A stretch of 64,000 nucleotides of DNA from Bacteroidales bacterium (GTDB lineage: Bacteria > Bacteroidota > Bacteroidia > Bacteroidales > VadinHA17): NCBI GenBank assembly GCA_003141895.1, contig PLNT01000010.1:14112-78111 (forward strand). Direction: 5' to 3'. Made by a program: the position numbers and the translations under genes. Shown here piece after piece: positions 1 through 64,000 of the stretch (within the stretch, counting starts at the first letter, position 1; each line of letters opens with the position of its first letter). The notes under the pieces are model-generated. The model was not told the origin of the DNA, made no database searches, and was given only the letters and a program-made list of their open reading frames with translations.

Positions 1-1
1 G

Positions 2-49
2 GGTGTTATGGTGTTATGGTGTTATGGTGTTATGGTGTTATGGTGTTAT
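2..49. repeat. (GGTGTTAT)6 octamer tandem array
   Basis: Six perfect, contiguous copies of an 8-bp unit run to within a few bases of the gvpH stop codon. The array reaches the left edge, so its true length is unknown. Similar 7-8-mer arrays occur at four other intergenic places in the window. No function can be assigned from sequence. Confidence 0.95.
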
Positions 50-59
50 GCTTTCGCCT

Positions 60-584
60 TTACTTTTTTATTCTTATTTCAAGGATTCCGTTTGTAAATT
101 TATGAATCAGGTTCTGGCTTTTTGCTTTTACCGGTAGCAGAAGTTCTTTATGATATTTTCTGTTTTTACCAGTCGCCGATATTTCAAGGATATCTCCCTT
201 CAGATTGATTTTAAGATCAGTTTCCTCTATTCCCGGCATTTCAGCAATAACAATGATCTCTTTCTTTTCATTGAAGATGTCGGTTATAGGCTCACGTTCT
301 TCATCCACTTTAGGTCCTTCGGCTGTTTTTTTTATGTTCCCGAAAGTCTCCACTTTTGGAGTACCACCGCCTGCAGTGTTTATGGTAAAGCCATAAACTC
401 CTTTCATTCCTTTTTTGATATGATCAAAGTTGATCTCTCCTTCCTTACTAATACCGCCCTTTTCATCTAGCTTCGCAGCAAGGTCGACAAGGTTTTCGAT
501 GCCTTTGAAAAGACCACCAAGTCCGAAAATGTTAAAATCGACTTCGTCTTTTTTTTCTTTTTTTGCTTCTTCTTTTTTTTCCAT
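60..584 (-). CDS. gvpH: Gas vesicle protein GvpH (Hsp20-like)
   Basis: This 174-residue protein has the two parts of GvpH. The N-terminal half carries a short hydrophobic patch (FGLGGLFKGIENLVDLAAKL) and the GvpH-type stretch GVYGFTINTAGGGTPKVETFGN-like region around residues 62-85. The C-terminal half (about 105-174) is an alpha-crystallin/Hsp20 beta-sandwich, with the characteristic AEMPGI motif and the NGILEIRI end. GvpH proteins are thought to be chaperones or regulators that keep vesicle structural proteins soluble. The N-terminus is very rich in Lys and Glu. It is the last gvp gene visible in the operon, lying 55 bp after the gvpJ-like gene. An ordinary Hsp20 is the alternative, but the N-terminal motif and the context favour GvpH. 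Confidence 0.85.
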   Translation of the reverse strand: MEKKEEAKKEKKDEVDFNIFGLGGLFKGIENLVDLAAKLDEKGGISKEGEINFDHIKKGMKGVYGFTINTAGGGTPKVETFGNIKKTAEGPKVDEEREPITDIFNEKKEIIVIAEMPGIEETDLKINLKGDILEISATGKNRKYHKELLLPVKAKSQNLIHKFTNGILEIRIKK

Positions 585-639
585 TTTATTGAAAGTTTTT
601 ATGTTATGTAAATGATTGGACTATTAATTTTCTGACCTT

Positions 640-954
640 TTATGCTGACTTTATTCTGGCTTCCAGTTCTTCAATCTTTTTCTTTAATTCCTGTGTTTCT
701 TTACCTTCTTCTGCCAGTTCCTGTTCTCTTGCTTTACTTGAAAGAAAAGAATCATGCTCCCACCAATCAATTCCCATCTTTTTTGCCGTATCTACTCCGC
801 ATACCAAAAGTCGTATTTTGATCGTTAATAGATCAACATCAGCTACTTTGATCTGGATGTCGCCACAAATAACAATTCCTTTATCTAAAACAAGCTCCAG
901 AATATCTTTAAGGGATGAACCACCAGTTGATTGTTTAAGTTGTGCTTCTTGCAT
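640..954 (-). CDS. gvpJ: GvpA-family minor vesicle protein (GvpJ-like)
   Basis: The 104-residue product belongs to the GvpA/J/M/S family. Residues 14-60 contain the typical core (SLKDILELVLDKGIVICGDI, then VADVDLLTIKIRLLVCGVDTA), followed by MGIDWWE, which is typical of GvpJ/GvpM-type proteins and absent from GvpA. The tail (75-104) is a charged coiled coil (KKKIEELEARI). These paralogues are minor components thought to nucleate or shape the vesicle tip. It lies 26 bp downstream of the J::K fusion gene and is read in the same direction. The exact letter (J, M or S) cannot be settled without a phylogeny. Confidence 0.85.
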   Translation of the reverse strand: MQEAQLKQSTGGSSLKDILELVLDKGIVICGDIQIKVADVDLLTIKIRLLVCGVDTAKKMGIDWWEHDSFLSSKAREQELAEEGKETQELKKKIEELEARIKSA

Positions 955-980
955 GGAATTATTTTTCTAATTGTTTTAAA

Positions 981-1514
981 TTATCTCAGTTTCCCAAGTG
1001 GACCAAGATCTAAATTCAAGTCTTCCTCTTTTAAACCAAAAATTAATCTAAGCTCTTCCAGTTTGGTCTCAATAGTTTGAAGATTTAATCCAAGTTTCTG
1101 TATCTCTGTCTGAGTCAATTCCTTCCTTTCCACTCTTCTCATTGCTTCTCTTTCCACTAAATCGACGATGAGTTTTATCAGAGTTAAAACTAATTGAGCT
1201 AATCCTCCCTCTGCTTCTGCCTTACTACCGGCATTAATCATTTGATTAATATGAGTCTGGGATCGTTCAAGTTGCTCTTCTAATTTCTTCATGTACACTT
1301 CATCTCCCAATTCGTTGACATGTACTGAATCAGCTCTTTTCCCCTGCTGAGTCTGTAACCTTGACATGGCAACAATAATTACTCTTAAAGAGATGGCCAG
1401 CAGATCCAAATCGGCAAGTCTGATCACTACTTCTCCATGAACCACTGCTCCTTTATCGATTACTACATCTAAAGCATCAACCAGACTTGTATTATTATCG
1501 TATAAATTATCCAT
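981..1514 (-). CDS. GvpJ/GvpS-like :: GvpK fusion protein
   Basis: One 177-residue frame joins two gas-vesicle proteins that are normally separate. Residues 8-53 are a GvpA-family core (SLVDALDVVIDKGAVVHGEV, then LADLDLLAISLRVIIVAMSRL), as in GvpJ/GvpS. Residues about 75-177 match GvpK: a helical lead, GGLAQLVLTLIKLIVDLVER, a RRVERKELT stretch, and the diagnostic end DLNLDLGPLG. There is no internal stop and no good restart at the junction, so the fusion looks genuine. GvpK is required for vesicle assembly, but its exact role is unclear. The gene is 12 bp downstream of gvpF/L. A sequencing-joined pair of ORFs is possible, because separate genes would lie in this order. Confidence 0.85.
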   Translation of the reverse strand: MDNLYDNNTSLVDALDVVIDKGAVVHGEVVIRLADLDLLAISLRVIIVAMSRLQTQQGKRADSVHVNELGDEVYMKKLEEQLERSQTHINQMINAGSKAEAEGGLAQLVLTLIKLIVDLVEREAMRRVERKELTQTEIQKLGLNLQTIETKLEELRLIFGLKEEDLNLDLGPLGKLR

Positions 1515-1526
1515 AATTGTTAAAGC

Positions 1527-2330
1527 TTAAGCAAAATGATAAGAGGGCCAGGGACCGCTCATATTAACTTTGATGCCTGTGGGGTTAAATTTTCCTTTTA
1601 ATTCTTCGACCTTTTTTTGAAAATTTTTTAATTTTGGTTCTTCAATTAAATAGAAATTATTCAAAATCATTTTCTCTTCTATCCCGGTAAAATCTTTTTC
1701 AAGGTTTTTGGCTTTAATAAAATTGGCTGCCAACTGAAACAAACTTTCGTTCATTTCGCCAGTGATTTTATCCAATTCTTTTCCCTTTATTTCATCTATT
1801 AAGGAAGCTGCTTGTTTTTTTGCAAAAAATGCCATTCCTTTTGGCATGGATTCTGCTTCTTTCTTTTTAGCCAAAAGCAACCCATTGCTGTTTTCAAGAA
1901 ATTCCTCAAAAATTTTCTGATTCAGGAATATCTTTACTCCAAATTCCTGTTTTCCTGTTAAGTACTCTAAGCTTTTCCTGAAATTTTCAACATTATAACT
2001 TAAGGTTTCCTGCAGTTTTTCAATAGTTTTAAATATCACTCCAAATTGCATTGGAATTACCGGAATATTTTTTGAATTGTTCTTTCCCATTGCCTGTTCA
2101 ATCACTTCTTCATGTATCTGAGCTTTTACTTTTATCCATTCCAGATCTTCGCCGGCCTTTTTTTGAATCTCATCAGAGCCAAATTCCGCTAAAGAGACTT
2201 CACTGACTATGGCTTCCAAATAATGGTAAGGAATAATTTTAATGTTTCCGTCACCGGAAATTGTCTCCCGAACTTCAATGGTTTCATTAGTTTTCAGTCT
2301 GATGCAATAGAGGTAAAATCCATTTCCCAT
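1527..2330 (-). CDS. gvpL: Gas vesicle protein GvpF/GvpL
   Basis: A 267-residue protein with the GvpF/GvpL hallmarks: an N-terminal FYLYCIRLK strand, the central IPVIPMQFGVIF block (about residues 89-100), a long helical middle, and the conserved C-terminal GPWPSYHF. GvpF is a minor component that interacts with GvpA and with other accessory proteins early in assembly. Only one F/L copy is in the window, whereas many clusters have two or more; another could lie beyond the left edge. It sits in the middle of the operon, 18 bp from the preceding gene. Confidence 0.9.
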   Translation of the reverse strand: MGNGFYLYCIRLKTNETIEVRETISGDGNIKIIPYHYLEAIVSEVSLAEFGSDEIQKKAGEDLEWIKVKAQIHEEVIEQAMGKNNSKNIPVIPMQFGVIFKTIEKLQETLSYNVENFRKSLEYLTGKQEFGVKIFLNQKIFEEFLENSNGLLLAKKKEAESMPKGMAFFAKKQAASLIDEIKGKELDKITGEMNESLFQLAANFIKAKNLEKDFTGIEEKMILNNFYLIEEPKLKNFQKKVEELKGKFNPTGIKVNMSGPWPSYHFA

Positions 2331-2348
2331 GATTAATTTTTAAAAATA

Positions 2349-2663
2349 TTAATAATCGATAGACATGGTTTTAAAATCCGATTCCGGCTTTCCCGGTTTC
2401 TTTTGTTGTGATTCCTGCATTTCAGGTTCGTGCATCTCTACGGCTTTTTTTTCATTATAATCCTGTATCTCCTGCAACCTGAACTGAATGATCTCAAGCC
2501 TTTGTAAAATATTTGTTTTTTCACTATTCAAACGGGATCTTTCTTTTTCATACATATACAATTTTATGAAATCAGAATCCTCTTTGTTTGGGATACCCGA
2601 TTTGACTACATTCTGCATGCTTTTGATGCTTTGAAGTCCTTTTATTCCACTTGAAATTGGCAT
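2349..2663 (-). CDS. Small coiled-coil protein of the gas-vesicle operon
   Basis: This 104-residue protein is not recognised as a named Gvp family. Residues about 30-75 form a predicted coiled coil (KLYMYEKERSRLNSEKTNIL, then QRLEIIQFRLQEIQDYNEKK). The C-terminus is polar and Pro/Lys/Gln-rich. Its position between gvpN and gvpF/L, on the same strand and only 18 bp from gvpF/L, argues for a role in vesicle assembly. GvpG is the obvious candidate by position, since gvpF-gvpG-gvpL orders are common and GvpG is a short coiled-coil protein, but I cannot see a diagnostic GvpG motif. Confidence 0.6.
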   Translation of the reverse strand: MPISSGIKGLQSIKSMQNVVKSGIPNKEDSDFIKLYMYEKERSRLNSEKTNILQRLEIIQFRLQEIQDYNEKKAVEMHEPEMQESQQKKPGKPESDFKTMSIDY

Positions 2664-2680
2664 AATATTATGGTTTAATG

Positions 2681-2708
2681 GTTTATCGTTTATCGTTTAT
2701 CGTTTATC
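2681..2708. repeat. (GTTTATC)4 heptamer tandem array
   Basis: Four perfect 7-bp copies lie in the 104-bp gap between gvpN and the small coiled-coil gene, preceded by a near-copy (GTTTAATG). They are transcribed if the operon is continuous. No stem-loop potential is evident. Confidence 0.9.
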
Positions 2709-2767
2709 ATCTCCATGGTCTTGAAAATTTTACCCGAAACGCGAAATGCGAAACTTCTGTTTAGTTA

Positions 2768-3685
2768 TCAGGAATACTGATCAATAAGTTCATTTACAAT
2801 TATCTTAACTTTCTCCTGATTGGTTTTTGAGCCAATCCTGCTTGTTTCGGAAGTAAGAATATCCTGGCAGATTATACGGAATGTTTTCTTGGATTTTGAA
2901 GGTGTTGTTTGTAATGTTGCCAGGGTTTTCGCAATCATTATGGAACCGCGGATTGTAGGGTCAAATTCAGTTTTTCCTGATTCGCGAAGACCTCTTACAA
3001 TTTTGACTATTATCTCCGTATCTTTCAGTGAAAGGTTAGATTTGGCCATTGTAATCTGCAATTCGGTTTCATAGTCGAAATGATCGAGATCCATTGTAAC
3101 CATCCTGTCGCGAAGGGCATCCTGGGTACGGTTAACACCGGCATATTCTTCAGGGTTTGAAGTAAAGATGGCATGGAATTCAGGATGTACCTTCATGTAG
3201 TAATCCTCCTCTTTAGCTGCCGATGTGCTTAACATTCTCTCCTGCAGTATTGGTAGAAGGATATTATTAGCTTCGGCGCGCGAACGGGTAAATTCGTCAT
3301 AAATAAGTGTAAAGCCATTCTTTACAGCAATAGTTAAACGGTTATTCACCCACTGTTTGGACATGTCCTCCTCATATTTATGGACAGAATGAATATACTT
3401 GTCGTCGAGCTTTTTAAATCTATAACCCTGTTCACTACCGATAAGATCGGAAGTTTTATATTCGGCATCACCATGAATAATTACCACCGGTCTGCCGATT
3501 TTGCTTGCCAGATGCATAGCCACAGTTGTTTTCCCGGTTCCCGATGGGCCCCTGAAATGTACCGGAAATCCTGCTTTTATGTAGGTAAGTCCACGGCTGG
3601 TAATGTCTTTTATGTAATCCGTTTCTACAAAATTCGACATTGGCTTTAGTTCAAGTACCGTATTCATTTCATTGTTGTTGCTCAT
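2768..3685 (-). CDS. gvpN: Gas vesicle AAA+ ATPase GvpN
   Basis: The 305-residue protein is an AAA+ (MoxR/CbbQ-like) ATPase. The Walker A motif GPSGTGKT is at residues 46-53, a Walker B-like LIYDEFTRSR lies near 125, and the sensor/arginine-finger region FTSNPEEYAG and ALRDRM follows. In known systems GvpN is needed for efficient vesicle enlargement and acts with GvpC. It follows the GvpC-like gene by a 96-bp gap, which agrees with the classic gvpA-gvpC-gvpN order and supports calling the upstream repeat protein the GvpC equivalent. Confidence 0.92.
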   Translation of the reverse strand: MSNNNEMNTVLELKPMSNFVETDYIKDITSRGLTYIKAGFPVHFRGPSGTGKTTVAMHLASKIGRPVVIIHGDAEYKTSDLIGSEQGYRFKKLDDKYIHSVHKYEEDMSKQWVNNRLTIAVKNGFTLIYDEFTRSRAEANNILLPILQERMLSTSAAKEEDYYMKVHPEFHAIFTSNPEEYAGVNRTQDALRDRMVTMDLDHFDYETELQITMAKSNLSLKDTEIIVKIVRGLRESGKTEFDPTIRGSIMIAKTLATLQTTPSKSKKTFRIICQDILTSETSRIGSKTNQEKVKIIVNELIDQYS

Positions 3686-3781
3686 TGCAGATAGGTTTGA
3701 TGAATGATTAATTGCGGAGTCGAATCGATCTTACAACAAATTGAAGTAACAAGTCTCTTCGCTGCTCATGGTACAAGTGCC

Positions 3782-4972
3782 TTAATTAATTTTTAGCGGG
3801 AAATAGATATTTTCTCTATTTTGAACTTTCCCCTCATTAAGCAAATTTTTAGCCAAAAAACCAAGCTTCATCCGTGTTTCGCCAAGCGGTTCTTCCATAT
3901 CTGAAATTTTCACTCCGTCAGGGTGGTTATTGATATAATTCATTACCTTCTCTTCCATTGTCTTCGGGGCACGAGGTTTAGGCTCCGCTTTTGGCTGAAC
4001 TTTAGCCTTCATTTTCTTAGCCGGACTGGTATGGATTTCCTTTTTCGCTTTCTTTTTCTCAGGTTCACGAATTGCCTGCTTAGGCTGCGGAATATCTCCT
4101 GTTTTTCTTATCTGAGTCATTTTGTCCTGCATCTTGTTCCACATTTCCAAAGCCTGTTCTCTGTTTTGTGATAAATCGCCAAGGATATCTGCAGTAAATT
4201 TTTGAATACTCTTTACTTCTTTTTGAATCCCTTTTATTGAGACGTGGATACCTTTCATTATCCTATTATAGTCGTTATGCCTCACTGATTCGCCATTTGC
4301 AAGATCTTTTCTCAGCTTTTTCGCCATATTCAGGTTCTCTTTGCTGATTTCCGATAATCTTTTCTGAAATCCATCCAGCAAAGATCTGGTACACTCAACT
4401 CTGTCGGCAAGATTCTTACCCAGTTCTGCCTTAAGGTCAGCCGACATATTGAGATGCTCATTTTCAAATCTGCCAAGCATGTCGTTTGTATTTTTGAAAA
4501 TTAATGAAACCTCATTGTTGATGCTATTGATATCATCGTTTATAATTTTCATCATGGCATTGAATTCCTTCATCCTGCTTTTCCCGTTCTGCATCATGTC
4601 GGACCTGTCCTTTGCAAATGACTTATTCAACCCATCAGCCATTTGCGCCCTGTCGGTTGTGAAATCATTTATCATATTGAAAGTTGAAGTTTGAATTTCA
4701 ACTACATCTTTCTGTATGGAGCCGATCGTACCATGGATACTGTTCAATAATCCATTGAATATATGAAGCCGGTCTTTTTCGCCATTTGCAAGTCCTTTCC
4801 TAAGGTCTGCAGCATTGGCGTTTAAGACTTCCGCCATCTCCAGGTGGTCTTTCCGGAAACCGTCGAGGGTTTTCTGAACATCGTTAACAAGTTCTTCATT
4901 TTCCCTGATACGTTGTTTGAATGAAGCAAGCAAATCTTCACTCAAGTTTTTCATTTCTGATGCTAGTCCCAT
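3782..4972 (-). CDS. GvpC-like helical repeat protein with winged-helix-like C-terminus
   Basis: This 396-residue protein is almost entirely helical and repetitive up to residue about 290. Units of about 60-65 residues can be aligned at 45-108, 109-172 and 214-272. Each carries a Met/Ala helix, an R..(D/E)(Y/F)N..M..I segment and an I..EV..I..(F/T)...(I/M)L segment; a less regular unit fills 173-213. A Lys/Pro-rich linker (294-337) leads to a compact C-terminal domain (338-396) resembling a winged helix (MEEKVMNYINNHPDGVKISD). The position between gvpA and gvpN suggests that it is the outer, stiffening GvpC. The 33-residue cyanobacterial repeat is not visible, so homology to GvpC is unproven. 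The start is preceded by a good AGGAG eight bases upstream. Confidence 0.6.
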   Translation of the reverse strand: MGLASEMKNLSEDLLASFKQRIRENEELVNDVQKTLDGFRKDHLEMAEVLNANAADLRKGLANGEKDRLHIFNGLLNSIHGTIGSIQKDVVEIQTSTFNMINDFTTDRAQMADGLNKSFAKDRSDMMQNGKSRMKEFNAMMKIINDDINSINNEVSLIFKNTNDMLGRFENEHLNMSADLKAELGKNLADRVECTRSLLDGFQKRLSEISKENLNMAKKLRKDLANGESVRHNDYNRIMKGIHVSIKGIQKEVKSIQKFTADILGDLSQNREQALEMWNKMQDKMTQIRKTGDIPQPKQAIREPEKKKAKKEIHTSPAKKMKAKVQPKAEPKPRAPKTMEEKVMNYINNHPDGVKISDMEEPLGETRMKLGFLAKNLLNEGKVQNRENIYFPLKIN

Positions 4973-4977
4973 TTTAT

Positions 4978-4990
4978 AATCTCCTATTGA
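4978..4990 (-). promoter_or_regulatory. Strong ribosome binding site of the GvpC-like gene
   Basis: The minus strand reads TAGGAGATTATAAAATG. The AGGAG box lies eight bases before the start, and the surrounding leader (AATTAATN..TAGGAGATTA) nearly copies the gvpA leader. Most neighbouring genes have no such box, so these two are probably translated most strongly. Confidence 0.7.
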
Positions 4991-5014
4991 TTAATTTATA
5001 TTTAGTTACTTGTT

Positions 5015-5653
5015 TTAGTTTACCCTGTTTGGCATTAGTCCTATAGGGTTGAATTCTTTAATTATTTGATCTTTAATCTTTTTTATATCATGAATCAGAA
5101 TGTGATCGCCTTTATTAAGCAGGTTTTCAAGGCAACTCATCATTCTGTTTTGCATTTGCTGAAAATCCATGAATGTCTTTATTACAGTTTCCTTTCGCAT
5201 TTCATGCAGTTTTGAAATCTGAGAGAGTTGCTCTTTTATAATTGTGATTTTTTCGCAGTTGTCGTGTGAGGTAATATCTTTGATGCCCAAAAGGCTGTTT
5301 TTAAGTGCCTGGGCCGTTTGTTTCTGGTCTTCAATAAAGTTCAAAAACTGTTTTTCAGCTTCTCTTTCCTTCTCATCGAGTGCGCCAAGTATGCCCGACA
5401 TCATTGAGTTATAATCTTTTTTACGCAGCGAACCATTTTTTGCAAGGGTTTCGCAAAGTCTGGAATTTAATAAGTCTCTTTCTTTTTTGAGATTATTTAT
5501 TGAATTATGAACATCATAGAACAGCGAATGCGATGATTCCGTAATTTTTTCTGATGATTGGAAGGCTGTTTGAATTTTTTGAATCCTGGATTCGTATGAT
5601 GTTATAATATTGTCAAAAAAACCATCAATATTTAATTCAGTCTGGGTATTCAT
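5015..5653 (-). CDS. Coiled-coil protein related to the GvpC-like repeat protein
   Basis: A 212-residue all-helical protein without signal peptide or membrane segment, lying directly after gvpA. Residues 70-88 (LAKNGSLRKKDYNSMMSGI) match residues 224-242 of the neighbouring 396-residue protein (LANGESVRHNDYNRIMKGI) without a gap, sharing L, A, S, R, DYN, M and GI. It therefore looks like a single-unit relative of that repeat protein, and may be a second vesicle-surface or assembly factor. It lacks the basic linker and the winged-helix-like domain. No named family is recognised. The start has no clear Shine-Dalgarno box. Confidence 0.6.
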   Translation of the reverse strand: MNTQTELNIDGFFDNIITSYESRIQKIQTAFQSSEKITESSHSLFYDVHNSINNLKKERDLLNSRLCETLAKNGSLRKKDYNSMMSGILGALDEKEREAEKQFLNFIEDQKQTAQALKNSLLGIKDITSHDNCEKITIIKEQLSQISKLHEMRKETVIKTFMDFQQMQNRMMSCLENLLNKGDHILIHDIKKIKDQIIKEFNPIGLMPNRVN

Positions 5654-5835
5654 ATTGGTTGATTAGTTTATGTATTGATAATTCGACAGGTTTATAAATT
5701 GAACTCCATTTGTATTTAGTACGATTATTCTGATTTTACTCCTGGAGAAAGGAGAGATTTTTGGTAAATCATGCTTTCGGTCACAAAGTCCGGAAGGATG
5801 GTTTAGCAAAAATTTCTTATTAACTGCAAAATGCC

Positions 5836-6042
5836 TTATGCGGCTTTAGCTGTTAATCCAATTGCTTCAGCATACTTCAGGTATGTTTCAACAGATGCAA
5901 CGACTATTCTGGCTTCAATTGCAAGAAGTTCGATACCCACCAGAGAAACTCTTACCCATGCGTCAACAACGACACCTTTGTCAAGGATACGGTCGATTAC
6001 CTCTACGAGGCTGGATGAACCGATTGTTTTTTCTACTGCCAT
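5836..6042 (-). CDS. gvpA: Major gas vesicle structural protein GvpA
   Basis: The 68-residue product is a classic Gvp[21 protein letters not shown] at 9-28, then [30 protein letters not shown]. It is the hydrophobic, amphipathic rib protein that builds the gas-filled shell. It heads the minus-strand gvp operon, with a strong AGGAG box nine bases before ATG and a leader of about 68 nt from the inferred sigma-54 start. It is separated from the next gene by 182 bp, unlike the tight spacing further down. That would allow a separate abundant gvpA transcript, as in other gas-vesicle systems. The length is typical of the family. Confidence 0.97.
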
Positions 6043-6048
6043 TTTTTT

Positions 6049-6058
6049 AATCTCCTAT
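6049..6058 (-). promoter_or_regulatory. Strong ribosome binding site of gvpA
   Basis: The minus strand reads TATAGGAGATTAAAAAAATG, giving AGGAG nine bases before the start. The upstream AT-rich leader with TTAATTAATT resembles that of the GvpC-like gene. Confidence 0.75.
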
Positions 6059-6120
6059 AATTAATTAATAATGCCGTGCTTTATATGAGGGACGGGTTAC
6101 CTCTTGTGCAGAAAGACTAA

Positions 6121-6135
6121 CCAAAGGGTGTGCCA
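6121..6135 (-). promoter_or_regulatory. Sigma-54 (-24/-12) promoter of gvpA
   Basis: The minus strand reads TGGCACACCCTTTGG. It fits the sigma-54 consensus TGGCAC-N5-TTGC except for the last base (G for C). The spacing of the -24 GG and the -12 element is correct. Transcription should begin near 6110 and run into gvpA. The same element recurs at 8723 and 19621 with the same upstream palindrome, which makes chance unlikely. Confidence 0.8.
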
Positions 6136-6277
6136 GAAATATCGGGTAAATAAGAAACGAGTGATTTTGATCAACTAATTACCTGAATATGAAGTACAAA
6201 AAAGATAAATCTGATTTTTAAGAAAGAGATTCTGCAGGAATGATTATGAAAAAGGGAAGGAAAACAATTGAAATAAT

Positions 6278-6291
6278 CGCACATATGTGCG
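6278..6291. promoter_or_regulatory. Palindromic upstream activator site, copy 1 (gvpA)
   Basis: CGCACATATGTGCG is a perfect 14-bp palindrome, flanked by TTGAAATAAT on the left and GAAATG on the right. Its centre is about 162 bp upstream of the -12 element of the gvpA promoter, within the usual range for enhancers of NtrC-type activators. The inferred binder is the activator encoded at 8910-10298. Confidence 0.75.
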
Positions 6292-6343
6292 GAAATGGGT
6301 AAATAAATTCCTGTGGAAAACTCTCATTATTGTAATATTAAAA

Positions 6344-6351
6344 TATCTTTG
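6344..6351 (+). promoter_or_regulatory. Possible Bacteroidota -7 element for the 6465-8118 genes
   Basis: TATCTTTG matches the Bacteroidota -7 consensus TAnnTTTG and lies 114 bp before the start chosen for the first plus-strand gene. No clear TTTG -33 box is seen at the right distance, so this is a weak call. Confidence 0.3.
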
Positions 6352-6464
6352 CCGGGTCATAATTAGTTATGATAAACAAATAACATAGTGGGGAATAACC
6401 TGATCTTAATATTTTATACCTCTTTCGTTGCTTAGGAGTGATAACAGAAAGAATACTGACTGGC

Positions 6465-7094
6465 ATGAAAAAATTATTATGTATCCCGATAGTCCATAAT
6501 CAGGCTGATTTAGGATCTCTTGGTTCACAATTATCGCTGGAAGGAGAAAAAAAATATGGGGTTGCTCTTTGGAAGGATCATCTCGAAAAGGTTGAAAAAT
6601 CGTGGGATGAAATTGAAATAGAAATTTCAAGTCAGCTTAAAAAGATATCGTTCAACAAGGTTAAGATCTATCAGGATGGATTACCGGCTGCAGGTGATAT
6701 AGGAATAAAAATTATTAAAGATTCTGCCGGCAAAGGCAGCAAAAATTATAGTATAATAAATAACCTGCTTACCAAAGGTGCAAAGCTTGAAATGGCTGAA
6801 AATAAAGAATTATTGTTCAAAGAATATTATCTTTTATCTGATATAAATAAGGCTGATACACCTGAAAAACAATTGGCAGCATATTTAAAATATCAGGAAT
6901 TATCGCAGGAATTGTTGAATAACAGGGACAATTATATTGCAAGTCAGATTAATTCCACACTTAATAATGGTGAAATCGGAATCGCATTTTTTGGAGCTGC
7001 CCACTCTATAATTGATAAATTGAATGAAGATATTAATGTTACTGTTATCCAGATGTTTAAGGATGAAATATCTTTAAATCTGATTAAAAAATAA
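6465..7094 (+). CDS. Uncharacterised cytoplasmic protein beside gas-vesicle cluster
   Basis: A protein of about 209 residues without signal peptide or membrane segments. Visible landmarks are the N-terminal strand KKLLCIPIVHNQADLGSLGS, a KIYQDGLP motif near residue 64 and a late IAFFGAAHSIID motif. Together they suggest a Rossmann-like alpha/beta protein, and I recall similar unnamed proteins in other microbes, but no function is known to me. The frame also opens at a GTG at 6438. I prefer the ATG at 6465 because conserved-looking sequence starts there. It is transcribed away from gvpA and begins a three-gene run. Confidence 0.75.
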   Translation: MKKLLCIPIVHNQADLGSLGSQLSLEGEKKYGVALWKDHLEKVEKSWDEIEIEISSQLKKISFNKVKIYQDGLPAAGDIGIKIIKDSAGKGSKNYSIINNLLTKGAKLEMAENKELLFKEYYLLSDINKADTPEKQLAAYLKYQELSQELLNNRDNYIASQINSTLNNGEIGIAFFGAAHSIIDKLNEDINVTVIQMFKDEISLNLIKK

Positions 7095-7115
7095 ACTTTG
7101 ACCCTTTTTCAAATA

Positions 7116-7721
7116 ATGAGAACTAGCTGCATTCCACCTATAACGTCAACAGGAAGTAATAGAAGAAGAACACCCGCTCGTCTTGATGGACTGGCACATG
7201 TATCGATTGGCAGGTTTATGTCAGAAATGGAGAGAAACAGGAAGACTGAAGATGATAATGAAACCTGGAGTGTTACTAAATATGCCAGATCTGATTTTAA
7301 TCAAAAATCAAAAAAGGAAGAAACTACGCCTTATATATATGATACAGAACAAAAAATAAACTGTATTACACATACGTTTGATGATTATAATGAAGAAGGT
7401 GATTTTGTTATAACACTTGAGTTTAGCGGATTTGAATTTTCAGGTGACACATTTAACAGGATAGATTTTCATAATAATACCTGTTGCTATTTCATTCCTG
7501 TTCGTTTTCAGGGAAAAGAAGCATGCTTATATTTAACGACAATTGGAGATATTTTTGAATATGAGGTAGTTAGCTATAAAGGAAGTGTTACCCGATTTTT
7601 TAGCGATGAAGATTTTATTCCGGAATTATTACAAACATACGATTCGTCGAGTATGAGGGTTGAATTAGCAGGCAATTACATTATAATCACTTACAAGAAA
7701 AATCAGATTTATGGAAGATAA
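7116..7721 (+). CDS. Uncharacterised protein, second of three linked genes
   Basis: The product has 201 residues from the ATG at 7116; a TTG at 7098 would add six. The N-terminal 70 residues are polar and probably disordered (NRRRTPARL, then DDNETWSVTKYARSDFNQKS). The rest looks beta-rich: GDFVITLEFSGFEFSG, then TTIGDIFEYEV and a final SMRVELAGNYIIITYKK. The order of strands, with a closing nGxxxIxxxK, is loosely reminiscent of an Hsp20/GvpH beta-sandwich, but this is a weak resemblance only. It begins 21 bp after the previous stop and overlaps the next gene by 11 bp, so the three are probably one operon. Confidence 0.7.
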   Translation: MRTSCIPPITSTGSNRRRTPARLDGLAHVSIGRFMSEMERNRKTEDDNETWSVTKYARSDFNQKSKKEETTPYIYDTEQKINCITHTFDDYNEEGDFVITLEFSGFEFSGDTFNRIDFHNNTCCYFIPVRFQGKEACLYLTTIGDIFEYEVVSYKGSVTRFFSDEDFIPELLQTYDSSSMRVELAGNYIIITYKKNQIYGR

Positions 7722-8118
7722 TATTGATATTAGTATTTCAAATTTTATTTTTACTTTAATAAAGTACAGCAGACAATGTAAATGTGATTTGGATTTTGCT
7801 TTCAACATCTTTCTTTTAGAAGAAGAATATGAAAAATGTTCTGTTTTGAAAAAATTAATTGACAATAAATATTACGACAATGATAAACAGAGTAATTATA
7901 AACGTATTTTAAACGTAATAAATAAAATCAATGAATTTGACGGCGATAATGAAGAGATGTTACATTCTGGAAAAGAACTTTTAAAATTGAAAAGAGAATT
8001 GATGTACTTCATTGATAAAATAGAAGAACTTTATTATGTAAATATTCCATCGTTGCAGAATACAGAAATAAGGTTAAATATTGTAGCGATGGAATTTCTG
8101 AAGATAGTCGCCGATTGA
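7711..8118 (+). CDS. Uncharacterised small helical protein, third of three linked genes
   Basis: A 135-residue, mostly alpha-helical, acidic protein with no signal peptide and no recognised domain. Cysteines are found near residues 23, 25 and 43. The ATG overlaps the end of the preceding gene by 11 bp, indicating translational coupling. Its 3' end overlaps the convergent lysozyme-like gene by 45 bp, which is unusually compact for this genome. Base composition is more AT-rich than the signalling genes. Function cannot be inferred beyond membership of this three-gene group next to the gas-vesicle operon. Confidence 0.65.
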   Translation: MEDNIDISISNFIFTLIKYSRQCKCDLDFAFNIFLLEEEYEKCSVLKKLIDNKYYDNDKQSNYKRILNVINKINEFDGDNEEMLHSGKELLKLKRELMYFIDKIEELYYVNIPSLQNTEIRLNIVAMEFLKIVAD

Positions 8119-8634
8119 TGTTCCATTACTATCCAGCGGATTCTTATTGTTTTCCAGAAATTTTTTAACACCACCAATACCTCCCAGATGAGCAGCAGCG
8201 AGGAGTCCTGATCGGGTTATCAGAACACCTCCTATTGTTTGTCCTATGTATTGCTCAAACTGTTTTAAGGCAAGTTCATTGGCTCTTATTAAGGCTCTCA
8301 AAGCTTCTTCCTGTAGTTCCGGAGAGAATATTTCAGGATTAGTTTTAAATTTATTAAATGTAATACCTTTAAAACCAAGGCATTCAAGAGTAGCGACCCT
8401 GAACTGGTAAGTTCCTATGCAGCCGATTTTATTATATTTTGTCCAGTCACCGCCTGATTCTTTAAATCCTAAATCTTCTTTCCACCGGTTAAACTCTTTT
8501 TCCCATGCCCATCTCTTCATTTCAGAGATAACGTATTTTTTTTGACTTTCTTTCAATATGTCAGACAGGTTTGGCGCAGAGCAAAGATGGAAGATAAAAA
8601 TAAGGATTGTCAAAATTACAATTTTCTTAATCAT
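8074..8634 (-). CDS. Exported lysozyme-like (transglycosylase-fold) protein
   Basis: The 186-residue protein starts with a hydrophobic signal sequence (residues 1-19). It then carries features of a lysozyme-fold glycosidase: a candidate catalytic Glu59 in GFKESGGDW, a GCIGTYQF motif (72-79), and a late SGLLAAAHLGGIGGVKKFL helix. Such proteins cut peptidoglycan glycan strands or related polymers in the periplasm. It stands alone on the minus strand behind its own sigma-54 promoter and enhancer, which match those of gvpA. That suggests it is made together with gas vesicles, perhaps for envelope remodelling. Activity is inferred from motifs only; a binding protein without catalysis is possible. 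Confidence 0.7.
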   Translation of the reverse strand: MIKKIVILTILIFIFHLCSAPNLSDILKESQKKYVISEMKRWAWEKEFNRWKEDLGFKESGGDWTKYNKIGCIGTYQFRVATLECLGFKGITFNKFKTNPEIFSPELQEEALRALIRANELALKQFEQYIGQTIGGVLITRSGLLAAAHLGGIGGVKKFLENNKNPLDSNGTSIGDYLQKFHRYNI

Positions 8635-8722
8635 TTTCTTAGTTCTTAGTTAATAACGGAACTACAAACACCATGATGAAAGTTGTGATGGTGAAAATTT
8701 ACCTTTTATGCAAAGAGATAAT

Positions 8723-8737
8723 TCAAAGGGTGTGCCA
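8723..8737 (-). promoter_or_regulatory. Sigma-54 promoter of the lysozyme-like gene
   Basis: The minus strand reads TGGCACACCCTTTGA, identical to the gvpA element except in the last base. A start near 8712 gives a leader of about 77 nt. The region between it and the palindrome is also clearly similar to the gvpA promoter region, for example AAACGAGTGATT in both. Confidence 0.75.
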
Positions 8738-8881
8738 CAAATATATTGTAGATAAAAAACGAGTGATTCTTATCAGATAATTATCTGATTATATATCACT
8801 TAAAGAGAGATATGTGTTTTTTTAGGAAATGGATACTTCAGAAATGATAATAGAAAAGTAAGGCAATCCAATTGAAATAAT

Positions 8882-8895
8882 CGCACACATGTGCG
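8882..8895. promoter_or_regulatory. Palindromic upstream activator site, copy 2
   Basis: CGCACACATGTGCG has perfect 6-bp arms and a CA centre. It lies about 164 bp upstream of the -12 element of the lysozyme-like gene and just past the stop codon of the activator gene. Flanks match copy 1 (CAATTGAAATAAT on the left, GAAATGG on the right). Confidence 0.7.
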
Positions 8896-8909
8896 GAAAT
8901 GGCCTATTG

Positions 8910-10298
8910 TTACTCGCCTTTGTTAACAATAATATTGAACTTTTTCAATTTCCGGCTGAGGGCATCGCGGGTTATGCCCAGAAGTACAGCCGCTGAAGTC
9001 TGATTGTATTTGCAGTCTTCCAGCGCTTTCCTGATCATTTTAATCTCATGATCTTTAAGATTTACTGAATCGTGATGTTCAATTGAAGCTGATATTTTTT
9101 GAGGTTTTACAGGGAAGTCATTTATTCCAAGCAGGTTGCCCTTGCAAAGGATGATGGCCCTTTCTGTCATATTTCTCAACTCTCTTACATTTCCCGGGAA
9201 ATCATACTTCGGGAGTGCATCAAAAACCTCCTCTGATACACGGAGTTTAGGTCTGTTAAATTTTGTTGCATAAACATTAACAAAATGGTTCAGCAGAGGT
9301 TTTATATCTTCAGGTCTTTCCCTCAGTGCCGGAATATGTATATGCAGGGTATTGAGCCGGTGTAGCAGGTCGAGCCTGAATTTTTTCTTTTCCACCCTTT
9401 TATCAATATCATGGTTTGTGGCAGAAATGATCCGGAAGTCGGTGTGAATCAGATTTGTATCTCCCACCCTGGTAATCACTTTTTCTTCTGTTGCTCGCAG
9501 AATCTTTGCTTGCAGATTATATGGCATGTCGGCAATTTCATCAAAAAACAATGTCCCCTGGTTACACAATTCAAAGAAACCCATCTTATCGGTAATGGCG
9601 CCTGTAAAAGATCCCTTCTTGTGGCCAAAAAATTCGCTTTCCAGAAGCGTATCGGTAATGGCGCTGCTGTTAACGGCACAAAAAATATTATCTTTCCTTA
9701 TACTTGAATAATGTATTATTCTGGCAATGTTCTCTTTCCCGGTTCCACTTTCGCCGGTAATCAGCACATTTGACTCGGGATACTTAGCGGCGGTGATAGC
9801 TTGTTCGAATACTTCCAGAATCTGGGGGCTGACACCAATAAATTGCCGGTCGATTTTTTCTTCAAGGTTTTTAGAGATCAATGAGTTCTTTTCTTCCATT
9901 TGTTTCAACCTTCGTTGCAGAAGAAGGTATTTTTGGGTACGTTCAATGGCTATCTGAATGTCGATATACCTGAATGGCTTGCGCAAATAGTCGAATGCCC
10001 CGAACCGCATGGCTTTAATCACAGTATCCATATCGCCATGAGCAGAAATTATGATGACTTCCATGCCGGGGTATTTTATTTTCACCTCCTTCAGTATATC
10101 AAGGCCATTAACACCTGGCAACCGCACGTCAAGTATCAGAAGGTCAATTTCATTATTGATTAATATTTTATATCCTTCTGCTGCAGTGTTTGCCTCAAAG
10201 GACATATATTCTGTACCCTCGAAAAACCCGCTCAATTCATCTGTGAATTGCTTCTCATCATCGAGGATCAGAATTTTTATTTTATCTTGTATTGCCAT
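8910..10298 (-). CDS. NtrC-type sigma-54 response regulator
   Basis: The 462-residue protein has three domains. A receiver domain (1-125) has acidic DD at 13-14, phospho-acceptor Asp57 in LILDVRLPG and Lys107. An AAA+ sigma-54 activation domain (about 150-390) has GESGTGKE at 182-189, GSFTGA at 229-234 (a common variant of GAFTGA), LFFDEIADMP and the R-finger region. A Fis-type helix-turn-helix (about 415-456) ends the protein. It is therefore a complete enhancer-binding activator. The start is placed at 10298, one base after the stop of the upstream kinase, rather than at a longer 10346 opening that would overlap it. It is the last gene of the signalling operon and the likely binder of the three CGCACA(T/C)ATGTGCG sites. 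Confidence 0.93.
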   Translation of the reverse strand: MAIQDKIKILILDDEKQFTDELSGFFEGTEYMSFEANTAAEGYKILINNEIDLLILDVRLPGVNGLDILKEVKIKYPGMEVIIISAHGDMDTVIKAMRFGAFDYLRKPFRYIDIQIAIERTQKYLLLQRRLKQMEEKNSLISKNLEEKIDRQFIGVSPQILEVFEQAITAAKYPESNVLITGESGTGKENIARIIHYSSIRKDNIFCAVNSSAITDTLLESEFFGHKKGSFTGAITDKMGFFELCNQGTLFFDEIADMPYNLQAKILRATEEKVITRVGDTNLIHTDFRIISATNHDIDKRVEKKKFRLDLLHRLNTLHIHIPALRERPEDIKPLLNHFVNVYATKFNRPKLRVSEEVFDALPKYDFPGNVRELRNMTERAIILCKGNLLGINDFPVKPQKISASIEHHDSVNLKDHEIKMIRKALEDCKYNQTSAAVLLGITRDALSRKLKKFNIIVNKGE

Positions 10299-10299
10299 T

Positions 10300-12657
10300 T
10301 TACTTTTTCTTTTGAATATCCAAAACAATTTTAATTTTTGTTCCACTAAGACTTTTGCTCTTTATGTCAATGGTTCCGTCCATCTCCTTAATTATCTGAT
10401 AACAAATCGATAATCCTAATCCGGTTCCCTTTCCTTCATCCTTTGTTGTATAAAAAGGAAGCATTACATTATTGATATCATCATCACTTATACCAATACC
10501 ATTATCGGTAATTTCAACGATTATTAATTGATTCTCCAGATATGATCTGATTCCTATGATCATTTCAGTATATTCTGACAGTTTGCTTTTCTTTTCGATC
10601 ACAGCATCTTTGGCATTGATTAACATATTAATGATAACCTGCTCAAATTTATAGGTATTTCCAAATATCTGAGGAATTTGATCTCCGAGTTGAAGATTCA
10701 GTTCTATTCCCAGGTGTTTGAACTGTTCTATTACCATTGAAGCAGCATTTTCGATGCTGGAATTAATATTGAAGGAAGTCAGTATATAATCATCTTGGCT
10801 TCTGGAGAATGCCCTGATATGATCAATGATGTTCCTGATACGTGTTATGTTTTCAAAAATTTTGTCAGATTTGTCTTTTAGTAATCCGATGTCGATAGTT
10901 TTGGTTTTGGCTGACTCAAATAAAATTTTATCCATTACTAAAGAAATGATATTTAAGGGCTGGTTTATTTCATGTGCAATGCCTGAAGCCATTTCGCCCA
11001 GGTTTATCATACGGTCGGCATGCATCTGTTTAGTCTCTTCTTTCTTACGCTGGGTAATATCGCGGGTAATGACCATGTATGATAAAGGGGTACCATCCTG
11101 TCGTTGTATTAAAGTAACACTGATTTCACCTGCAACTAAAGTTTTGTTTTTCTTTTTAATTTTTAACTCAAAATTTTGTACAAGTCCTTCATTTAATGTC
11201 TTTTCAAGTATTTCTTTGATATTTATTTTTTCATCAGGCGCCACGAATTGCAAAACATTTTTACCTACCAGGTCATCTATGTTATCGGCGCCAAATAATT
11301 CAAGCCCTATATCAGATACCTCGGTAATGATTCCTTTCATGTTGATTAATAAAATACCATCTGGAGAAGAATTTAACATTGTTCTGTATTTTTCTTCGCT
11401 TATTATTACAGCCTGCTCTGCCATCTTGCGCTCAGTTATATCAACAACATTTATATGGCATTCTTTTCTATTTACCAGAACCATACCTTCAATATGCACA
11501 TATTTAGGCTGATTGCCTTCTGTTTCGAGCATTACTTCACATATTTCTTTGCCTTTGCCTGTAAAAACATTCTTTAAAAAAGCATTAAAGGCAGGTAGCG
11601 AATTCCTGGAAACAAAAAAGCCGAAATGGTTGTCTGTTAAACGTGAACGTTCTTTGCCAAGCATGAGTGCACCGCTATGGTTTATCTCTTGAATTATACC
11701 TTCTGCGGAAAGCGTAAAATAACCCGATGGTGCAAAATCGTATAATTCAGTATATTTTTGGGAAGCAATCCGTGCCTTATCTATTGCCAGCATGAGTTCA
11801 TCGTTCTGCATTTCGAGTTCAAACTGATGGGTTCTTAAAGATTCCTCCATCTCGCTGCGCTGCGTGATGTCTTTTGCAAAACCAAGAAATCGCGTTTTAG
11901 AAAGCTTTACAGCTTCTACTGACCACCATCGAATAGTTCCGTTTTTATGTCTGAACGGCATGTCTGCTTTTGATGTGCCTGTTTTAACCACCTTTCCGAA
12001 AGGAGTCATATCATCGTCTTTAAGTGATTTTTCCTGGTAAAGGTCCGATACTGACATTTTTAACAGCTCATCCTTAGAATATCCTGTTATCATGCATGCT
12101 GCATTATTTACTTCGATGTATCTTCCGGTTTCATCCGCTATAAAAATACCATCCGGAGCAGAATCAATATAATTACGGTATTTTTCCTCACTCTTTTTCA
12201 GGTTTGCCAGGACTTTGTTCAATTCATCGGTAGAATTTTTAAGCAACTCAGCATCATTTTTAATTTTCTGTTTCTGATTGAAAAGGTCGAGAAATACGTT
12301 AATTTTGCTTAGCAGAATCTGATCATCAACTGGTTTAAAAATGTAATCAACAGCGCCGGAATCATATCCTTTGAACACATGCCTTTCATTGATATGATCA
12401 GCTGTAATAAAAATTATTGGCACCTTCTCCCCCGATTTTTCTTCGTTAATCTTCAATGCCAGTTCATAGCCGTCCATTCCTGGCATCCTGACATCGATGA
12501 TCGCAAGCGCCAATTCAATCCCCCTGATTTTTTTCAGCGCTTCAGAACCTGAAAGCGCCTCGATCAGGTTTACTTTGACTTTCCTGAGGAAGGACTCAAG
12601 TAATACCAGATTTCCCTTTGTGTCATCAACAATCAGCAGGTTTGGTAAAGTTTTCAT
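10300..12657 (-). CDS. Receiver-PAS-PAS-PAS histidine kinase
   Basis: A 785-residue cytoplasmic sensor kinase. An N-terminal receiver (1-125, IIDVRMPGMDG) is followed by three PAS domains (about 165-275, 300-410 and 425-540) and a HisKA domain with GIAHEINQPLN. A HATPase_c domain (about 640-785) has NAKDA, DNGIGI and GTGLGLS motifs. No transmembrane segment is seen, so input is internal or comes from the N-terminal receiver. The second PAS is nearly the same as the first PAS of the 850-residue kinase in this operon. Immediate linkage to the NtrC-type regulator marks it as the probable partner kinase. Confidence 0.92.
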   Translation of the reverse strand: MKTLPNLLIVDDTKGNLVLLESFLRKVKVNLIEALSGSEALKKIRGIELALAIIDVRMPGMDGYELALKINEEKSGEKVPIIFITADHINERHVFKGYDSGAVDYIFKPVDDQILLSKINVFLDLFNQKQKIKNDAELLKNSTDELNKVLANLKKSEEKYRNYIDSAPDGIFIADETGRYIEVNNAACMITGYSKDELLKMSVSDLYQEKSLKDDDMTPFGKVVKTGTSKADMPFRHKNGTIRWWSVEAVKLSKTRFLGFAKDITQRSEMEESLRTHQFELEMQNDELMLAIDKARIASQKYTELYDFAPSGYFTLSAEGIIQEINHSGALMLGKERSRLTDNHFGFFVSRNSLPAFNAFLKNVFTGKGKEICEVMLETEGNQPKYVHIEGMVLVNRKECHINVVDITERKMAEQAVIISEEKYRTMLNSSPDGILLINMKGIITEVSDIGLELFGADNIDDLVGKNVLQFVAPDEKINIKEILEKTLNEGLVQNFELKIKKKNKTLVAGEISVTLIQRQDGTPLSYMVITRDITQRKKEETKQMHADRMINLGEMASGIAHEINQPLNIISLVMDKILFESAKTKTIDIGLLKDKSDKIFENITRIRNIIDHIRAFSRSQDDYILTSFNINSSIENAASMVIEQFKHLGIELNLQLGDQIPQIFGNTYKFEQVIINMLINAKDAVIEKKSKLSEYTEMIIGIRSYLENQLIIVEITDNGIGISDDDINNVMLPFYTTKDEGKGTGLGLSICYQIIKEMDGTIDIKSKSLSGTKIKIVLDIQKKK

Positions 12658-12681
12658 TATATGTTTAAGGGTTTATGGAGT

Positions 12682-13500
12682 TCAAATTATTGACATTTCA
12701 TCATATGGCAGTGCGAAAGTAAATGTTGACCCTGCCCCCTTCTCTGACTCTACTACTATTTCGGCGCCAAGTAATCGTAATAGCCCACTGGCAATAGACA
12801 ATCCAAGACCACTTCCATTTTTCCCTCTTAAAATTGATTCTTCTTCCTGATGGAAATTTTCAAAGATCCGGCTTTTAGCCTCCTTATTGATGCCTGTCCC
12901 TGTATCTTTTACAAAAAATTCCAATAATCCTGATTTTAATTTATAACCAAACGTAATCTTCCCCTTTTGAGTAAATTTAACAGCATTATTCAGCAGGTGG
13001 GATAACACTTTAATTAATAGTCCGTCATCGGAACAGAGTGTTATGTTTTCGGCTTTCCCGGGAGTCTTCAGATACAGATCAAGATGCAGCTCAGCGCATA
13101 TTGGTTGAAATTGCTCCATAAGCATGGTCAGTATCAAATACGGGTTAAATGTTTTTCGTTTCATCTCCATGTTTCCGGAAGCGATCAGGGAGATATCTAT
13201 ATATTTTGTAATGATACTCAGCAATTGGTCGCTGCACGTTTTAATGCAAGAATAAAACTTCTTTTTCTCTTCCAGTGTGATATTGTGTTGCATTAATAAG
13301 CCACTGAAACCAAGGATTCCGTTTAGTGGGGTACGAACTTCATGAGAGATATTGTAAATAAATGCTGACTTGAGACGCTTAAAGTCATTGTCTTTTGCCA
13401 GTATCATTTCTTCGTTCTTCAATTCCATCTCAATAAGATGTGTCTCAAGCTCTTGAATGAGTTTCAACAGGTCGGCTTTCGTTTTGTTACCTTTTCCCAT
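12682..13500 (-). CDS. Histidine kinase lacking a sensor domain
   Basis: The 272-residue protein is a bare transmitter. A short N-terminal coiled coil (KADLLKLIQELETHLIEMEL) leads to a HisKA domain with the H-box YNISHEVRTPLNG and a HATPase_c domain with NNAVKF, DTGTGI and SGLGLSIASG. Nothing resembling a sensor is present. Similar short kinases often pair with receiver-bearing proteins or act in phosphorelays. It is separated by 24 bp from the downstream receiver-PAS kinase. That kinase's N-terminal receiver could be its target, but this is inference. Confidence 0.9.
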   Translation of the reverse strand: MGKGNKTKADLLKLIQELETHLIEMELKNEEMILAKDNDFKRLKSAFIYNISHEVRTPLNGILGFSGLLMQHNITLEEKKKFYSCIKTCSDQLLSIITKYIDISLIASGNMEMKRKTFNPYLILTMLMEQFQPICAELHLDLYLKTPGKAENITLCSDDGLLIKVLSHLLNNAVKFTQKGKITFGYKLKSGLLEFFVKDTGTGINKEAKSRIFENFHQEEESILRGKNGSGLGLSIASGLLRLLGAEIVVESEKGAGSTFTFALPYDEMSII

Positions 13501-13511
13501 CTTTTTATAAA

Positions 13512-13567
13512 GTCGTGATGTCGTTATGTCGTAATATTTACTACCTGCTATTGCCTATTGCCTATTT
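13512..13567. repeat. Short tandem arrays: GTCGTNAT x3 and CTATTGC x2-3
   Basis: Two small arrays fill the 54-bp gap between two kinase genes: three 8-mers (13512-13535) and two to three 7-mers (13548-13567). The second array supplies the final codons and stop of the 850-residue kinase. The same GGCAATA unit, inverted, occurs twice at 19098-19111. Confidence 0.8.
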
Positions 13568-16107
13568 GGTAAAGTAAATTTAAAATCGCTGCCCTTACCT
13601 TCTTCGCTCTTAACCCACAATTTTCCTCCCTGTTTTTCGATAAAATCCTTACTGATCATTAATCCCAGTCCCGTGCTGGGTTCGCCATTGGTACCTTCTC
13701 TGTTTGTCTGAACATCGAGCCGGAATAAATTATCAACCATTTCGTCATTCATTCCAATACCTGTGTCTATGACTGATATTTCAACGGTTTTGTCACGAAT
13801 GACTTTAGCCGAGAGATCTACTTTTCCACCATTGGCTGTAAATTTCACAGCATTTGAAACCAGGTTACGGAATACTGTTTGTAGCATTTTAATGTCAGCA
13901 AAAACCGTTATGCTACCAGGTATATCGGAAGCTATTTCAATTCCCTTGTCTTTTGCTGTGTCCAATACCGTTGATAAACATTCATTTACGATTAGAAGCA
14001 ATTGAACAACCTCTGGATTGAACGGAGTTAATCCTTGTTGCATTCTTGCCCAATTAAGAAGGTTCTCGAGCAAACGGTAAAGGTTGGTGGAAACGCTTCT
14101 CATTGTTGAGGAAATATCGTGAATTTCTTTAATTGATAATGTATCCATCTCCTCAGCCATAAGTTTTGTAAAACCAAGAAATAAATTGAAAGGGTTGCGC
14201 AGGTCATGCGCGATGATAGAGAAGAACTTGTCTTTTTCGATATTTATCTTTTGAAGTTCAACATTTTTTTGTTTTATTTTATCCTCCGACTGCTTTCGTC
14301 GCAAGGACACGCTTGCCAGAAAAACGAAGTTTTCTAATATTTGACGGGACGGATCGGGCTGATCTTTGGCCATAGCGAGCAGGGAAGTACCATGCAGTTT
14401 TCCCTCGATGAGATAGACCACAGCGATAAACCGGTCAACCTTGAGCAAGGCCATTATGGCTGCTGACACCGGCCGTGAGATTGCCCCAAAGCTCGCCTCA
14501 TATAAGTTCATCCGCATCACTATGAGGTCTGTTGTCATCTCTTTGTACATCTCATCACTTACAACTGAGTGAATGTCTCCGAGTTGTTTGCCAAGCAGGC
14601 CGATAACTTTTTTGAGCAGTCCCTGCTCTATTTCAATATGGGTGACAGTTGTTGACCGGGTTTCAGGGTTGAATTCGGAGAATACAGCCGCCCTGGCGCC
14701 GGCAAATTCTTTGATCCTTTTGGTAATGAATGCTTCCAGTCTGTCATCCTCTGACAGCATTGCCAATTCTATGGCAAAATGGTTAAGCTTTGACAATGCA
14801 TTATTTTGCTGTTCCAGCGTCTTTTCTATATCCCTTCTTTTGGTGATGTCCTGGTACATGACTTGAAATTGCCGGACACAATCCCATAAAACCATCTTGC
14901 GAAAAACCTGAAGATGGCGAATTTCTCTATTTTTTCTGACAATACTGATTTCATATTCGGACAATAATTCCTCACCCCGCTGCCTTTTTGCATACCTTTT
15001 TCTGAATTCGGCATAGCTCTCCTTTGTATATCGGTTCCTGACGGGTGTGTTTCTCAACTCCTCAACACTTTCATAGCCATAGATATCAAGGATGGCCCGG
15101 TTGGCAAAGATTGTGTCTCCTTCCGCGGTAACGATCCGCGCCCCGAGCGGGGATTCTTCCAAAGAACTCCGAAAATTCTCTTCAGTCTGATTAATAATAT
15201 CCTGCGCATGTTTGCGGTTGGTGATGTCGCAAATAAATGCTGTATGCAGTTTTCGCTCACCTAACATGAAATAGCTGCCTGTAATTTCAACCGAAAATAT
15301 CGTGCCATCCTTCCGACGATGAAGGCGCAAAGGAACTCGGGTTATCTTGCCGCGAATTGTTGCCTCAGTTTTTTCCGGTTCGGCAGAAATATCTCTTACC
15401 TTCATGAGCAGAAACTCTTCTTTTGAATAACCGTAGAGCATCGATGCGGCAGTGTTAGAGTCAACAAAGTTGCTCGTTGTTTCATCGATAATAAAAATGC
15501 AGTCTGAGGCAGTTTCGAACAGGTTTCGATAGCGTTTCTCGTTTTGGAGCGCCATCATCTCCGCCTTTTGACGTTCGGTGATATCGACCACAGTTACAAG
15601 GCAATGTTCTCCCTTCTCTGTAACAATGCCGGTAAGATGAACATTCATCGGCTGGTTGCCATTTATTAACAGCATTACCTCGCAGGTTTCTTTGACTTTG
15701 CTGATAAATACTTTCCCGATGAAGAGATTGAAGATTGCCCTGGTATCATTAGAAACAAAAAAGTCAAACCTGCTGTTTTTTAAAAGGGATCGTTCCCTGC
15801 CAAGCATTTGCGATCCGCTGAAGTTCAGAAAAAGAATTTTGCCTTCCCTGGAAAGTGTAAAATAACCCAATGGTGCAAAATCATATAATTCAATTGCATC
15901 ATGTGCAGCCGATATTGCCAGCTTCAGTTCATCGTTCTGCAATTCAAGCTCAATCTGATGTACATCAAGCTCATGAATGAGTTTTTGCGTCTCGGCTTCA
16001 GAAAGAAGCTGAACTGATTCTGACTGTTTCTTTTTCAGTAACCCTTCTGCTTTTTGACGCAGAACCGAGGTTTCTGATTTTTTACGTTTTTCCATTTTAG
16101 ATTTCAC
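13555..16107 (-). CDS. Multi-PAS histidine kinase
   Basis: This 850-residue soluble kinase begins with a short coiled coil (HELDVHQIELELQNDELKL). Three PAS domains follow (about 70-185, 190-300 and 310-420), then a region of about 180 residues resembling a GAF-type domain. HisKA (IIAHDLRNPFNLFLGF) and HATPase_c (NAVKF, DTGIGM, GLGLMIS) complete it. The first PAS (ELYDFAPLGYFTLSREGKI) is closely related to one in the downstream 785-residue kinase. The start overlaps the end of the CheB-CheR gene by 11 bp, so translation is probably coupled. No output domain is fused, so phosphate must pass to a separate receiver. Confidence 0.9.
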   Translation of the reverse strand: MKSKMEKRKKSETSVLRQKAEGLLKKKQSESVQLLSEAETQKLIHELDVHQIELELQNDELKLAISAAHDAIELYDFAPLGYFTLSREGKILFLNFSGSQMLGRERSLLKNSRFDFFVSNDTRAIFNLFIGKVFISKVKETCEVMLLINGNQPMNVHLTGIVTEKGEHCLVTVVDITERQKAEMMALQNEKRYRNLFETASDCIFIIDETTSNFVDSNTAASMLYGYSKEEFLLMKVRDISAEPEKTEATIRGKITRVPLRLHRRKDGTIFSVEITGSYFMLGERKLHTAFICDITNRKHAQDIINQTEENFRSSLEESPLGARIVTAEGDTIFANRAILDIYGYESVEELRNTPVRNRYTKESYAEFRKRYAKRQRGEELLSEYEISIVRKNREIRHLQVFRKMVLWDCVRQFQVMYQDITKRRDIEKTLEQQNNALSKLNHFAIELAMLSEDDRLEAFITKRIKEFAGARAAVFSEFNPETRSTTVTHIEIEQGLLKKVIGLLGKQLGDIHSVVSDEMYKEMTTDLIVMRMNLYEASFGAISRPVSAAIMALLKVDRFIAVVYLIEGKLHGTSLLAMAKDQPDPSRQILENFVFLASVSLRRKQSEDKIKQKNVELQKINIEKDKFFSIIAHDLRNPFNLFLGFTKLMAEEMDTLSIKEIHDISSTMRSVSTNLYRLLENLLNWARMQQGLTPFNPEVVQLLLIVNECLSTVLDTAKDKGIEIASDIPGSITVFADIKMLQTVFRNLVSNAVKFTANGGKVDLSAKVIRDKTVEISVIDTGIGMNDEMVDNLFRLDVQTNREGTNGEPSTGLGLMISKDFIEKQGGKLWVKSEEGKGSDFKFTLPNRQ

Positions 16108-19054
16108 GAATCTCGCATTGTATTACCCTCTTCCTGTCCATTAAATAAATAGTGCTGATGAATTCAACATTGATCTTTCGCCCATCAACTGTTTCAAGCG
16201 GCAAATCTTTATAACGGATAAATTCCTTATTCTGTAATTCTGAAAATCTTTCTTTATTATCGACTATATCTTTAAATAATCCAATTTCCCAGATTGCTTT
16301 TTTTAGTAATTCTTCTTTTGTGTAGCCAAGAATCCTAATCAAAGATGGATTCACATCAATGATTATTCCCGTTTCTGCATCGAGGACAAGAATCCCATCT
16401 ATTGCAGATTCAAAAAGTCGACGAAAGTGGGTTTCAACAAGTAGATTACTCTCCATAATTTTCAGATCCTTTTTTAATTCATTAAGTTCTAATTCCATTT
16501 TTTTAAAATTGGTTATATCGATAGCCAATATAACCACCCCGTCTATATGGTCGTCGATTGTGCGGTAGGGCATAATACGTACAGTGAACCACCTGCCGTC
16601 TTTTGATTTGGTCAAAGTTTCGACAGATATCAGCGTTTTGATTACCTGCCATGAATGACTTTCTATTTCGGGATAGTTCAAATCGATAACCAGGTCGGAA
16701 AAAGGTCTGCCTATATCAGTTTCCCGCAATTTAATTACTTTCTTTGCCGAGTTGGTGAACATTCTTATATTCAACTTCTTGTCGAGGAAAAGTGTAGCGA
16801 TATCGGTACTGATGAGCAGGTTTTTCATGTCGTCGTTCGTCCGTGCAGTATTCGATATCTTGCTCTGCATTTCGATATTAACCATTTGCAGTTCCTCGTT
16901 CATGCTTTGCATCTCCTCCTTGGAAGTAGTTAGTTCCTCGTTGGTCGATTGCATTTCTTCGTTTGTTGATTGCAGTTCCTCATTGATTGACTTAAGTTCT
17001 TCCTGCGATGTCTGCATCTCCTCGCGGGTACTTTGCAGTTCTTCATTACTTCGTTGGAGTTCAATCTCCATTTCCTTCTGCCGCGAGGTTGGTCTTCGTT
17101 TCCCTGTTTTCGGGTTCACTGCATCATGCTCAACCACAGCCGGCACATCGGCAAATACTACCACAACCATTCCTCGTACAGATTCGGGGCCTTCGATTCG
17201 TTGAACAGTTACATCCACAAACAGTTTACCCTGGTTGGTTCCCACTTTAATATTGCGCAATATCACCGGATCAAAGTTTTGCATTGCCTTGCGGAAAGCT
17301 GTCGGCAGTTCGTTGCGCAAGCCTTCGCGCGCCATAGCATAAATGTTCCAGTTTGCCTTGCCGGCAATAGGTTCAAGGTATTTCCCGGTATGGCCCGTTA
17401 TGTAAAGTATGTCGCCTCTGTCGTTTACCAGTACACTGGCAGGTGAAAAGCGCTGAAGCAAAATCTGATCGGCAAGGGTCTGAATATTATCAATAGCTTT
17501 CGGCAGTATTTCTTTTTCAATTCGCACTTCTTTAGTGTTGTAAAAGGAGCTGGGAAAATCAATGAGCTCATTTGTCAGTTTTCCGCCAGCGCGTTTGAAA
17601 AATTTTAGTTTGGCATTAATCTCTGTAAACCCATCGTCGTTGGTACCAAGTGTTTCGGCAGTGCCAAGTAACATAATTCCACCGGGATTAAGACTATAAT
17701 GAAAGAGATCCATTAGTTTTTTCTGCAATACAGGCTCCATATATATCAACATGTTGCGGCATGATAGAAAGTCGATTTTAGTAAAGGGAGGATCTTTGAT
17801 AACATTCTGAGGAGCAAATACTATCGTTTCGCGTATAGAGCCATTCACACGATAGGTTTCATCATTAACAGTAAAAAACCGGTTGATACGCTCAGGTGAA
17901 ACATCGGTAGTAATGTTTTTAGAGAAATTACCTTTACGGGCCACCTCAATAGCATCACGATCGAGATCGGTGGCGAATATCTGCAATGAAAGGTTTTTAT
18001 GATTTCTGTTTTCCCCCATTGCCTCTTTAAAAACGATGGCTAATGAATAGGCTTCTTCCCCTGTTGAGCAACCCGGTACCCAGGCGCGCAGCACATATCC
18101 GTCGGGTAATTCTTCAATCATGTCAGGAAAAATACTATCTCTAAGCAGTTCCCATACGTCATTATCGCGGAAAAAGCTGGTAACGCCAATCAGCAACTCT
18201 TTGAAGAGTATCTCAACCTCTTTGGGATTTTCCTGCAAAAAGCGGACATAGTTGTCTATCTTTTCTATCTGGTGAATACTCTTGCGCCTTTCGATACGGC
18301 GAAACAAGGTGTTTTTCTTATACAACGAAAAGTCGTGACCTGATTGGTCGCGTAACAGGATTATAATTTTTTCGAGGTTACTTTTGATTTTACTCTCTAT
18401 AATGGGATCGGCTTTAACATTCGGAATAAACTTAAGGTAAGTAATGAGTTTGACCGGCAATTCCCTGGCGGGCGCTACAATATCTGCAATCACGGCTTCG
18501 ATGGCGCTGTTTGGCATGCCATCGAATTTCGCCGTGGCAGGTTCCTGCACCAGCACCATCCCGTTTTCCTCTTTAATGGCTTTCAGTCCCCTGCTGCCAT
18601 CGCTGCCCATGCCTGAAAGGATAATACCTATACTTTTTTCATGCATATCGTTGGCCAAAGACCGGAAGAAGATATCAATAGGCAGACGCAGGCCGCGCGT
18701 TTCAACCGGATCGAACAGATGGAGTGAGCCATTCAGCAACGACATGCTCTTATTGGGTGGTATAACATACACGAAGTTTGGCTTCACTTTAAGCCCATCA
18801 CTTGCCTGAGCCACCCGCATTTGGGTGATCCGTTGCAACAACTCGGGCATAATACCAATGTGGTTAGAGTCGAGGTGCTGAATAACCACGAACGCCATAC
18901 CGGTGTCTTTTGGCATATTTTCAAAAAACTGCTCCAATGCTTCCAGACCGCCTGCCGAGGCACCAATGCCTATGATAGGAAACTGACTTGTATCTTTTTT
19001 TAGCGTTATATTTTTTTTTACCGGTTTTATTGATTTTGTCTTCCCGTTCTTCAT
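16097..19054 (-). CDS. CheB-CheR-coiled coil-PAS signalling protein
   Basis: A protein of about 985 residues fuses a CheB methylesterase (GIGASAGG, VIQHLDSNH and SGMGSDGSRG give the Ser-His-Asp triad) with a CheR methyltransferase (TSFFRD, WVPGCSTGEEAYS, FATDLD, CRNMLIYM). A heptad-rich segment (ELQRSNEELQSTREEMQ and following repeats) and PAS domains follow. No receiver precedes CheB and no kinase follows. Such CheB/CheR-PAS proteins usually sit in PAS-kinase operons rather than in classic chemotaxis, and their substrates are unknown. I chose the ATG at 19054. A longer opening at 19123 adds a hydrophobic stretch unlike the family and overlaps a small repeat. Confidence 0.88.
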   Translation of the reverse strand: MKNGKTKSIKPVKKNITLKKDTSQFPIIGIGASAGGLEALEQFFENMPKDTGMAFVVIQHLDSNHIGIMPELLQRITQMRVAQASDGLKVKPNFVYVIPPNKSMSLLNGSLHLFDPVETRGLRLPIDIFFRSLANDMHEKSIGIILSGMGSDGSRGLKAIKEENGMVLVQEPATAKFDGMPNSAIEAVIADIVAPARELPVKLITYLKFIPNVKADPIIESKIKSNLEKIIILLRDQSGHDFSLYKKNTLFRRIERRKSIHQIEKIDNYVRFLQENPKEVEILFKELLIGVTSFFRDNDVWELLRDSIFPDMIEELPDGYVLRAWVPGCSTGEEAYSLAIVFKEAMGENRNHKNLSLQIFATDLDRDAIEVARKGNFSKNITTDVSPERINRFFTVNDETYRVNGSIRETIVFAPQNVIKDPPFTKIDFLSCRNMLIYMEPVLQKKLMDLFHYSLNPGGIMLLGTAETLGTNDDGFTEINAKLKFFKRAGGKLTNELIDFPSSFYNTKEVRIEKEILPKAIDNIQTLADQILLQRFSPASVLVNDRGDILYITGHTGKYLEPIAGKANWNIYAMAREGLRNELPTAFRKAMQNFDPVILRNIKVGTNQGKLFVDVTVQRIEGPESVRGMVVVVFADVPAVVEHDAVNPKTGKRRPTSRQKEMEIELQRSNEELQSTREEMQTSQEELKSINEELQSTNEEMQSTNEELTTSKEEMQSMNEELQMVNIEMQSKISNTARTNDDMKNLLISTDIATLFLDKKLNIRMFTNSAKKVIKLRETDIGRPFSDLVIDLNYPEIESHSWQVIKTLISVETLTKSKDGRWFTVRIMPYRTIDDHIDGVVILAIDITNFKKMELELNELKKDLKIMESNLLVETHFRRLFESAIDGILVLDAETGIIIDVNPSLIRILGYTKEELLKKAIWEIGLFKDIVDNKERFSELQNKEFIRYKDLPLETVDGRKINVEFISTIYLMDRKRVIQCEIREI

Positions 19055-19197
19055 AAAAGAGAATTTTGGTGATATTAAGCAAGATACAAAAAATACAGGC
19101 AATAGGCAATAGATGTTCCTCATTCTATTTCCCTTCGTGTTGGTTAGAGTTTGGGCTCTGCCATGCGAGGGATCTCAATATAAACCGGCGGCTTCAT

Positions 19198-19587
19198 TCA
19201 GGCTGCATAGCCAGATTGCAATTTCTCAAGGCCTACTGCTTCTTCAAATGCTCTTACAAACCTCATAAAAAAGATAAAATAATCCTCCTGCGCAAAATAA
19301 TTATGAGTCTCGTCAGGTGTGGAAGGGATATCTTCAAAGTTATTATCTTCTGATGATTTTCCCATTTCTGATGCAGCAAAATCGATGCGTTCGCCGTTAA
19401 TCCGGTTATAAAAATGCCACCCCTTTTTCTTATGAGTCTTCAAAATTTCACCACCAAAAATGTCATGAATCAACAATGAGATTACTATGTCCTGACCAAC
19501 CGGAGGGTTATCGTGGGGCAATCCAGGGCTTTTATCCAAAGCCCAGCTACTTTTCAGTGCCTCTTGCACAACCATTCTGTTAAACAT
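19198..19587 (-). CDS. YunG-family protein, copy 1
   Basis: The 129-residue soluble protein matches the little-known YunG type: GQDIVISLLIHDIFGGEIL, then GWHFYNRINGERIDF and FEDIPSTPDET. The biochemical role of the family is unknown to me. It has its own sigma-54 promoter and palindromic enhancer, like gvpA. It is followed by the CheB-CheR gene 143 bp downstream on the same strand, so the signalling operon may be read from this promoter. A paralogue at 24396-24773 shares about half its residues but has no such promoter. Confidence 0.75.
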   Translation of the reverse strand: MFNRMVVQEALKSSWALDKSPGLPHDNPPVGQDIVISLLIHDIFGGEILKTHKKKGWHFYNRINGERIDFAASEMGKSSEDNNFEDIPSTPDETHNYFAQEDYFIFFMRFVRAFEEAVGLEKLQSGYAA

Positions 19588-19620
19588 ATTCTATTGAATT
19601 TGAGGTTCGGAAATTATTAA

Positions 19621-19635
19621 CCAAAGTATGTGCCA
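19621..19635 (-). promoter_or_regulatory. Sigma-54 promoter of the YunG-like gene and probably the signalling operon
   Basis: The minus strand reads TGGCACATACTTTGG, with the -24 and -12 elements spaced as in the two other copies. A start near 19610 leaves a leader of about 23 nt. If transcription continues through 8910, the activator controls its own synthesis. Confidence 0.75.
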
Positions 19636-19776
19636 AAAAGTACAAGAAGATAAAAAAAAATCTTGATGATTTGGGAAAAGCCTCAATGACAACTATTTAA
19701 GAAATTAATTTGTTAAAAAATAAAGGGATTTTACAGGAACGATTATAGGAAGGGAATTGAAAATAATTGAAAAAAT

Positions 19777-19790
19777 CGCACATATGTGCG
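19777..19790. promoter_or_regulatory. Palindromic upstream activator site, copy 3
   Basis: CGCACATATGTGCG is identical to copy 1. It is centred about 162 bp upstream of the -12 element at 19621, with the same flanks (AATTGAAAAAAT on the left, GAAATGCG on the right). It lies in the 257-bp gap between the PQQ-propeller gene and the YunG-like gene. Confidence 0.75.
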
Positions 19791-19844
19791 GAAATGCGCC
19801 TGGTTTTCATGCAGCCTGTTGTGGGGGAAAAGGCAACTTTTTAG

Positions 19845-21164
19845 TTAATACAATGCGTATACATTCCCATCAGTACTCCCAAAACAAACAATACCGTCAG
19901 CAACTGCCGGTGATGAAAGAACAGATCCCAATGAATAAAGTGTTTCCATTGAATTCAGCATACCCTTGTAACTGTTTTCTTTAAATATTTTTGGAAAATT
20001 TAACTCACCATCCCGGGTGATAAGAGAATCCTTGTCAATCCTGGCCAACTCCGTTTTGAATTCCCATATAAGTTCTCCGTTTTTCGATCTGAATGCCATC
20101 ATACTGCCACCGAAATTTCCCAGGTAAACTATGCCGTCGGTCACTGCAGGTGAAGAGAATCCAACATTTTTGCAGTTACCTGAGTATAACATTTTCCCGT
20201 CAGATGCATTTAAAGCGATAAATTTATGAGTGTCTGATGTTGAAAAGTAAAGTGTGTCATTATGTAATGCCGGGGTAACAATAACCCATGAACCATTGTT
20301 ATAATATTTCCATTTGAGTTGTCCTGTTTTTTCATCAAGAGCCCAGATATTAGCATCACGACAACCTGAATATACCACTCCTTTATAAACAACTGGTGAA
20401 GATTGAAATCCAACCTGGTTATAATATACGGTATCGATGCCTGTCTTGAACTTCCATCTTAAGGTTCCATCTGCAGAATTCAGTGCATACATGTAACTAT
20501 CCCAGCTTCCAAAAAAAACTGTACTATCGTGATATGCAGGTGATGAATGAATCACTCCTTTTGTTACAAACTCCCATTTCTTTTTACCTGTATTGCAGTC
20601 TAATGCGTAGAATGTTTGTGCTCCACAACCAAAATACACTATTCCATTTGCAACTACGGGAGAAGAAAGGAACATATCCCACGGGTCATCAAGGAGCCGA
20701 TCTTTTTCAGGGGCCCCATCAAGACCCTTCGCAGCAAAAACATGTTCCCCTGCTGTGGTAAATTTCCAAAGCTCTTTCCCCGAATCCTGTCTGAGACAGT
20801 AAAATAATCCATTGGAACTCATAACAAAAACTTTATCACTGAAAATTGCGGCTGATGATCTTACCTTCCCGCCAGTTTTAAACTTCCAGGATAATCTTCC
20901 GTTTTTTGCATTGATAGCATAAACACAACTATCATCACTACCAATAAATACTCTGTTCTCACAAATCACAGGTGATGAAAAAACCCGACCAGATGTTTTA
21001 TAAGTCCATTTTGCCTTATGAAGAATTTTAACACCAGTTGTATTGTAATATCCTGAATGAGCATTATCTGCATGAAAGAATCCAGATTCATTTTTTTCAT
21101 TGCTTTTACAGGAAATAAGTATCGCAACTGAAATACTTATCGCGAAAGTTTTAAAATATGTCAT
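19845..21164 (-). CDS. PQQ-type beta-propeller lipoprotein
   Basis: The 439-residue protein begins with a lipoprotein signal whose lipobox-like end is ILISC (Cys at about 19). The rest is a string of PQQ-like propeller blades, each with a YALN.. or FYALD..TGK..W.F motif (for example VYAINAKNGRLSWKFKTGG and FYALDCNTGKKKWEF), about eight in all. Blades of this kind occur in BamB, in PQQ dehydrogenases and in many substrate-binding or scaffold lipoproteins. The Bacteroidota versions are of unknown specificity. It appears to be a single-gene unit, ending 55 bp before the enhancer of the YunG-like gene. Confidence 0.85.
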   Translation of the reverse strand: MTYFKTFAISISVAILISCKSNEKNESGFFHADNAHSGYYNTTGVKILHKAKWTYKTSGRVFSSPVICENRVFIGSDDSCVYAINAKNGRLSWKFKTGGKVRSSAAIFSDKVFVMSSNGLFYCLRQDSGKELWKFTTAGEHVFAAKGLDGAPEKDRLLDDPWDMFLSSPVVANGIVYFGCGAQTFYALDCNTGKKKWEFVTKGVIHSSPAYHDSTVFFGSWDSYMYALNSADGTLRWKFKTGIDTVYYNQVGFQSSPVVYKGVVYSGCRDANIWALDEKTGQLKWKYYNNGSWVIVTPALHNDTLYFSTSDTHKFIALNASDGKMLYSGNCKNVGFSSPAVTDGIVYLGNFGGSMMAFRSKNGELIWEFKTELARIDKDSLITRDGELNFPKIFKENSYKGMLNSMETLYSLGSVLSSPAVADGIVCFGSTDGNVYALY

Positions 21165-21263
21165 GATTTAAAGGTTTGGTTAAGTTAAAGACCGCTTACC
21201 ACTTGTTTAACCTATGCTAAAATAAACAAAAGATTCACATATCTTAACTCACTTTGCGCTTTC

Positions 21264-21283
21264 CCTGCCTGCCGGCAGGCAGG
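21264..21283. repeat. 20-bp perfect palindrome
   Basis: CCTGCCTGCCGGCAGGCAGG lies between two divergent genes and is flanked by TTTGTGACCTTTGTGG-type sequence. Palindromes of this kind are scattered through many Bacteroidota genomes. It is not placed to act as a terminator. Confidence 0.85.
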
Positions 21284-21414
21284 TTTGTGACCTTTGTGGT
21301 TTATGGGTTTCGATTATTTTTTTTGACTAAACTGGAATATTTGTTTTACAATAATTGTCTAAACAGAGAAAATAAGTCACAGACACTACAAACGCAGGAA
21401 AAATAAATAATGAA

Positions 21415-22332
21415 ATGAATAAAATAGTATCAGCATTTCTGATGATCTGTCTTTTGAGTTCCTGTTCAAAAAAAATTTACTATTCAACTTACTGGCAGAG
21501 CAAGCCGGTCACAATTGATGGTAAATTATCTGAATGGTCTAATCCTCTGCGATTTTATGATCAGGAATCAGGAATAAATTATACTATTTCCAACGACAGT
21601 CGTAACCTTTATTTTGCCTGCAGCATCTCAAACGAATCACTGCAAACTAAAATTCTGCGCTCAGGTTTGGAGCTTGGTATAGATACCCTGGGTAAAAAAT
21701 CATTTTCAGTTATTGCAAAATATCCTGCCGGCAACTCACAGGTACCCGATCTGATGAGAAATCCAAGTCCTGCGCCTGCATCAGGATCAACAGTAAGACC
21801 TGACCGTTCAACCTTCAGACTGAAGCTTCTCGCCGAAGCAACTGAAATAGAATTGACGGGGTTTAAACCATCTTTGGGGAAAATAATAACTCTTACAAAA
21901 CCAAACGGTTCCGGTATTTCAGCTGCAATCAATATCGATCAAAAGGGAATTATGAACTACGAGGCTATAATCCCCTTTTCAACTTTTTATAAAGAGGAAC
22001 TGGTTCCCTCCGATTCCAATACTGTTTTTAATTACCAGATTCGAGTTAAACCGGTGCCCGGTGCAAGTGGTGGAAACTATAGTGGCAATCGCGGCGGAGG
22101 AATGAGAGGTGGCGGGGGAGGAATGGGCGGCGGAGGCGGCATGCGTGGCGGTGGAATGGGCGGAGGCGGTGGTATGCGTGGAGGTGGTATGGGTGGCGGC
22201 GGTATGAGAGGCAGCGGTATGAGAGGCGAAGGAATGTCAGATGACAGCAGAAGCAGTAACTACCAGAAAGGTGCCAGCATGACCAGCATGACAAAAACTT
22301 CAATAAAACTTAAACTCGCTTATAAAAACTAA
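21415..22332 (+). CDS. Lipoprotein with Gly/Met/Arg-rich tail
   Basis: A 305-residue lipoprotein (signal with LLSSCSK, Cys at about 17). Residues 25-215 look like a beta-rich domain of the CBM9-like/DOMON kind: VTIDGKLSEWSNPLRFYD, then LYFACSISNE and a closing PFSTFY. Residues about 222-275 are a low-complexity tail of GGGMRGGGMGG-type repeats. The C-terminus has a conserved-looking KLKLAYKN end. A ligand-binding or surface role is likely, but the ligand is unknown. The tail may be a flexible or metal/polyanion-interacting segment; this is speculation. It is a single plus-strand gene. Confidence 0.75.
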   Translation: MNKIVSAFLMICLLSSCSKKIYYSTYWQSKPVTIDGKLSEWSNPLRFYDQESGINYTISNDSRNLYFACSISNESLQTKILRSGLELGIDTLGKKSFSVIAKYPAGNSQVPDLMRNPSPAPASGSTVRPDRSTFRLKLLAEATEIELTGFKPSLGKIITLTKPNGSGISAAINIDQKGIMNYEAIIPFSTFYKEELVPSDSNTVFNYQIRVKPVPGASGGNYSGNRGGGMRGGGGGMGGGGGMRGGGMGGGGGMRGGGMGGGGMRGSGMRGEGMSDDSRSSNYQKGASMTSMTKTSIKLKLAYKN

Positions 22333-22388
22333 TTAAATATTTAACCACGGAGTAAGGGTGTGCCTGCCTGCCGTGTATTTCGAGTCTA

Positions 22389-22480
22389 CCCCCTTCCCTC
22401 CCGATAGCTATCGGGACTTCCCCCACGGGGGAAGGAGCAAAATCAACCTTTTCCCCCATGGGGGAAATAAGAAAGAGGGT
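22389..22480. repeat. C5/G5-ended palindromic element, copy A (with nested palindrome)
   Basis: The element begins CCCCCTTCCC and ends with GAAAGAGGGT. Inside are two hairpins, CCCCCACGGGGG and CCCCCATGGGGG. Compared with copies B (30683) and C (54527), it holds an extra piece centred on the palindrome CCCGATAGCTATCGGG (22400-22415). It is non-coding, with imperfect terminal inverted ends. Confidence 0.85.
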
Positions 22481-22550
22481 TGTTTAAGTAGAAAACCATG
22501 ACTTAAATTCTGAAGTATTACATTTGCAGTAGTCCTGGTTAATGCATTTT

Positions 22551-24161
<1,611 letters not shown>

Positions 24162-24395
24162 TTATTAGATTTTCTTGTAGAAATTGACTTATACTGCACT
24201 ATCGAAAAGTGTGCAAAAATAACAATTAAATCTATTAACAGCAAGGTTGAGGTTGAGGCTATTTAATAAAGAATACTGATTTGGAACAGGTTCAGGAAGA
24301 CTTTTGTTAATTAATATTATATATGCAGTGGTCATGTTTTTAGGGCCACCCCGCTTACAATAAATTTGAAAAAGAAAATAATACCAGGAAATGAA

Positions 24396-24773
24396 TCAGG
24401 CAGTTAAACCTGTTCTGTACTTATCAAGACCGACACTTTCTTCGAATGCTCGAACGAATCTCATAAAGAATGTTGAATAATCAGCCTGATCAAAAAAGAT
24501 ATCATCAGGATTGGAAGGAATATCCTCAAATCCATTTTTTTCAACCGGTTTTCCGGTTTTGGTGAAATCAACACGTTCACCATCAATCATGTTATAAAAA
24601 TGCCAGCTTTTGTTTTTATGTGTTTTCAAAATTTCTCCTCCAAAAACATCATGTATAAGAAGAGAAATTAAACTGTCCTGACCACTGGTTTTAATAAAAG
24701 AAGATAATCTGGAATCTGATTCCGGGGTTTCAATGCGTTTAAGTGCTTCATAAACAACTACTTTATTGACCAT
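24396..24773 (-). CDS. YunG-family protein, copy 2
   Basis: The 125-residue soluble protein is a paralogue of the product at 19198-19587. It shares SGQDSLISLLIHDVFGGEIL, WHFYNMIDGERVDF, FEDIPSNPDD and FFMRFVRAFEESVGL. The C-terminal half is better conserved between the two copies than the N-terminus. Function is unknown. It stands alone on the minus strand, and I find neither the -24/-12 element nor the palindrome upstream, so it is probably not in the same regulon. Confidence 0.75.
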   Translation of the reverse strand: MVNKVVVYEALKRIETPESDSRLSSFIKTSGQDSLISLLIHDVFGGEILKTHKNKSWHFYNMIDGERVDFTKTGKPVEKNGFEDIPSNPDDIFFDQADYSTFFMRFVRAFEESVGLDKYRTGLTA

Positions 24774-24947
24774 TTCTTTAATTTTTTGACCGTATTATAC
24801 TTTCAAGATAAAAATTCATATACTTATCTTTGGAAATAAAACAAACGAAACGAAAAAATGTTGCATGACCAGAGAGTAAGAATAATATTAAAATACTGAC
24901 TGTTAATTTTTTAACATAGGATAAACATTACTTTACCTTCAAACAAC

Positions 24948-25439
24948 TCACTCAGAAATTTCCACTTTCCTTAGGGTAGTCTTCTCAGCTCCAAATACAA
25001 TTTCATATAATTCAACAGTATTCGAAGGTGCTTTTGCAGGTTGCAGGCCAGTAACAGATTTTAGCTCAGTGATGGCATCAGTACTCTTTGTCACCATCGA
25101 TGCCAGCGCGTCAACAGACTCTGGAACTTTTGATGTGGAGGTATATCCAAAGGTATTAATTGCACCGTCGGTAAACTTCAGACTGACTTTTCTTGAATTC
25201 AGCCCATCACGAATGACCATATATTGTGGGTTAGCCAGATCGGGAAGATATACGACAGTTGCTTTAACTATCCGGTTTGTAATAGTTTCCCTTTCAATAT
25301 GTAAAAATGGTTTGACAGTGTAATACTTCAACCCTGTTCTTGAAGTCAGACTATTATTTGAATAGATCTGCACCGGAGCACATCCTGCAAAAGCAAGGAT
25401 AAGAAAGCAAATAACTAACTCTGTAATTGTCTTTTTCAT
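24948..25439 (-). CDS. Small lipoprotein of unknown function
   Basis: A 163-residue protein with a clear lipoprotein signal (ILAFAGCAP, Cys about 20). The mature part is mixed alpha/beta: GLKYYTVKPFLHIERETITN, VVYLPDLANPQYMVIRDG, then a helix with DALASMVTKSTDAITELKSV and a closing YEIVFGAEKTTLRKVEI. No known domain is recognised. It stands alone between the YunG-like and OsmC genes and is probably anchored in the inner or outer membrane facing the periplasm. Confidence 0.75.
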   Translation of the reverse strand: MKKTITELVICFLILAFAGCAPVQIYSNNSLTSRTGLKYYTVKPFLHIERETITNRIVKATVVYLPDLANPQYMVIRDGLNSRKVSLKFTDGAINTFGYTSTSKVPESVDALASMVTKSTDAITELKSVTGLQPAKAPSNTVELYEIVFGAEKTTLRKVEISE

Positions 25440-25590
25440 AGCAGTATATTTTAGATTTGCAGAAACATCGACTAAAATTATAAAATTGTTTAATGTTTTG
25501 CAAATAAAGGTTTAACGAGTAAGGGCATAACGGAGAAGGGTTTCGCTCTGTGTTCCTCAGTGCTTCTCTGTGTAACCCGCAAGACAATTC

Positions 25591-26025
25591 CTAAGCAGTA
25601 ATCTTATGTTTTATTTCAATTTCAACATTTCCTTTCAACATAGCCCAGACAGGACAATATTTATCCTCTGCAAGATTTATTACTTTCTCCAGGTCTTCAA
25701 TGGAAGTATCGCTGGATTTGAGGTTAATCGTCAGGACAATTTTATTGAAGCAGGTAGGATGCTCGGTCCTTCTTGTTCCTTTGGCATTTATCTCACATCC
25801 TGTTATATTCTTCTTCATTTTACGCAGAAATAGAAGCACGGCACTTCCTACGCAGGAAGATAAACTCAATAATAAAAGTTCGAGAGAGGTATATCCAAGA
25901 TTATCACCAAGTGGTGGTGTATAATCGATTGAGATCGGATCATTACCTTCAACAATGGCATTAAAATGAAGCTTTTCATTAATGAGGTTGATTGATGAAT
26001 TTAATTCAACTGATTTGTCTTTCAT
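25591..26025 (-). CDS. OsmC-family protein
   Basis: The 144-residue protein follows the OsmC/Ohr fold: an N-terminal beta region (FNAIVEGNDPISIDYTPPLG), then LLLLSLSSCVGSAVLLFLRK carrying the conserved Cys at the start of the long helix, and IEDLEKVINLAEDKYCPVWAML with a second Cys. OsmC proteins with both cysteines are thiol peroxidases that remove organic hydroperoxides. This shorter subgroup is less well characterised. It may be co-transcribed after the FtsX-type permease gene 32 bp upstream. Confidence 0.85.
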   Translation of the reverse strand: MKDKSVELNSSINLINEKLHFNAIVEGNDPISIDYTPPLGDNLGYTSLELLLLSLSSCVGSAVLLFLRKMKKNITGCEINAKGTRRTEHPTCFNKIVLTINLKSSDTSIEDLEKVINLAEDKYCPVWAMLKGNVEIEIKHKITA

Positions 26026-26057
26026 ATTATTTTATTTATTCGGTTGGGCTAATTTGG

Positions 26058-28478
26058 TTATTCATATTTCAGCGACTGTGCAGGATTGACCGTTGCTGCC
26101 CTGAGTATCCGGTAGCTTATTGTAAGAATTGCTATGCCAAGAGCAATAACCAGACCGGCTGCAAAACTAAATACGCCAAGATTAATTCTGTAATAGAAAT
26201 TTTCAAGCCATTTCTGGGCAATAAAATAGATCAGTGGCCATGCAATCAATGCAGAAATTGTAACAAGGATAATAATCTCGCGGGATATTACTACAAATAT
26301 ACCTGATACGGAAGAACCCATTGCCTTTCTTACTCCGATCTCCTTCGTACGTTGCTCAACAGTGAAGGATGTAAGACCGAACAAACCAAGTGCAGCAATG
26401 AATATTGCAAGAATTGAGAAAATCACGGCCATTTTGGCGTTTTGTTTTTCCTGCACATATATTTCTTCGAAATCAGCATCAAGGAAATAATATTGTAATG
26501 GAGTATTTGCTGCATATTCTTTCCAGATATTTTCGATTTCGCTTATCGTCTTTTTATAATTGCCAGCAGATAGTTTTACTGTAAGATATCCCCAGAAATT
26601 GTTCTCGGTCTGGAAACAGAATATATACGGCTGTATTGGATTCTTCAACGATTCAAAATTGAAATTTTTCACTACTCCGATAACAGGTATATATGTTATT
26701 GATCCTGCATTCCCGTGTTGCGCGAATCTTGCTTTTTCAGGTTCCTTTATTCCAAAGTTCTTTACAGCACTTTCATTGATAATACAAGCATCTTTATCTG
26801 TTGAAAATGATTCACTGAAAGATCTTCCTGAGGCAAGTTTCATACCATATGTGTCGAGGTAGTCATAATCCACCCAGTTTGTCACAATAAGGAAGGATTC
26901 ATCTTTTCTGCCTTCAAGGCCATAGCCGTTCGTGTTATTTGTCCGGTTGGGTACAGCGGTGGAACTTGAAATATTAACTACGCCTGAAATCTTTTTAACA
27001 GATTCTTTGAAGGCTTTCATTTTAGGGCCGATCGCTTCTGCCCTGTTTATTACAATCAACTGTTCTTTATTGAAACCGACATCTTTATTGAGCATGAATT
27101 TTATCTGTCTGTACATCACCATTGTACATGCAATCAGAAGAATAGAAACAGCAAACTGAAATACTACCAGTACCCTTCTTAGTTTACCATTTTTCATGCT
27201 GTTCTTAACATTACCCTTCAACACTTCATAAATGTTAAAAGATGAAAGGAAAAATGCCGGATAACTTCCCGAAAGGATTCCTACGAATAATGAGAATAGC
27301 ACAAGAATCGGGACCGTATACCAGTTAGTAAACAGGTTCAACACCAGTTTTGCTCCAAGAAGATTGTTAAAGTAAGGCAGAGTAGCTTTAATAAAAATCA
27401 TTGCAAGAATCAGGGATGCGAATGAAAGAATAAATGATTCAGATAAAAATTGTGTTATCAGCATGCCCCGTGTTGAACCTCCCAGTTTTTTGATCCCTAC
27501 TTCCTTTGCTCTTCTGGAAGCCTGGGCTGTGGAAAGATTCATGAAATTTATCGCAGCTATTACAACTATAAGTATTGCTATACCACCGAATATCAGCAGG
27601 TACTTTGGATCACTGGCAGCTTTAAACTCCTGTTGAATAGAAGGATCAAGATGAATGTCTGTTATGTTTTGCAGATAAAACCTGTATTTACCTCCGGTTT
27701 TAGCAAAATCAGCGAATGAGACACCCATGTATTGCTGGATTTCCGGTCCGACATATTTTAGAAGCAGTTCCGGATATTTTGCATCTACTGTCTTGTAACT
27801 TACGTTGGGCTTTAAAAGAAAATATGTACTGAAGCTGTTGCTAAGCCAAACAGGAATATTAGCTCTTGGATTTGTTAAAAAGGAAGAAATCATATTAGCT
27901 TCAAAATGACAATTCCCAGGAACGTCAGCCATAACACCAGTAACAACATATCTCACAGTATCGCTGCCAATTTTCAGGGTCTGATCTATGGGGTTGACAT
28001 TTCCGAATATTTTTTTTGCAGTTGATTCTGACAATACAACTTTATGAGCTGCATTTAAAAGATTTTTCGGATCACCTCTCAATACGGGTATTGAAAAAAT
28101 ATTAAAGAAAGACGAATCGGCCTGGATCAGATGTTCTTCTGTAAATGCCTGGTTATTATATACAACAACCGAAGGTCCCTGACCTGAAAGGCGGCAATAA
28201 TCTTCAATCTCAGGAAATTCCTTTATCATAGTAGGTCCCATGATAGCAGGCGAGGCAAAAATTGTAACTTCCCGGCCACCGATTTTCCCATTGAGAATAG
28301 TTCTGAAAATCCTGTCTTTTTTAGTATTGAATTTATCATAGCTTGCTTCATTGATCACATAAAGAGCGATAAGAAGGCTGCAGGTAATTCCAATAGAGAG
28401 GCCTATAACATTAATAATAATGTATGCACGTTGTCTTTTAAAAGATCTTAAACTGTGTTTGATAAGGTTGTTGAACAT
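26058..28478 (-). CDS. MacB/FtsX-type ABC transporter permease
   Basis: An 806-residue membrane protein with the duplicated MacB-FtsX layout common in Bacteroidota. There is an N-terminal transmembrane helix (about 20-42), a large periplasmic MacB_PCD domain and an FtsX block (three helices from about 285, with RRAKEVGIKKLGGSTRGMLI). A second helix, a second periplasmic domain and a second FtsX block (about 680-800, RTKEIGVRKAMGSSVSGIF) follow. These permeases use a separate ATPase to transmit force across the envelope or expel peptides and lipids. No ABC ATPase gene is adjacent, so the partner must be encoded elsewhere. Confidence 0.9.
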   Translation of the reverse strand: MFNNLIKHSLRSFKRQRAYIIINVIGLSIGITCSLLIALYVINEASYDKFNTKKDRIFRTILNGKIGGREVTIFASPAIMGPTMIKEFPEIEDYCRLSGQGPSVVVYNNQAFTEEHLIQADSSFFNIFSIPVLRGDPKNLLNAAHKVVLSESTAKKIFGNVNPIDQTLKIGSDTVRYVVTGVMADVPGNCHFEANMISSFLTNPRANIPVWLSNSFSTYFLLKPNVSYKTVDAKYPELLLKYVGPEIQQYMGVSFADFAKTGGKYRFYLQNITDIHLDPSIQQEFKAASDPKYLLIFGGIAILIVVIAAINFMNLSTAQASRRAKEVGIKKLGGSTRGMLITQFLSESFILSFASLILAMIFIKATLPYFNNLLGAKLVLNLFTNWYTVPILVLFSLFVGILSGSYPAFFLSSFNIYEVLKGNVKNSMKNGKLRRVLVVFQFAVSILLIACTMVMYRQIKFMLNKDVGFNKEQLIVINRAEAIGPKMKAFKESVKKISGVVNISSSTAVPNRTNNTNGYGLEGRKDESFLIVTNWVDYDYLDTYGMKLASGRSFSESFSTDKDACIINESAVKNFGIKEPEKARFAQHGNAGSITYIPVIGVVKNFNFESLKNPIQPYIFCFQTENNFWGYLTVKLSAGNYKKTISEIENIWKEYAANTPLQYYFLDADFEEIYVQEKQNAKMAVIFSILAIFIAALGLFGLTSFTVEQRTKEIGVRKAMGSSVSGIFVVISREIIILVTISALIAWPLIYFIAQKWLENFYYRINLGVFSFAAGLVIALGIAILTISYRILRAATVNPAQSLKYE

Positions 28479-28647
28479 TTGTGTCGGTTTTATTTGGGTT
28501 AGTAAAATTCAGTTTCCTAAGTATATTTTAAAAATCATTTTATGCTTCAATAGACGACAGAAAATCTTCTTTGCTGCACAAGAAATTCTTTTGTATAGAT
28601 AATGACTCTATTTTTGATAATTATCCTTGTAGTATACAGCTACTCTA

Positions 28648-29523
28648 TTATGCAACTCGTAATCTCCATGTTTCCTGCATCTTGCCTCCTTTGCGCAATC
28701 CGAATAACTGTTTAAGTGTTACACTTTTTAAAAAGAATTTCAGGGAACTTAATTTTGATCCTTTTACATCTGCTTTCCTGTCAATAATGAAACCCATACG
28801 ATTAAAAAAAATTTCAGCTTCTTCAAAACTCACGAATTTATTATCCTCAATATTATGCTTTAAAAAGAAATCTTTCGTCCTGTCGTCAATTTTCAGATGG
28901 AGTTTTTCCTGTTGATTTTTAATATATACATCAGCAGTTATCCAATAGCCGCCGCGTTCCATTAACAATGAGTGAATGGTTTTGCATAGCTTTTCCTTCT
29001 CTCCCATATCCAGGTACATTAAGAGACCTTCATTAACGATAATAATTTCGCCTCCAGGGAAATGGGCAACAACTTCATGGAATTGTTTCTCATCCAGAAC
29101 ATTCAGATAAACTAATTCCAGATTACCCTCCTTCCCTGATTTTTTTTGCAACTCAGAAATAAAACCTTTTTTAATTTCTACGACTTCCTGCAGATCAGTA
29201 TCGATATAGTGAACATTTCTTTTGCCTGTTACCTCAAGTCCGCGAAACGAAAATCCTGATGATAATTCAAGTATGTTCTTTATTGATAAATCCTCAATTA
29301 ACTGGTCGATGCTCCAATATCTGTTTTCGAAATGCAAAATCCTGGCCCAGCGGGTCAGATCCCTGCTCTTAAAATCAGGAATATAATTATCGGGAGATAC
29401 AAGCAATTCCGCTGTTTGCCTGGCATAGGGAATATTTGTATGCCCTTTTAACAGCATTAATGATTTGGCAGAAGGGCTGATAGTAGAAAAATTTCGATGA
29501 GTTATGTTTTCTTGCTCTGACAT
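28648..29523 (-). CDS. Leucine-carboxyl-methyltransferase-like SAM methyltransferase
   Basis: The 291-residue protein resembles the Ppm1/LCMT type of class I methyltransferases. The SAM-binding loop reads ILELSSGFSFRGLEVTG, followed by YIDTDLQEVVEIK (acidic motif II) and IIVNEGLLMYLD, which is typical of the family. No signal peptide is seen. Bacterial members methylate carboxyl or hydroxyl groups of small molecules, and the substrate here cannot be told. It is divergent from the lactate dehydrogenase gene, across a gap holding an inverted repeat. Confidence 0.8.
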   Translation of the reverse strand: MSEQENITHRNFSTISPSAKSLMLLKGHTNIPYARQTAELLVSPDNYIPDFKSRDLTRWARILHFENRYWSIDQLIEDLSIKNILELSSGFSFRGLEVTGKRNVHYIDTDLQEVVEIKKGFISELQKKSGKEGNLELVYLNVLDEKQFHEVVAHFPGGEIIIVNEGLLMYLDMGEKEKLCKTIHSLLMERGGYWITADVYIKNQQEKLHLKIDDRTKDFFLKHNIEDNKFVSFEEAEIFFNRMGFIIDRKADVKGSKLSSLKFFLKSVTLKQLFGLRKGGKMQETWRLRVA

Positions 29524-29563
29524 TGTTTATTTTTACACAAAGTTACGCTAAGGTTAACTCTCA

Positions 29564-29595
29564 GGTTCACAAAGGAACCAAACCTTTGTGAATCC
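29564..29595. repeat. Inverted repeat between divergent genes
   Basis: GGTTCACAAAGG pairs with CCTTTGTGAATCC across a short loop. Further CTTTGTG units follow to 29615. It lies upstream of both neighbouring genes, so it is not a terminator. Confidence 0.6.
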
Positions 29596-29712
29596 TTTGT
29601 GTCCCTTTGTGGTTAATGGATTTGGTAACCTGCTCCTAGTACCATTCCAACAGGTAAAAATAATTTGTTTCTTTGTATTTAAAAACACAAAGTGAAAAAG
29701 ATAATATACTCT

Positions 29713-30651
29713 ATGCAGCAACGAAAAGTAGTTATCGTTGGTGCCGGTGCAGTTGGGGCAACCTACTGCTATGCTCTTGCACAAAGCGGTCTGGCTGACG
29801 AAATTGTACTTACTGATAAGAATGAGGACCTTATGAAAGGTCAGGTTTTAGACCTCGTTCACGGACAGCCATTTTTCCCGACTGTTGCGATCCGAACAGG
29901 CTCCATAGATGATTGCACTGATGCCCAATTAGTTGTAATTACAGCAGGGGCAGCACAGAAGCCCGGAGAGACCAGGCTTCAGCTGATCAAAAAAAATGCC
30001 GAGATAACCGGTAATATTGCTGAAGCTGTTGCTAAATCGGGATGTAAAGGAATAATGCTCATCGTCAGCAATCCGGTTGATATCCTAACCTACGTGGCTC
30101 TAAAACGGTCCGGTTGGGACAAGGGAAGAGTAATCGGTTCGGGAACAGTTCTGGACAGCTCAAGGTTCAGGCATCTTCTGAGCAAACATTGCGATGTTGA
30201 CGTTCATAATGTACATGCATATATTCTTGGAGAACATGGCGACAGTGAATTCGCAGCCTGGTCAATGACAAATATTGCCGGTATTAATATTGATGAATAT
30301 TGTCCTGTTTGCGGTAAGTGCTCTGATTGGAAATTAGAACGTAAAGAAATTGAGCAGCAGGTACGTGATTCGGCATACCATATCATTAATTATAAAGGAT
30401 CGACTCAATTTGCAGTAGGGCTGGCTCTTGTGAGAATCACTGGAGCTATATTGCGAAGCCAGGATTCAATTTTATCAGTGTCGACCCTTGTCGAGTCAGA
30501 CTTTGGTATTACTGACGTTTGCCTTAGTGTGCCCTGTGTGGTATCCGATTCCGGAATAAAAAGAATCATAGAAAGTCCGCTTTCCCCTGAAGAACTTAAA
30601 TCAATGGCCAATTCAGCTGATATTCTAAGAAAGGCGATAGTTTCGATATAG
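29713..30651 (+). CDS. ldh: L-lactate dehydrogenase
   Basis: A 312-residue NAD-dependent enzyme converting pyruvate and lactate. The Rossmann motif VGAGAVGATYCYAL opens the protein. The substrate-specificity loop reads AAQKPGETRL, with Gln where malate dehydrogenases have Arg. SNPVDILTY and the active-site IILGEHGDSEFAAWS-like region (His in GEHGDS) are intact. It belongs to the bacterial LDH group and suggests fermentative metabolism. I use the ATG at 29713; a GTG at 29692 would add seven residues with no conserved sequence. It stands as a single plus-strand gene. Confidence 0.92.
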   Translation: MQQRKVVIVGAGAVGATYCYALAQSGLADEIVLTDKNEDLMKGQVLDLVHGQPFFPTVAIRTGSIDDCTDAQLVVITAGAAQKPGETRLQLIKKNAEITGNIAEAVAKSGCKGIMLIVSNPVDILTYVALKRSGWDKGRVIGSGTVLDSSRFRHLLSKHCDVDVHNVHAYILGEHGDSEFAAWSMTNIAGINIDEYCPVCGKCSDWKLERKEIEQQVRDSAYHIINYKGSTQFAVGLALVRITGAILRSQDSILSVSTLVESDFGITDVCLSVPCVVSDSGIKRIIESPLSPEELKSMANSADILRKAIVSI

Positions 30652-30682
30652 GATCAGATTATGTAGTTATTTGTGTAAAATA

Positions 30683-30757
30683 CCCCCTTCCCAACCTTCC
30701 CCCACGGGGGAAGGAGAAACACAACTTTTCCCCCGTGGGGGAAAATGAAAGGGGGTA
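30683..30757. repeat. C5/G5-ended palindromic element, copy B
   Basis: The element runs from CCCCCTTCCCAACC to GAAAGGGGGTA. It contains hairpins CCCCCACGGGGG and CCCCCGTGGGGG about 25 bp apart. It is the compact form, without the nested palindrome of copy A. It lies between the lactate dehydrogenase and peptidase genes. Confidence 0.9.
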
Positions 30758-30817
30758 AATTGTAATAAAAATGAATGTCTTTCTTATTTTTGAATAAAAA
30801 TAAATAATTTCAAATTC

Positions 30818-32860
30818 ATGAAAAATCAAATATTCCAACTACTTGCAATTATCATTCTGATAATTGTATTTCCTTCCTGCAAACAATTAAAAAAAGAAGT
30901 TGTAACTGATGCACTTGCTTTACATATCGATTCCACTGTCAGGGCAGGTGACGATTTCTTTCTTTACGCAAACGGTAAATGGTTTCATCAAAATCCGATT
31001 CCGGCAAGCGAGCAAAGCAACGGTATATGGCAGCTTATACAGGATACAATCAATGCTCAGATTCTGAAAGTCTGTAAGTCTTCAAGCACAATTAAGGATG
31101 CTGTTAAGGGAAGCAATAAGCAAAAAATCGGAGATTTCTTTTATACAGGGATGGATAGTGTTACGCTTAATAAAAATGGCATATCAGATTTAAAAGCTGA
31201 GATTGAAATGATTAATGCAATAAAAGATATTAATGGCATTGTTAAAACTACCTCATATATTCATACAATTGCAGGTTCTCCCCTTTTCGGATTTTATGTC
31301 AGTCAGGATGATAAGATCAGCAGCAAGATTGCAATTCTCATTTACCAGGGCGGATTGAGTTTGCCGGACCGTAATTTTTATTCCGATACGGATTCACGTG
31401 CAATATCTATCCGTCAGAAATTTATCTCTCATCTTGAAAATGTATTCACTTTGTTGGGTTACAGCCCTGAAAAAGCCAAAAATGCAGCTTCTGGTCTGAT
31501 GAATCTTGAAACAGCAATCGCGAAGACTTCACGAAAACGTGAAGACACACGCGATCCATGGTTGAATTACCACAAGATGACTTATAAGCAGCTAAATGAG
31601 TCAACTCCCGATATTGACTGGAAAAATTTCATGAATGGGATGGGTCTTCAGAATGTCGATAGTGTTATTGTAGGTCAACCCGAATTCTTAAAATCTCTTG
31701 ACGGTTACCTGAAATCATACTCAATTGATAATTGGAAGAATTACCTGAAATATCATCTTATCAGAAGTCTTTCGGGATATGTTGATGACAAAACATATAA
31801 TGAATTTTTTAATTTTTATTCCGGCACGCTTCGTGGAGTAAAAGAACCAAAACCAAGATGGAAGCGCGTTGTCCAGCAAACTGATGGGTCACTTGGAGAC
31901 CTGATTGGCCAGGTTTATATTGCAGAATATCTTCCTAAAGGCACAAAAGAAAAAATGATCGAAATTGGAAATAACATCAGGACTATTTTTTCAGAAAGAA
32001 TAAAAGCCCTCGACTGGATGAGCAGTACAACCAAGGAAAAAGCGCTTAATAAACTATCCACTGTTATAATGAAAGTCGGTTACCCTGATAAGTGGAAAGA
32101 CCTCAGTTCTATGCAGATTGATCGGACTTCATTTGTTAAAAATGTTATGAACGCAAACAAATGGAGAGTTAATTATATGATTTCAAAGTATGGGAAACCG
32201 GTTGACCGTACCGAATGGGATATGGAACCACAGACATATAACGCATACTATAATCCATCCAACAACGAAATATGCATCCCCGGATGCAATATTATTGTTC
32301 CGGGTTATGAAGGAAAAATGGCTGATGATGCTCTTCTATATTCAATTATCGGTGCTACTTTCGGACACGAAATCACACATGGGTTTGATGATCAGGGATC
32401 GAAATACAATTCTCTTGGCAATCTTCAAAACTGGTGGACAACGGACGACAGCATTAAATTCTATACAAAAACTAAGATGATTGTAAGACAATTCAATAAA
32501 TATATTGCTGTTGACAGTTTGCACATCAACGGTGAACTTACGCAGGGTGAAAACATTGCTGATCTTGGGGGTACTATTATGGCTTATGAGGCTTTTAAGA
32601 AAACAGAACAGTTTAAAAACAATGTAATTATTGCGGGATTGAACCCTTCACAACGCTTTTTCCTTGGATATGCACTGGCATGGATGGTAAACGAGCGACC
32701 CGAGGCAGTTGCAAGCCAGGTGAAAAGCAATGAACACTCACCGGCTAAATTCAGGGTTAACGGACCATTATCAGAAATGCCAGAATTTTACCGGACTTTT
32801 GGAGTAAAAGAAGGAGACAAGCTTTGGGTTCCCGACAGTATGAGGGTCAAAATCTGGTAA
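30818..32860 (+). CDS. pepO: M13 family (neprilysin/PepO-like) zinc metallopeptidase lipoprotein
   Basis: The 680-residue protein has a lipoprotein signal (IIVFPSCKQ, Cys about 20) and the full M13 layout. An N-terminal helical domain begins RAGDDFFLYANGKW. The zinc site is HEITH in FGHEITHGFDDQGSKYN, with the third ligand Glu in GENIADLGG. The family C-terminal motif has the SPAKFRVNGPLSEMPEF region. M13 enzymes cleave peptides shorter than about 40 residues. Anchoring places it in the periplasm or on the cell surface, for peptide turnover. All catalytic residues are present and the length is normal. Confidence 0.94.
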   Translation: MKNQIFQLLAIIILIIVFPSCKQLKKEVVTDALALHIDSTVRAGDDFFLYANGKWFHQNPIPASEQSNGIWQLIQDTINAQILKVCKSSSTIKDAVKGSNKQKIGDFFYTGMDSVTLNKNGISDLKAEIEMINAIKDINGIVKTTSYIHTIAGSPLFGFYVSQDDKISSKIAILIYQGGLSLPDRNFYSDTDSRAISIRQKFISHLENVFTLLGYSPEKAKNAASGLMNLETAIAKTSRKREDTRDPWLNYHKMTYKQLNESTPDIDWKNFMNGMGLQNVDSVIVGQPEFLKSLDGYLKSYSIDNWKNYLKYHLIRSLSGYVDDKTYNEFFNFYSGTLRGVKEPKPRWKRVVQQTDGSLGDLIGQVYIAEYLPKGTKEKMIEIGNNIRTIFSERIKALDWMSSTTKEKALNKLSTVIMKVGYPDKWKDLSSMQIDRTSFVKNVMNANKWRVNYMISKYGKPVDRTEWDMEPQTYNAYYNPSNNEICIPGCNIIVPGYEGKMADDALLYSIIGATFGHEITHGFDDQGSKYNSLGNLQNWWTTDDSIKFYTKTKMIVRQFNKYIAVDSLHINGELTQGENIADLGGTIMAYEAFKKTEQFKNNVIIAGLNPSQRFFLGYALAWMVNERPEAVASQVKSNEHSPAKFRVNGPLSEMPEFYRTFGVKEGDKLWVPDSMRVKIW

Positions 32861-32878
32861 AGTCAACCCCCCAAACCC

Positions 32879-33169
32879 CTACTGGTAAACGCGGAGTTTA
32901 TTCCTGAGTGAATTGAGTTCATCCTGCATTGAAGAAATACGTTCCAATAAATAATTAATCGTCTCGATGCCTTCAAGATTAATGTCCAGATCGTAATATA
33001 AGCGTACAAATTTTTCTAACTGGTGAAGACGGTCCGCTTCTATAAAATTTGTATCCCTGATCTTAACAATCTCAATAAGCCCACTTTGCTGAAGTGAATA
33101 GATAAATGAAACCTCAATATTATGAACCGTACAAAACTCATCAAGAGCTATCAATAACTCAGTTTCCAT
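32879..33169 (-). CDS. cbpM: Chaperone modulator CbpM
   Basis: A 96-residue protein of the CbpM/MerR-like helix-turn-helix type: LIALDEFCTVHNIEVSFIYS, GLIEI, a DRLHQLEKFVRLYYDLDINL helix and a C-terminal coiled coil (INYLLERISSMQDELNSL). CbpM binds the J domain of CbpA and restrains it. The gene starts 11 bp after the end of the CbpA-like gene on the same strand, which is the usual cbpA-cbpM arrangement and supports the name. Confidence 0.88.
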   Translation of the reverse strand: METELLIALDEFCTVHNIEVSFIYSLQQSGLIEIVKIRDTNFIEADRLHQLEKFVRLYYDLDINLEGIETINYLLERISSMQDELNSLRNKLRVYQ

Positions 33170-33180
33170 TGTTAATCGAT

Positions 33181-34068
33181 TTATGATTCAGATAATTGTT
33201 TAAATAATGCCTTTTGCTTATCACTTAAATTTGCAGGTATTTTAATTGAATAAGTCACATATAAATCACCAAACTGACCTTCCATTTTATAAACGGGAAA
33301 TCCTTTATCCTTCAGTTTTATTTTGGTCCCGTTTTGAGTTTCAGGTTTCACTTTTAATTTGACCTTTCCGTCTAGTGTATCAATAGTTATTTCACCCCCA
33401 AGGACTGCCTTGTATAAATCAAGGTCGACTATGGCAAATAAATCATTCCCCAACCGTTTAAATCGTGAATGATTTGCAACAGAAAATGTGATATAAAGAT
33501 CGCCGTCAGGACCACCGTTAATGCCCTTTCCTCCATGTCCCGGGATCTTAATGGTCTGGCCGTTCTCAATTCCGGCCGGGATTGTGATCCGGATTTTCTT
33601 TCCATTTACTGTTAGTGTCTGTTTGTTGGTTTTATACGCGTCAATAAGCTCGAGTTGAAGTTCTGCAGTAAAATCTTCACCCCGGTATTTTGCCTGACGT
33701 CCCTTGCTGCTTCCCATTGATCCTCCAAACAGAGATTCAAAAAAATCTGAAAAGTCACCTTCCGATTGTCCCCCCGCATACCTTGTTCCACGGCTACCTG
33801 AAGTTTGTTGCTGATATTGTTGCTGTTTTTCGAATTGTTCGGAATGCTGCCAGTCTTTCCCATACTGATCATACTTTTTCCGTTTCCCCGGATCGCTCAG
33901 TACTTCATTTGCTTCATTTATCTGCTGAAATTTCTTTTTTGCATCTTTATCATTCGGATTTAAATCGGGATGGTATTTTCTGGCTAATTTCCGATAGGCA
34001 CTTTTTATCTCTTTAGTAGTAGCAGCCTTATTTATGCCAAGCAGTTTATAATAATCAACGAATTCCAT
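33181..34068 (-). CDS. cbpA: CbpA-like DnaJ-family co-chaperone
   Basis: The 295-residue protein has a J domain (1-70) with the HPD tripeptide in [12 protein letters not shown], and a Gln/Gly-rich linker (about 75-125, [14 protein letters not shown]). The two beta-sandwich client-binding domains of DnaJ C-terminal type (about 128-290) include [20 protein letters not shown]. The Cys-rich zinc finger of true DnaJ is missing, so it is a type II, CbpA-like protein. It would stimulate DnaK on unfolded clients, under control of the linked CbpM. Confidence 0.92.
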
Positions 34069-34446
34069 ATTGGTGTTAAATTGTGTTATTGAGTTTAATG
34101 TGTCTTAAGGTATAATTTATTCAATTTTAGTCATCTGATAACAATATATCCTTTGGCAAAAGTACCATAATCAGATTTCAGAACATAAGAATAAGCATGG
34201 ACGAAGGACAAATATGATTTGTAACTGTCCATGCAAATATATATTTCCCTTGGGAAAGATCTGTTATGGTTTTCTTTGCATAATGTTAATTCCCTTATAA
34301 CAATATAGTGATATAAAGGTTTTACAATTGTTGATAAAGTGATGTCAGCTATGCCTTTAGGATGCTCATGAAATAGAACCTGGCAGTCTGTAGGAAGAAC
34401 TTATTAATTTTGTAAGGTTGAACCCGATATCAGGAACTAAGTGAAT
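34069..34446. other. Intergenic stretch without recognised features
   Basis: The 378 bp upstream of cbpA are AT-rich. I see no ORF, repeat, RNA gene or clear promoter in them. The cbpA promoter should lie here, but no convincing TTTG/TAnnTTTG pair was found. Confidence 0.6.
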
Positions 34447-35274
34447 TTATTCGTAAACAAAGGTCATATTCCCATTTTTGGAAACAGGATATCCAAGAGT
34501 GTTATAAGTATATGTATTTTCAGTGATTGATACATTATCCGAACCCAGTGCTGCAGAAAGATAAATAGTATTTGTTTCCTTGACTATGTTATTTAAATTT
34601 GAATAAATTCCTGGAATGGGGAGTTTATTATTCATTCTGTATGGGTTTGGTGCGCCGTCAAAGCTGTACTTTGTTGAGTTGATAGCAACAGCATCCCCTG
34701 TTGACGGAATACTATAAAGAGTCTCACTCGCCAGATTTCCTTTTATATCATATGTATAATCGATGTAGCCTGTAGCCACTTCATCCCAATACATTGATTG
34801 TCTGCTTATTCTATCATTAGTATCATATGTGTACAATGAATACTCTGTACAGGTGAGTGATGGATGAGTAGAAGTGGATTTTGTTAATTGTCCGGTTTCA
34901 TTATATTCATATGTGATTATGCCGATTTTCTTACCGCTTGCAGGGGTGACCCATGCAGCCTGAGTCATAGCTGTCTGACTGACTGATTGATCACTGCTCA
35001 ATGCATCATCATTCCCATAATATTCAGAAGTTACCAGCTGACCTTGTGCATTATAATGATGTATAGTTAAATCAAGTCTGGTTTTTTCCTGCCATATCAG
35101 ATTAGTATCATTATATAAAAACTCATTCGCGGACTGATTATCAACAAGAACTTTACTTAAAACAGGGATATATGGAGCAGTAGCACTTCCAGTACCGTGA
35201 GTGATATCTTCTTTCTTGCAGGAAAGTAAAATCGCAGCAAACAGCAGACAGAAGGTTATTGTTTTTATGTTCAT
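34447..35274 (-). CDS. YD-repeat-like lipoprotein
   Basis: A 275-residue lipoprotein (AAILLSCKKED, Cys about 19). The mature part has several weak YD/RHS-like beta-hairpin units: HHYNAQGQLVTSEYYG, ITYEYNETGQLTKSTS, YTYDTNDRISRQSMY and IDYTYDIKGNLASETLY. Such proteins are common in Bacteroidota and lie on the cell surface or in the periplasm; their functions are mostly unknown. It ends with TYNTLGYPVSKNGNMTFVYE. It is probably a single gene, divergent from the beta-helix protein. Confidence 0.8.
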   Translation of the reverse strand: MNIKTITFCLLFAAILLSCKKEDITHGTGSATAPYIPVLSKVLVDNQSANEFLYNDTNLIWQEKTRLDLTIHHYNAQGQLVTSEYYGNDDALSSDQSVSQTAMTQAAWVTPASGKKIGIITYEYNETGQLTKSTSTHPSLTCTEYSLYTYDTNDRISRQSMYWDEVATGYIDYTYDIKGNLASETLYSIPSTGDAVAINSTKYSFDGAPNPYRMNNKLPIPGIYSNLNNIVKETNTIYLSAALGSDNVSITENTYTYNTLGYPVSKNGNMTFVYE

Positions 35275-35505
35275 AACTAAAATATTTAGATTAACATTTA
35301 TAATAATTTTATAACTTTGTTGTTATCCTTATACAGAGAGTCTGAAATCTGATCATAACGAACAGGTATTTTCAAAACGGCTAATCAAAAATATTATTGT
35401 TCAAAAATCTTAGAAAAATATTTTTAGTGTAATATTTTAGATTGTTAGTCGTTTAAATTTCAGTGTTCGTCAAATTTAATTAGTTATTCATCAAATTTAT
35501 ATAAT

Positions 35506-37452
35506 ATGAAAAAAACGTTAATTCTGCTCTTCTTATATGTTAGTCTGACATTATCAGGAGCCACATATTACGTAGCACCGAACGGGAGTGATTCAAATCC
35601 CGGTACACTCGCTTCTCCTTTTTTTACTCTGAATAAAGCCTGGACGGTAGTAGCCGCAGGAGACATTATATATATGCGTGGCGGAACATATCATTATGGG
35701 ACTGTCTTTAATGTTCTTGCAGATAAAAGCGGTACGTCAGGGAATACAATCAAAGTATTGGCTTATCCCGGGGAATTTCCTGTTATTGATTATGCAGGTG
35801 TAAATTTAACCGGACAAAAGATAGCTCTCAGATTGCATAATATCAGTTTTGTAGACTTTAAAGGATTTCGTATAACTAATATGGCCCAGGAAAACACGAG
35901 TAACGCCTGGCCTCATTACGGAATAATACTCTATGATGATGTAAGCAATTGTACTTTTGAACAATTAGAGGTTGACCATATCGGAGGAACAGGTTTTACA
36001 ATAGCCGACAGATGCAATAACAATCTCTTTCTCAATTGCGATAGCCATCATCACCAGGATCCTTATTCTGCTGAGCCTTATGGCATGTCTGATGGATTTG
36101 AATCAGGTAGCCATGGAGCAAATACAAGCACCAACAATACATTCAAAAACTGCAGAGCATGGTCAAACTCCGACGATGGCTGGGATTTCAGACAGGCAGA
36201 TGGTGTATATACTGTCGATGGTTGCTGGTCATTCCGTAATGGTTTTATTCCGGGAACATCTACAGCAGGTGGTAATGGCGACGGGTATAAACTGGGTGGA
36301 AAAACTACGCCACCAACAAATACTATATTAAGAACTATTAAGAACTCACTGGCTTTTGAAAACAGGGCTACCGGTATCACTCCAGAACCTGATGAAGCCA
36401 CCAATATATTTGGACTGGATGTAATAAATTGTACCACTTATAAAAACTCAAGAGATTTAGGGGAAGGCATTAATACAGGTTATTTCAATAATTATGTCAG
36501 AGTACGGAATTGTATCGCTTACGGAAGTTACAGAACTGATGCATGGATGCAGGGTGGTGCAGTACATGATCATAACAATTGGGATATACCAAAAACAGTA
36601 ACGGACGCTGATTTTTTAAGTGTCAATTCATCAGGTGTTGACGGACCAAGACAGTCTGACGGTAGCTTACCTATTACAAGTTTCTTACATCTGGCAGCAG
36701 GATCTTCATTAATAGACGTTGGAGTAAATGTTGGTCTTGCATACTCAGGTACAGCACCTGATCTTGGAGCATTTGAATCCGGTGCTTCAGCACCACCACC
36801 ACCACCTCCTGTCGTTCCTGCCCCTGTGATTGGCACGACAGTTGTTCAGAATATCACTCCTTCATTGGTTGAAATGACATACGATCTGGCTCTTAATACT
36901 ACATCAATCCCTGCCAGTTCTGCTTATGCAGTATTAGTAAATGGAGTGGCTACCACGGTAAGCACAGTAGCAATTATCGGCAGTAATGTCCAGTTATCGT
37001 TATCTGCCGCAATTAAATACGGTGACATAATTCTTGTGTCATATACAAAACCTGCGACCAATCCATTACAATCAACGGCAGGTGGGATTGCTGTGGCTTT
37101 TTCATCGAGAGCCACGACAAATAATCTGGTTGCTCCTCCGGTTACGCCGCCGGTTACTCCGCCGGTTACTCCTCCAGGTACGTCACCTGTTACAATCACG
37201 ATGAATATTACTCCAAATCATGTCCACAGGGTCATCAATATTAGCCTGGCTTACGCCGGAACAGTTTCTGCAGCTTTAACACCTGAGCTTGTAAGAATTA
37301 CGGATACGACGGGTAAATTGGTGTTTGAACAACTTGTAGACACAGGAGCAACAAGTTTAAAATTTCCTGTGAACATCTATTCAGGGATCTATACTGTTCT
37401 GATCTTTGCGAATGGCGTTCAGATGGCAACACAAAAAATCAAGGTTTATTAA
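35506..37452 (+). CDS. Secreted right-handed beta-helix protein with type IX sorting domain
   Basis: The 648-residue protein has a signal peptide (1-19) and then a parallel beta-helix (about 20-425). It opens with the typical TYYVAPNGSDSNPGTLASPF motif and resembles PL9-type pectate lyases and other carbohydrate-active beta-helices. A Pro-rich hinge (about 428-440) and an immunoglobulin-like beta domain (about 443-542) follow. A (VTPPVTPP)n linker leads to a C-terminal domain ending GIYTVLIFANGVQMATQKI, which looks like a type IX secretion signal. It probably acts on a plant or algal polysaccharide outside the cell. The substrate is not determined, and the lyase call is uncertain. Confidence 0.8.
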   Translation: MKKTLILLFLYVSLTLSGATYYVAPNGSDSNPGTLASPFFTLNKAWTVVAAGDIIYMRGGTYHYGTVFNVLADKSGTSGNTIKVLAYPGEFPVIDYAGVNLTGQKIALRLHNISFVDFKGFRITNMAQENTSNAWPHYGIILYDDVSNCTFEQLEVDHIGGTGFTIADRCNNNLFLNCDSHHHQDPYSAEPYGMSDGFESGSHGANTSTNNTFKNCRAWSNSDDGWDFRQADGVYTVDGCWSFRNGFIPGTSTAGGNGDGYKLGGKTTPPTNTILRTIKNSLAFENRATGITPEPDEATNIFGLDVINCTTYKNSRDLGEGINTGYFNNYVRVRNCIAYGSYRTDAWMQGGAVHDHNNWDIPKTVTDADFLSVNSSGVDGPRQSDGSLPITSFLHLAAGSSLIDVGVNVGLAYSGTAPDLGAFESGASAPPPPPPVVPAPVIGTTVVQNITPSLVEMTYDLALNTTSIPASSAYAVLVNGVATTVSTVAIIGSNVQLSLSAAIKYGDIILVSYTKPATNPLQSTAGGIAVAFSSRATTNNLVAPPVTPPVTPPVTPPGTSPVTITMNITPNHVHRVINISLAYAGTVSAALTPELVRITDTTGKLVFEQLVDTGATSLKFPVNIYSGIYTVLIFANGVQMATQKIKVY

Positions 37453-37464
37453 TACGATAAAATT

Positions 37465-37484
37465 GGAATGGTCGCGACCATTCC
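37465..37484. repeat. 20-bp palindrome GGAATGGTCGCGACCATTCC
   Basis: A perfect palindrome 12 bp after the beta-helix stop codon. A partial copy (GGAATGGTCGCAACCATTACC) occurs at 44928-44948, so it belongs to a dispersed family as well as being able to fold in the transcript. Confidence 0.85.
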
Positions 37485-37501
37485 CTAGATTGAATAAATG
37501 C

Positions 37502-37538
37502 AAATGCCGGCTCCCCGATGTAAGGGTTGCCGGCATTT
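37502..37538. terminator. Rho-independent-type terminator
   Basis: AAATGCCGGC and GCCGGCATTT form a 10-bp stem around a 17-base loop, with the A/T ends making it usable from both sides. It ends the plus-strand beta-helix gene and could also serve the convergent minus-strand gene at 37626-38045. Confidence 0.75.
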
Positions 37539-37625
37539 TACATTGAAATATTCACATCATAAAACTTTTCAAATATTGCGTTTGCTAAATAAAGAGGAAA
37601 ACTATAAGACCAAAAAGAAAAATGT

Positions 37626-38045
37626 TCAATCTTCATCCTCGTCGGAATCCTTTTCTTTTTTACGGAATAAACGCTGCACTATTGATTGAACCGCAGAAAT
37701 GATAACATCAGATTTTTTCGAGGCAATATTGGTAATTCCAAGCTGGAGCATATTTCCAAAAAGCTTTCTGAATATATTACCTGAATTCCCGATAAACAAT
37801 TTTTTCAAAAGGAATCCACCTGCTTCACCAAGTGCTGTGCCTGAGAGGTTTCCACTTATTGATGAAGATGAGAATGAAACTAAATCCTTCAGGGTAGCCT
37901 TAATAATATTTATAGGACGAAGGCTATCATAGACGATCTGAAAATGTTCTTTTAGAATCAGTTCTTTCTCAATTTGTTCCACCTCTAATGCTTTAATTGC
38001 ATTTCTCAGATCTTCCCGGGTATTAATATTCTCCATATTGATCAT
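37626..38045 (-). CDS. Uncharacterised protein of the YtxH/holin-like group
   Basis: A 139-residue protein with a long N-terminal coiled coil (REDLRNAIKALEVEQIEKEL) and a Gly/Ser/Leu-rich middle (SSSSISGNLSGTALGEAGGF) that may lie at the membrane. The C-terminus is strongly acidic/basic (RKKEKDSDEDED). No named family is recognised. It overlaps the next upstream gene by 4 bp and so belongs to a three-gene operon whose other members look like envelope or stress proteins. Confidence 0.75.
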   Translation of the reverse strand: MINMENINTREDLRNAIKALEVEQIEKELILKEHFQIVYDSLRPINIIKATLKDLVSFSSSSISGNLSGTALGEAGGFLLKKLFIGNSGNIFRKLFGNMLQLGITNIASKKSDVIISAVQSIVQRLFRKKEKDSDEDED

Positions 38046-38383
38046 TTTAGCAATTGTCTGACGAAATAATCTCCAATAACCCCTTTAATCCTTTTATGCA
38101 GAAAAAAATGTAAAATGACAGCCAGAAGAATATAAAAACCTGCAACAAAGAAGAATCCGTAAAATATTCTTCCCGTCAGATCTCCAAGCCAAAAAGCCAA
38201 TCCCACACTCAGAAAAAGAAGAAAAGATGCGAACAGAACTATAACGACAGAAAGTGGGATAGCTGAAGATAAGCTATCAGCAATTTTGTCGATTATTTTA
38301 AGCTTGATTAACTCTAAACTCGTTTTGCTATATTCTTTAGCGCTTTCCAGCAATGATTCGAGCAATTTAGCCTTCTCATCCAT
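38042..38383 (-). CDS. Holin-X-like two-helix membrane protein
   Basis: A 113-residue protein with an N-terminal amphipathic helix (KLLESLLESAKEYSKTSLEL) and two transmembrane helices (about 40-62 and 70-93; IPLSVVIVLFASFLLFLSVG and GFFFVAGFYILLAVILHFFL). This is the layout of the 'holin superfamily III / phage holin 3_6' proteins, which are chromosomal and have no lysis function established. Overlap with the next gene by 4 bp and proximity to the YtxH gene point to a common envelope-stress role. Confidence 0.8.
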   Translation of the reverse strand: MDEKAKLLESLLESAKEYSKTSLELIKLKIIDKIADSLSSAIPLSVVIVLFASFLLFLSVGLAFWLGDLTGRIFYGFFFVAGFYILLAVILHFFLHKRIKGVIGDYFVRQLLK

Positions 38384-38440
38384 AACATCAGTTTTAGATT
38401 TAATGGAAAACCTGTAAGTGAATAATTATATGATGTCAGA

Positions 38441-38719
38441 TCAGGATGTAGCTGTTTTTGCTTCCTTTTTAACATCTGTCACCTTTGATTTTACTTTTTC
38501 AGAAATGTCAGATGCCTGTTCCTTGGCCTCATCAACTTTTACCGAAATAGAATCAAGGAATTCGTCAAATTTCTCTTTCAGATCATCAGTAACGTCTTCT
38601 GCTTTTTTCGAAATTCTTTTTCTTGTATTCCAACCTTTATCGGGTGCGAACAATATGCCTAATATTGCGCCGACCGCTACGCCGGCAATTATTCCTAAAA
38701 ATACTTTTCCTGACTTCAT
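38441..38719 (-). CDS. YtxH-domain protein
   Basis: The 92-residue protein starts with a single Gly-rich membrane helix (FLGIIAGVAVGAILGILFAP), followed by DKGWNTRKRISKKAEDVTDD and a long charged amphipathic helix, as in YtxH-family proteins. In Bacillus the family is linked to general stress. It is the first gene of the operon with the holin-like and 139-residue proteins, which lie 57 bp downstream. Confidence 0.85.
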   Translation of the reverse strand: MKSGKVFLGIIAGVAVGAILGILFAPDKGWNTRKRISKKAEDVTDDLKEKFDEFLDSISVKVDEAKEQASDISEKVKSKVTDVKKEAKTATS

Positions 38720-38862
38720 ATCTTAATTTGTTAATTAGTTACTATAATTAATTTTTGTTCATTGTTTAATCCATCAGTTAAACAAACCTTTAATAGGAAA
38801 TGTTTTAATACATTTAAAAAAGAATTGAAAATTGGTGGATGATAAGAAGTTGCCTGAATCCA

Positions 38863-40482
38863 TTATTTTTTCAGGATTACACCTTTCTTGACCTTTCCTA
38901 TCTTGAAATCGGAGGTATTATGAAAAGTGATAGAAGGAAAATTTTCTTTTGCTAATTTGAGAATCCATTCGCTCTCGGCAAAAAAAACAGGGTTTTGTTC
39001 TTTATCGTAAGCAATTGAACCTGTTTTTCTTTTTATGAACTCATCAAGTTCTTTCTTGTTATCAGTTGTCATCCAGCATGCTTTTACAAAAGGCAGATGC
39101 AAGAAGTTGCACAGGGCGCCATATTCATGCTCCAGTCTGAATTTGATTACCTCATACTGAAGTTCACCAACTGTACCAATTATCTTTCTGTTTCCCGGCT
39201 GCTGCATGAATAATTGCGCAACGCCTTCATCAGTCATCTGCCTGACACCTTTATCGAGCTGCTTGGTTTTCATGGGATCAAGATTATTGACCTCGCGCAA
39301 TATTTCAGGCGAAAAGCTGGGAACTCCTTTAAAATTAAGTGATTCCCCTTCAGTAAGGGTGTCCCCTATCTTAAAATTTCCGCTATCATAAAGACCAACT
39401 ACATCTCCCGGAAAAGCTTCATCCACTATACTTTTATTATTAGCCATGAAGCTTGTTGGTGAAGAGAATCTGATTTTTTTTTCTGAGCGTGTGTTGAAGT
39501 AGAACTTGTTCCTTTCAAATTTTCCGGAACTTATACGCATAAATGCTATCCTGTCGTGATGCTTGGGGTCGAGATTTGCATGAATTTTAAAAATGAACCC
39601 CGTAAGCTGTTCTTCATCAGGCTCTACAGAACGTTCTGATGCCTTTATTGTGCCCGGACAGGGTGCTATTTCCAGGAAGGTCTCGAGTAATTCCAGAACA
39701 CCGAAATTATTTAAAGCACTGCCGAAGAACAAAGGAGCCAGGTAACCTTCACGATATAACGACATATTAAAAGATTCGAACATATCATTCACAAAATCAA
39801 TCTCCTCCCATAATTTACTTATGTTTTCAGTCCCGACAAATTCAATCAGCTTCGGATCTTTAATATCTTTTGTTGTAATAAGGCTCTCGGAAATACTTGT
39901 TTTATCAGGTGCAAATATCTGAACTTCTTTTCTGTGCAAATTATACACACCTTTAAACTGTTTACCGTTCCCGATTGGCCAGGTATAAGGACATACGGCA
40001 ATTTTCAACTCCTGTTCCAGATCATCAAGTAAATCGTACGGAGAAATACCTTCACGGTCCATCTTGTTTATAAAGATCATAACAGGCGTGTTTCGCATAC
40101 GGCACACATCCATGAGTTTACGGGTTTGTTCCTCCACCCCTTTAACACTATCCACAACAAGGATAACACTATCAACAGCTGAAAGTGTGCGATATGTATC
40201 TTCCGCGAAATCTTTATGACCGGGAGTATCGAGAATATTAACCCTGATATTATTGTAATCAAAAGCCATAACTGAGGTGGATACTGAAATTCCCCTCTGC
40301 TTTTCAATCTCCATAAAATCGGAAGTAGTTGTTTTCCTGATTTTATTACTCCGCACCGCACCGGCAGTTTGTATTGCCCCTCCGAATAACAGCAATTTCT
40401 CAGTAAGAGTCGTTTTGCCAGCATCAGGGTGACTGATTATAGCAAATGTTCTTCTTCTTCTGATTTCGCTTTTTAAATCCAT
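38863..40482 (-). CDS. prfC: Peptide chain release factor 3
   Basis: A 539-residue translational GTPase. G1 is [16 protein letters not shown]2/switch lies near [18 protein letters not shown]3 is DTPGHKDF and G4 is NKMD. The insertion and C-terminal domains match RF3 ([28 protein letters not shown] and [18 protein letters not shown]). RF3 removes RF1/RF2 from the ribosome after termination. The length is normal for the family. The upstream neighbour is the damaged CsbD-like gene, 10 bp away and on the same strand. Confidence 0.95.
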
Positions 40483-40492
40483 AAAATATTGA

Positions 40493-40765
40493 TCAAAGAC
40501 TGTTGATCACTGTCTTTTTCGTGAAGGCACAAAAGTAGTAAAAAATCCTTAACAAGGAGAGGCGTTGCATCCAGTGAATCTCACTTCGTCGAATAACAAG
40601 CAGGGACGTTGCATGCAACGTCAGTTTCCCCTGAAGACGAACAAGCATCTCATTCTGTCTGCCTTTCACAAATAATAAATCACTATCAGTAAGCACAACA
40701 AATTTGAGTTTCAGTTTTCTTTTTGTCTCTTTCCAGTTCTCGTTAATACCAGTAAATTTTTCCAT
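40493..40765 (-). pseudogene. CsbD-like stress protein with replaced C-terminus
   Basis: Residues 1-48 (MEKFTGINENWKETKRKL, then KFVVLTDSDLLFVKGRQNEM and LVRLQGKL) match the CsbD-like pattern of short stress proteins of about 60-70 residues. At the point where the family continues with GKTKEE-type sequence, the frame runs into a dispersed repeat holding the 18-bp palindrome GACGTTGCATGCAACGTC. It then encodes an unrelated hydrophobic tail to residue 90. This looks like repeat insertion into the 3' end of the gene. A functional truncated form cannot be excluded. Confidence 0.6.
40605..40622. repeat. 18-bp palindrome of a dispersed repeat
   Basis: GACGTTGCATGCAACGTC is perfect, with a partial GCGTTGCATCCAG copy at 40562-40574. 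It lies exactly where the CsbD-like frame stops resembling its family. Confidence 0.75.
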
Positions 40766-40955
40766 AATATTCCAGAATATCTTTTTAATCCGGAATGCGT
40801 TGCGTAATTATGATAATTGTATGCATCATTCACACATTAAAAAAAAAGCTGACTAATGCAGCGATTTTTTCAAATATGATAAAAGGTTCCTGATACAATT
40901 GTCTTGCGAAATAACATGCCTCCCTGATATTCCGGTGAGCAACTTTTGTAATCTG

Positions 40956-41393
40956 CTAAGACATTCTGTTCATATACCAATTCAATGCCTCTTCAGTTTT
41001 TTGATTATGAATAATGTAGGCAATGACTTTTTGTAGCCTGATATAAGATGTTTCACTTTTCACAATATAGTCAAAGGCCCTGTGTTTCATACAATTAATT
41101 GCCACATCTATTTTATCCTGTGAGGATAGAATAATAACCGGAATAAAAGGATTAATTTTGTAAATCCTATCGAGTGTTTCAATTCCATTTATTGCATTCG
41201 CGTCTACACCGTTCAGAAAATAATCTAATATTATAACATCCGGATTTTGAGTTATATTCTCAAGACACAGTTCTCCTGTTGCAAATGTCTTAACGGAAAA
41301 TCCGGTATCCTGCGCAAGATCAACTTCTAAAGTTTTCAAAAACAGTGCGTCATCATCGACAATAAACAGCAAAGATTTTTTATTATTATCCAT
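40956..41393 (-). CDS. Stand-alone response regulator receiver
   Basis: A 145-residue CheY-like protein: acidic VDDDALF near residue 12, phospho-acceptor Asp in VIILDYFLNGVD, the switch Ser in VIILSSQD and Lys in FDYIVKSE. No output domain follows; the C-terminus is a short helix. It begins 20 bp after the hybrid kinase gene on the same strand, so it is probably the kinase's phosphotransfer partner, receiving phosphate through the kinase's own Hpt domain. Confidence 0.9.
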   Translation of the reverse strand: MDNNKKSLLFIVDDDALFLKTLEVDLAQDTGFSVKTFATGELCLENITQNPDVIILDYFLNGVDANAINGIETLDRIYKINPFIPVIILSSQDKIDVAINCMKHRAFDYIVKSETSYIRLQKVIAYIIHNQKTEEALNWYMNRMS

Positions 41394-41413
41394 ATTTTAA
41401 TTTTTTAATATTT

Positions 41414-44400
41414 TTATACGATCCCATGAAGCTCTTCGCAGGCCTGGGTACAAATATTATCAAGATGACCTACCAATTCAGGCAGATCATCAAGATGTTG
41501 TTTATTCCTTGCATATTCCTGAACTTTTTTTGCCATGTCTTCAAAATCTTTATGAATGCCCATTATACTAAAAGAGGGTATCATCTTATGTATCACTGAA
41601 GCTAATAAATCCCAATCTTTATCGTGTAAACTTTGTTTCATTTTACTCACCAAAGGCGGGGTCTGTTCAAGATAAAGATGAATCATTTCCAGCATCAGGG
41701 CTGAATTGGATTTTGTACAGCGTTTCAGATAATTCAGATCTGTGCATTTTAAATTTATAGCAAGACCAATCCCATCCTTTTTATCTCCATTAACAAGAGA
41801 TTTTTTTTTCAATAAACCAACAATCTTACTGTACAATAACCTTTCATCGGCAGGTTTTGCGATGTAATCATTCATGCCAACGGATTTACATTTGTCCAGA
41901 TCAACAGTAGTAACATCTGCAGTTAAAGCAATAATAGGGATATCAGAATTTAAATGGTTCCTGATATATTCTGTAGCTTCAAATCCATTCATGGAAGGCA
42001 TCTGTAAGTCCATCAGAATAATATCGTAAGATTTGGTTTTTAGTTTTTCGATTGCTATTTCCCCGTTATCGGCAATATCACATTCAAATCCGAAATCATC
42101 AAGGAGTGTTTTCATTAATAATTGATTAAGTGCAATATCCTCTGCTACAAGTACTTTTACATTGGTAATTTCAGGATTCAGTTCAATACTTTCTTCAATT
42201 ATTTCAATTTCTGTTTGTGTTTTCTTAAAAGGCAGAATAAAACTAAAAGTAGAGCCAACTTTGATATTACTTTTCACACTGATACTTCCACCCTGCGGCT
42301 CTACTAACTGTTTAACAATAGCAAGTCCTAATCCGGTCCCTCCATAAAGTCTTGAAGTTCCGCTGGAAGCCTGCTGAAAGTTCTCAAAGATCTTTTCTAT
42401 TTTATTTTCGGCGATTCCAATACCGGTATCAGTTACAGAAAACTCTATGTTTACAGTCTCTTCATCTTCTTTTACCAGATTGACCCCTACGGTAATTTTC
42501 CCTTTGTTTGTAAATTTGACCGCATTACTCACAAGGTTTAAAATTATCTGATGCAATCGAACCGGGTCGCCAATCAATACTTCAGGTATTCTGTCATCAT
42601 ATTCTTTAATCAGCTTTAAGTTTTTTTCCTGAGCTTTTGCCTCAAACAATTGGAGCATAGCTGAAATTGACAAAGCCATCCTGAAGGGTATTTGTTCAAA
42701 AGTCATTTTCCCTGCATCTACTTTTGCCAGGTCAAGTATATCATTTATGAGTCCTATTAATGTATCGCCACTCATTTTAATAGCCTTCAGGTATTCTTTC
42801 TGTTTTGGAGAGAGATCAGTTCGTAACAACACTTTTGTAAATCCTATAATCGAATTCATTGGAGTACGGATTTCATGACTCATATTTGACAAAAACTGCT
42901 GTTTGGATTTTACTGCATTTTCAGCAATCTTTGTTGCATTTTCGGCTTTTATTTTAGCCTCTTCAGCAATTCCGGTTGCCAGCTCGGCAAAAACTATTGC
43001 TTCAGTCAATTCTGTTGCAATTCTTTTCTGATCAGTAATATCTCTGGCTACTACTACAACTCCAATAACATTTCCTTTATCGTCTTTATAAACTGATCCG
43101 TTGAATAATACATCAGTAAGTTTTCCATCCTTATGGCGGATTGTAAGAGGATAATCTGCAACAGATCCTTTTGCAAAAACTTCCTGGTAAACCTCCCGAG
43201 CCTTTTGTGGTTCAGTAAAATAGTCAAGGAAGTCAGTTCCGGTAAGCTTTTCGCGTGTTATTCCAGTGATGTTCGCCAGTGCCTCATTCATATCCGTGAT
43301 TTTACCCTGGGCACTGATTGTTATTAATGGATCAAGGCTTGCCTCGATAAGGCTAAGAGAATATTGGGAAAGTAATTTTACAGAATTGCTAAAAGCTTCA
43401 AGTTCCTTATTTGCAGATTCACGTCTCTCTTTCTCCTGATTTTGAAATACAAGTTCTTTATCGGCAATAATTAACTCAGCAGCTCGTTTTTCCTTTTCTT
43501 CGTTTTGATAATCCAGTTCTTTGTCAGCAATAATTAGCTCTGCTGCCCGTTTCTTTTTCTCTCCGTTTTGAAATATAAGTTCTTTATCAGCAATGATTAG
43601 CTCCGCTGCGCGTTTTTCTTTCTCTATATTTTGAAATACAAGTTCTTTATCGGCAATGATTAGCTCTGCTGCGCGTTTTTCTTTCTCTATATTTTGAAAT
43701 ACAAGTTCTTTATCGGCAATGATTAATTCAGCTGCACGCTTTTCTTTTTCTTTGTTTTGGAATATAAGTTCTTTGTTAGCAATGATTAACTCAGCGGCAC
43801 GTTTTTCTTTCTCATCGTTTTGAAATATAAGTTCTTTGTTAGCAATGATTAACTCAGCAGCTCGTTTTTCTTTTTCTTCACTTTGAAACGCAAGTTCCTT
43901 GTTCGCTATGATTAGCTCTAACGCACGTTTTTCTTTCTCATCATTTTGGAATACAAGTTCTTTGTTTGCTATAATCAACTCCTCTGCACGTTTCTCCTTC
44001 TCATCATTTTGGAAGGCGAGTTCTTTATTTGCAATGATTAACTCTTCTGCACGTTTTTCTTTTTCATCGTTTTGGAAAGCAAGTTCCTTATTGACAATTC
44101 TTAACTCAATTGCCCATTTTTGTTCTGCAATATCTCTTGCCATTACAACTGCACCCAGCACTTTCCCTTTATCGTCTTTATAAACTGAACCGTTAAATAA
44201 TACATCTGTAAGTTTGCCATTTTTCTGGCGAAAAGTTAGGGCTGAATTTGTCATTGATCCTTTTGCAAATACTTCCTTGTAAACTTCCCGGGCTTTCTGC
44301 GGTTCGGTAAAATAATCAAAGAAGTCGGTGCCTTTGAGCTTTTTCCTTGTAATTCCGGTAATATGCACTAACGCCTCATTCACATCCATAATCTTTCCTT

Positions 44401-44485
44401 CGGTATTGAAAGTGACCAGGGGGTCGAGACTTGCTTCTATCAAACTTCTGGCATAGTGTGATTCATTAGTTATTGTAGTTCCCAT
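41414..44485 (-). CDS. Hybrid histidine kinase with an eleven-unit coiled-coil stalk
   Basis: The 1023-residue soluble protein has the order PAS (about 1-122) - stalk (125-355) - PAS (about 370-490) - helical linker - HisKA (SNMSHEIRTPMNSII) - HATPase_c (NAVKF, DTGIGI, GTGLGLAIV) - receiver (IILMDLQMPSMNG) - Hpt (LASVIHKMIPSFSIMG, with the His). The stalk is eleven tandem 21-residue units of the form AAELIIANKELAFQNDEKEK. Since 21 is three heptads, it should be one unbroken coiled coil. The two PAS domains are near-duplicates of each other. It probably signals to the linked receiver protein at 40956-41393. Confidence 0.92.
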   Translation of the reverse strand: MGTTITNESHYARSLIEASLDPLVTFNTEGKIMDVNEALVHITGITRKKLKGTDFFDYFTEPQKAREVYKEVFAKGSMTNSALTFRQKNGKLTDVLFNGSVYKDDKGKVLGAVVMARDIAEQKWAIELRIVNKELAFQNDEKEKRAEELIIANKELAFQNDEKEKRAEELIIANKELVFQNDEKEKRALELIIANKELAFQSEEKEKRAAELIIANKELIFQNDEKEKRAAELIIANKELIFQNKEKEKRAAELIIADKELVFQNIEKEKRAAELIIADKELVFQNIEKEKRAAELIIADKELIFQNGEKKKRAAELIIADKELDYQNEEKEKRAAELIIADKELVFQNQEKERRESANKELEAFSNSVKLLSQYSLSLIEASLDPLITISAQGKITDMNEALANITGITREKLTGTDFLDYFTEPQKAREVYQEVFAKGSVADYPLTIRHKDGKLTDVLFNGSVYKDDKGNVIGVVVVARDITDQKRIATELTEAIVFAELATGIAEEAKIKAENATKIAENAVKSKQQFLSNMSHEIRTPMNSIIGFTKVLLRTDLSPKQKEYLKAIKMSGDTLIGLINDILDLAKVDAGKMTFEQIPFRMALSISAMLQLFEAKAQEKNLKLIKEYDDRIPEVLIGDPVRLHQIILNLVSNAVKFTNKGKITVGVNLVKEDEETVNIEFSVTDTGIGIAENKIEKIFENFQQASSGTSRLYGGTGLGLAIVKQLVEPQGGSISVKSNIKVGSTFSFILPFKKTQTEIEIIEESIELNPEITNVKVLVAEDIALNQLLMKTLLDDFGFECDIADNGEIAIEKLKTKSYDIILMDLQMPSMNGFEATEYIRNHLNSDIPIIALTADVTTVDLDKCKSVGMNDYIAKPADERLLYSKIVGLLKKKSLVNGDKKDGIGLAINLKCTDLNYLKRCTKSNSALMLEMIHLYLEQTPPLVSKMKQSLHDKDWDLLASVIHKMIPSFSIMGIHKDFEDMAKKVQEYARNKQHLDDLPELVGHLDNICTQACEELHGIV
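43421..44113 (-). repeat. Eleven 63-bp in-frame tandem repeats
   Basis: The repeats encode the 21-residue coiled-coil units of the hybrid kinase. The first unit is the most diverged. Units 7-11 have ADKEL where units 2-6 have ANKEL, which suggests stepwise local duplication. Copy number is probably variable between strains. Confidence 0.93.
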
Positions 44486-44538
44486 TAGCTTAGTACTGAC
44501 GTTAATTGTTGATTCTATTTAACTTATGTTATTTTATT

Positions 44539-44944
44539 CTAAATCTCTTCAATCGGGCTGCGTCTTTTAATTTTAAGATTTTTAAAATACGTTGGAGAGA
44601 ATCCGGTAAACAATTTAAATTGATGAGATAAATGAGAGACACTGCAATTCTTATTTGCTCATGCTGTTCCGGCGAATATCTTCCATAATGTCTGCAACAC
44701 CAAGATCGACAATGAAGTGAAGTCCAAGTTTTTTTAACTCATCTTTCACTAACATTATACATCGATTGCTAACCATATATTTGATAAATAACTTCAAATT
44801 CAGAGATTTAGATTCTAAATTAAATTCTGGTAATGCTAGACTATATATTAAGAGGAATGTATCATAATTCCGGGAATAAGTTACATAATTCACGGGTATC
44901 TGACGAGTGTATAAAATCATTATGTAGGGAATGGTCGCAACCAT
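44539..44944 (-). pseudogene. Remnant of an AraC-type regulator
   Basis: Two parts of one gene remain. Residues about 50-90 of the 44944-44651 frame (LKLFIKYMVSNRCIMLVKDE, then LKKLGLHFIVDLG) match the N-terminal domain of a common Bacteroidota AraC-family regulator. Directly after its stop, another frame (44646-44539) reads CSVSHLSHQFKLFTGFSPTY and KNLKIKRRSPIEEI, which is the end of an AraC DNA-binding domain. About 100 residues between them are missing, and the two parts are in different frames. The gene is therefore dead by deletion and frameshift. Confidence 0.75.
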
Positions 44945-44948
44945 TACC
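44928..44948. repeat. Partial copy of the GGAATGGTCGCGACCATTCC palindrome
   Basis: GGAATGGTCGCAACCATTACC differs from the copy at 37465 by a central base and one insertion near the end. It lies between the AraC remnant and the nitroreductase-like gene. Confidence 0.7.
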
Positions 44949-44975
44949 TATCATCTGATCTTAATTAAGGAATTT

Positions 44976-45617
44976 CTATTTAGCCGGATAACTAACCGGA
45001 TTATTGAGTAATGGGTACTGCGTATCTTTTAATTTCAGAATCTCCTTCAGCTTAGGCTGATCCATAGTTGCTCTAGGTCGTGTAAGCAGACCTGTACCGG
45101 CACAAAAGACAGCAATATTTTGGGATACCATACCGGCATCCAATGCAGCCAAAGATAATTTCATCTTTTCGTCTCCATTCTGGAATCGTGATATGTCTGA
45201 TACCAATACCAGTATAACCGCTGCATTGGCAAATTCAGTTTGTCTTCCGGCTGCCAGTGCCCGCTGATCACCTGCAACAACCGGGTCTATACTGTTCCCT
45301 GATGCATTATAAAGATAAACACCTTCCTCGAGGAAAACATAAATGTCTACGTCCTGTGCATTCATTGCGGAGGGAGCTGTCCGTTTTTTGGAATCCTGAC
45401 GGTTAATCCCGTCTGCAGCCCAAAGCAAATCGGAAAGATCCTGCAATTTCAATTTTTCGCTGGTAAAGGCGGATGCAGATGATCTTTTGGAAAAAGCCTG
45501 CATTACTGTCAGTCCGCTGTTAATATCAGGCGGATTCAGGGCTATTGATTTAAGTTCCTGAGCATTGAGATTAATCACCATTACAACAAAAACCAGAAAG
45601 CAAACTGTTTTTTTCAT
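44976..45617 (-). CDS. Exported nitroreductase-like protein
   Basis: A 213-residue protein with a signal peptide (about 1-19). The mature part resembles the SagB/nitroreductase flavin fold: MQAFSKRSSASAFTSEKLKL, LSDLLWAADGINRQDSKKRT, AALDAGMVSQNIAVFCAGTG and a closing PLLNNPVSYPAK. Members bind FMN and reduce nitro compounds or enones, but export in an unfolded state would be unusual for a flavoprotein. The function is therefore uncertain. It follows the cupin gene 30 bp downstream on the same strand. Confidence 0.8.
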   Translation of the reverse strand: MKKTVCFLVFVVMVINLNAQELKSIALNPPDINSGLTVMQAFSKRSSASAFTSEKLKLQDLSDLLWAADGINRQDSKKRTAPSAMNAQDVDIYVFLEEGVYLYNASGNSIDPVVAGDQRALAAGRQTEFANAAVILVLVSDISRFQNGDEKMKLSLAALDAGMVSQNIAVFCAGTGLLTRPRATMDQPKLKEILKLKDTQYPLLNNPVSYPAK

Positions 45618-45647
45618 ATTCGAAGATTTAAATTATAACTCTTGTTT

Positions 45648-45998
45648 TTAACCAACCTGTTGCAGAAAATCGCCATCAATTATCAGGAGTTTGACTCCTT
45701 TTTCTGTATACGACCGATGTGAACTCAATCCGTCCGAAACCACATACGTCGATCCGCTCTTCATCAGAAACTCTTTGCCATCATTAAGTTCAGAAACAAA
45801 TTCGCCTTCCAGACAATGAACTATATGACCTTTCTGACACCAGTGGTCAGCCAGATATCCTTTTGAATATTCTACTTTTCTGATTCTCAAACCTGGAAAC
45901 TGGACAGTCTGCCAGTATGCAATTCCATTTTCTCCTTTATGTTCTATTTTAGGTATTGAAGCCCAGTCTATAGTTTGGTAAGGAATAGAATTGCTCAT
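45648..45998 (-). CDS. DHCW-motif cupin protein
   Basis: The 116-residue protein has a small cupin beta-barrel. Landmarks are ADHWCQKGHIVHCLEGEF with the 'DHxC'-type metal-ligand cluster, a SGSTYVVSDG turn and HRSYTEKGVKLLIIDG. No signal peptide is seen. Cupins of this group are unassigned; metal binding by the His residues is likely. It appears to be co-transcribed with the nitroreductase-like gene. Confidence 0.85.
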   Translation of the reverse strand: MSNSIPYQTIDWASIPKIEHKGENGIAYWQTVQFPGLRIRKVEYSKGYLADHWCQKGHIVHCLEGEFVSELNDGKEFLMKSGSTYVVSDGLSSHRSYTEKGVKLLIIDGDFLQQVG

Positions 45999-46096
45999 AT
46001 TATGTCATTTTGTAACACTTAAAGATACGAAAATGAGGTTAAGGTCGAGGTTAAAGCTGAGTTTTTGTGAAATATTTTTTAACTAAAGACACTTAC

Positions 46097-48358
46097 TCAT
46101 GATTCCTGAATTGATGAAGGCGGCGCATCATTTGGATCGGAACCCCATTGATAATTCGGTTTTGGGCCCATCTCAAGATTTAGCTCAGCTCCATTTTTAA
46201 TATCATCCCATGTAAACCATGGCTTGTTCCACGGTTTTCCGTTAAGAGTTGCGCTCTGAATATATTTATTCCGGGGGTTACTTGCCCTGGCAATTACTCT
46301 AAAAGTCTTATGATTTTGTAATTTCACTGTAATATCTGTGAAAACCGGACTTCCGATATTGAAAACCGGCATACCGGGGGTAACCGGATAAAATCCCATA
46401 TCTGAAAAAACCACAAATGCTGAGAGACCTCCCCCGTCTTCATCGCCCGGGATACCAAAAGGCGAATTGGTAAACCAGGTATCGAGAAGCATACGTACAC
46501 GTTGCTGAGTTTTCCAGGGGGCACCTGCATAATTATACAGATAGGGAATATGTAACGCTGGCTCATTCCCCATAACAAACTGCCCGACCTGACCAGTAGC
46601 ATCAGGCATTTGCTGCAAATAATCGGGTTTCCATTTTCCCAACGGTTCTATAAATAACTGATCAAGTTTGGTTACAAATTTTTCTCTTCCTCCAAGTAAT
46701 TTGATTAATCCGGAGACATCGTGCTGAACATCCCAAAGGTATGTCCACCCATTATTTTCATCGTAATAATCGCGGTTTCCCAGGCCACCTGAAAACTTCG
46801 GGTCAAAATCTTTTACCCAGTTCCCATCGGCAGTTCTTGGAGCAAAGAAACCAGTCTCAGAGTTAAAAAGGTTTCTAAAGTTTTGTGAACGCTTCAAAAA
46901 ATAGGTGAAATCATCATTTTTGCCCAGAGCTTTAGCCAGCTGAGCCAGACACCAGTCATCATAACTGTGTCCAAGCGTTAATGCTACTGCCTGTCTTTTC
47001 TCAAAGGGATGAACCAGGGCTACCGTCTCCTTCTCACCAGGGCTTAGTGCGGGATAATAACCTTTTTCAAGATAGAAACTATCAAGCGAACACATCGGAC
47101 CGTTCCGCCATGGGAGCATTGTAGCTTCCATTGCATTCTTTCTAAGACCATCAAAGGCCTTCTGAATATCAAAATTCCTTATTCCTTTAAAATAAGCATC
47201 TGCAATTATTGCAGCAGAATGATGACCGTTCATGCATGGATTATCACCGAAAAGAATCGGGAATGACGGCATCCAGCCGCTTTGTTTGTACATCCTTACA
47301 TAGGACTGAATCTTCAACCCTTCAATTTCAGGATTGAGCATTGCCTGTAGAGGATGAGAAGCGCGATATGTGTCCCACATCCAGTCATCCACATAAAATG
47401 TTGTATCATTATCGTTGTGAATGGCATCATCGAAACCGCTATAATAACGACCGTCTTCAGATATATTGACCATGCGTTCATAATTGCGGTAAAGTGCAGT
47501 GTAAAAGACGGTTTTCTGATCACTAGTGCCACCCTTGACCTTAATTTTACCAAGTGCTTTATTCCATCTTTCCCTGCCCTTATCTTTTATAAGTTCAAAA
47601 TTCCAGTCGGGGATGTCTGATTCAAGGTTTTTCCGGGCCTGTTCCGAATCGACAAATGAAACACCCATCTTAATTCCTGTTTTTGCTTTTCCAGCAATCT
47701 GAAATGTAAGTGCCACTGTCGGATTGGATCCTGTCAGTTCAGCTATTCCGGTTTCTGATTTATTTTCAGCATTCCAGATTGAATCGGAGGAAAAACTTTT
47801 TTCAGTTTTCAGGTAAAAGAAAACTTTGACTTTATCATGGTAGACCTCATATCCTTCCACGGTATTATTGTCAATAACTTTAACCAGGCCATTTGTTGTT
47901 ACTCCAATCATAAGGTTCTTCTGTTCATCTTTATTCCAGCGAATCTGATAAAAGGATGATTTTTCTGCCACGGTGAATTCAAGATTAATATCGGGGTCTT
48001 CCAGCCAAACTGAATAATAATACGGAGTGCAGGTCTCAAAGTCATGATCAAAATAACTTTGCCATCTTTTCATATCTGCCGATCTTTTCCCGCTGGTTGG
48101 CATAATCAAACCTGCGGTTCCATTGCGGTGTCCGCAGAGAATGAAAGGAAATCCATTTATCTTTTCTGCCTGATAATTACCCGGAAGACGATAAACACGC
48201 ATCATGCTGTTTGGCAGATCGACAAGTGGAACGGTTGTCTCAAGTAACTGGCTAATCCCTCCGATATTTGGATTTACAAAATCCACAGGATCGGAACCTT
48301 GTTGATTACATGATGCCAGGATTAAACTAACAAAAGAAAGTAAACAGATGGATTTCAT
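46097..48358 (-). CDS. GH92 alpha-mannosidase lipoprotein
   Basis: The product from the ATG at 48358 is about 753 residues with a lipoprotein signal (SLILASCNQQ). It has the two-part GH92 layout: an N-terminal beta-sandwich (VDFVNPNIGGISQL, then a region with IMPTSG) and a catalytic (alpha/alpha)6 barrel with YVDDWMWDTYRASHPL, NGHHSAAIIADAY and GIPGDEDGGGLSAF. GH92 enzymes are calcium-dependent exo-alpha-mannosidases. The frame opens further upstream at 48466, but that part contains repeat sequence and no signal. It is the last gene of the glycan cluster, though alpha-mannose is not part of a beta-glucan, so its substrate may be separate. Confidence 0.9.
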   Translation of the reverse strand: MKSICLLSFVSLILASCNQQGSDPVDFVNPNIGGISQLLETTVPLVDLPNSMMRVYRLPGNYQAEKINGFPFILCGHRNGTAGLIMPTSGKRSADMKRWQSYFDHDFETCTPYYYSVWLEDPDINLEFTVAEKSSFYQIRWNKDEQKNLMIGVTTNGLVKVIDNNTVEGYEVYHDKVKVFFYLKTEKSFSSDSIWNAENKSETGIAELTGSNPTVALTFQIAGKAKTGIKMGVSFVDSEQARKNLESDIPDWNFELIKDKGRERWNKALGKIKVKGGTSDQKTVFYTALYRNYERMVNISEDGRYYSGFDDAIHNDNDTTFYVDDWMWDTYRASHPLQAMLNPEIEGLKIQSYVRMYKQSGWMPSFPILFGDNPCMNGHHSAAIIADAYFKGIRNFDIQKAFDGLRKNAMEATMLPWRNGPMCSLDSFYLEKGYYPALSPGEKETVALVHPFEKRQAVALTLGHSYDDWCLAQLAKALGKNDDFTYFLKRSQNFRNLFNSETGFFAPRTADGNWVKDFDPKFSGGLGNRDYYDENNGWTYLWDVQHDVSGLIKLLGGREKFVTKLDQLFIEPLGKWKPDYLQQMPDATGQVGQFVMGNEPALHIPYLYNYAGAPWKTQQRVRMLLDTWFTNSPFGIPGDEDGGGLSAFVVFSDMGFYPVTPGMPVFNIGSPVFTDITVKLQNHKTFRVIARASNPRNKYIQSATLNGKPWNKPWFTWDDIKNGAELNLEMGPKPNYQWGSDPNDAPPSSIQES

Positions 48359-48685
48359 TCTACATAGTTTTTTATGTTTCCCCATCCTTAGTACATTTAG
48401 TATTATCCAAATTGATTGGAGATTCCTCATTTCTCCGCCTTTCGGCGGATCCATTCGGAATGACATGCGGTTTTAGGGTGTAGGTGGGTGGAGAAGGCGA
48501 TTTGCCGAGCAAATCGCCTTCTCTACCTCTTCTTGTTCCCGCTAATGACATGTCATCCTGAGCGGAGCCTCCACTAGCCTGCGCTAAACATTAATATCTG
48601 TCATTTCAATCTGGGGTACGTATAAGTATATTGCCATAACATGGGAAATTATGATGTTCCAAGATATGAGCAAGTGCTCTGAGCA
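48359..48685. other. Repeat-filled gap between GH3 and GH92
   Basis: The 327 bp hold several small palindromic pieces: CTCCGCCTTTCGGCGGA near 48431, a 14-bp-stem hairpin at 48491-48523, and ATGACATGTCAT with CATCCTGAGCGGAGCC around 48545-48568. These resemble the 'GGAATGACAT' class of dispersed bacterial repeats. No gene is seen. Confidence 0.7.
48491..48523. repeat. Long hairpin GAGAAGGCGATTTG / CAAATCGCCTTCTC
   Basis: A perfect 14-bp stem with a 5-base loop. There is no T-run on the minus-strand side, so it is probably a repeat element rather than the GH3 terminator, although it could slow transcription or RNA decay after GH3. Confidence 0.8.
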
Positions 48686-50947
48686 TTATTTTACCCAGTT
48701 GACCTTTGCAGATTTTATATCTCTCGAGTTAGTACCGATATAAATATTAAAATCACCCGGTTCCCAATCGTACTTCAGGTCACTGTTATAAAATTTCAGG
48801 TCATTTGTAGTAATCTCGATACTAATATCTTTCTTTTCTCCCGGTTGAAGCAAAACTTTTTTGAAGTTTTTCAGCTCTTTTACCGGACGGGAAATAGTTG
48901 CCACTGGGTCCTGAATATATAATTGAACTATTTCTTCACCTGCTACTTTACCTGTATTTGTAACAGTAACAGAAGCTGTAAGCGTTTCATCTCCTTTTAA
49001 CTGTATCTTACTTAATTTAATATCACTGTATTCGAAAGTTGTATAGCTTAGTCCATACCCAAATGGATATACCGGATCGTTGGAAACGTCAAGATATTTT
49101 GAAGTGAATTTATTACCCGGATCCAATGGCCTTCCCGTATTTTTATGGTTGTAATAAAGGGGTATCTGTCCTACAGTTGCCGGAAATGTCGTAGTCAACT
49201 TACCCGATGGATTATAATCACCGAAAAGAACATTGGCAATAGCATTTCCTGCTTCGGTACCTCCTTTCCAGGCCTCAAGTATTGCACTTACATGTTCATT
49301 CTCCCATGGCAAAGTCATCGGACGACCATTTATGAGGACAAGAACCACAGGTTTTCCCGTTGCCAGAAGTGCCTTCAGCAGTTTCTGTTGTATACTTTGA
49401 ATCCCAATATCACTCATACTTGATGCCTCTCCTGACCACGATGAAGATTCGCCAAGAACAGCTACAATAACATCGGCTTTCTCGGCTGTTTTTAAAGCTT
49501 CTTTCTGTAATTGTTCCGATGATAAAACAGGTTCGGATGATTTTTTCTGATCAGGAGTGCTATTTAACAGATAAGGGTTATCAGTCAGTTCAGAACCTTT
49601 TGCATAAAGTACATTTACAGACTTTCCTCCAATATTTTTCAAACCGTCTACAACTGAGAATATCTTACCCGCACCTCCGGCAAATGACCATGAGCCTTTC
49701 ACATCTTTACCGCTGTTACCCAGTGGACCTATTACTGCGATAGTTCCTGATTTTTTTAGCGGAAGTATATGATTATCATTTTTAAGCAGAACTATCGATC
49801 TTGTAGCTATCTCCTGTGCGGCTTTCAGATTTTCGGGTGTCAGTACATCTGTTTTGGCTCGTTCTTCATTCAGGTAACGGTAAGGATCATCAAATAATCC
49901 AAGTTTATATTTTGCCTCAAGTACACGCCTGCATGCAATATCTATATCATTAATAGTTATTTTTCCTTCGTTGAGAGATTTTTTCAAAGTGGAGAGGAAT
50001 CCTTCTCCAATCATATCCATATCTGTTCCGGCTTTCAGAGCGAGTGCTGAAACAGTCTGAAGATCACCCATTCCATGATTGATCATTTCGTTTATTGCAG
50101 TATAATCTGTCACTACAAATCCCTTAAAGTCCCATTGATTCCGCAAAAGTTCAGTAAGTAGCCAGTGATTACCGGATGATGGAATCCCGTCAACAAGATT
50201 GAAAGAAGTCATTACACTTCCTGTACCGGCTTCTACAGCAGCTTTATAAGGAGGAAGATAATCGTTATACATGGTTACTTTACTCATATCAACCGTATTA
50301 TAATCACGCCCTGCCTCAGCAGCACCATATAAAGCAAAGTGTTTTACACAGGCCATCATGGTATTATTCAGAGAAAGATCGTTCCCCTGATATCCTGTCA
50401 CCATAGCTTTGGCGACCTGAGAACCGAGCCATGGGTCCTCACCTGCACCTTCGGCAATTCTTCCCCAGCGAGGATCCCGGGCAATATCGACCATGGGCGA
50501 GTATGTCCATTCAATACCATTTGCTGTTGCCTCCTGAGCAGCAATTCTGGCACTTTTTCCAATTAGTGCCATATCCCATGAACAACTCATTGCTAACGGA
50601 GTAGGAAATATTGTCTGAAACCCGTTAATTACATCCATCCCAAAGAGAATAGGAATATGATGTGGTGATTCCTTTACCGCAATATCCATGGAAGCTTTTA
50701 TTGCAGCCAGAGAAGGCGCATTAATTATCCCTCCGATCTTTCCTTCCCTAATTTTACCGGGTGTCTGTTCACTTACTGAAGCACCTGTAACAAAACCACC
50801 GGAATTGTTAAGATTTAGCTGTCCTATTTTTTCTTCAAGTGTCATTTTATTCATCAGATCACCGATAAATAAATTCATTTTTTCATCCTGGCCCTTAATT
50901 ATTATAAATGAAGCCAGCAACACTAATATAAGTCCTAGTCTTTTCAT
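48686..50947 (-). CDS. bglX: GH3 beta-glucosidase (BglX-like)
   Basis: A 753-residue exported enzyme (signal 1-19) with the GH3 N-terminal barrel, the alpha/beta C-domain and a fibronectin-III-like end (about 660-745). The nucleophile is Asp281 in GFVVTDYTAI. The binding motifs DPRWGRIAEGAGEDP (158-172) and VKHFALYGAAEAGRDYN are complete. Such enzymes remove glucose from the non-reducing ends of beta-glucans in the periplasm. It lies 32 bp after the phosphorylase-like gene and probably completes breakdown of oligosaccharides released by the linked GH16 enzyme. Confidence 0.94.
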   Translation of the reverse strand: MKRLGLILVLLASFIIIKGQDEKMNLFIGDLMNKMTLEEKIGQLNLNNSGGFVTGASVSEQTPGKIREGKIGGIINAPSLAAIKASMDIAVKESPHHIPILFGMDVINGFQTIFPTPLAMSCSWDMALIGKSARIAAQEATANGIEWTYSPMVDIARDPRWGRIAEGAGEDPWLGSQVAKAMVTGYQGNDLSLNNTMMACVKHFALYGAAEAGRDYNTVDMSKVTMYNDYLPPYKAAVEAGTGSVMTSFNLVDGIPSSGNHWLLTELLRNQWDFKGFVVTDYTAINEMINHGMGDLQTVSALALKAGTDMDMIGEGFLSTLKKSLNEGKITINDIDIACRRVLEAKYKLGLFDDPYRYLNEERAKTDVLTPENLKAAQEIATRSIVLLKNDNHILPLKKSGTIAVIGPLGNSGKDVKGSWSFAGGAGKIFSVVDGLKNIGGKSVNVLYAKGSELTDNPYLLNSTPDQKKSSEPVLSSEQLQKEALKTAEKADVIVAVLGESSSWSGEASSMSDIGIQSIQQKLLKALLATGKPVVLVLINGRPMTLPWENEHVSAILEAWKGGTEAGNAIANVLFGDYNPSGKLTTTFPATVGQIPLYYNHKNTGRPLDPGNKFTSKYLDVSNDPVYPFGYGLSYTTFEYSDIKLSKIQLKGDETLTASVTVTNTGKVAGEEIVQLYIQDPVATISRPVKELKNFKKVLLQPGEKKDISIEITTNDLKFYNSDLKYDWEPGDFNIYIGTNSRDIKSAKVNWVK

Positions 50948-50979
50948 AATATTTCCGATTTTACCTTTTTTGATTTAAC

Positions 50980-53900
50980 CTAATCCTTAATGCCTGGAGT
51001 CAGGTACACGTCAAGTTGCCTGATATATCCATTCCTTTCAAAAATCGCGGTACTTGTCGCAGTACTTAGAGTAAGTCCCTCCGTTTCAGAATTTCCCTCC
51101 CGGGTAGTAATTCTTATGAAATTGTTTGATGAGATATGGTATATTACAGGTACCTGGCAGATTGTAAATACAAGACTATCAATTCCTACAGGTATAATCT
51201 TATCAATATTTCCGATAGAGATACAATGAAGATTATCCGGAGACCGTAAGAACTCGGAATGGCGCAGGAGGCCCGGATTAAATGAAATCTTACCAGATTC
51301 GACGACTACTCCAAGTTCGCCGAACCTGGAAATGATATCTTCTTTTACCTGACCTGTCATTCCCGGTTGTTTCGCACCTCCATTGCCCGGAGTATGTGAA
51401 TAGGCATCGGTAGGAAAAGCACCGTATACGTCTGGTTTCTTGTTTAAACCAATTCCGGCACGTACATCATAATAATGCTGAACCATCTTTCCTAATTGAT
51501 CATTCCCTGTTTCAGACTTAAGCGCCTGAAAATAATTTTCACATACTGCCAGCATCAGTTTAGAAACCATATGCCAGTATATACAGCCAAGTCCTTCATA
51601 ACCATAAAACGTTCCTGACCTGCCTGTAAAAGACTGGTGGTCAAATACTTTTTCATAAAGATCAAGTATATAGTCTTTTTCGGCTTGATCAATCATGTAT
51701 TCAGGCTCCAGAAGATCCAGAGATTTTTTCAAATCTGATGCATTCCTAAAGCGGCTGTTAAAGTGAAAAAGATCATCCATGTCTTTATATAGGATGCTAA
51801 TATTTCCTTTGCTTATCAAACCCTTAAGAAGTTTGGATTTGGTAACCAATTCTGAAGGGATAATATTCTTTTCTGTAAACCGTGGAAGTTGCCTGTCGGG
51901 ATAAAGCATATAGCTATATTGATCTTCACGAAACATAGCGCTGCTTTTTAATGCATCAAGGACTTCATTAACCTCGCGGGGTTCCAACAAACCGGAAGAT
52001 AATACAGCTACTTGTCCTTCAAGCATTTCGTAAAGACGTCGGATTGTAACGCCTCCTTCATTAAACGAAATCAGGTTGTAAGAATGATAGAGGTTATCAC
52101 TGCGCTTATTACTTCGGATCGACTTATCGATAAATTTCAAGTTTATATCAAGAAACTGTATCAGCTCTTTTGCTGAAATAATATTCTTTATCCCGGAAAA
52201 ACCAACCTTATAAATTTTCCCCCTGTATTCGCTGCCGGCTGTACCAAGGGCATCAATGATTGATTTACGTTCTTTGTCAGAAAATTCTCTTCCTAAGGAT
52301 GGTTCGTACTTAACAAAAGTATCATTTATTGATTTGAAAAATGAAATAACTTCCTCTGAGACTTCAAATGCGCTCTCCCTGTTTTCAATGAACAATTCCA
52401 ATAAAAAATGCTGGAGCTTTCTCAAATAGCATAAGGTTACCACCGAAGAACCAAATCCGACAAGTGCATTGTTAGCGTCGTTCCATTCAGGACGCTGTGT
52501 ATTCATCCATATTCCTGCCTCAGGTATAAAATTTGAAAGTTTAGTGAGAATGCTTACAAGGATCTTTTCAGTAAAGTTGACAAGCAAAATCTCATCATTA
52601 TTATCCTGAACAAGCTTACCATCGCTTCCTATTGAAGCAACCCTGCCCAGTGCCTTTTTTTCAGCCTCATAATCAAAGTCAATAGTTACGAAGGGATTTT
52701 TTATCAGATCCTTAAATTGCTTAATCCTGTATGGTACATCTGCATAGGCGAAAATATTGTCTGAAAGCATTTTATTCAGCTTACCGGGATGGTGATTTTT
52801 TGAAATCTCAAGTAATTTCAACAAATAAATTACCTGGTGATCTCCCCAGTACCCTATACTTGCCCATGGATCATGAGGATCAGGTGACTCCCAATCTATA
52901 CCACCGCGTGTTATGCGATAAGGATTAAATCCATCTGCTGTCGATGCATTTAAAAATTTGCATATCATACTTTCAACATAGGATGGATAGGATAAAGCCA
53001 GAGCCTCCCAATTCTGAAAGATATCTCTCCAGTTACCCTGGTAATTCAGGCTTTTTGAACCATTTTCTTTCTTTAATTCAATAGAAAAAATGTTCCAGGG
53101 ACGGGAAGGGTCACCATGCCTTCTGCTCAATACAAGAGGCAGGTATTCATAGCAAAGTCTTAATAACTGGGGATCTTCTTCCAAAGCAGCTCTTTCAAGT
53201 AAAGTTTGTAGCTTGATTTGAATGTCAATCGATTCAAGAAAGGACCTTTTCCTTGAATAAACACTTGAATTGGCTCCCTTAATAAAATCAATGAGGTCAT
53301 CTTTTGATATACAATAATTATTATCAAAAATACCACCCCGCATTACATTGAAGAAAACATTTGACAAGTGTCTGTTAATACTCAACTTATCTTCAGTAAG
53401 TTGTAACCCATCAGCAGCGGCAATTATTTTCATCAGATCGTTAGTACCTTCTGCCACATCCTTGTTGAGAAGTTCGATACTGTTATTTCCTTTTAGAAGA
53501 TGAACAAGTGAGGCGATCTGTCCGGCATCTTTATTAACATCAGCAATTATGTACCAGGTATTCTCTTTCCCAGCTTCAAGTTTAATATCCGCATTTAATA
53601 AATAGGCTCCCCTTTCTGCCCTGACATCACTATCTTCTTTAACCTGATGCCCTTTTCTGAAATTATCAATATTGCGTGCCGATAAAAGTATTTTTGCATC
53701 AGGGATGCCATCTGACCAAACCACATTTGCAGTTAAAGCTTCACTGGGTTCAGCCCTGTCAACCAGTATTGAACTCAGCATATATAGGGCAATTTTGGTA
53801 TTCGACAACAGCTCATTCTTCTTATATGCATCAACCAGGTTGCTTAAGGTGAGTTGAAGAATTCTGGTAAGGCCGGCTGGCAAAATATTCAGTATTCCGT

Positions 53901-54444
53901 CAAGAACTGAGATATTACAGTCAGTTTTACCGGAATTGGTTAATACTGACTTTCTGATAATTCCGAATCTTTCACTGTTCATCCAGCTATAAGAGAAGGT
54001 CAACTTAAGCTGCTCATTTATCTCTTCAAAGATAATTTTATTACCATAAATACTTTTATATAAATTTCTTTGAATTTTGTACACCCCGGGGTATCGATCT
54101 GAAAATGGTTCCCATAAAAAGGTATCTTTTCCTCTGGTAACAAGAAAGGTTGATTTACTTCCGGTAATCTCTCCTGAATCCTGGATTTTGTCAACAGTAT
54201 AATATGGGAATAAGGCATTATCCGGATTTTTTCTGCCAGCGGTAATACCTCCGTTGCTCGAAAGAAACATCCAATGGTCAGAGTTACTGACAATAGTAAT
54301 AAAAAACGGATCCATCTCATTGTATCCGGCAATCTTGTAAAAAGTCTCTCCGTCTATATTAACAAACTCTCCGGATAATCTGTTTTTTTCGTTATTAAGG
54401 ATACAATTGCCGAGTAAAATCTTCCTTTCTTCCTTTGATGACAT
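50980..54444 (-). CDS. Large phosphorylase-like (alpha/alpha)6 enzyme, GH149/GH94-like
   Basis: The 1154-residue soluble protein has no signal peptide. The N-terminal beta-sandwich carries NGGITAGRKNPDNALFPYY (64-82) and FLVTRGKDTFLWEPFSDRYP. The helical barrel has YQGNWRDIFQNWEALALSYP, GGIDWESPDPHDPWASIGYW, WNDANNALVG and FYGYEGLGCIYWHMVSKL. This pattern fits inverting disaccharide/oligosaccharide phosphorylases of the GH94 clan. Size and company (GH16, GH3, sugar transporter) suggest a beta-1,3-glucan phosphorylase of the GH149 type, which would release glucose-1-phosphate in the cytoplasm. I rely on recall of the motifs and cannot exclude a non-phosphorolytic family member. Confidence 0.6.
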   Translation of the reverse strand: MSSKEERKILLGNCILNNEKNRLSGEFVNIDGETFYKIAGYNEMDPFFITIVSNSDHWMFLSSNGGITAGRKNPDNALFPYYTVDKIQDSGEITGSKSTFLVTRGKDTFLWEPFSDRYPGVYKIQRNLYKSIYGNKIIFEEINEQLKLTFSYSWMNSERFGIIRKSVLTNSGKTDCNISVLDGILNILPAGLTRILQLTLSNLVDAYKKNELLSNTKIALYMLSSILVDRAEPSEALTANVVWSDGIPDAKILLSARNIDNFRKGHQVKEDSDVRAERGAYLLNADIKLEAGKENTWYIIADVNKDAGQIASLVHLLKGNNSIELLNKDVAEGTNDLMKIIAAADGLQLTEDKLSINRHLSNVFFNVMRGGIFDNNYCISKDDLIDFIKGANSSVYSRKRSFLESIDIQIKLQTLLERAALEEDPQLLRLCYEYLPLVLSRRHGDPSRPWNIFSIELKKENGSKSLNYQGNWRDIFQNWEALALSYPSYVESMICKFLNASTADGFNPYRITRGGIDWESPDPHDPWASIGYWGDHQVIYLLKLLEISKNHHPGKLNKMLSDNIFAYADVPYRIKQFKDLIKNPFVTIDFDYEAEKKALGRVASIGSDGKLVQDNNDEILLVNFTEKILVSILTKLSNFIPEAGIWMNTQRPEWNDANNALVGFGSSVVTLCYLRKLQHFLLELFIENRESAFEVSEEVISFFKSINDTFVKYEPSLGREFSDKERKSIIDALGTAGSEYRGKIYKVGFSGIKNIISAKELIQFLDINLKFIDKSIRSNKRSDNLYHSYNLISFNEGGVTIRRLYEMLEGQVAVLSSGLLEPREVNEVLDALKSSAMFREDQYSYMLYPDRQLPRFTEKNIIPSELVTKSKLLKGLISKGNISILYKDMDDLFHFNSRFRNASDLKKSLDLLEPEYMIDQAEKDYILDLYEKVFDHQSFTGRSGTFYGYEGLGCIYWHMVSKLMLAVCENYFQALKSETGNDQLGKMVQHYYDVRAGIGLNKKPDVYGAFPTDAYSHTPGNGGAKQPGMTGQVKEDIISRFGELGVVVESGKISFNPGLLRHSEFLRSPDNLHCISIGNIDKIIPVGIDSLVFTICQVPVIYHISSNNFIRITTREGNSETEGLTLSTATSTAIFERNGYIRQLDVYLTPGIKD

Positions 54445-54526
54445 AGTTTATGGCTGTTATATTTCTTTATTAATTGAGCATCGATCTTCAATAATAATTC
54501 AATTTTAAATTTATAGAGTTTTTAGA

Positions 54527-54604
54527 CCCCCTTCCCAACCTTCCCCCAAGGGGGAAGGAGTAAAGCAAATCTTTTCCCCCTTGGGGGAAACAGGAAAGGG
54601 GGTA
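54527..54604. repeat. C5/G5-ended palindromic element, copy C
   Basis: The element runs from CCCCCTTCCCAACC to GGAAAGGGGGTA, with inner hairpins CCCCCAAGGGGG and CCCCCTTGGGGG. It is nearly the same as copy B and lies between the phosphorylase-like and GH16 genes. The inner four bases differ between copies, but pairing is kept. Confidence 0.9.
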
Positions 54605-54696
54605 AAACGATAAACGAATTATCATCTGAATTCATTTCCTTTAAAAAAACTAATACTACAGAGAATTATTATTAATTGGCGATATCAATTTCTTTA

Positions 54697-56010
54697 TTAA
54701 TTGAGTTCATAAACTCTCACATAATCAATAATAAACCTGGCCGATTTCATTTCAGGGTCCATCCCTTTGGCTCCTCCCCAACCTCCGCCCATGGCAAGAT
54801 TGAGAATCAGGTTTTGTGGTTTATTAAAAGGCCATGTTAAATTATTTGAAGTATCATGATAATCAAAATATTTCTTCCCATCAATAAAAATAGAAATGCC
54901 TCCACTAAGCCATTCGATGGAATAGATATGGTATTCATTAGTCATATTATTAACATCAACGATTGAAGTCGGTTGGTTACCCAGCTTAAAATAGTATGCC
55001 CCGCAATGTATTGAAGCATGCGTTTTCCCATTTCCCGTTTTCGAGTCCATTTCATAACCAACATTTTCGAGAACATCGATCTCGCCACAGTATGGCCATG
55101 ACAATTCATCCTTGTATTCATCACCCAGCAGCCAGCCTGCTGACCAGGTTCCTCTTCCTGCCGGTACTTTTGCCCTGAATTCGATTTTACCATACAAAAA
55201 ACTCTCTTTTCCGCGGGTAGTCAGACGGGCAGAACTCCATGGATATATTCCGTCATCCTTTCTTGCTTCAATTATCAGGTTGCCATCTTCCTGTCTTGCA
55301 TTTTCCAATCTATTTGCTGTGTAATACTCTAATTCGTTATTTCCCCATCCCCAGTTTCCTAAATCGTATGTCCATTTTGATGAATCAGGCAAACCAGTGC
55401 CATTAAATTCATCGCTCCAGACAAGCTTCCACTCTTTTCCAGATGTTTTTTGTGTTAATATAACGGGTGAGCTTTTGTGCTTCCTTAACAATTCAAAGCT
55501 GATCTTATCAAATACAATGGTTCCTGTGTCATAATGAAGACGCATCACATGGGGTCCAGAAACCATCGGAGTTCCATCCTTCTCAACAATATTATCTGCC
55601 TTACCGGCCAAAGCTTTCCTGAGCATCATGTTACCGGTAATATTGTATGTCCTTCCATCTTTATTATAAACATTATCTTCAATCCAGCATGCAACTTGTG
55701 ATGAGTCTGAGGATGAGCCAGATAAACTGATCTTATACCGGCCAGTTACAGGAATCTGCACTTTATACTCAAGCCATCCTTTTGCATTGACTTTTACGTA
55801 GCCAATGTTTTTTTCGGTGAGTTTTACAGCCTCGTTGGATTTTGAATTTATATAATCCTGTGCCAGAACAGTAATGGAAGAGGAATCGGATTTGCTTATG
55901 GCATCCTGAGTTTTCTTTTTGCTTTGATTGGAATTGCAATTCACTGTAAATAGTAGGATCAGAGTGAATGCCGTTATAATTTTTATTCTAAAATGTGATA
56001 TCATAATCAT
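54697..56010 (-). CDS. GH16 endo-beta-1,3-glucanase (laminarinase-like) lipoprotein
   Basis: The 437-residue protein has a lipoprotein signal (FTVNCNS, Cys25). A beta-sandwich resembling CBM6 follows (about 60-175, GWLEYKVQIPVTGRYKISLS and IVFDKISFEL), then a GH16 domain (about 193-437). The catalytic motif is EIDVLE with Glu310, Asp312 and Glu315. WGNNELEYYT and AGWLLGDEY are laminarinase-type landmarks. It would cut beta-1,3-glucan at the cell surface or in the periplasm, feeding the neighbouring GH3, phosphorylase-like enzyme and transporter. Confidence 0.92.
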   Translation of the reverse strand: MIMISHFRIKIITAFTLILLFTVNCNSNQSKKKTQDAISKSDSSSITVLAQDYINSKSNEAVKLTEKNIGYVKVNAKGWLEYKVQIPVTGRYKISLSGSSSDSSQVACWIEDNVYNKDGRTYNITGNMMLRKALAGKADNIVEKDGTPMVSGPHVMRLHYDTGTIVFDKISFELLRKHKSSPVILTQKTSGKEWKLVWSDEFNGTGLPDSSKWTYDLGNWGWGNNELEYYTANRLENARQEDGNLIIEARKDDGIYPWSSARLTTRGKESFLYGKIEFRAKVPAGRGTWSAGWLLGDEYKDELSWPYCGEIDVLENVGYEMDSKTGNGKTHASIHCGAYYFKLGNQPTSIVDVNNMTNEYHIYSIEWLSGGISIFIDGKKYFDYHDTSNNLTWPFNKPQNLILNLAMGGGWGGAKGMDPEMKSARFIIDYVRVYELN

Positions 56011-56082
56011 TGATTAAGAGGATTATACATTAAATCAAAAGTTCTTTAAATAATCTTAATACTCTGGCAGAATCTTTAATTG

Positions 56083-57648
56083 TTATTTTTTTACAAGAAT
56101 TGCTTCCAGTTCCTCAAGAGATCTTCCTTTAGTTTCAGGTAACAACTTCCAGATAAAAGCAAGACCGATCAGAGCGAATATTCCATAAAGCAGAAAAGTT
56201 CCGCTGCTCCCAAGAGAAGCTAACTCCCATGGGAAAACAAGCTGAACCAGGAAGCTTATTGCTGAATTTATAAACCCAACAAAAGAGATTGCCGTGCCTC
56301 TTATTGCATTGGGAAACAGTTCAGAGAATAAAACCCACATTACAGGTCCCAGAGATACGGCAAATGCAGCAACAAATCCGAGTATTCCGATTAGTATCAG
56401 AGTAGGATTCATAGTTATCGAAGCCGAAATGAATTCGGATTCATATTTTTTTTCAACATCTTCGCCCATCACTTTCTTAACCACATTTTTGAACTCAGTA
56501 TCACTTTTATAGATTTTGTTCATTATCGGGACAAGCTGAGCCTTGTTAATTTCCACAGGCAGTTTTGAAGATAATGCATCTGTAAGTTCATATCTGGCAG
56601 AATTAAAACCAAAGGCAAGCAGAAACATACTAATTGTTATAAAGGAAATACCAATTATTAAGAGTGGTTTTCTTCCAAGTCTGTCTATCAATACCATAGC
56701 CACGATAGTAAATACAACATTCGTAAGACCAACCAGAATAGCCTGAATAAAAGCAGCATCAGTTCCGATCCCGGATTGTTCGAAAATCATTGGTGCATAA
56801 AAGAAAACGGAATTGATCCCTGTAATTTGCTGGAGTACAGCGATGACAATACCTATTGTCAAAACAAGTTTCATAGCAGGAAGAAAAAGGTTTTTGACCG
56901 GAGTCTTTTGTTTCGGGGCTGATTCTTTTGAAACATTATCCTTTATTTCATTAATTACCTTTACTGCATTATCATCATCATCAAACCTCTTCATAACCTT
57001 CAAAGCTTCATCATATCGTCCCTTCATAACAAGCCATCTTGGACTTTGAGGAATAAAGATCAGAAGGAAGAAGTAAATAGTTGCAGGTAAAAATTCAATT
57101 CCAAGCATCCATCTCCATATATATTCCTTCAATTTCATCGATTCAACCCATGATGCATCTGATTTTGAAAGATGAACGATAAGGTAGTTGGTAAAAAAAG
57201 CAACAGATATACCGACAACAATATTTAACTGATTAAATGACACCAATTTACCACGTCTGTCAGAAGGTGAAATCTCTGCGATATACATCGGAGCAAGTAT
57301 AAGAGAAGCGCCTACCCCAAGACCTGCAATCATCCGTGCCATTACTAATATAATGAATGAAGGAGCAAATGCCGCAAGAAAAGCTGAAAATGCATAAAGA
57401 AGTGCTGATGCCTTCAGAACAATTGTTCTGCCAAACCTGTCACTTAATGGTCCTGCAAATATCATTCCCGCTGTTGCTGCAAGAGATAGAGAAGCGACTG
57501 CCCATCCCAGCTCAATTTTAGTCAAATTGAATTCTGGTTCGATAAATTTTATTACTCCGGAAATAACGGAAGCGTCAAATCCCATCAAAAAACCGCCAAG
57601 AGCTACAATCAGGGCGGTAAGTACTACGGAGCTTTTTTGTTTTTTCAT
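56083..57648 (-). CDS. MFS sugar transporter
   Basis: A 521-residue protein with twelve predicted membrane helices and sugar-porter signatures: GFDASVISGVIKFI in helix 1, GPLSDRFGRTIVL after helix 2, RMIAGLGVGA, IPQSPRWLVMKGR before the cytoplasmic loop, QQITGINSVFFYAPMIF in helix 7, IDRLGRKPLL and LPETKGRSLEE at the end. Between helices 9 and 10 it has an insertion of about 55 residues (residues about 350-405), longer than in most members. It heads the glycan cluster 72 bp upstream of GH16 and probably imports glucose or short glucans. Confidence 0.93.
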   Translation of the reverse strand: MKKQKSSVVLTALIVALGGFLMGFDASVISGVIKFIEPEFNLTKIELGWAVASLSLAATAGMIFAGPLSDRFGRTIVLKASALLYAFSAFLAAFAPSFIILVMARMIAGLGVGASLILAPMYIAEISPSDRRGKLVSFNQLNIVVGISVAFFTNYLIVHLSKSDASWVESMKLKEYIWRWMLGIEFLPATIYFFLLIFIPQSPRWLVMKGRYDEALKVMKRFDDDDNAVKVINEIKDNVSKESAPKQKTPVKNLFLPAMKLVLTIGIVIAVLQQITGINSVFFYAPMIFEQSGIGTDAAFIQAILVGLTNVVFTIVAMVLIDRLGRKPLLIIGISFITISMFLLAFGFNSARYELTDALSSKLPVEINKAQLVPIMNKIYKSDTEFKNVVKKVMGEDVEKKYESEFISASITMNPTLILIGILGFVAAFAVSLGPVMWVLFSELFPNAIRGTAISFVGFINSAISFLVQLVFPWELASLGSSGTFLLYGIFALIGLAFIWKLLPETKGRSLEELEAILVKK

Positions 57649-57953
57649 ATTTGAAGTATTAGATTATTTTGAAAAACAGAAGGCTAAATTTATGAATTAC
57701 CCGGGAATAATCCCATAATAAAAAACATCTTATGTAATTATGAAAACCTTTTTCAATTCGTATTGTTGTTTATTAAGAATACAGAAGCCGGCAGCAAAAA
57801 GTTTGCTGCATCGTGTAAAGACAAACGAGAAAAGATTGCTTCGCTTCGCTCGCAATGACATTGTGAGTAATCAAGTTCGGATTTGAACGAGAAACGAGAA
57901 ACAAGCAACCAGCAACATTTAAAAGAATTACCCAAACTAAAAACGATAATAAT
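57649..57953. other. Gap with a dispersed-repeat fragment
   Basis: The 305-bp region between divergent genes contains GATTGCTTCGCTTCGCTCGC at 57834-57853, followed by AATGACA, a member of the widespread 'CGCAATGACA' repeat class, and a CAGCAAAAAGTTTGCTG hairpin near 57792. No gene or clear promoter was identified. Confidence 0.6.
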
Positions 57954-58976
57954 ATGGCAGATTTAAAAACACATTATATGGGAATCGAACTGAAGAACCC
58001 TATAATAATTGGCGCTAGTAATCTTGTTACTGATATTGATAATCTAAAAAAGATCGAAAAAGCTGGTGCAGCTGCAATTGTTTATAAATCGCTATTTGAA
58101 GAACAGATACAGCTCGAAGATCTCGAGCTTCATGAAAGGAAAACAGAATATTCAGAACGTAACGCCGAGATGATAAATCTTTATCCAATGTCAATTTCTG
58201 GTACACCTGATATAAGGGAACATCTGCTTGCATTAAAAAACGCTAAAAATTCAATCTCCATTCCTTTGTTTGCAAGTATCAATGCAATCCTGAATGAATC
58301 ATGGGTCGAATATGCCAAAAAAATTGAAGAGACCGGGGTTGATGGGTTTGAACTTAATTTTTATTCATTGCCTGAAAAAAATGACGATGGATTCGAAGAT
58401 ATTGAGAATAGACAAATTCAGATTCTCAGAGATGTCAAATCTGCGGTTTCCATTCCTGTCTCTGTGAAATTAAGCTCGTATTATACAAATCCTTTAAAAC
58501 ACATTTACGCTCTGGAAAAAGCTGGGGCAGATGCATTTGTACTGTTCAACCGGTTATTTCAGCCCGATATTGATATTTATACCGAGGAACACCATTTTCC
58601 CTATAGTCTTAGTAATAGCGAAGACAACAGGTTGCCGTTGAGGTTCTCTGGCTTATTATATGGAAATGTAAATGGCTCAGTGTGTGCAAACACCGGAATT
58701 ATGAATGGCTCAGATGTGATTAAGATGTTACTGGCCGGAGCAGATTGTGTGCAGGTTGTGAGCACGATATATCTAAATCAGATTGATGTGATAAAGACGA
58801 TGCTGGCTGAAATTACAAAGTGGATGGATTCTAAGGGATATAACTCAATTGATGATTTCAAAGGGAAACTATCGAAGAAAAATTCAGAAAACAAGCTGCC
58901 ATATTATCGTGCACAATATATGGATTTTATGATGACCACATCACAGATCCTTAAGAAATATAAGATTATCAACTAA
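57954..58976 (+). CDS. Dihydroorotate dehydrogenase-like protein
   Basis: The 340-residue FMN-type TIM-barrel protein resembles class 1 dihydroorotate dehydrogenases: YMGIELKNPIIIGASNLVTD at the start, GFELNFYS, SIPVSVKLSSYYTNPL and a phosphate-binding GADCVQVVSTIYLN. Genes of this type are widespread in Bacteroidota and annotated as 'dihydroorotate dehydrogenase-like', but no pyrimidine genes are adjacent. Its active-site base and true substrate are uncertain. It is a single plus-strand gene. Confidence 0.85.
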   Translation: MADLKTHYMGIELKNPIIIGASNLVTDIDNLKKIEKAGAAAIVYKSLFEEQIQLEDLELHERKTEYSERNAEMINLYPMSISGTPDIREHLLALKNAKNSISIPLFASINAILNESWVEYAKKIEETGVDGFELNFYSLPEKNDDGFEDIENRQIQILRDVKSAVSIPVSVKLSSYYTNPLKHIYALEKAGADAFVLFNRLFQPDIDIYTEEHHFPYSLSNSEDNRLPLRFSGLLYGNVNGSVCANTGIMNGSDVIKMLLAGADCVQVVSTIYLNQIDVIKTMLAEITKWMDSKGYNSIDDFKGKLSKKNSENKLPYYRAQYMDFMMTTSQILKKYKIIN

Positions 58977-59278
58977 AAATTACAAAACCCCTCTGTCGCT
59001 TAGCGACATCTACCTTTTCCTTGTCGAGCGCGGAAGGGCCAGAATACTCATCCATCTGAAAGAATCATTACTAAACTAATGATACTCTTTTAATTAGCGT
59101 TGTTTCAACTTGAGGAGAAGGCTGCCGCTCGGGATGACATTCATTTTTGTTGACAGAGAGAAAGAAGTGAGGGATCTCCAAATGCATGTGTAGAGTTTGG
59201 ATCTCCACTATCCACGGAGAAAAAGTATTTCAGAATCCAAAGTTTCCTTAACTTTGGTTAATACGAAAAACTACAGGT
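58977..59278. other. Gap with small palindromic repeats
   Basis: The 302 bp include the hairpin TGTCGCTTAGCGACA at 58994-59008 and the paired pieces GCCGCTCGGGATGACATT and GTGAGGGATCTCC at about 59122-59180, all of types dispersed through Bacteroidota genomes. I see no gene in it. Confidence 0.65.
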
Positions 59279-60718
59279 ATGAAAATCATCAGAGACTCCC
59301 TCTCATTATTTATCATCTTACTTTTTGGCTGCCGGACTGCATCTGATTCCTACCAGGTTTTAGAGGATTTACAGGAAAATCTTGATTTTGGAAATATCAG
59401 TACTGTTATCCAGACTGTAGATTCCTTAAAGAAAGTAAGCGGGGAGAATAAGAACATTCTTCATATTGCTGATTCCCTGAGTCAGATTGCGGAAAGAATC
59501 AATCTTGACTTTTCGATAACTGAAAGCCAGGTGAATACGAAAATTGAAAAATTAATAGGTTCTGTATCCTCAAAAGGCCGATCCGAATGGGAAAAGAATG
59601 GCTGGCTGGAATGGAAATTGATTGACGGCAAAAAGAAATATTTTAACAGGTCCGTATCAAATCTGGTGCTTATTAAAAAATTCCATGAACAAAAAGCTGA
59701 AAGATTAAAGGAAATCGGAAATGAACCTGCTATGATCTTCAGGCTTAAGCATACCGAGCAGGCAATAAAAGCATCTGGAAATCATAATGATCCTGTTGAA
59801 CCCGTAAAAATGAAAATTACTTATACAATTACCGTAAATCCCGATGCTGTACCTGAAGGAGAAAAAATCCGCTGCTGGATACCATGGCCGAAAGAGGGCA
59901 TACCAAGACAGTGTGGAGTAGAACTTTTAAGCACATCAAGTCCCGAATACTTAATTGCTCCTGACACCTCAATTCATAGTACCATTTATATGGAAGAACC
60001 GGCAAAAAAAGGAATTCCGACCATATTTCAAATTTCTTATAATTATATATCTAAAGCTCAGCATTTTAATATGTCTGAAATAAAAATATTACAATATAAA
60101 AAAGACATATATGAATATAAGAAATACACTTCTGAACAACTACCGCATATATGTTTTACAGATAATGTTAAACGTATCGCAGACAGTCTCACACAGGGTG
60201 ATGATAATCCGGCTTCAATTGTCAGGAAGATCTATTTCTGGTTTAAGGAATCGATTCCATGGACAGGAGCGCTTGAGTATTCTACTATCCCGAATATTCC
60301 GGAATATGTAATTAAAAACATGAGAGGCGATTGCGGAGAGCAGGTATTTTTGTTTATTTCCATGCTCAGGTATAAAGGTATTCCTGTAAGATGGCAGAGT
60401 GGTTGGGAGATGACACCAGATGATCAGAATCTCCACGACTGGAGCGAAGTTTATTATGAAGGAACGGGTTGGGTACCGGTAGATGTTATGTACGATCTTC
60501 AAAAATCAGATAACGAAACACTCAAAGATTATTTCCTTTCAGGGATAGATGCTTACAGACTAATTGTAAATAATGGTGTTGAAGGCCCTCTCCATCCTCA
60601 GAAAAAATACCTGCGCAGCGAACCCTATGATTTTCAGAGAGGGGAAGTTGAATGGAAGGGAGGTAATCTCTATTTTGATAAATGGGATTATAATATGAAG
60701 ATTGAATATATTAAGTAA
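59279..60718 (+). CDS. Transglutaminase-like lipoprotein
   Basis: A 479-residue lipoprotein (LLFGCRTAS, Cys about 18). A helical region (about 25-165) precedes a beta domain. The transglutaminase/protease-like core (about 285-400) has Cys in MRGDCGEQVFLFISMLRYKG, His in LHDWSEVYYEGTGWVPVD and the following Asp, forming the expected triad. These 'transglut_core' lipoproteins are usually predicted peptidases or amidases of unknown substrate. The last 31 bp overlap the convergent feoAB gene. Confidence 0.85.
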   Translation: MKIIRDSLSLFIILLFGCRTASDSYQVLEDLQENLDFGNISTVIQTVDSLKKVSGENKNILHIADSLSQIAERINLDFSITESQVNTKIEKLIGSVSSKGRSEWEKNGWLEWKLIDGKKKYFNRSVSNLVLIKKFHEQKAERLKEIGNEPAMIFRLKHTEQAIKASGNHNDPVEPVKMKITYTITVNPDAVPEGEKIRCWIPWPKEGIPRQCGVELLSTSSPEYLIAPDTSIHSTIYMEEPAKKGIPTIFQISYNYISKAQHFNMSEIKILQYKKDIYEYKKYTSEQLPHICFTDNVKRIADSLTQGDDNPASIVRKIYFWFKESIPWTGALEYSTIPNIPEYVIKNMRGDCGEQVFLFISMLRYKGIPVRWQSGWEMTPDDQNLHDWSEVYYEGTGWVPVDVMYDLQKSDNETLKDYFLSGIDAYRLIVNNGVEGPLHPQKKYLRSEPYDFQRGEVEWKGGNLYFDKWDYNMKIEYIK

Positions 60719-63228
60719 AAGACACATAATAGCCTCATTCTGGCTCTGAAAGAGCCATATATGAATAACCCCTGTCCCATCACTATCTTCCCTACCTGAT
60801 AAACAGTAAAAGACAGAAGCCATGCAATACCTGTAGTATAAAAGACTGTAAACACTGCCCATTTCCAGCTTCCCGATTCTCTTCTGATTGCTGCAACGAC
60901 TCCTACACAGGGGAAATAGGTTAGAATAAACAGCATGAAAACAAAGGCTATAAGAGGTGTAAAGACATTTTTTCCCGATGGATCTTTTTGTGATTGTATT
61001 TTTTCGACAAGTGATTGTTTTCCGGAACTGTTATCTGCCTGGAAAATAACACCCAAAGTACTTACGACAACTTCTTTTGCAGCTAACCCCGACAGGATAC
61101 TGACACTTAAATGCCAATCAAACCCAAGTGGTTTCATAACCGGTTCGATTGATTTACCAATAATTCCCATGAGAGATTTTGTGTGCTGCTCGCTTTTTTG
61201 TTGAAGAACAAGTAAGTTTATAGTTTCATCTTTTTTTATTGACGGAAGGTCTGATTTCATTACTTCTGCTATTTCTCCTTTGTAATCATTTGAATAGCTT
61301 ACTGATCTTGGAAAATTACTTAATATCCAAACTATTATAGATGCGAGTAGAATTACACCTCCGATTTTTTTAAAATATAGGCTTGTCCTGTATGTCACGT
61401 GTTTAAAAACACTTCTGATTGTCGGTACCCTGTATGGCGGAAGCTCCATTACAAAAGGAATATCGGGAGATTTGAAAAATACCCGTTTCAGAAATAATGC
61501 GGAAAGTATTGCAAATAATGTTCCCAGCATATATAACAGAAACAATACAGATCCCTGATTTTTTGGGAAAAAAGCACTGATAAAAAGTATATAAACAGGC
61601 AACCTTGCACTGCACGACATAAAAGGAGTTATCAGCATCGTTATCAGTCGGTCACGCCGGCTTTCAATTATCCTGGTAGCCATAATCGCCGGCACATTAC
61701 ATCCGAATCCCATGAAAAGTGGAATAAAGGACTTACCGTGTAATCCTATGTTATGCATCAGTTTGTCAGTTATAAAAACTGCCCTGGCCATATAGCCGGT
61801 ATCCTCCATGAATGATATAAAGAGAAACAGGATAATTATATTTGGAAGAAAAACAATTACTCCGCCAACACCTCCCAGAATTGCTTCAACCAAAAAATCT
61901 CTGATAATGCCCGGGCTAAGATAATTTGAGATCAATTCGGATAGTTTCCCGATCCCTAGTTCCATCCACTCCTTGGGATATCCGCCAAGTTTAAAGGTAG
62001 TGAAGAAGGTGAGCCACATAAAAAAAATGAAAATAGGTATCCCCAGATATTTGTCTGTCAGATAATTATCAATAACCTTTGTATTCCCTTTTGTTCTGAC
62101 AATTCCTGGTTTAAGAGTCTCTTTTAACGCTCCTGAAATAAATCCATAACGAAGATCGGTGATCACCGTTTCAATGGGCTCAGAATATAATTTCTCAAGC
62201 CTTGCATATTCCTTTTTCCCTATCTCAATAATCTCAGATGAATTTATGCATCGGGTAATGCTTTTTGAAAATTCCTTGTCATTCTCAAGCAACTCAATTG
62301 CCAGATATCTGGCTGATATAATATTTGTGAAGGACCTGTTTTCCTCAATTTTTATCCTTGATTGAATTGCACAGATAGAATTTTCGATCTCAGTCCCGTA
62401 ATTGATATGGATATGCCTTACTACAGGTTCCCTCGACTCATATACCTCGATGATCTTATCAAAGAGGTCATTAATTCCCTTCCCTTTTGAACTAACTGTC
62501 GGAACAACCGGTATTCCCAACAACTTACCAAGAGACGGGTGATCAAGAATATCTCCTTTTTTCTCCAGCTCATCATACATGTTAAGTGCAATAACAATCT
62601 GAACACCCATATCAATCAATTGAGAAGTCAGATACAGGTTCCTTTCCAGATTGGATGCATCAATAATATTGACTACTACATCAGGTTTATTATCGAATAT
62701 ATAGTTTCTGAGATAAATTTCTTCCGGAGAATAACTTTTAATTGAGTAAGTTCCCGGGAGGTCTACAATTGAAAATGTATACCCTGATTGTTTATATGTT
62801 GCTTCTTTGGAATCAACTGTAACACCTGCATAATTCCCGACTTTTTCCTTTGATCCTGACGCAAAGTTAAATAAGGTGGTCTTCCCTGAATTTGGATTTC
62901 CGACCAGGGCAACCTGAATATGTTTTGTTTTTTCTAACCATGATCCATTCTCTTCTTCAGATGTAAGTATGCCATTGGATATCTGGTGCCCTTTTGACTT
63001 ATTTTCAATATCAACCTCAATGAGTTGAGCTTCACTGTTTCTTAATGAGATATGATATCCCATTATTTTATATTCTATTGGATCCCTGAGCGGTGCCTTT
63101 TTTATTACCTGCACCTTTTCCCCGACAACAAATCCCATTTCTGAAAGCCGTTGCCTGAATTGACCTCGTCCCTTGATTTTCAGAATTATCCCCTCTTCTC
63201 CCTCATTGAGATCATATAATGTAACCAT
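60688..63228 (-). CDS. feoB: Ferrous iron transporter FeoA-FeoB fusion
   Basis: The 846-residue protein starts with a FeoA SH3-like domain (1-75, GEEGIILKIKGRGQFRQRLS). It continues as FeoB: a G domain with GNPNSGKTTLFNFA, DLPGTYSI and NMYD, then the membrane core with the Gate motifs GFGCNVPAIMATR and YFPCVGVVAAIRRESG, and about eight membrane helices. It takes up Fe2+ using GTP. The A-B fusion is common in Bacteroidota. The C-terminal tail after VYQVGKIVMG (FRARMRLLCVFYLIYSIFIL) looks unusual and runs over the end of the convergent gene, so it may be a read-through extension after loss of the original stop. Confidence 0.94.
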   Translation of the reverse strand: MVTLYDLNEGEEGIILKIKGRGQFRQRLSEMGFVVGEKVQVIKKAPLRDPIEYKIMGYHISLRNSEAQLIEVDIENKSKGHQISNGILTSEEENGSWLEKTKHIQVALVGNPNSGKTTLFNFASGSKEKVGNYAGVTVDSKEATYKQSGYTFSIVDLPGTYSIKSYSPEEIYLRNYIFDNKPDVVVNIIDASNLERNLYLTSQLIDMGVQIVIALNMYDELEKKGDILDHPSLGKLLGIPVVPTVSSKGKGINDLFDKIIEVYESREPVVRHIHINYGTEIENSICAIQSRIKIEENRSFTNIISARYLAIELLENDKEFSKSITRCINSSEIIEIGKKEYARLEKLYSEPIETVITDLRYGFISGALKETLKPGIVRTKGNTKVIDNYLTDKYLGIPIFIFFMWLTFFTTFKLGGYPKEWMELGIGKLSELISNYLSPGIIRDFLVEAILGGVGGVIVFLPNIIILFLFISFMEDTGYMARAVFITDKLMHNIGLHGKSFIPLFMGFGCNVPAIMATRIIESRRDRLITMLITPFMSCSARLPVYILFISAFFPKNQGSVLFLLYMLGTLFAILSALFLKRVFFKSPDIPFVMELPPYRVPTIRSVFKHVTYRTSLYFKKIGGVILLASIIVWILSNFPRSVSYSNDYKGEIAEVMKSDLPSIKKDETINLLVLQQKSEQHTKSLMGIIGKSIEPVMKPLGFDWHLSVSILSGLAAKEVVVSTLGVIFQADNSSGKQSLVEKIQSQKDPSGKNVFTPLIAFVFMLFILTYFPCVGVVAAIRRESGSWKWAVFTVFYTTGIAWLLSFTVYQVGKIVMGQGLFIYGSFRARMRLLCVFYLIYSIFIL

Positions 63229-63284
63229 CGATTAGTTTAAGTTCATGTAGATAACCTTGATTAATTGATATTGTTCAGAAAACA

Positions 63285-63375
63285 GGTGCTGGGTGTTGGG
63301 TCCTGGGTGCTGGATCCTGGGTTTGTTATATATCAAATTCAAACCAGCACCGAGCATCCAGCAACCAGTACCCGG
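63285..63375. repeat. GGTGCTG heptamer array facing its inverted counterpart
   Basis: Five consecutive 7-mers of the type GGTGCTG/GGTGTTG/GGTCCTG (63285-63319) are followed by a spacer and then by their complement (CCAGCACCGAGCATCCAGCA, and on to CCCGG). The two halves can fold into a long imperfect hairpin between the yhcH-like and feoAB genes. It could end the yhcH-like transcript. Confidence 0.75.
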
Positions 63376-63377
63376 AC

Positions 63378-63989
63378 CTAGTTCACTTTTAGTTTAATCA
63401 CAATTTTCCGCACCGGTGAGTTAACTTCGACTTTCAGACCCGGACGATGTGCATCATCAGGGAAGAAGATAAAGAAGTTATCCTGCGAAGCCAGATAATT
63501 TACTTTTTTAGCGACAGTAACAAATTCAATATCCTTTGTTTCATCGTAAGGCGTAATAAGATCTTTAACTGTTGAGATCGGAGCAATATTCATTATCTCT
63601 TTTCCACTGATTACATACTGGATGTCAATGTATTTTCTGTGAGCTTCTAAATTAGCGGCTTCATCGTTTTTTGTAACATATTCACTTACTGTTGCAAACA
63701 GATTATCTCCATCAATATCATATCGTTTCAATTCCAGTTTCGATAAATCATTATTTTTTAAAAACCTGAATGCTTTCTCCCATCTTGGCTTGTTTTTAAA
63801 GTAAGAGATTGCAAATTCTCTTTTATTTACCGACGCATCGGGACTAACTTTCCATCCTTCCGACCAATCGTTTTTTGAAAACCATTTTTCAATTTTCTTA
63901 TTACTCCAGGTAGCAGGATCAGAATCACTTCCGTTTCCCATTAATCCATAGAAACTTATAAATATCATCGTAAGAGCAATTAATTTCAT
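63378..63989 (-). CDS. YhcH/YjgK/YiaL-family protein, exported
   Basis: A 203-residue protein with a signal peptide (about 1-20) and the DUF386 cupin-like fold. The conserved landmarks are NLEAHRKYIDIQYVISGKEI, YDETKDIEF and FFIFFPDDAHRPGLKV, with His and Glu likely to bind metal. Family members are linked to sialic acid or sugar-acid catabolism, for example as anomerases, and are usually cytoplasmic and about 150 residues. The extra N-terminal 50 residues and the signal are therefore unusual. It is near the right edge, and its upstream neighbours are not visible. Confidence 0.85.
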   Translation of the reverse strand: MKLIALTMIFISFYGLMGNGSDSDPATWSNKKIEKWFSKNDWSEGWKVSPDASVNKREFAISYFKNKPRWEKAFRFLKNNDLSKLELKRYDIDGDNLFATVSEYVTKNDEAANLEAHRKYIDIQYVISGKEIMNIAPISTVKDLITPYDETKDIEFVTVAKKVNYLASQDNFFIFFPDDAHRPGLKVEVNSPVRKIVIKLKVN

Positions 63990-64000
63990 AACCCTAAAAT

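Follow-up and report, generated by a model that had tools for sequence, protein, structure and literature searches.

Which protein governs the gas vesicle genes of this Bacteroidales genome, and which other genes would answer to the same signal? The question is raised by three intergenic regions of the window (the whole stretch of 64,000 nucleotides that was analysed), in which a palindrome precedes a -24/-12 element in front of gvpA, of a lysozyme-like gene and of the YunG-like gene that heads a run of signalling genes, respectively (Table 1). The initial annotation had interpreted them as a regulon of three sigma-54 promoters, and the coordinates and orientation that it gave to the three palindromes and the three -24/-12 elements are all correct. 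The explanation that we consider highly probable, and that is argued from sequence comparison, is a sigma-54 regulon in which a 462-residue response regulator would bind CGCACANNTGTGCG and activate the gvpA, lysozyme-like and YunG-kinase promoters.

Table 1. Genes and regulatory elements of the window, further sites of the source genome and an operator of a relative.
Feature	Position	Strand	Remark
Hsp20-like gene of gvp cluster	60..584	-	
gvpA-family gene (gvpJ-like)	640..954	-	weak GvpJ match below cut-off
gvpA-family/GvpK fusion	981..1514	-	
gvpF/L	1527..2330	-	Pfam GvpL_GvpF
gvpN	2768..3685	-	NCBIfam GvpN above cut-off
396-aa gvp-cluster ORF	3782..4972	-	kept in relatives
212-aa gvp-cluster ORF	5015..5653	-	behind gvpA in relatives too
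gvpA, 68 aa	5836..6042	-	NCBIfam GvpA above cut-off
gvpA 5' leader element GAGG...CCGT...CCCTC...ACGG	6073..6103	-	conserved, possible hairpin
gvpA -24/-12 element TGGCACACCCTTTGG	6121..6135	-	
Spacer element TCAGGTAATTAGTTGA	6171..6186	-	by eye, position checked; similar stretches in many relatives
gvpA upstream palindrome CGCACATATGTGCG	6278..6291		one of the eight genomic promoters
Lysozyme-like gene, 186 aa	8074..8634	-	weak Transglycosylas match, below cut-off
Lysozyme-like gene -24/-12 element TGGCACACCCTTTGA	8723..8737	-	
Lysozyme-like gene upstream palindrome	8882..8895		14 bp past regulator stop codon; one of the eight
NtrC-type response regulator, 462 aa	8910..10298	-	receiver, sigma-54 AAA+, Fis-type HTH
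REC-PAS histidine kinase	10300..12657	-	
Histidine kinase, 272 aa	12682..13500	-	
PAS histidine kinase, 850 aa	13555..16107	-	
CheB-CheR-PAS protein, 1008 aa	16097..19123	-	
YunG-like gene	19198..19587	-	head of signalling operon
YunG/kinase operon -24/-12 element TGGCACATACTTTGG	19621..19635	-	
YunG/kinase operon upstream palindrome CGCACATATGTGCG	19777..19790		one of the eight
Site near contig start	C40:703		faces receiver-domain ORF
Site near contig start	C40:2123		faces tandem repeats, further on HigB-like gene (HigBA-like pair)
Site	C43:36459		faces 49-aa truncated gvpA and receiver protein
Sites of one duplicated unit	C12:14671 and C26:346720		
IHR-type operator CGCGTTAGTACGCG			counterpart of the IHR-type regulator of G421

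The genes to the left of the first promoter have the composition of a bacterial gas vesicle operon, with gvpA, gvpN, gvpF/L and gvpK together, and the cluster runs leftwards past the window with a CDC48-type ATPase, four more GvpF/L proteins, a zinc-ribbon protein and two PAS kinases. The signalling genes follow one another in the order YunG, CheB-CheR-PAS, PAS kinase, kinase, REC-PAS kinase and regulator, contiguous on one strand with gaps of 74, -10, 54, 24 and -46 bp when the longest starts are taken, and probably form one operon. With its receiver, a sigma-54 AAA+ domain containing GSFTGA and a Fis-type HTH, the last of them is an NtrC-type response regulator; it has these domains in common with the AtoC/NtrC/ZraR types but differs in falling below cut-off in the best 25 of 106 NCBIfam matches (AtoC 352/714 bits, NtrC 351/559). 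Because GSFTGA occurs once in the window, inside this gene, the motif search turned up no further activator of the NtrC type, in agreement with the earlier claim that it is the sole one. The label of the lysozyme-like gene reflects a weak match (E 0.065, and E 0.0015 for the corresponding protein of G009, both below cut-off), and a PDB sequence search with the protein returned only three ribonucleotide reductase matches, with E about 0.09.

The promoters themselves have the sigma-54 form, with a GG and a GC/TG pair about 10 bp apart in a TGGCAC-N5-TTGC-like arrangement, the -12 box reading TTTGG/TTTGA here, not TTGC. Exactly three matches to the -24/-12 pattern TGGCACNNNNTTTGV are present in the window against 0.16 expected, and none of 100 shuffles contained three or more; TGGCA-N5-TTTG is likewise found three times, at the same three elements. 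The palindrome CGCACANNTGTGCG also has three matches, all of them exact even with two mismatches permitted (0.66 expected), and by position alone it lies where an NtrC-type site would, about 100-200 bp upstream of the promoter. In the source genome (4,010,930 bases or 4.01 Mb in 46 contigs; labelled G000) the exact palindrome has eight copies and the reversed control pattern none. The genome-wide scan for paired signals that the initial annotation had proposed gave a uniform result, as all eight copies are followed on the same strand by a TGGCA-N5-TTTG that starts 154-159 nt after the palindrome start, and no exact copy stands at random without a promoter. When one mismatch is permitted, two extra places appear, and at neither of them does such an element follow at the proper spacing. 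The operator extends beyond the palindrome: a 28-letter form, TTTCCGCACANNTGTGCGATTWTTTMAA, retrieves the same eight places with up to three mismatches, together with a degenerate one at C40:3604. Window expectations, shuffles and the complete genomic pairing rule out chance as the source of the association; the three pairs of signals first described are confirmed, with a genomic count of eight, not three.

A palindrome at such places might instead end transcription of the gene before it, acting as a weak intrinsic terminator, an idea to which we give hardly any probability. A terminator scan lists all three window palindromes on the minus strand, with a stem of 5 followed by ATTATTTC or ATTTTTTC, among 15 terminator-like sites against 11.3 expected; a T-rich stretch follows the palindrome behind the regulator stop codon, and many relatives also have the site directly behind the regulator gene. 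No same-strand gene end, however, lies close upstream at gvpA (6278), C26 or C43, the distance to the -24 box is fixed, and terminators need neither conservation of CGCACA nor the covariation with a DNA-binding helix described below.

Two other stretches of these promoters were noticed. An element of the form TCAGNTAATTANCTGA lies between operator and -24 box at 6171-6186 and 8772-8789 in the window; at the lysozyme-like gene it is a perfect palindrome, promoters of relatives look alike by eye, and it is a possible second binding site. Further downstream, GAGG..CCGT..CCCTC..ACGG..AGGAG is common to the window and 24 other gvpA leaders, including those of the palindrome-less G028 and G048. The small hairpin that it may form has some compensatory changes, with 90.4% of cells paired, a value equalled in 2 of 500 shuffles, and Rfam returned no family at gathering score for this leader.

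How did one genome come to hold eight such promoters? Between operator and -24 box, the spacers of gvpA and the lysozyme-like gene are 73% identical, those of the C40 pair 91% and those of C12 and C26 72%, with at most 64% for YunG within the genome; shuffled spacers gave a mean of 0.285 and a largest value of 0.544, the control being a crude one of simple shuffles and unpenalised ends. Since these stretches resemble one another, the regulon grew partly by promoter copying. It had been argued that nearly equal spacing in three places is hard to explain by chance: the spacing itself is confirmed, but it was partly inherited with the copied promoters and is on its own a weaker argument. A spacing of 147-159 nt is retained at the gvpA promoters of other families with far more diverged spacers, which suggests that it has also been kept by selection.

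Copying opens the way to the view that the eight places are mostly a duplicated promoter cassette and that gvpA, perhaps with the signalling operon, is alone really controlled. For every promoter of G000 the genome contains a partner with 64-91% spacer identity, the site at C40:2123 faces tandem repeats ahead of a HigBA-like pair and that at C43:36459 a truncated gvpA of 49 aa, C12 and C26 form a duplicated unit, and several sites of the source genome may indeed be unused copies. We nevertheless judge this account unlikely, as the lysozyme-like and YunG-like targets retain their own sites in other species. In the window the slot behind the regulator is occupied by the lysozyme-like gene, and the same is true in G009, where the protein is 67% identical; in G019 the YunG-like gene (66%) stands behind its own site. 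These sites persist despite diverged spacers (55% for YunG across species, the two lysozyme promoters being outside each other's four best), and copying, while it accounts for the growth of the regulon, does not make the copies inert.

The assignment of the operator to the 462-residue regulator is supported by four lines of evidence, namely co-occurrence, adjacency of regulator, site and gvpA, the conserved targets of G009 and G019, and covariation between the recognition helix and the half-site. As regards the first, a close orthologue is present in six of 62 genomes of the genus, at 75-81% identity outside the window's own, and the next homologues reach 43% or less, except in G018, which has a second, partial copy at 72%. 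The strict paired motif occurs in three of the 62, all among those six: in G009 ten of eleven palindromes are paired (one unpaired), in G019 three of three, and G005 has one with CGGCATATCCTTTGG. The palindrome as such was seen in 7 of 60 genomes (the reversed control in one, G059), six of which have the orthologue. The exception, G008, has a lone palindrome, GACGCACAATTGTGCGTC, without an element at the appropriate spacing. Reversed control patterns gave no hit in the paired-motif scans of the genus and the order, as in the source genome.

Across the order (393 genomes), gvpA-family genes occur in 16 genomes, an orthologue of at least 60% in 17 and both in 12, so that the orthologue is found in 12 of 16 gvpA genomes versus 5 of 377 others (Fisher 4e-16, relatedness ignored). 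The paired motif occurs in 7 of the 393, and in each of these the orthologue reaches 57% or higher (Fisher 9e-10, again ignoring relatedness); it is absent in its exact form from 16 of the 23 genomes with such an orthologue, several of which have variant sites. No site was seen beside the regulator in G149, G294, G296, G439 or at the second G270 copy, by the automatic table or by eye where shown. The regulator search in the order scored four candidates per genome and was repeated with all candidates in 12 genomes, which yielded no orthologue in G384, G048, G101, G129 or G028. A scan of the species collection returned 31 stretches, 25 of them in eight genomes of Bacteroidota or Ignavibacteria, all of which carry an orthologue at 64% identity or above (partial in one case). 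Five of these genomes had already been counted (G009, G019, G047, G301 and G359, with identical coordinates), so three are new. The remaining six stretches lie in genomes without a close orthologue: those of Nostoc (two), Desmonostoc, Thermomonas and Planctomycetaceae were put down to chance, no orthologue having been found, and the three cyanobacterial ones also because they fall within similar GGGGCGCACA..TGTGCGCCCC repeats; the single Cloacimonetes stretch, with homologues of 41-48% at most, was not counted.

The same association is seen at the level of single promoters. In 16 genomes the orthologue is present and the gvpA promoter could be read, and in all 16 a family site stands at the predicted position (nine exact, two with one mismatch, five variant forms recognised afterwards), a count that excludes G129 and G371, in neither of which a gvpA promoter was read. 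Among the four gvpA promoters without an orthologue, a site is present in G384 (CGCACGGCTGTGCG) and none in G048, G028 and G101. The gvpA gene of G101 has a -24/-12-type element, TGGTATGTTTATTGC, with no palindrome, and that of G048 is preceded at about 100 nt by a match to TAnnTTTG, the housekeeping -7 motif of Bacteroidota. Moreover, eight genomes (G270, G290, G208, G411, G359, G085, G018 and G047) have the order REC-PAS kinase, regulator, site, gvpA and further gvp genes, which G301 shows as well up to the contig end.

The fourth line of evidence comes from the recognition helix, usually LGI[TS]RD[AST]L, and its half-site, usually CGCAC[AG]. To our knowledge, the DNA-reading code of Fis-type HTH domains in NtrC-type activators is poorly worked out. 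An automatic table of helices and sites comprised 34 regulators, 27 of the T/S-D type, four IHR and three RN; visual inspection supplied the sites of G411, G175 and G376 and the two H-type sites of G359. Among the T/S-D regulators, 16 have a CGCAC-type site and ten none, and the inverted repeat found in the remaining one (G296) is unrelated to that type and was taken for chance. The half-sites of the 16 read CGCAC[AG] in 31 of 32 cases and CGCTCA in one. RN replaces RD in two lineages that are separate on the supported tree, and there the half-site type is CGAAC: G018 (RN) has CGAACACAAGTTCG where its sister G085 (RD) has CGCACACATGTGCG, and in G435 (RN) one half is changed, CGCACAACTGTTCG. 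For G371 (RN), the sister of G435, no site is known, and a repeat that the table had assigned to it was dropped. IHRD regulators go with CGCGT-type sites in G421 and G208 (from the table) and twice in G359 (by eye); three of the four form one supported clade, the placement of G208 is not resolved on the tree, and the H-type sites are irregular. Few lineages are involved, and the two RN events with one or two IHR events are suggestive of a joint change of helix and half-site, not conclusive. There are two exceptions: G175 has an H-type gvpA site, yet an S-D regulator alone was found, with CGCACATTTGTGCG beside it, and G384 has a gvpA site and no orthologue in the all-candidate search. For G175 an IHR-type regulator missing from the assembly is predicted. 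The natural RD/RN and ITR/IHR pairs offer a ready test of how NtrC-type Fis-type HTH domains read DNA.

These data also bear on the proposal that the promoters are of the sigma-54 kind but that the palindrome is bound by a different protein, either a repressor or some second activator, the neighbouring regulator acting elsewhere. Further NtrC-type activators do exist in the source genome, in which the regulator has nine matches at E 1e-60 or better, and in G384 a gvpA site is present although no orthologue was detected. We regard the proposal as distinctly improbable all the same: the motif tracks this orthologue group and not NtrC-type regulators at large, which are present in 62 of 62 genomes of the genus, and the half-site shifts with the helix of this very regulator, even between the sisters G085 and G018.

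If the 462-residue regulator is the reader of the operator, its PAS-type kinases would sense a cue through their PAS domains, oxygen or redox being a natural guess, and kinases of the regulator's own operon would phosphorylate it. The regulator would then bind CGCACANNTGTGCG, which lies upstream of the -12 box at a distance of about 162 bp. Looping of the DNA over some 160 bp would let it activate sigma-54 RNA polymerase at the promoters of gvpA, of the lysozyme-like gene and of its own YunG-CheBR-kinase-regulator operon. As the signalling operon would be its own target, the switch would be self-reinforcing (positive feedback). Dependence on sigma-54 is predicted, as is the working of each site. 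Operator, candidate activator, kinases and co-regulated genes can now be named and are testable.

What else the regulon may contain is suggested by relatives, in which the first plausible ORF behind each site was taken as putative target; 22 proteins were scanned and five had no match. Behind further sites of G009 are genes for an SprB-repeat protein, an FN3/Fib_succ_major protein, a bactofilin and an ankyrin protein, G359 has PKD-repeat proteins and G005 a CHU_C type IX cargo, and Peptidase C25 proteins stand behind sites in three gvpA-less genomes (G198, G040 and G437). Because in some relatives the genes behind the site encode secreted proteins or surface proteins sorted by the type IX system, the regulon may connect buoyancy with the cell surface, and gas vesicles may have been recruited into a surface-protein regulon. 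A wider history can be proposed tentatively, and we think of it as possible although rather doubtful: the regulator would be an order-wide master of the choice between floating and surface life. It would have begun with an adjoining type IX-secreted protease or adhesin and later captured the gvp operon in that slot. New targets would then have come under its control as entire cassettes, each made up of operator, -24/-12 element and leader, were copied in front of them; among these targets would be two transcripts of about 150 nt that are driven by sigma-54 and end in strong terminators. Operator and helix would meanwhile have changed together in several lineages. The surface-protein targets provide a concrete hypothesis for a coupling of buoyancy and attachment. 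In G230 (L218, 9252-10158), the site directly behind the regulator faces a sigma-70 region 2 gene, an arrangement that would amount to a sigma cascade.

The kind of control proposed here is known. In Serratia sp. ATCC 39006, gvpA1 is preceded by a sigma-54 promoter and its expression requires GvrA, a protein of the NtrC family (PMC4982088). As there, a gvpA operon with a sigma-54 promoter would be under an NtrC-family regulator whose gene belongs to the gas vesicle cluster, a likeness of arrangement, and the present system would be a conserved Bacteroidota variant of this kind of control. In Serratia, gvrA lies in a second gvp operon, with a sigma-70-type promoter, and gvrB, gvrC and quorum sensing (SmaR) are further inputs. 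Here, by contrast, the regulator has a receiver domain and is encoded last in a kinase operon that would be one of its own targets, and it is predicted to read a defined palindrome and to serve several other promoters. A second comparison is with CtrA, which is not known to be a sigma-54 activator. In Cereibacter sphaeroides it likewise has gas vesicle genes inside a wider two-component regulon (PMC11999139). A search of the open-licence literature, PMC8382752 and PMC11999139 included, turned up nothing on how gas vesicle genes are regulated in Bacteroidota; within the reach of that search, the regulator, its operator and the regulon are new.

Some minor observations concern the neighbourhood of these promoters. 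Three divergent genes adjoin gvpA on the plus strand of the window (6438-8118); the first two also adjoin gvpA in G421 and G301, and the third in G301. The duplicated unit of C12 (L009, about 8092-8689) and C26 (L010, about 8143-8738), on the minus strand, consists of operator, -24/-12 element, a gvpA-like leader, a strong 13-bp hairpin with a T run about 150 nt past the -12 box, and a 60-aa ORF without Pfam match. It could encode two small RNAs under sigma-54 control, or else a leader subject to attenuation. A reading of the ORF as CsbD was abandoned, no such Pfam match being found with E up to 10, and Rfam returned no family at gathering score for either stretch; a weak RsmY-like match at C26 (L002, 2587-2693; 25 bits vs gathering 57, E 0.0067) is probably due to chance. 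At C43 (L012, about 9705-10354), the first residues of the receiver protein behind the 49-aa gvpA match the 212-aa gvp ORF, and the pair appears to be what is left of a second gvp operon.
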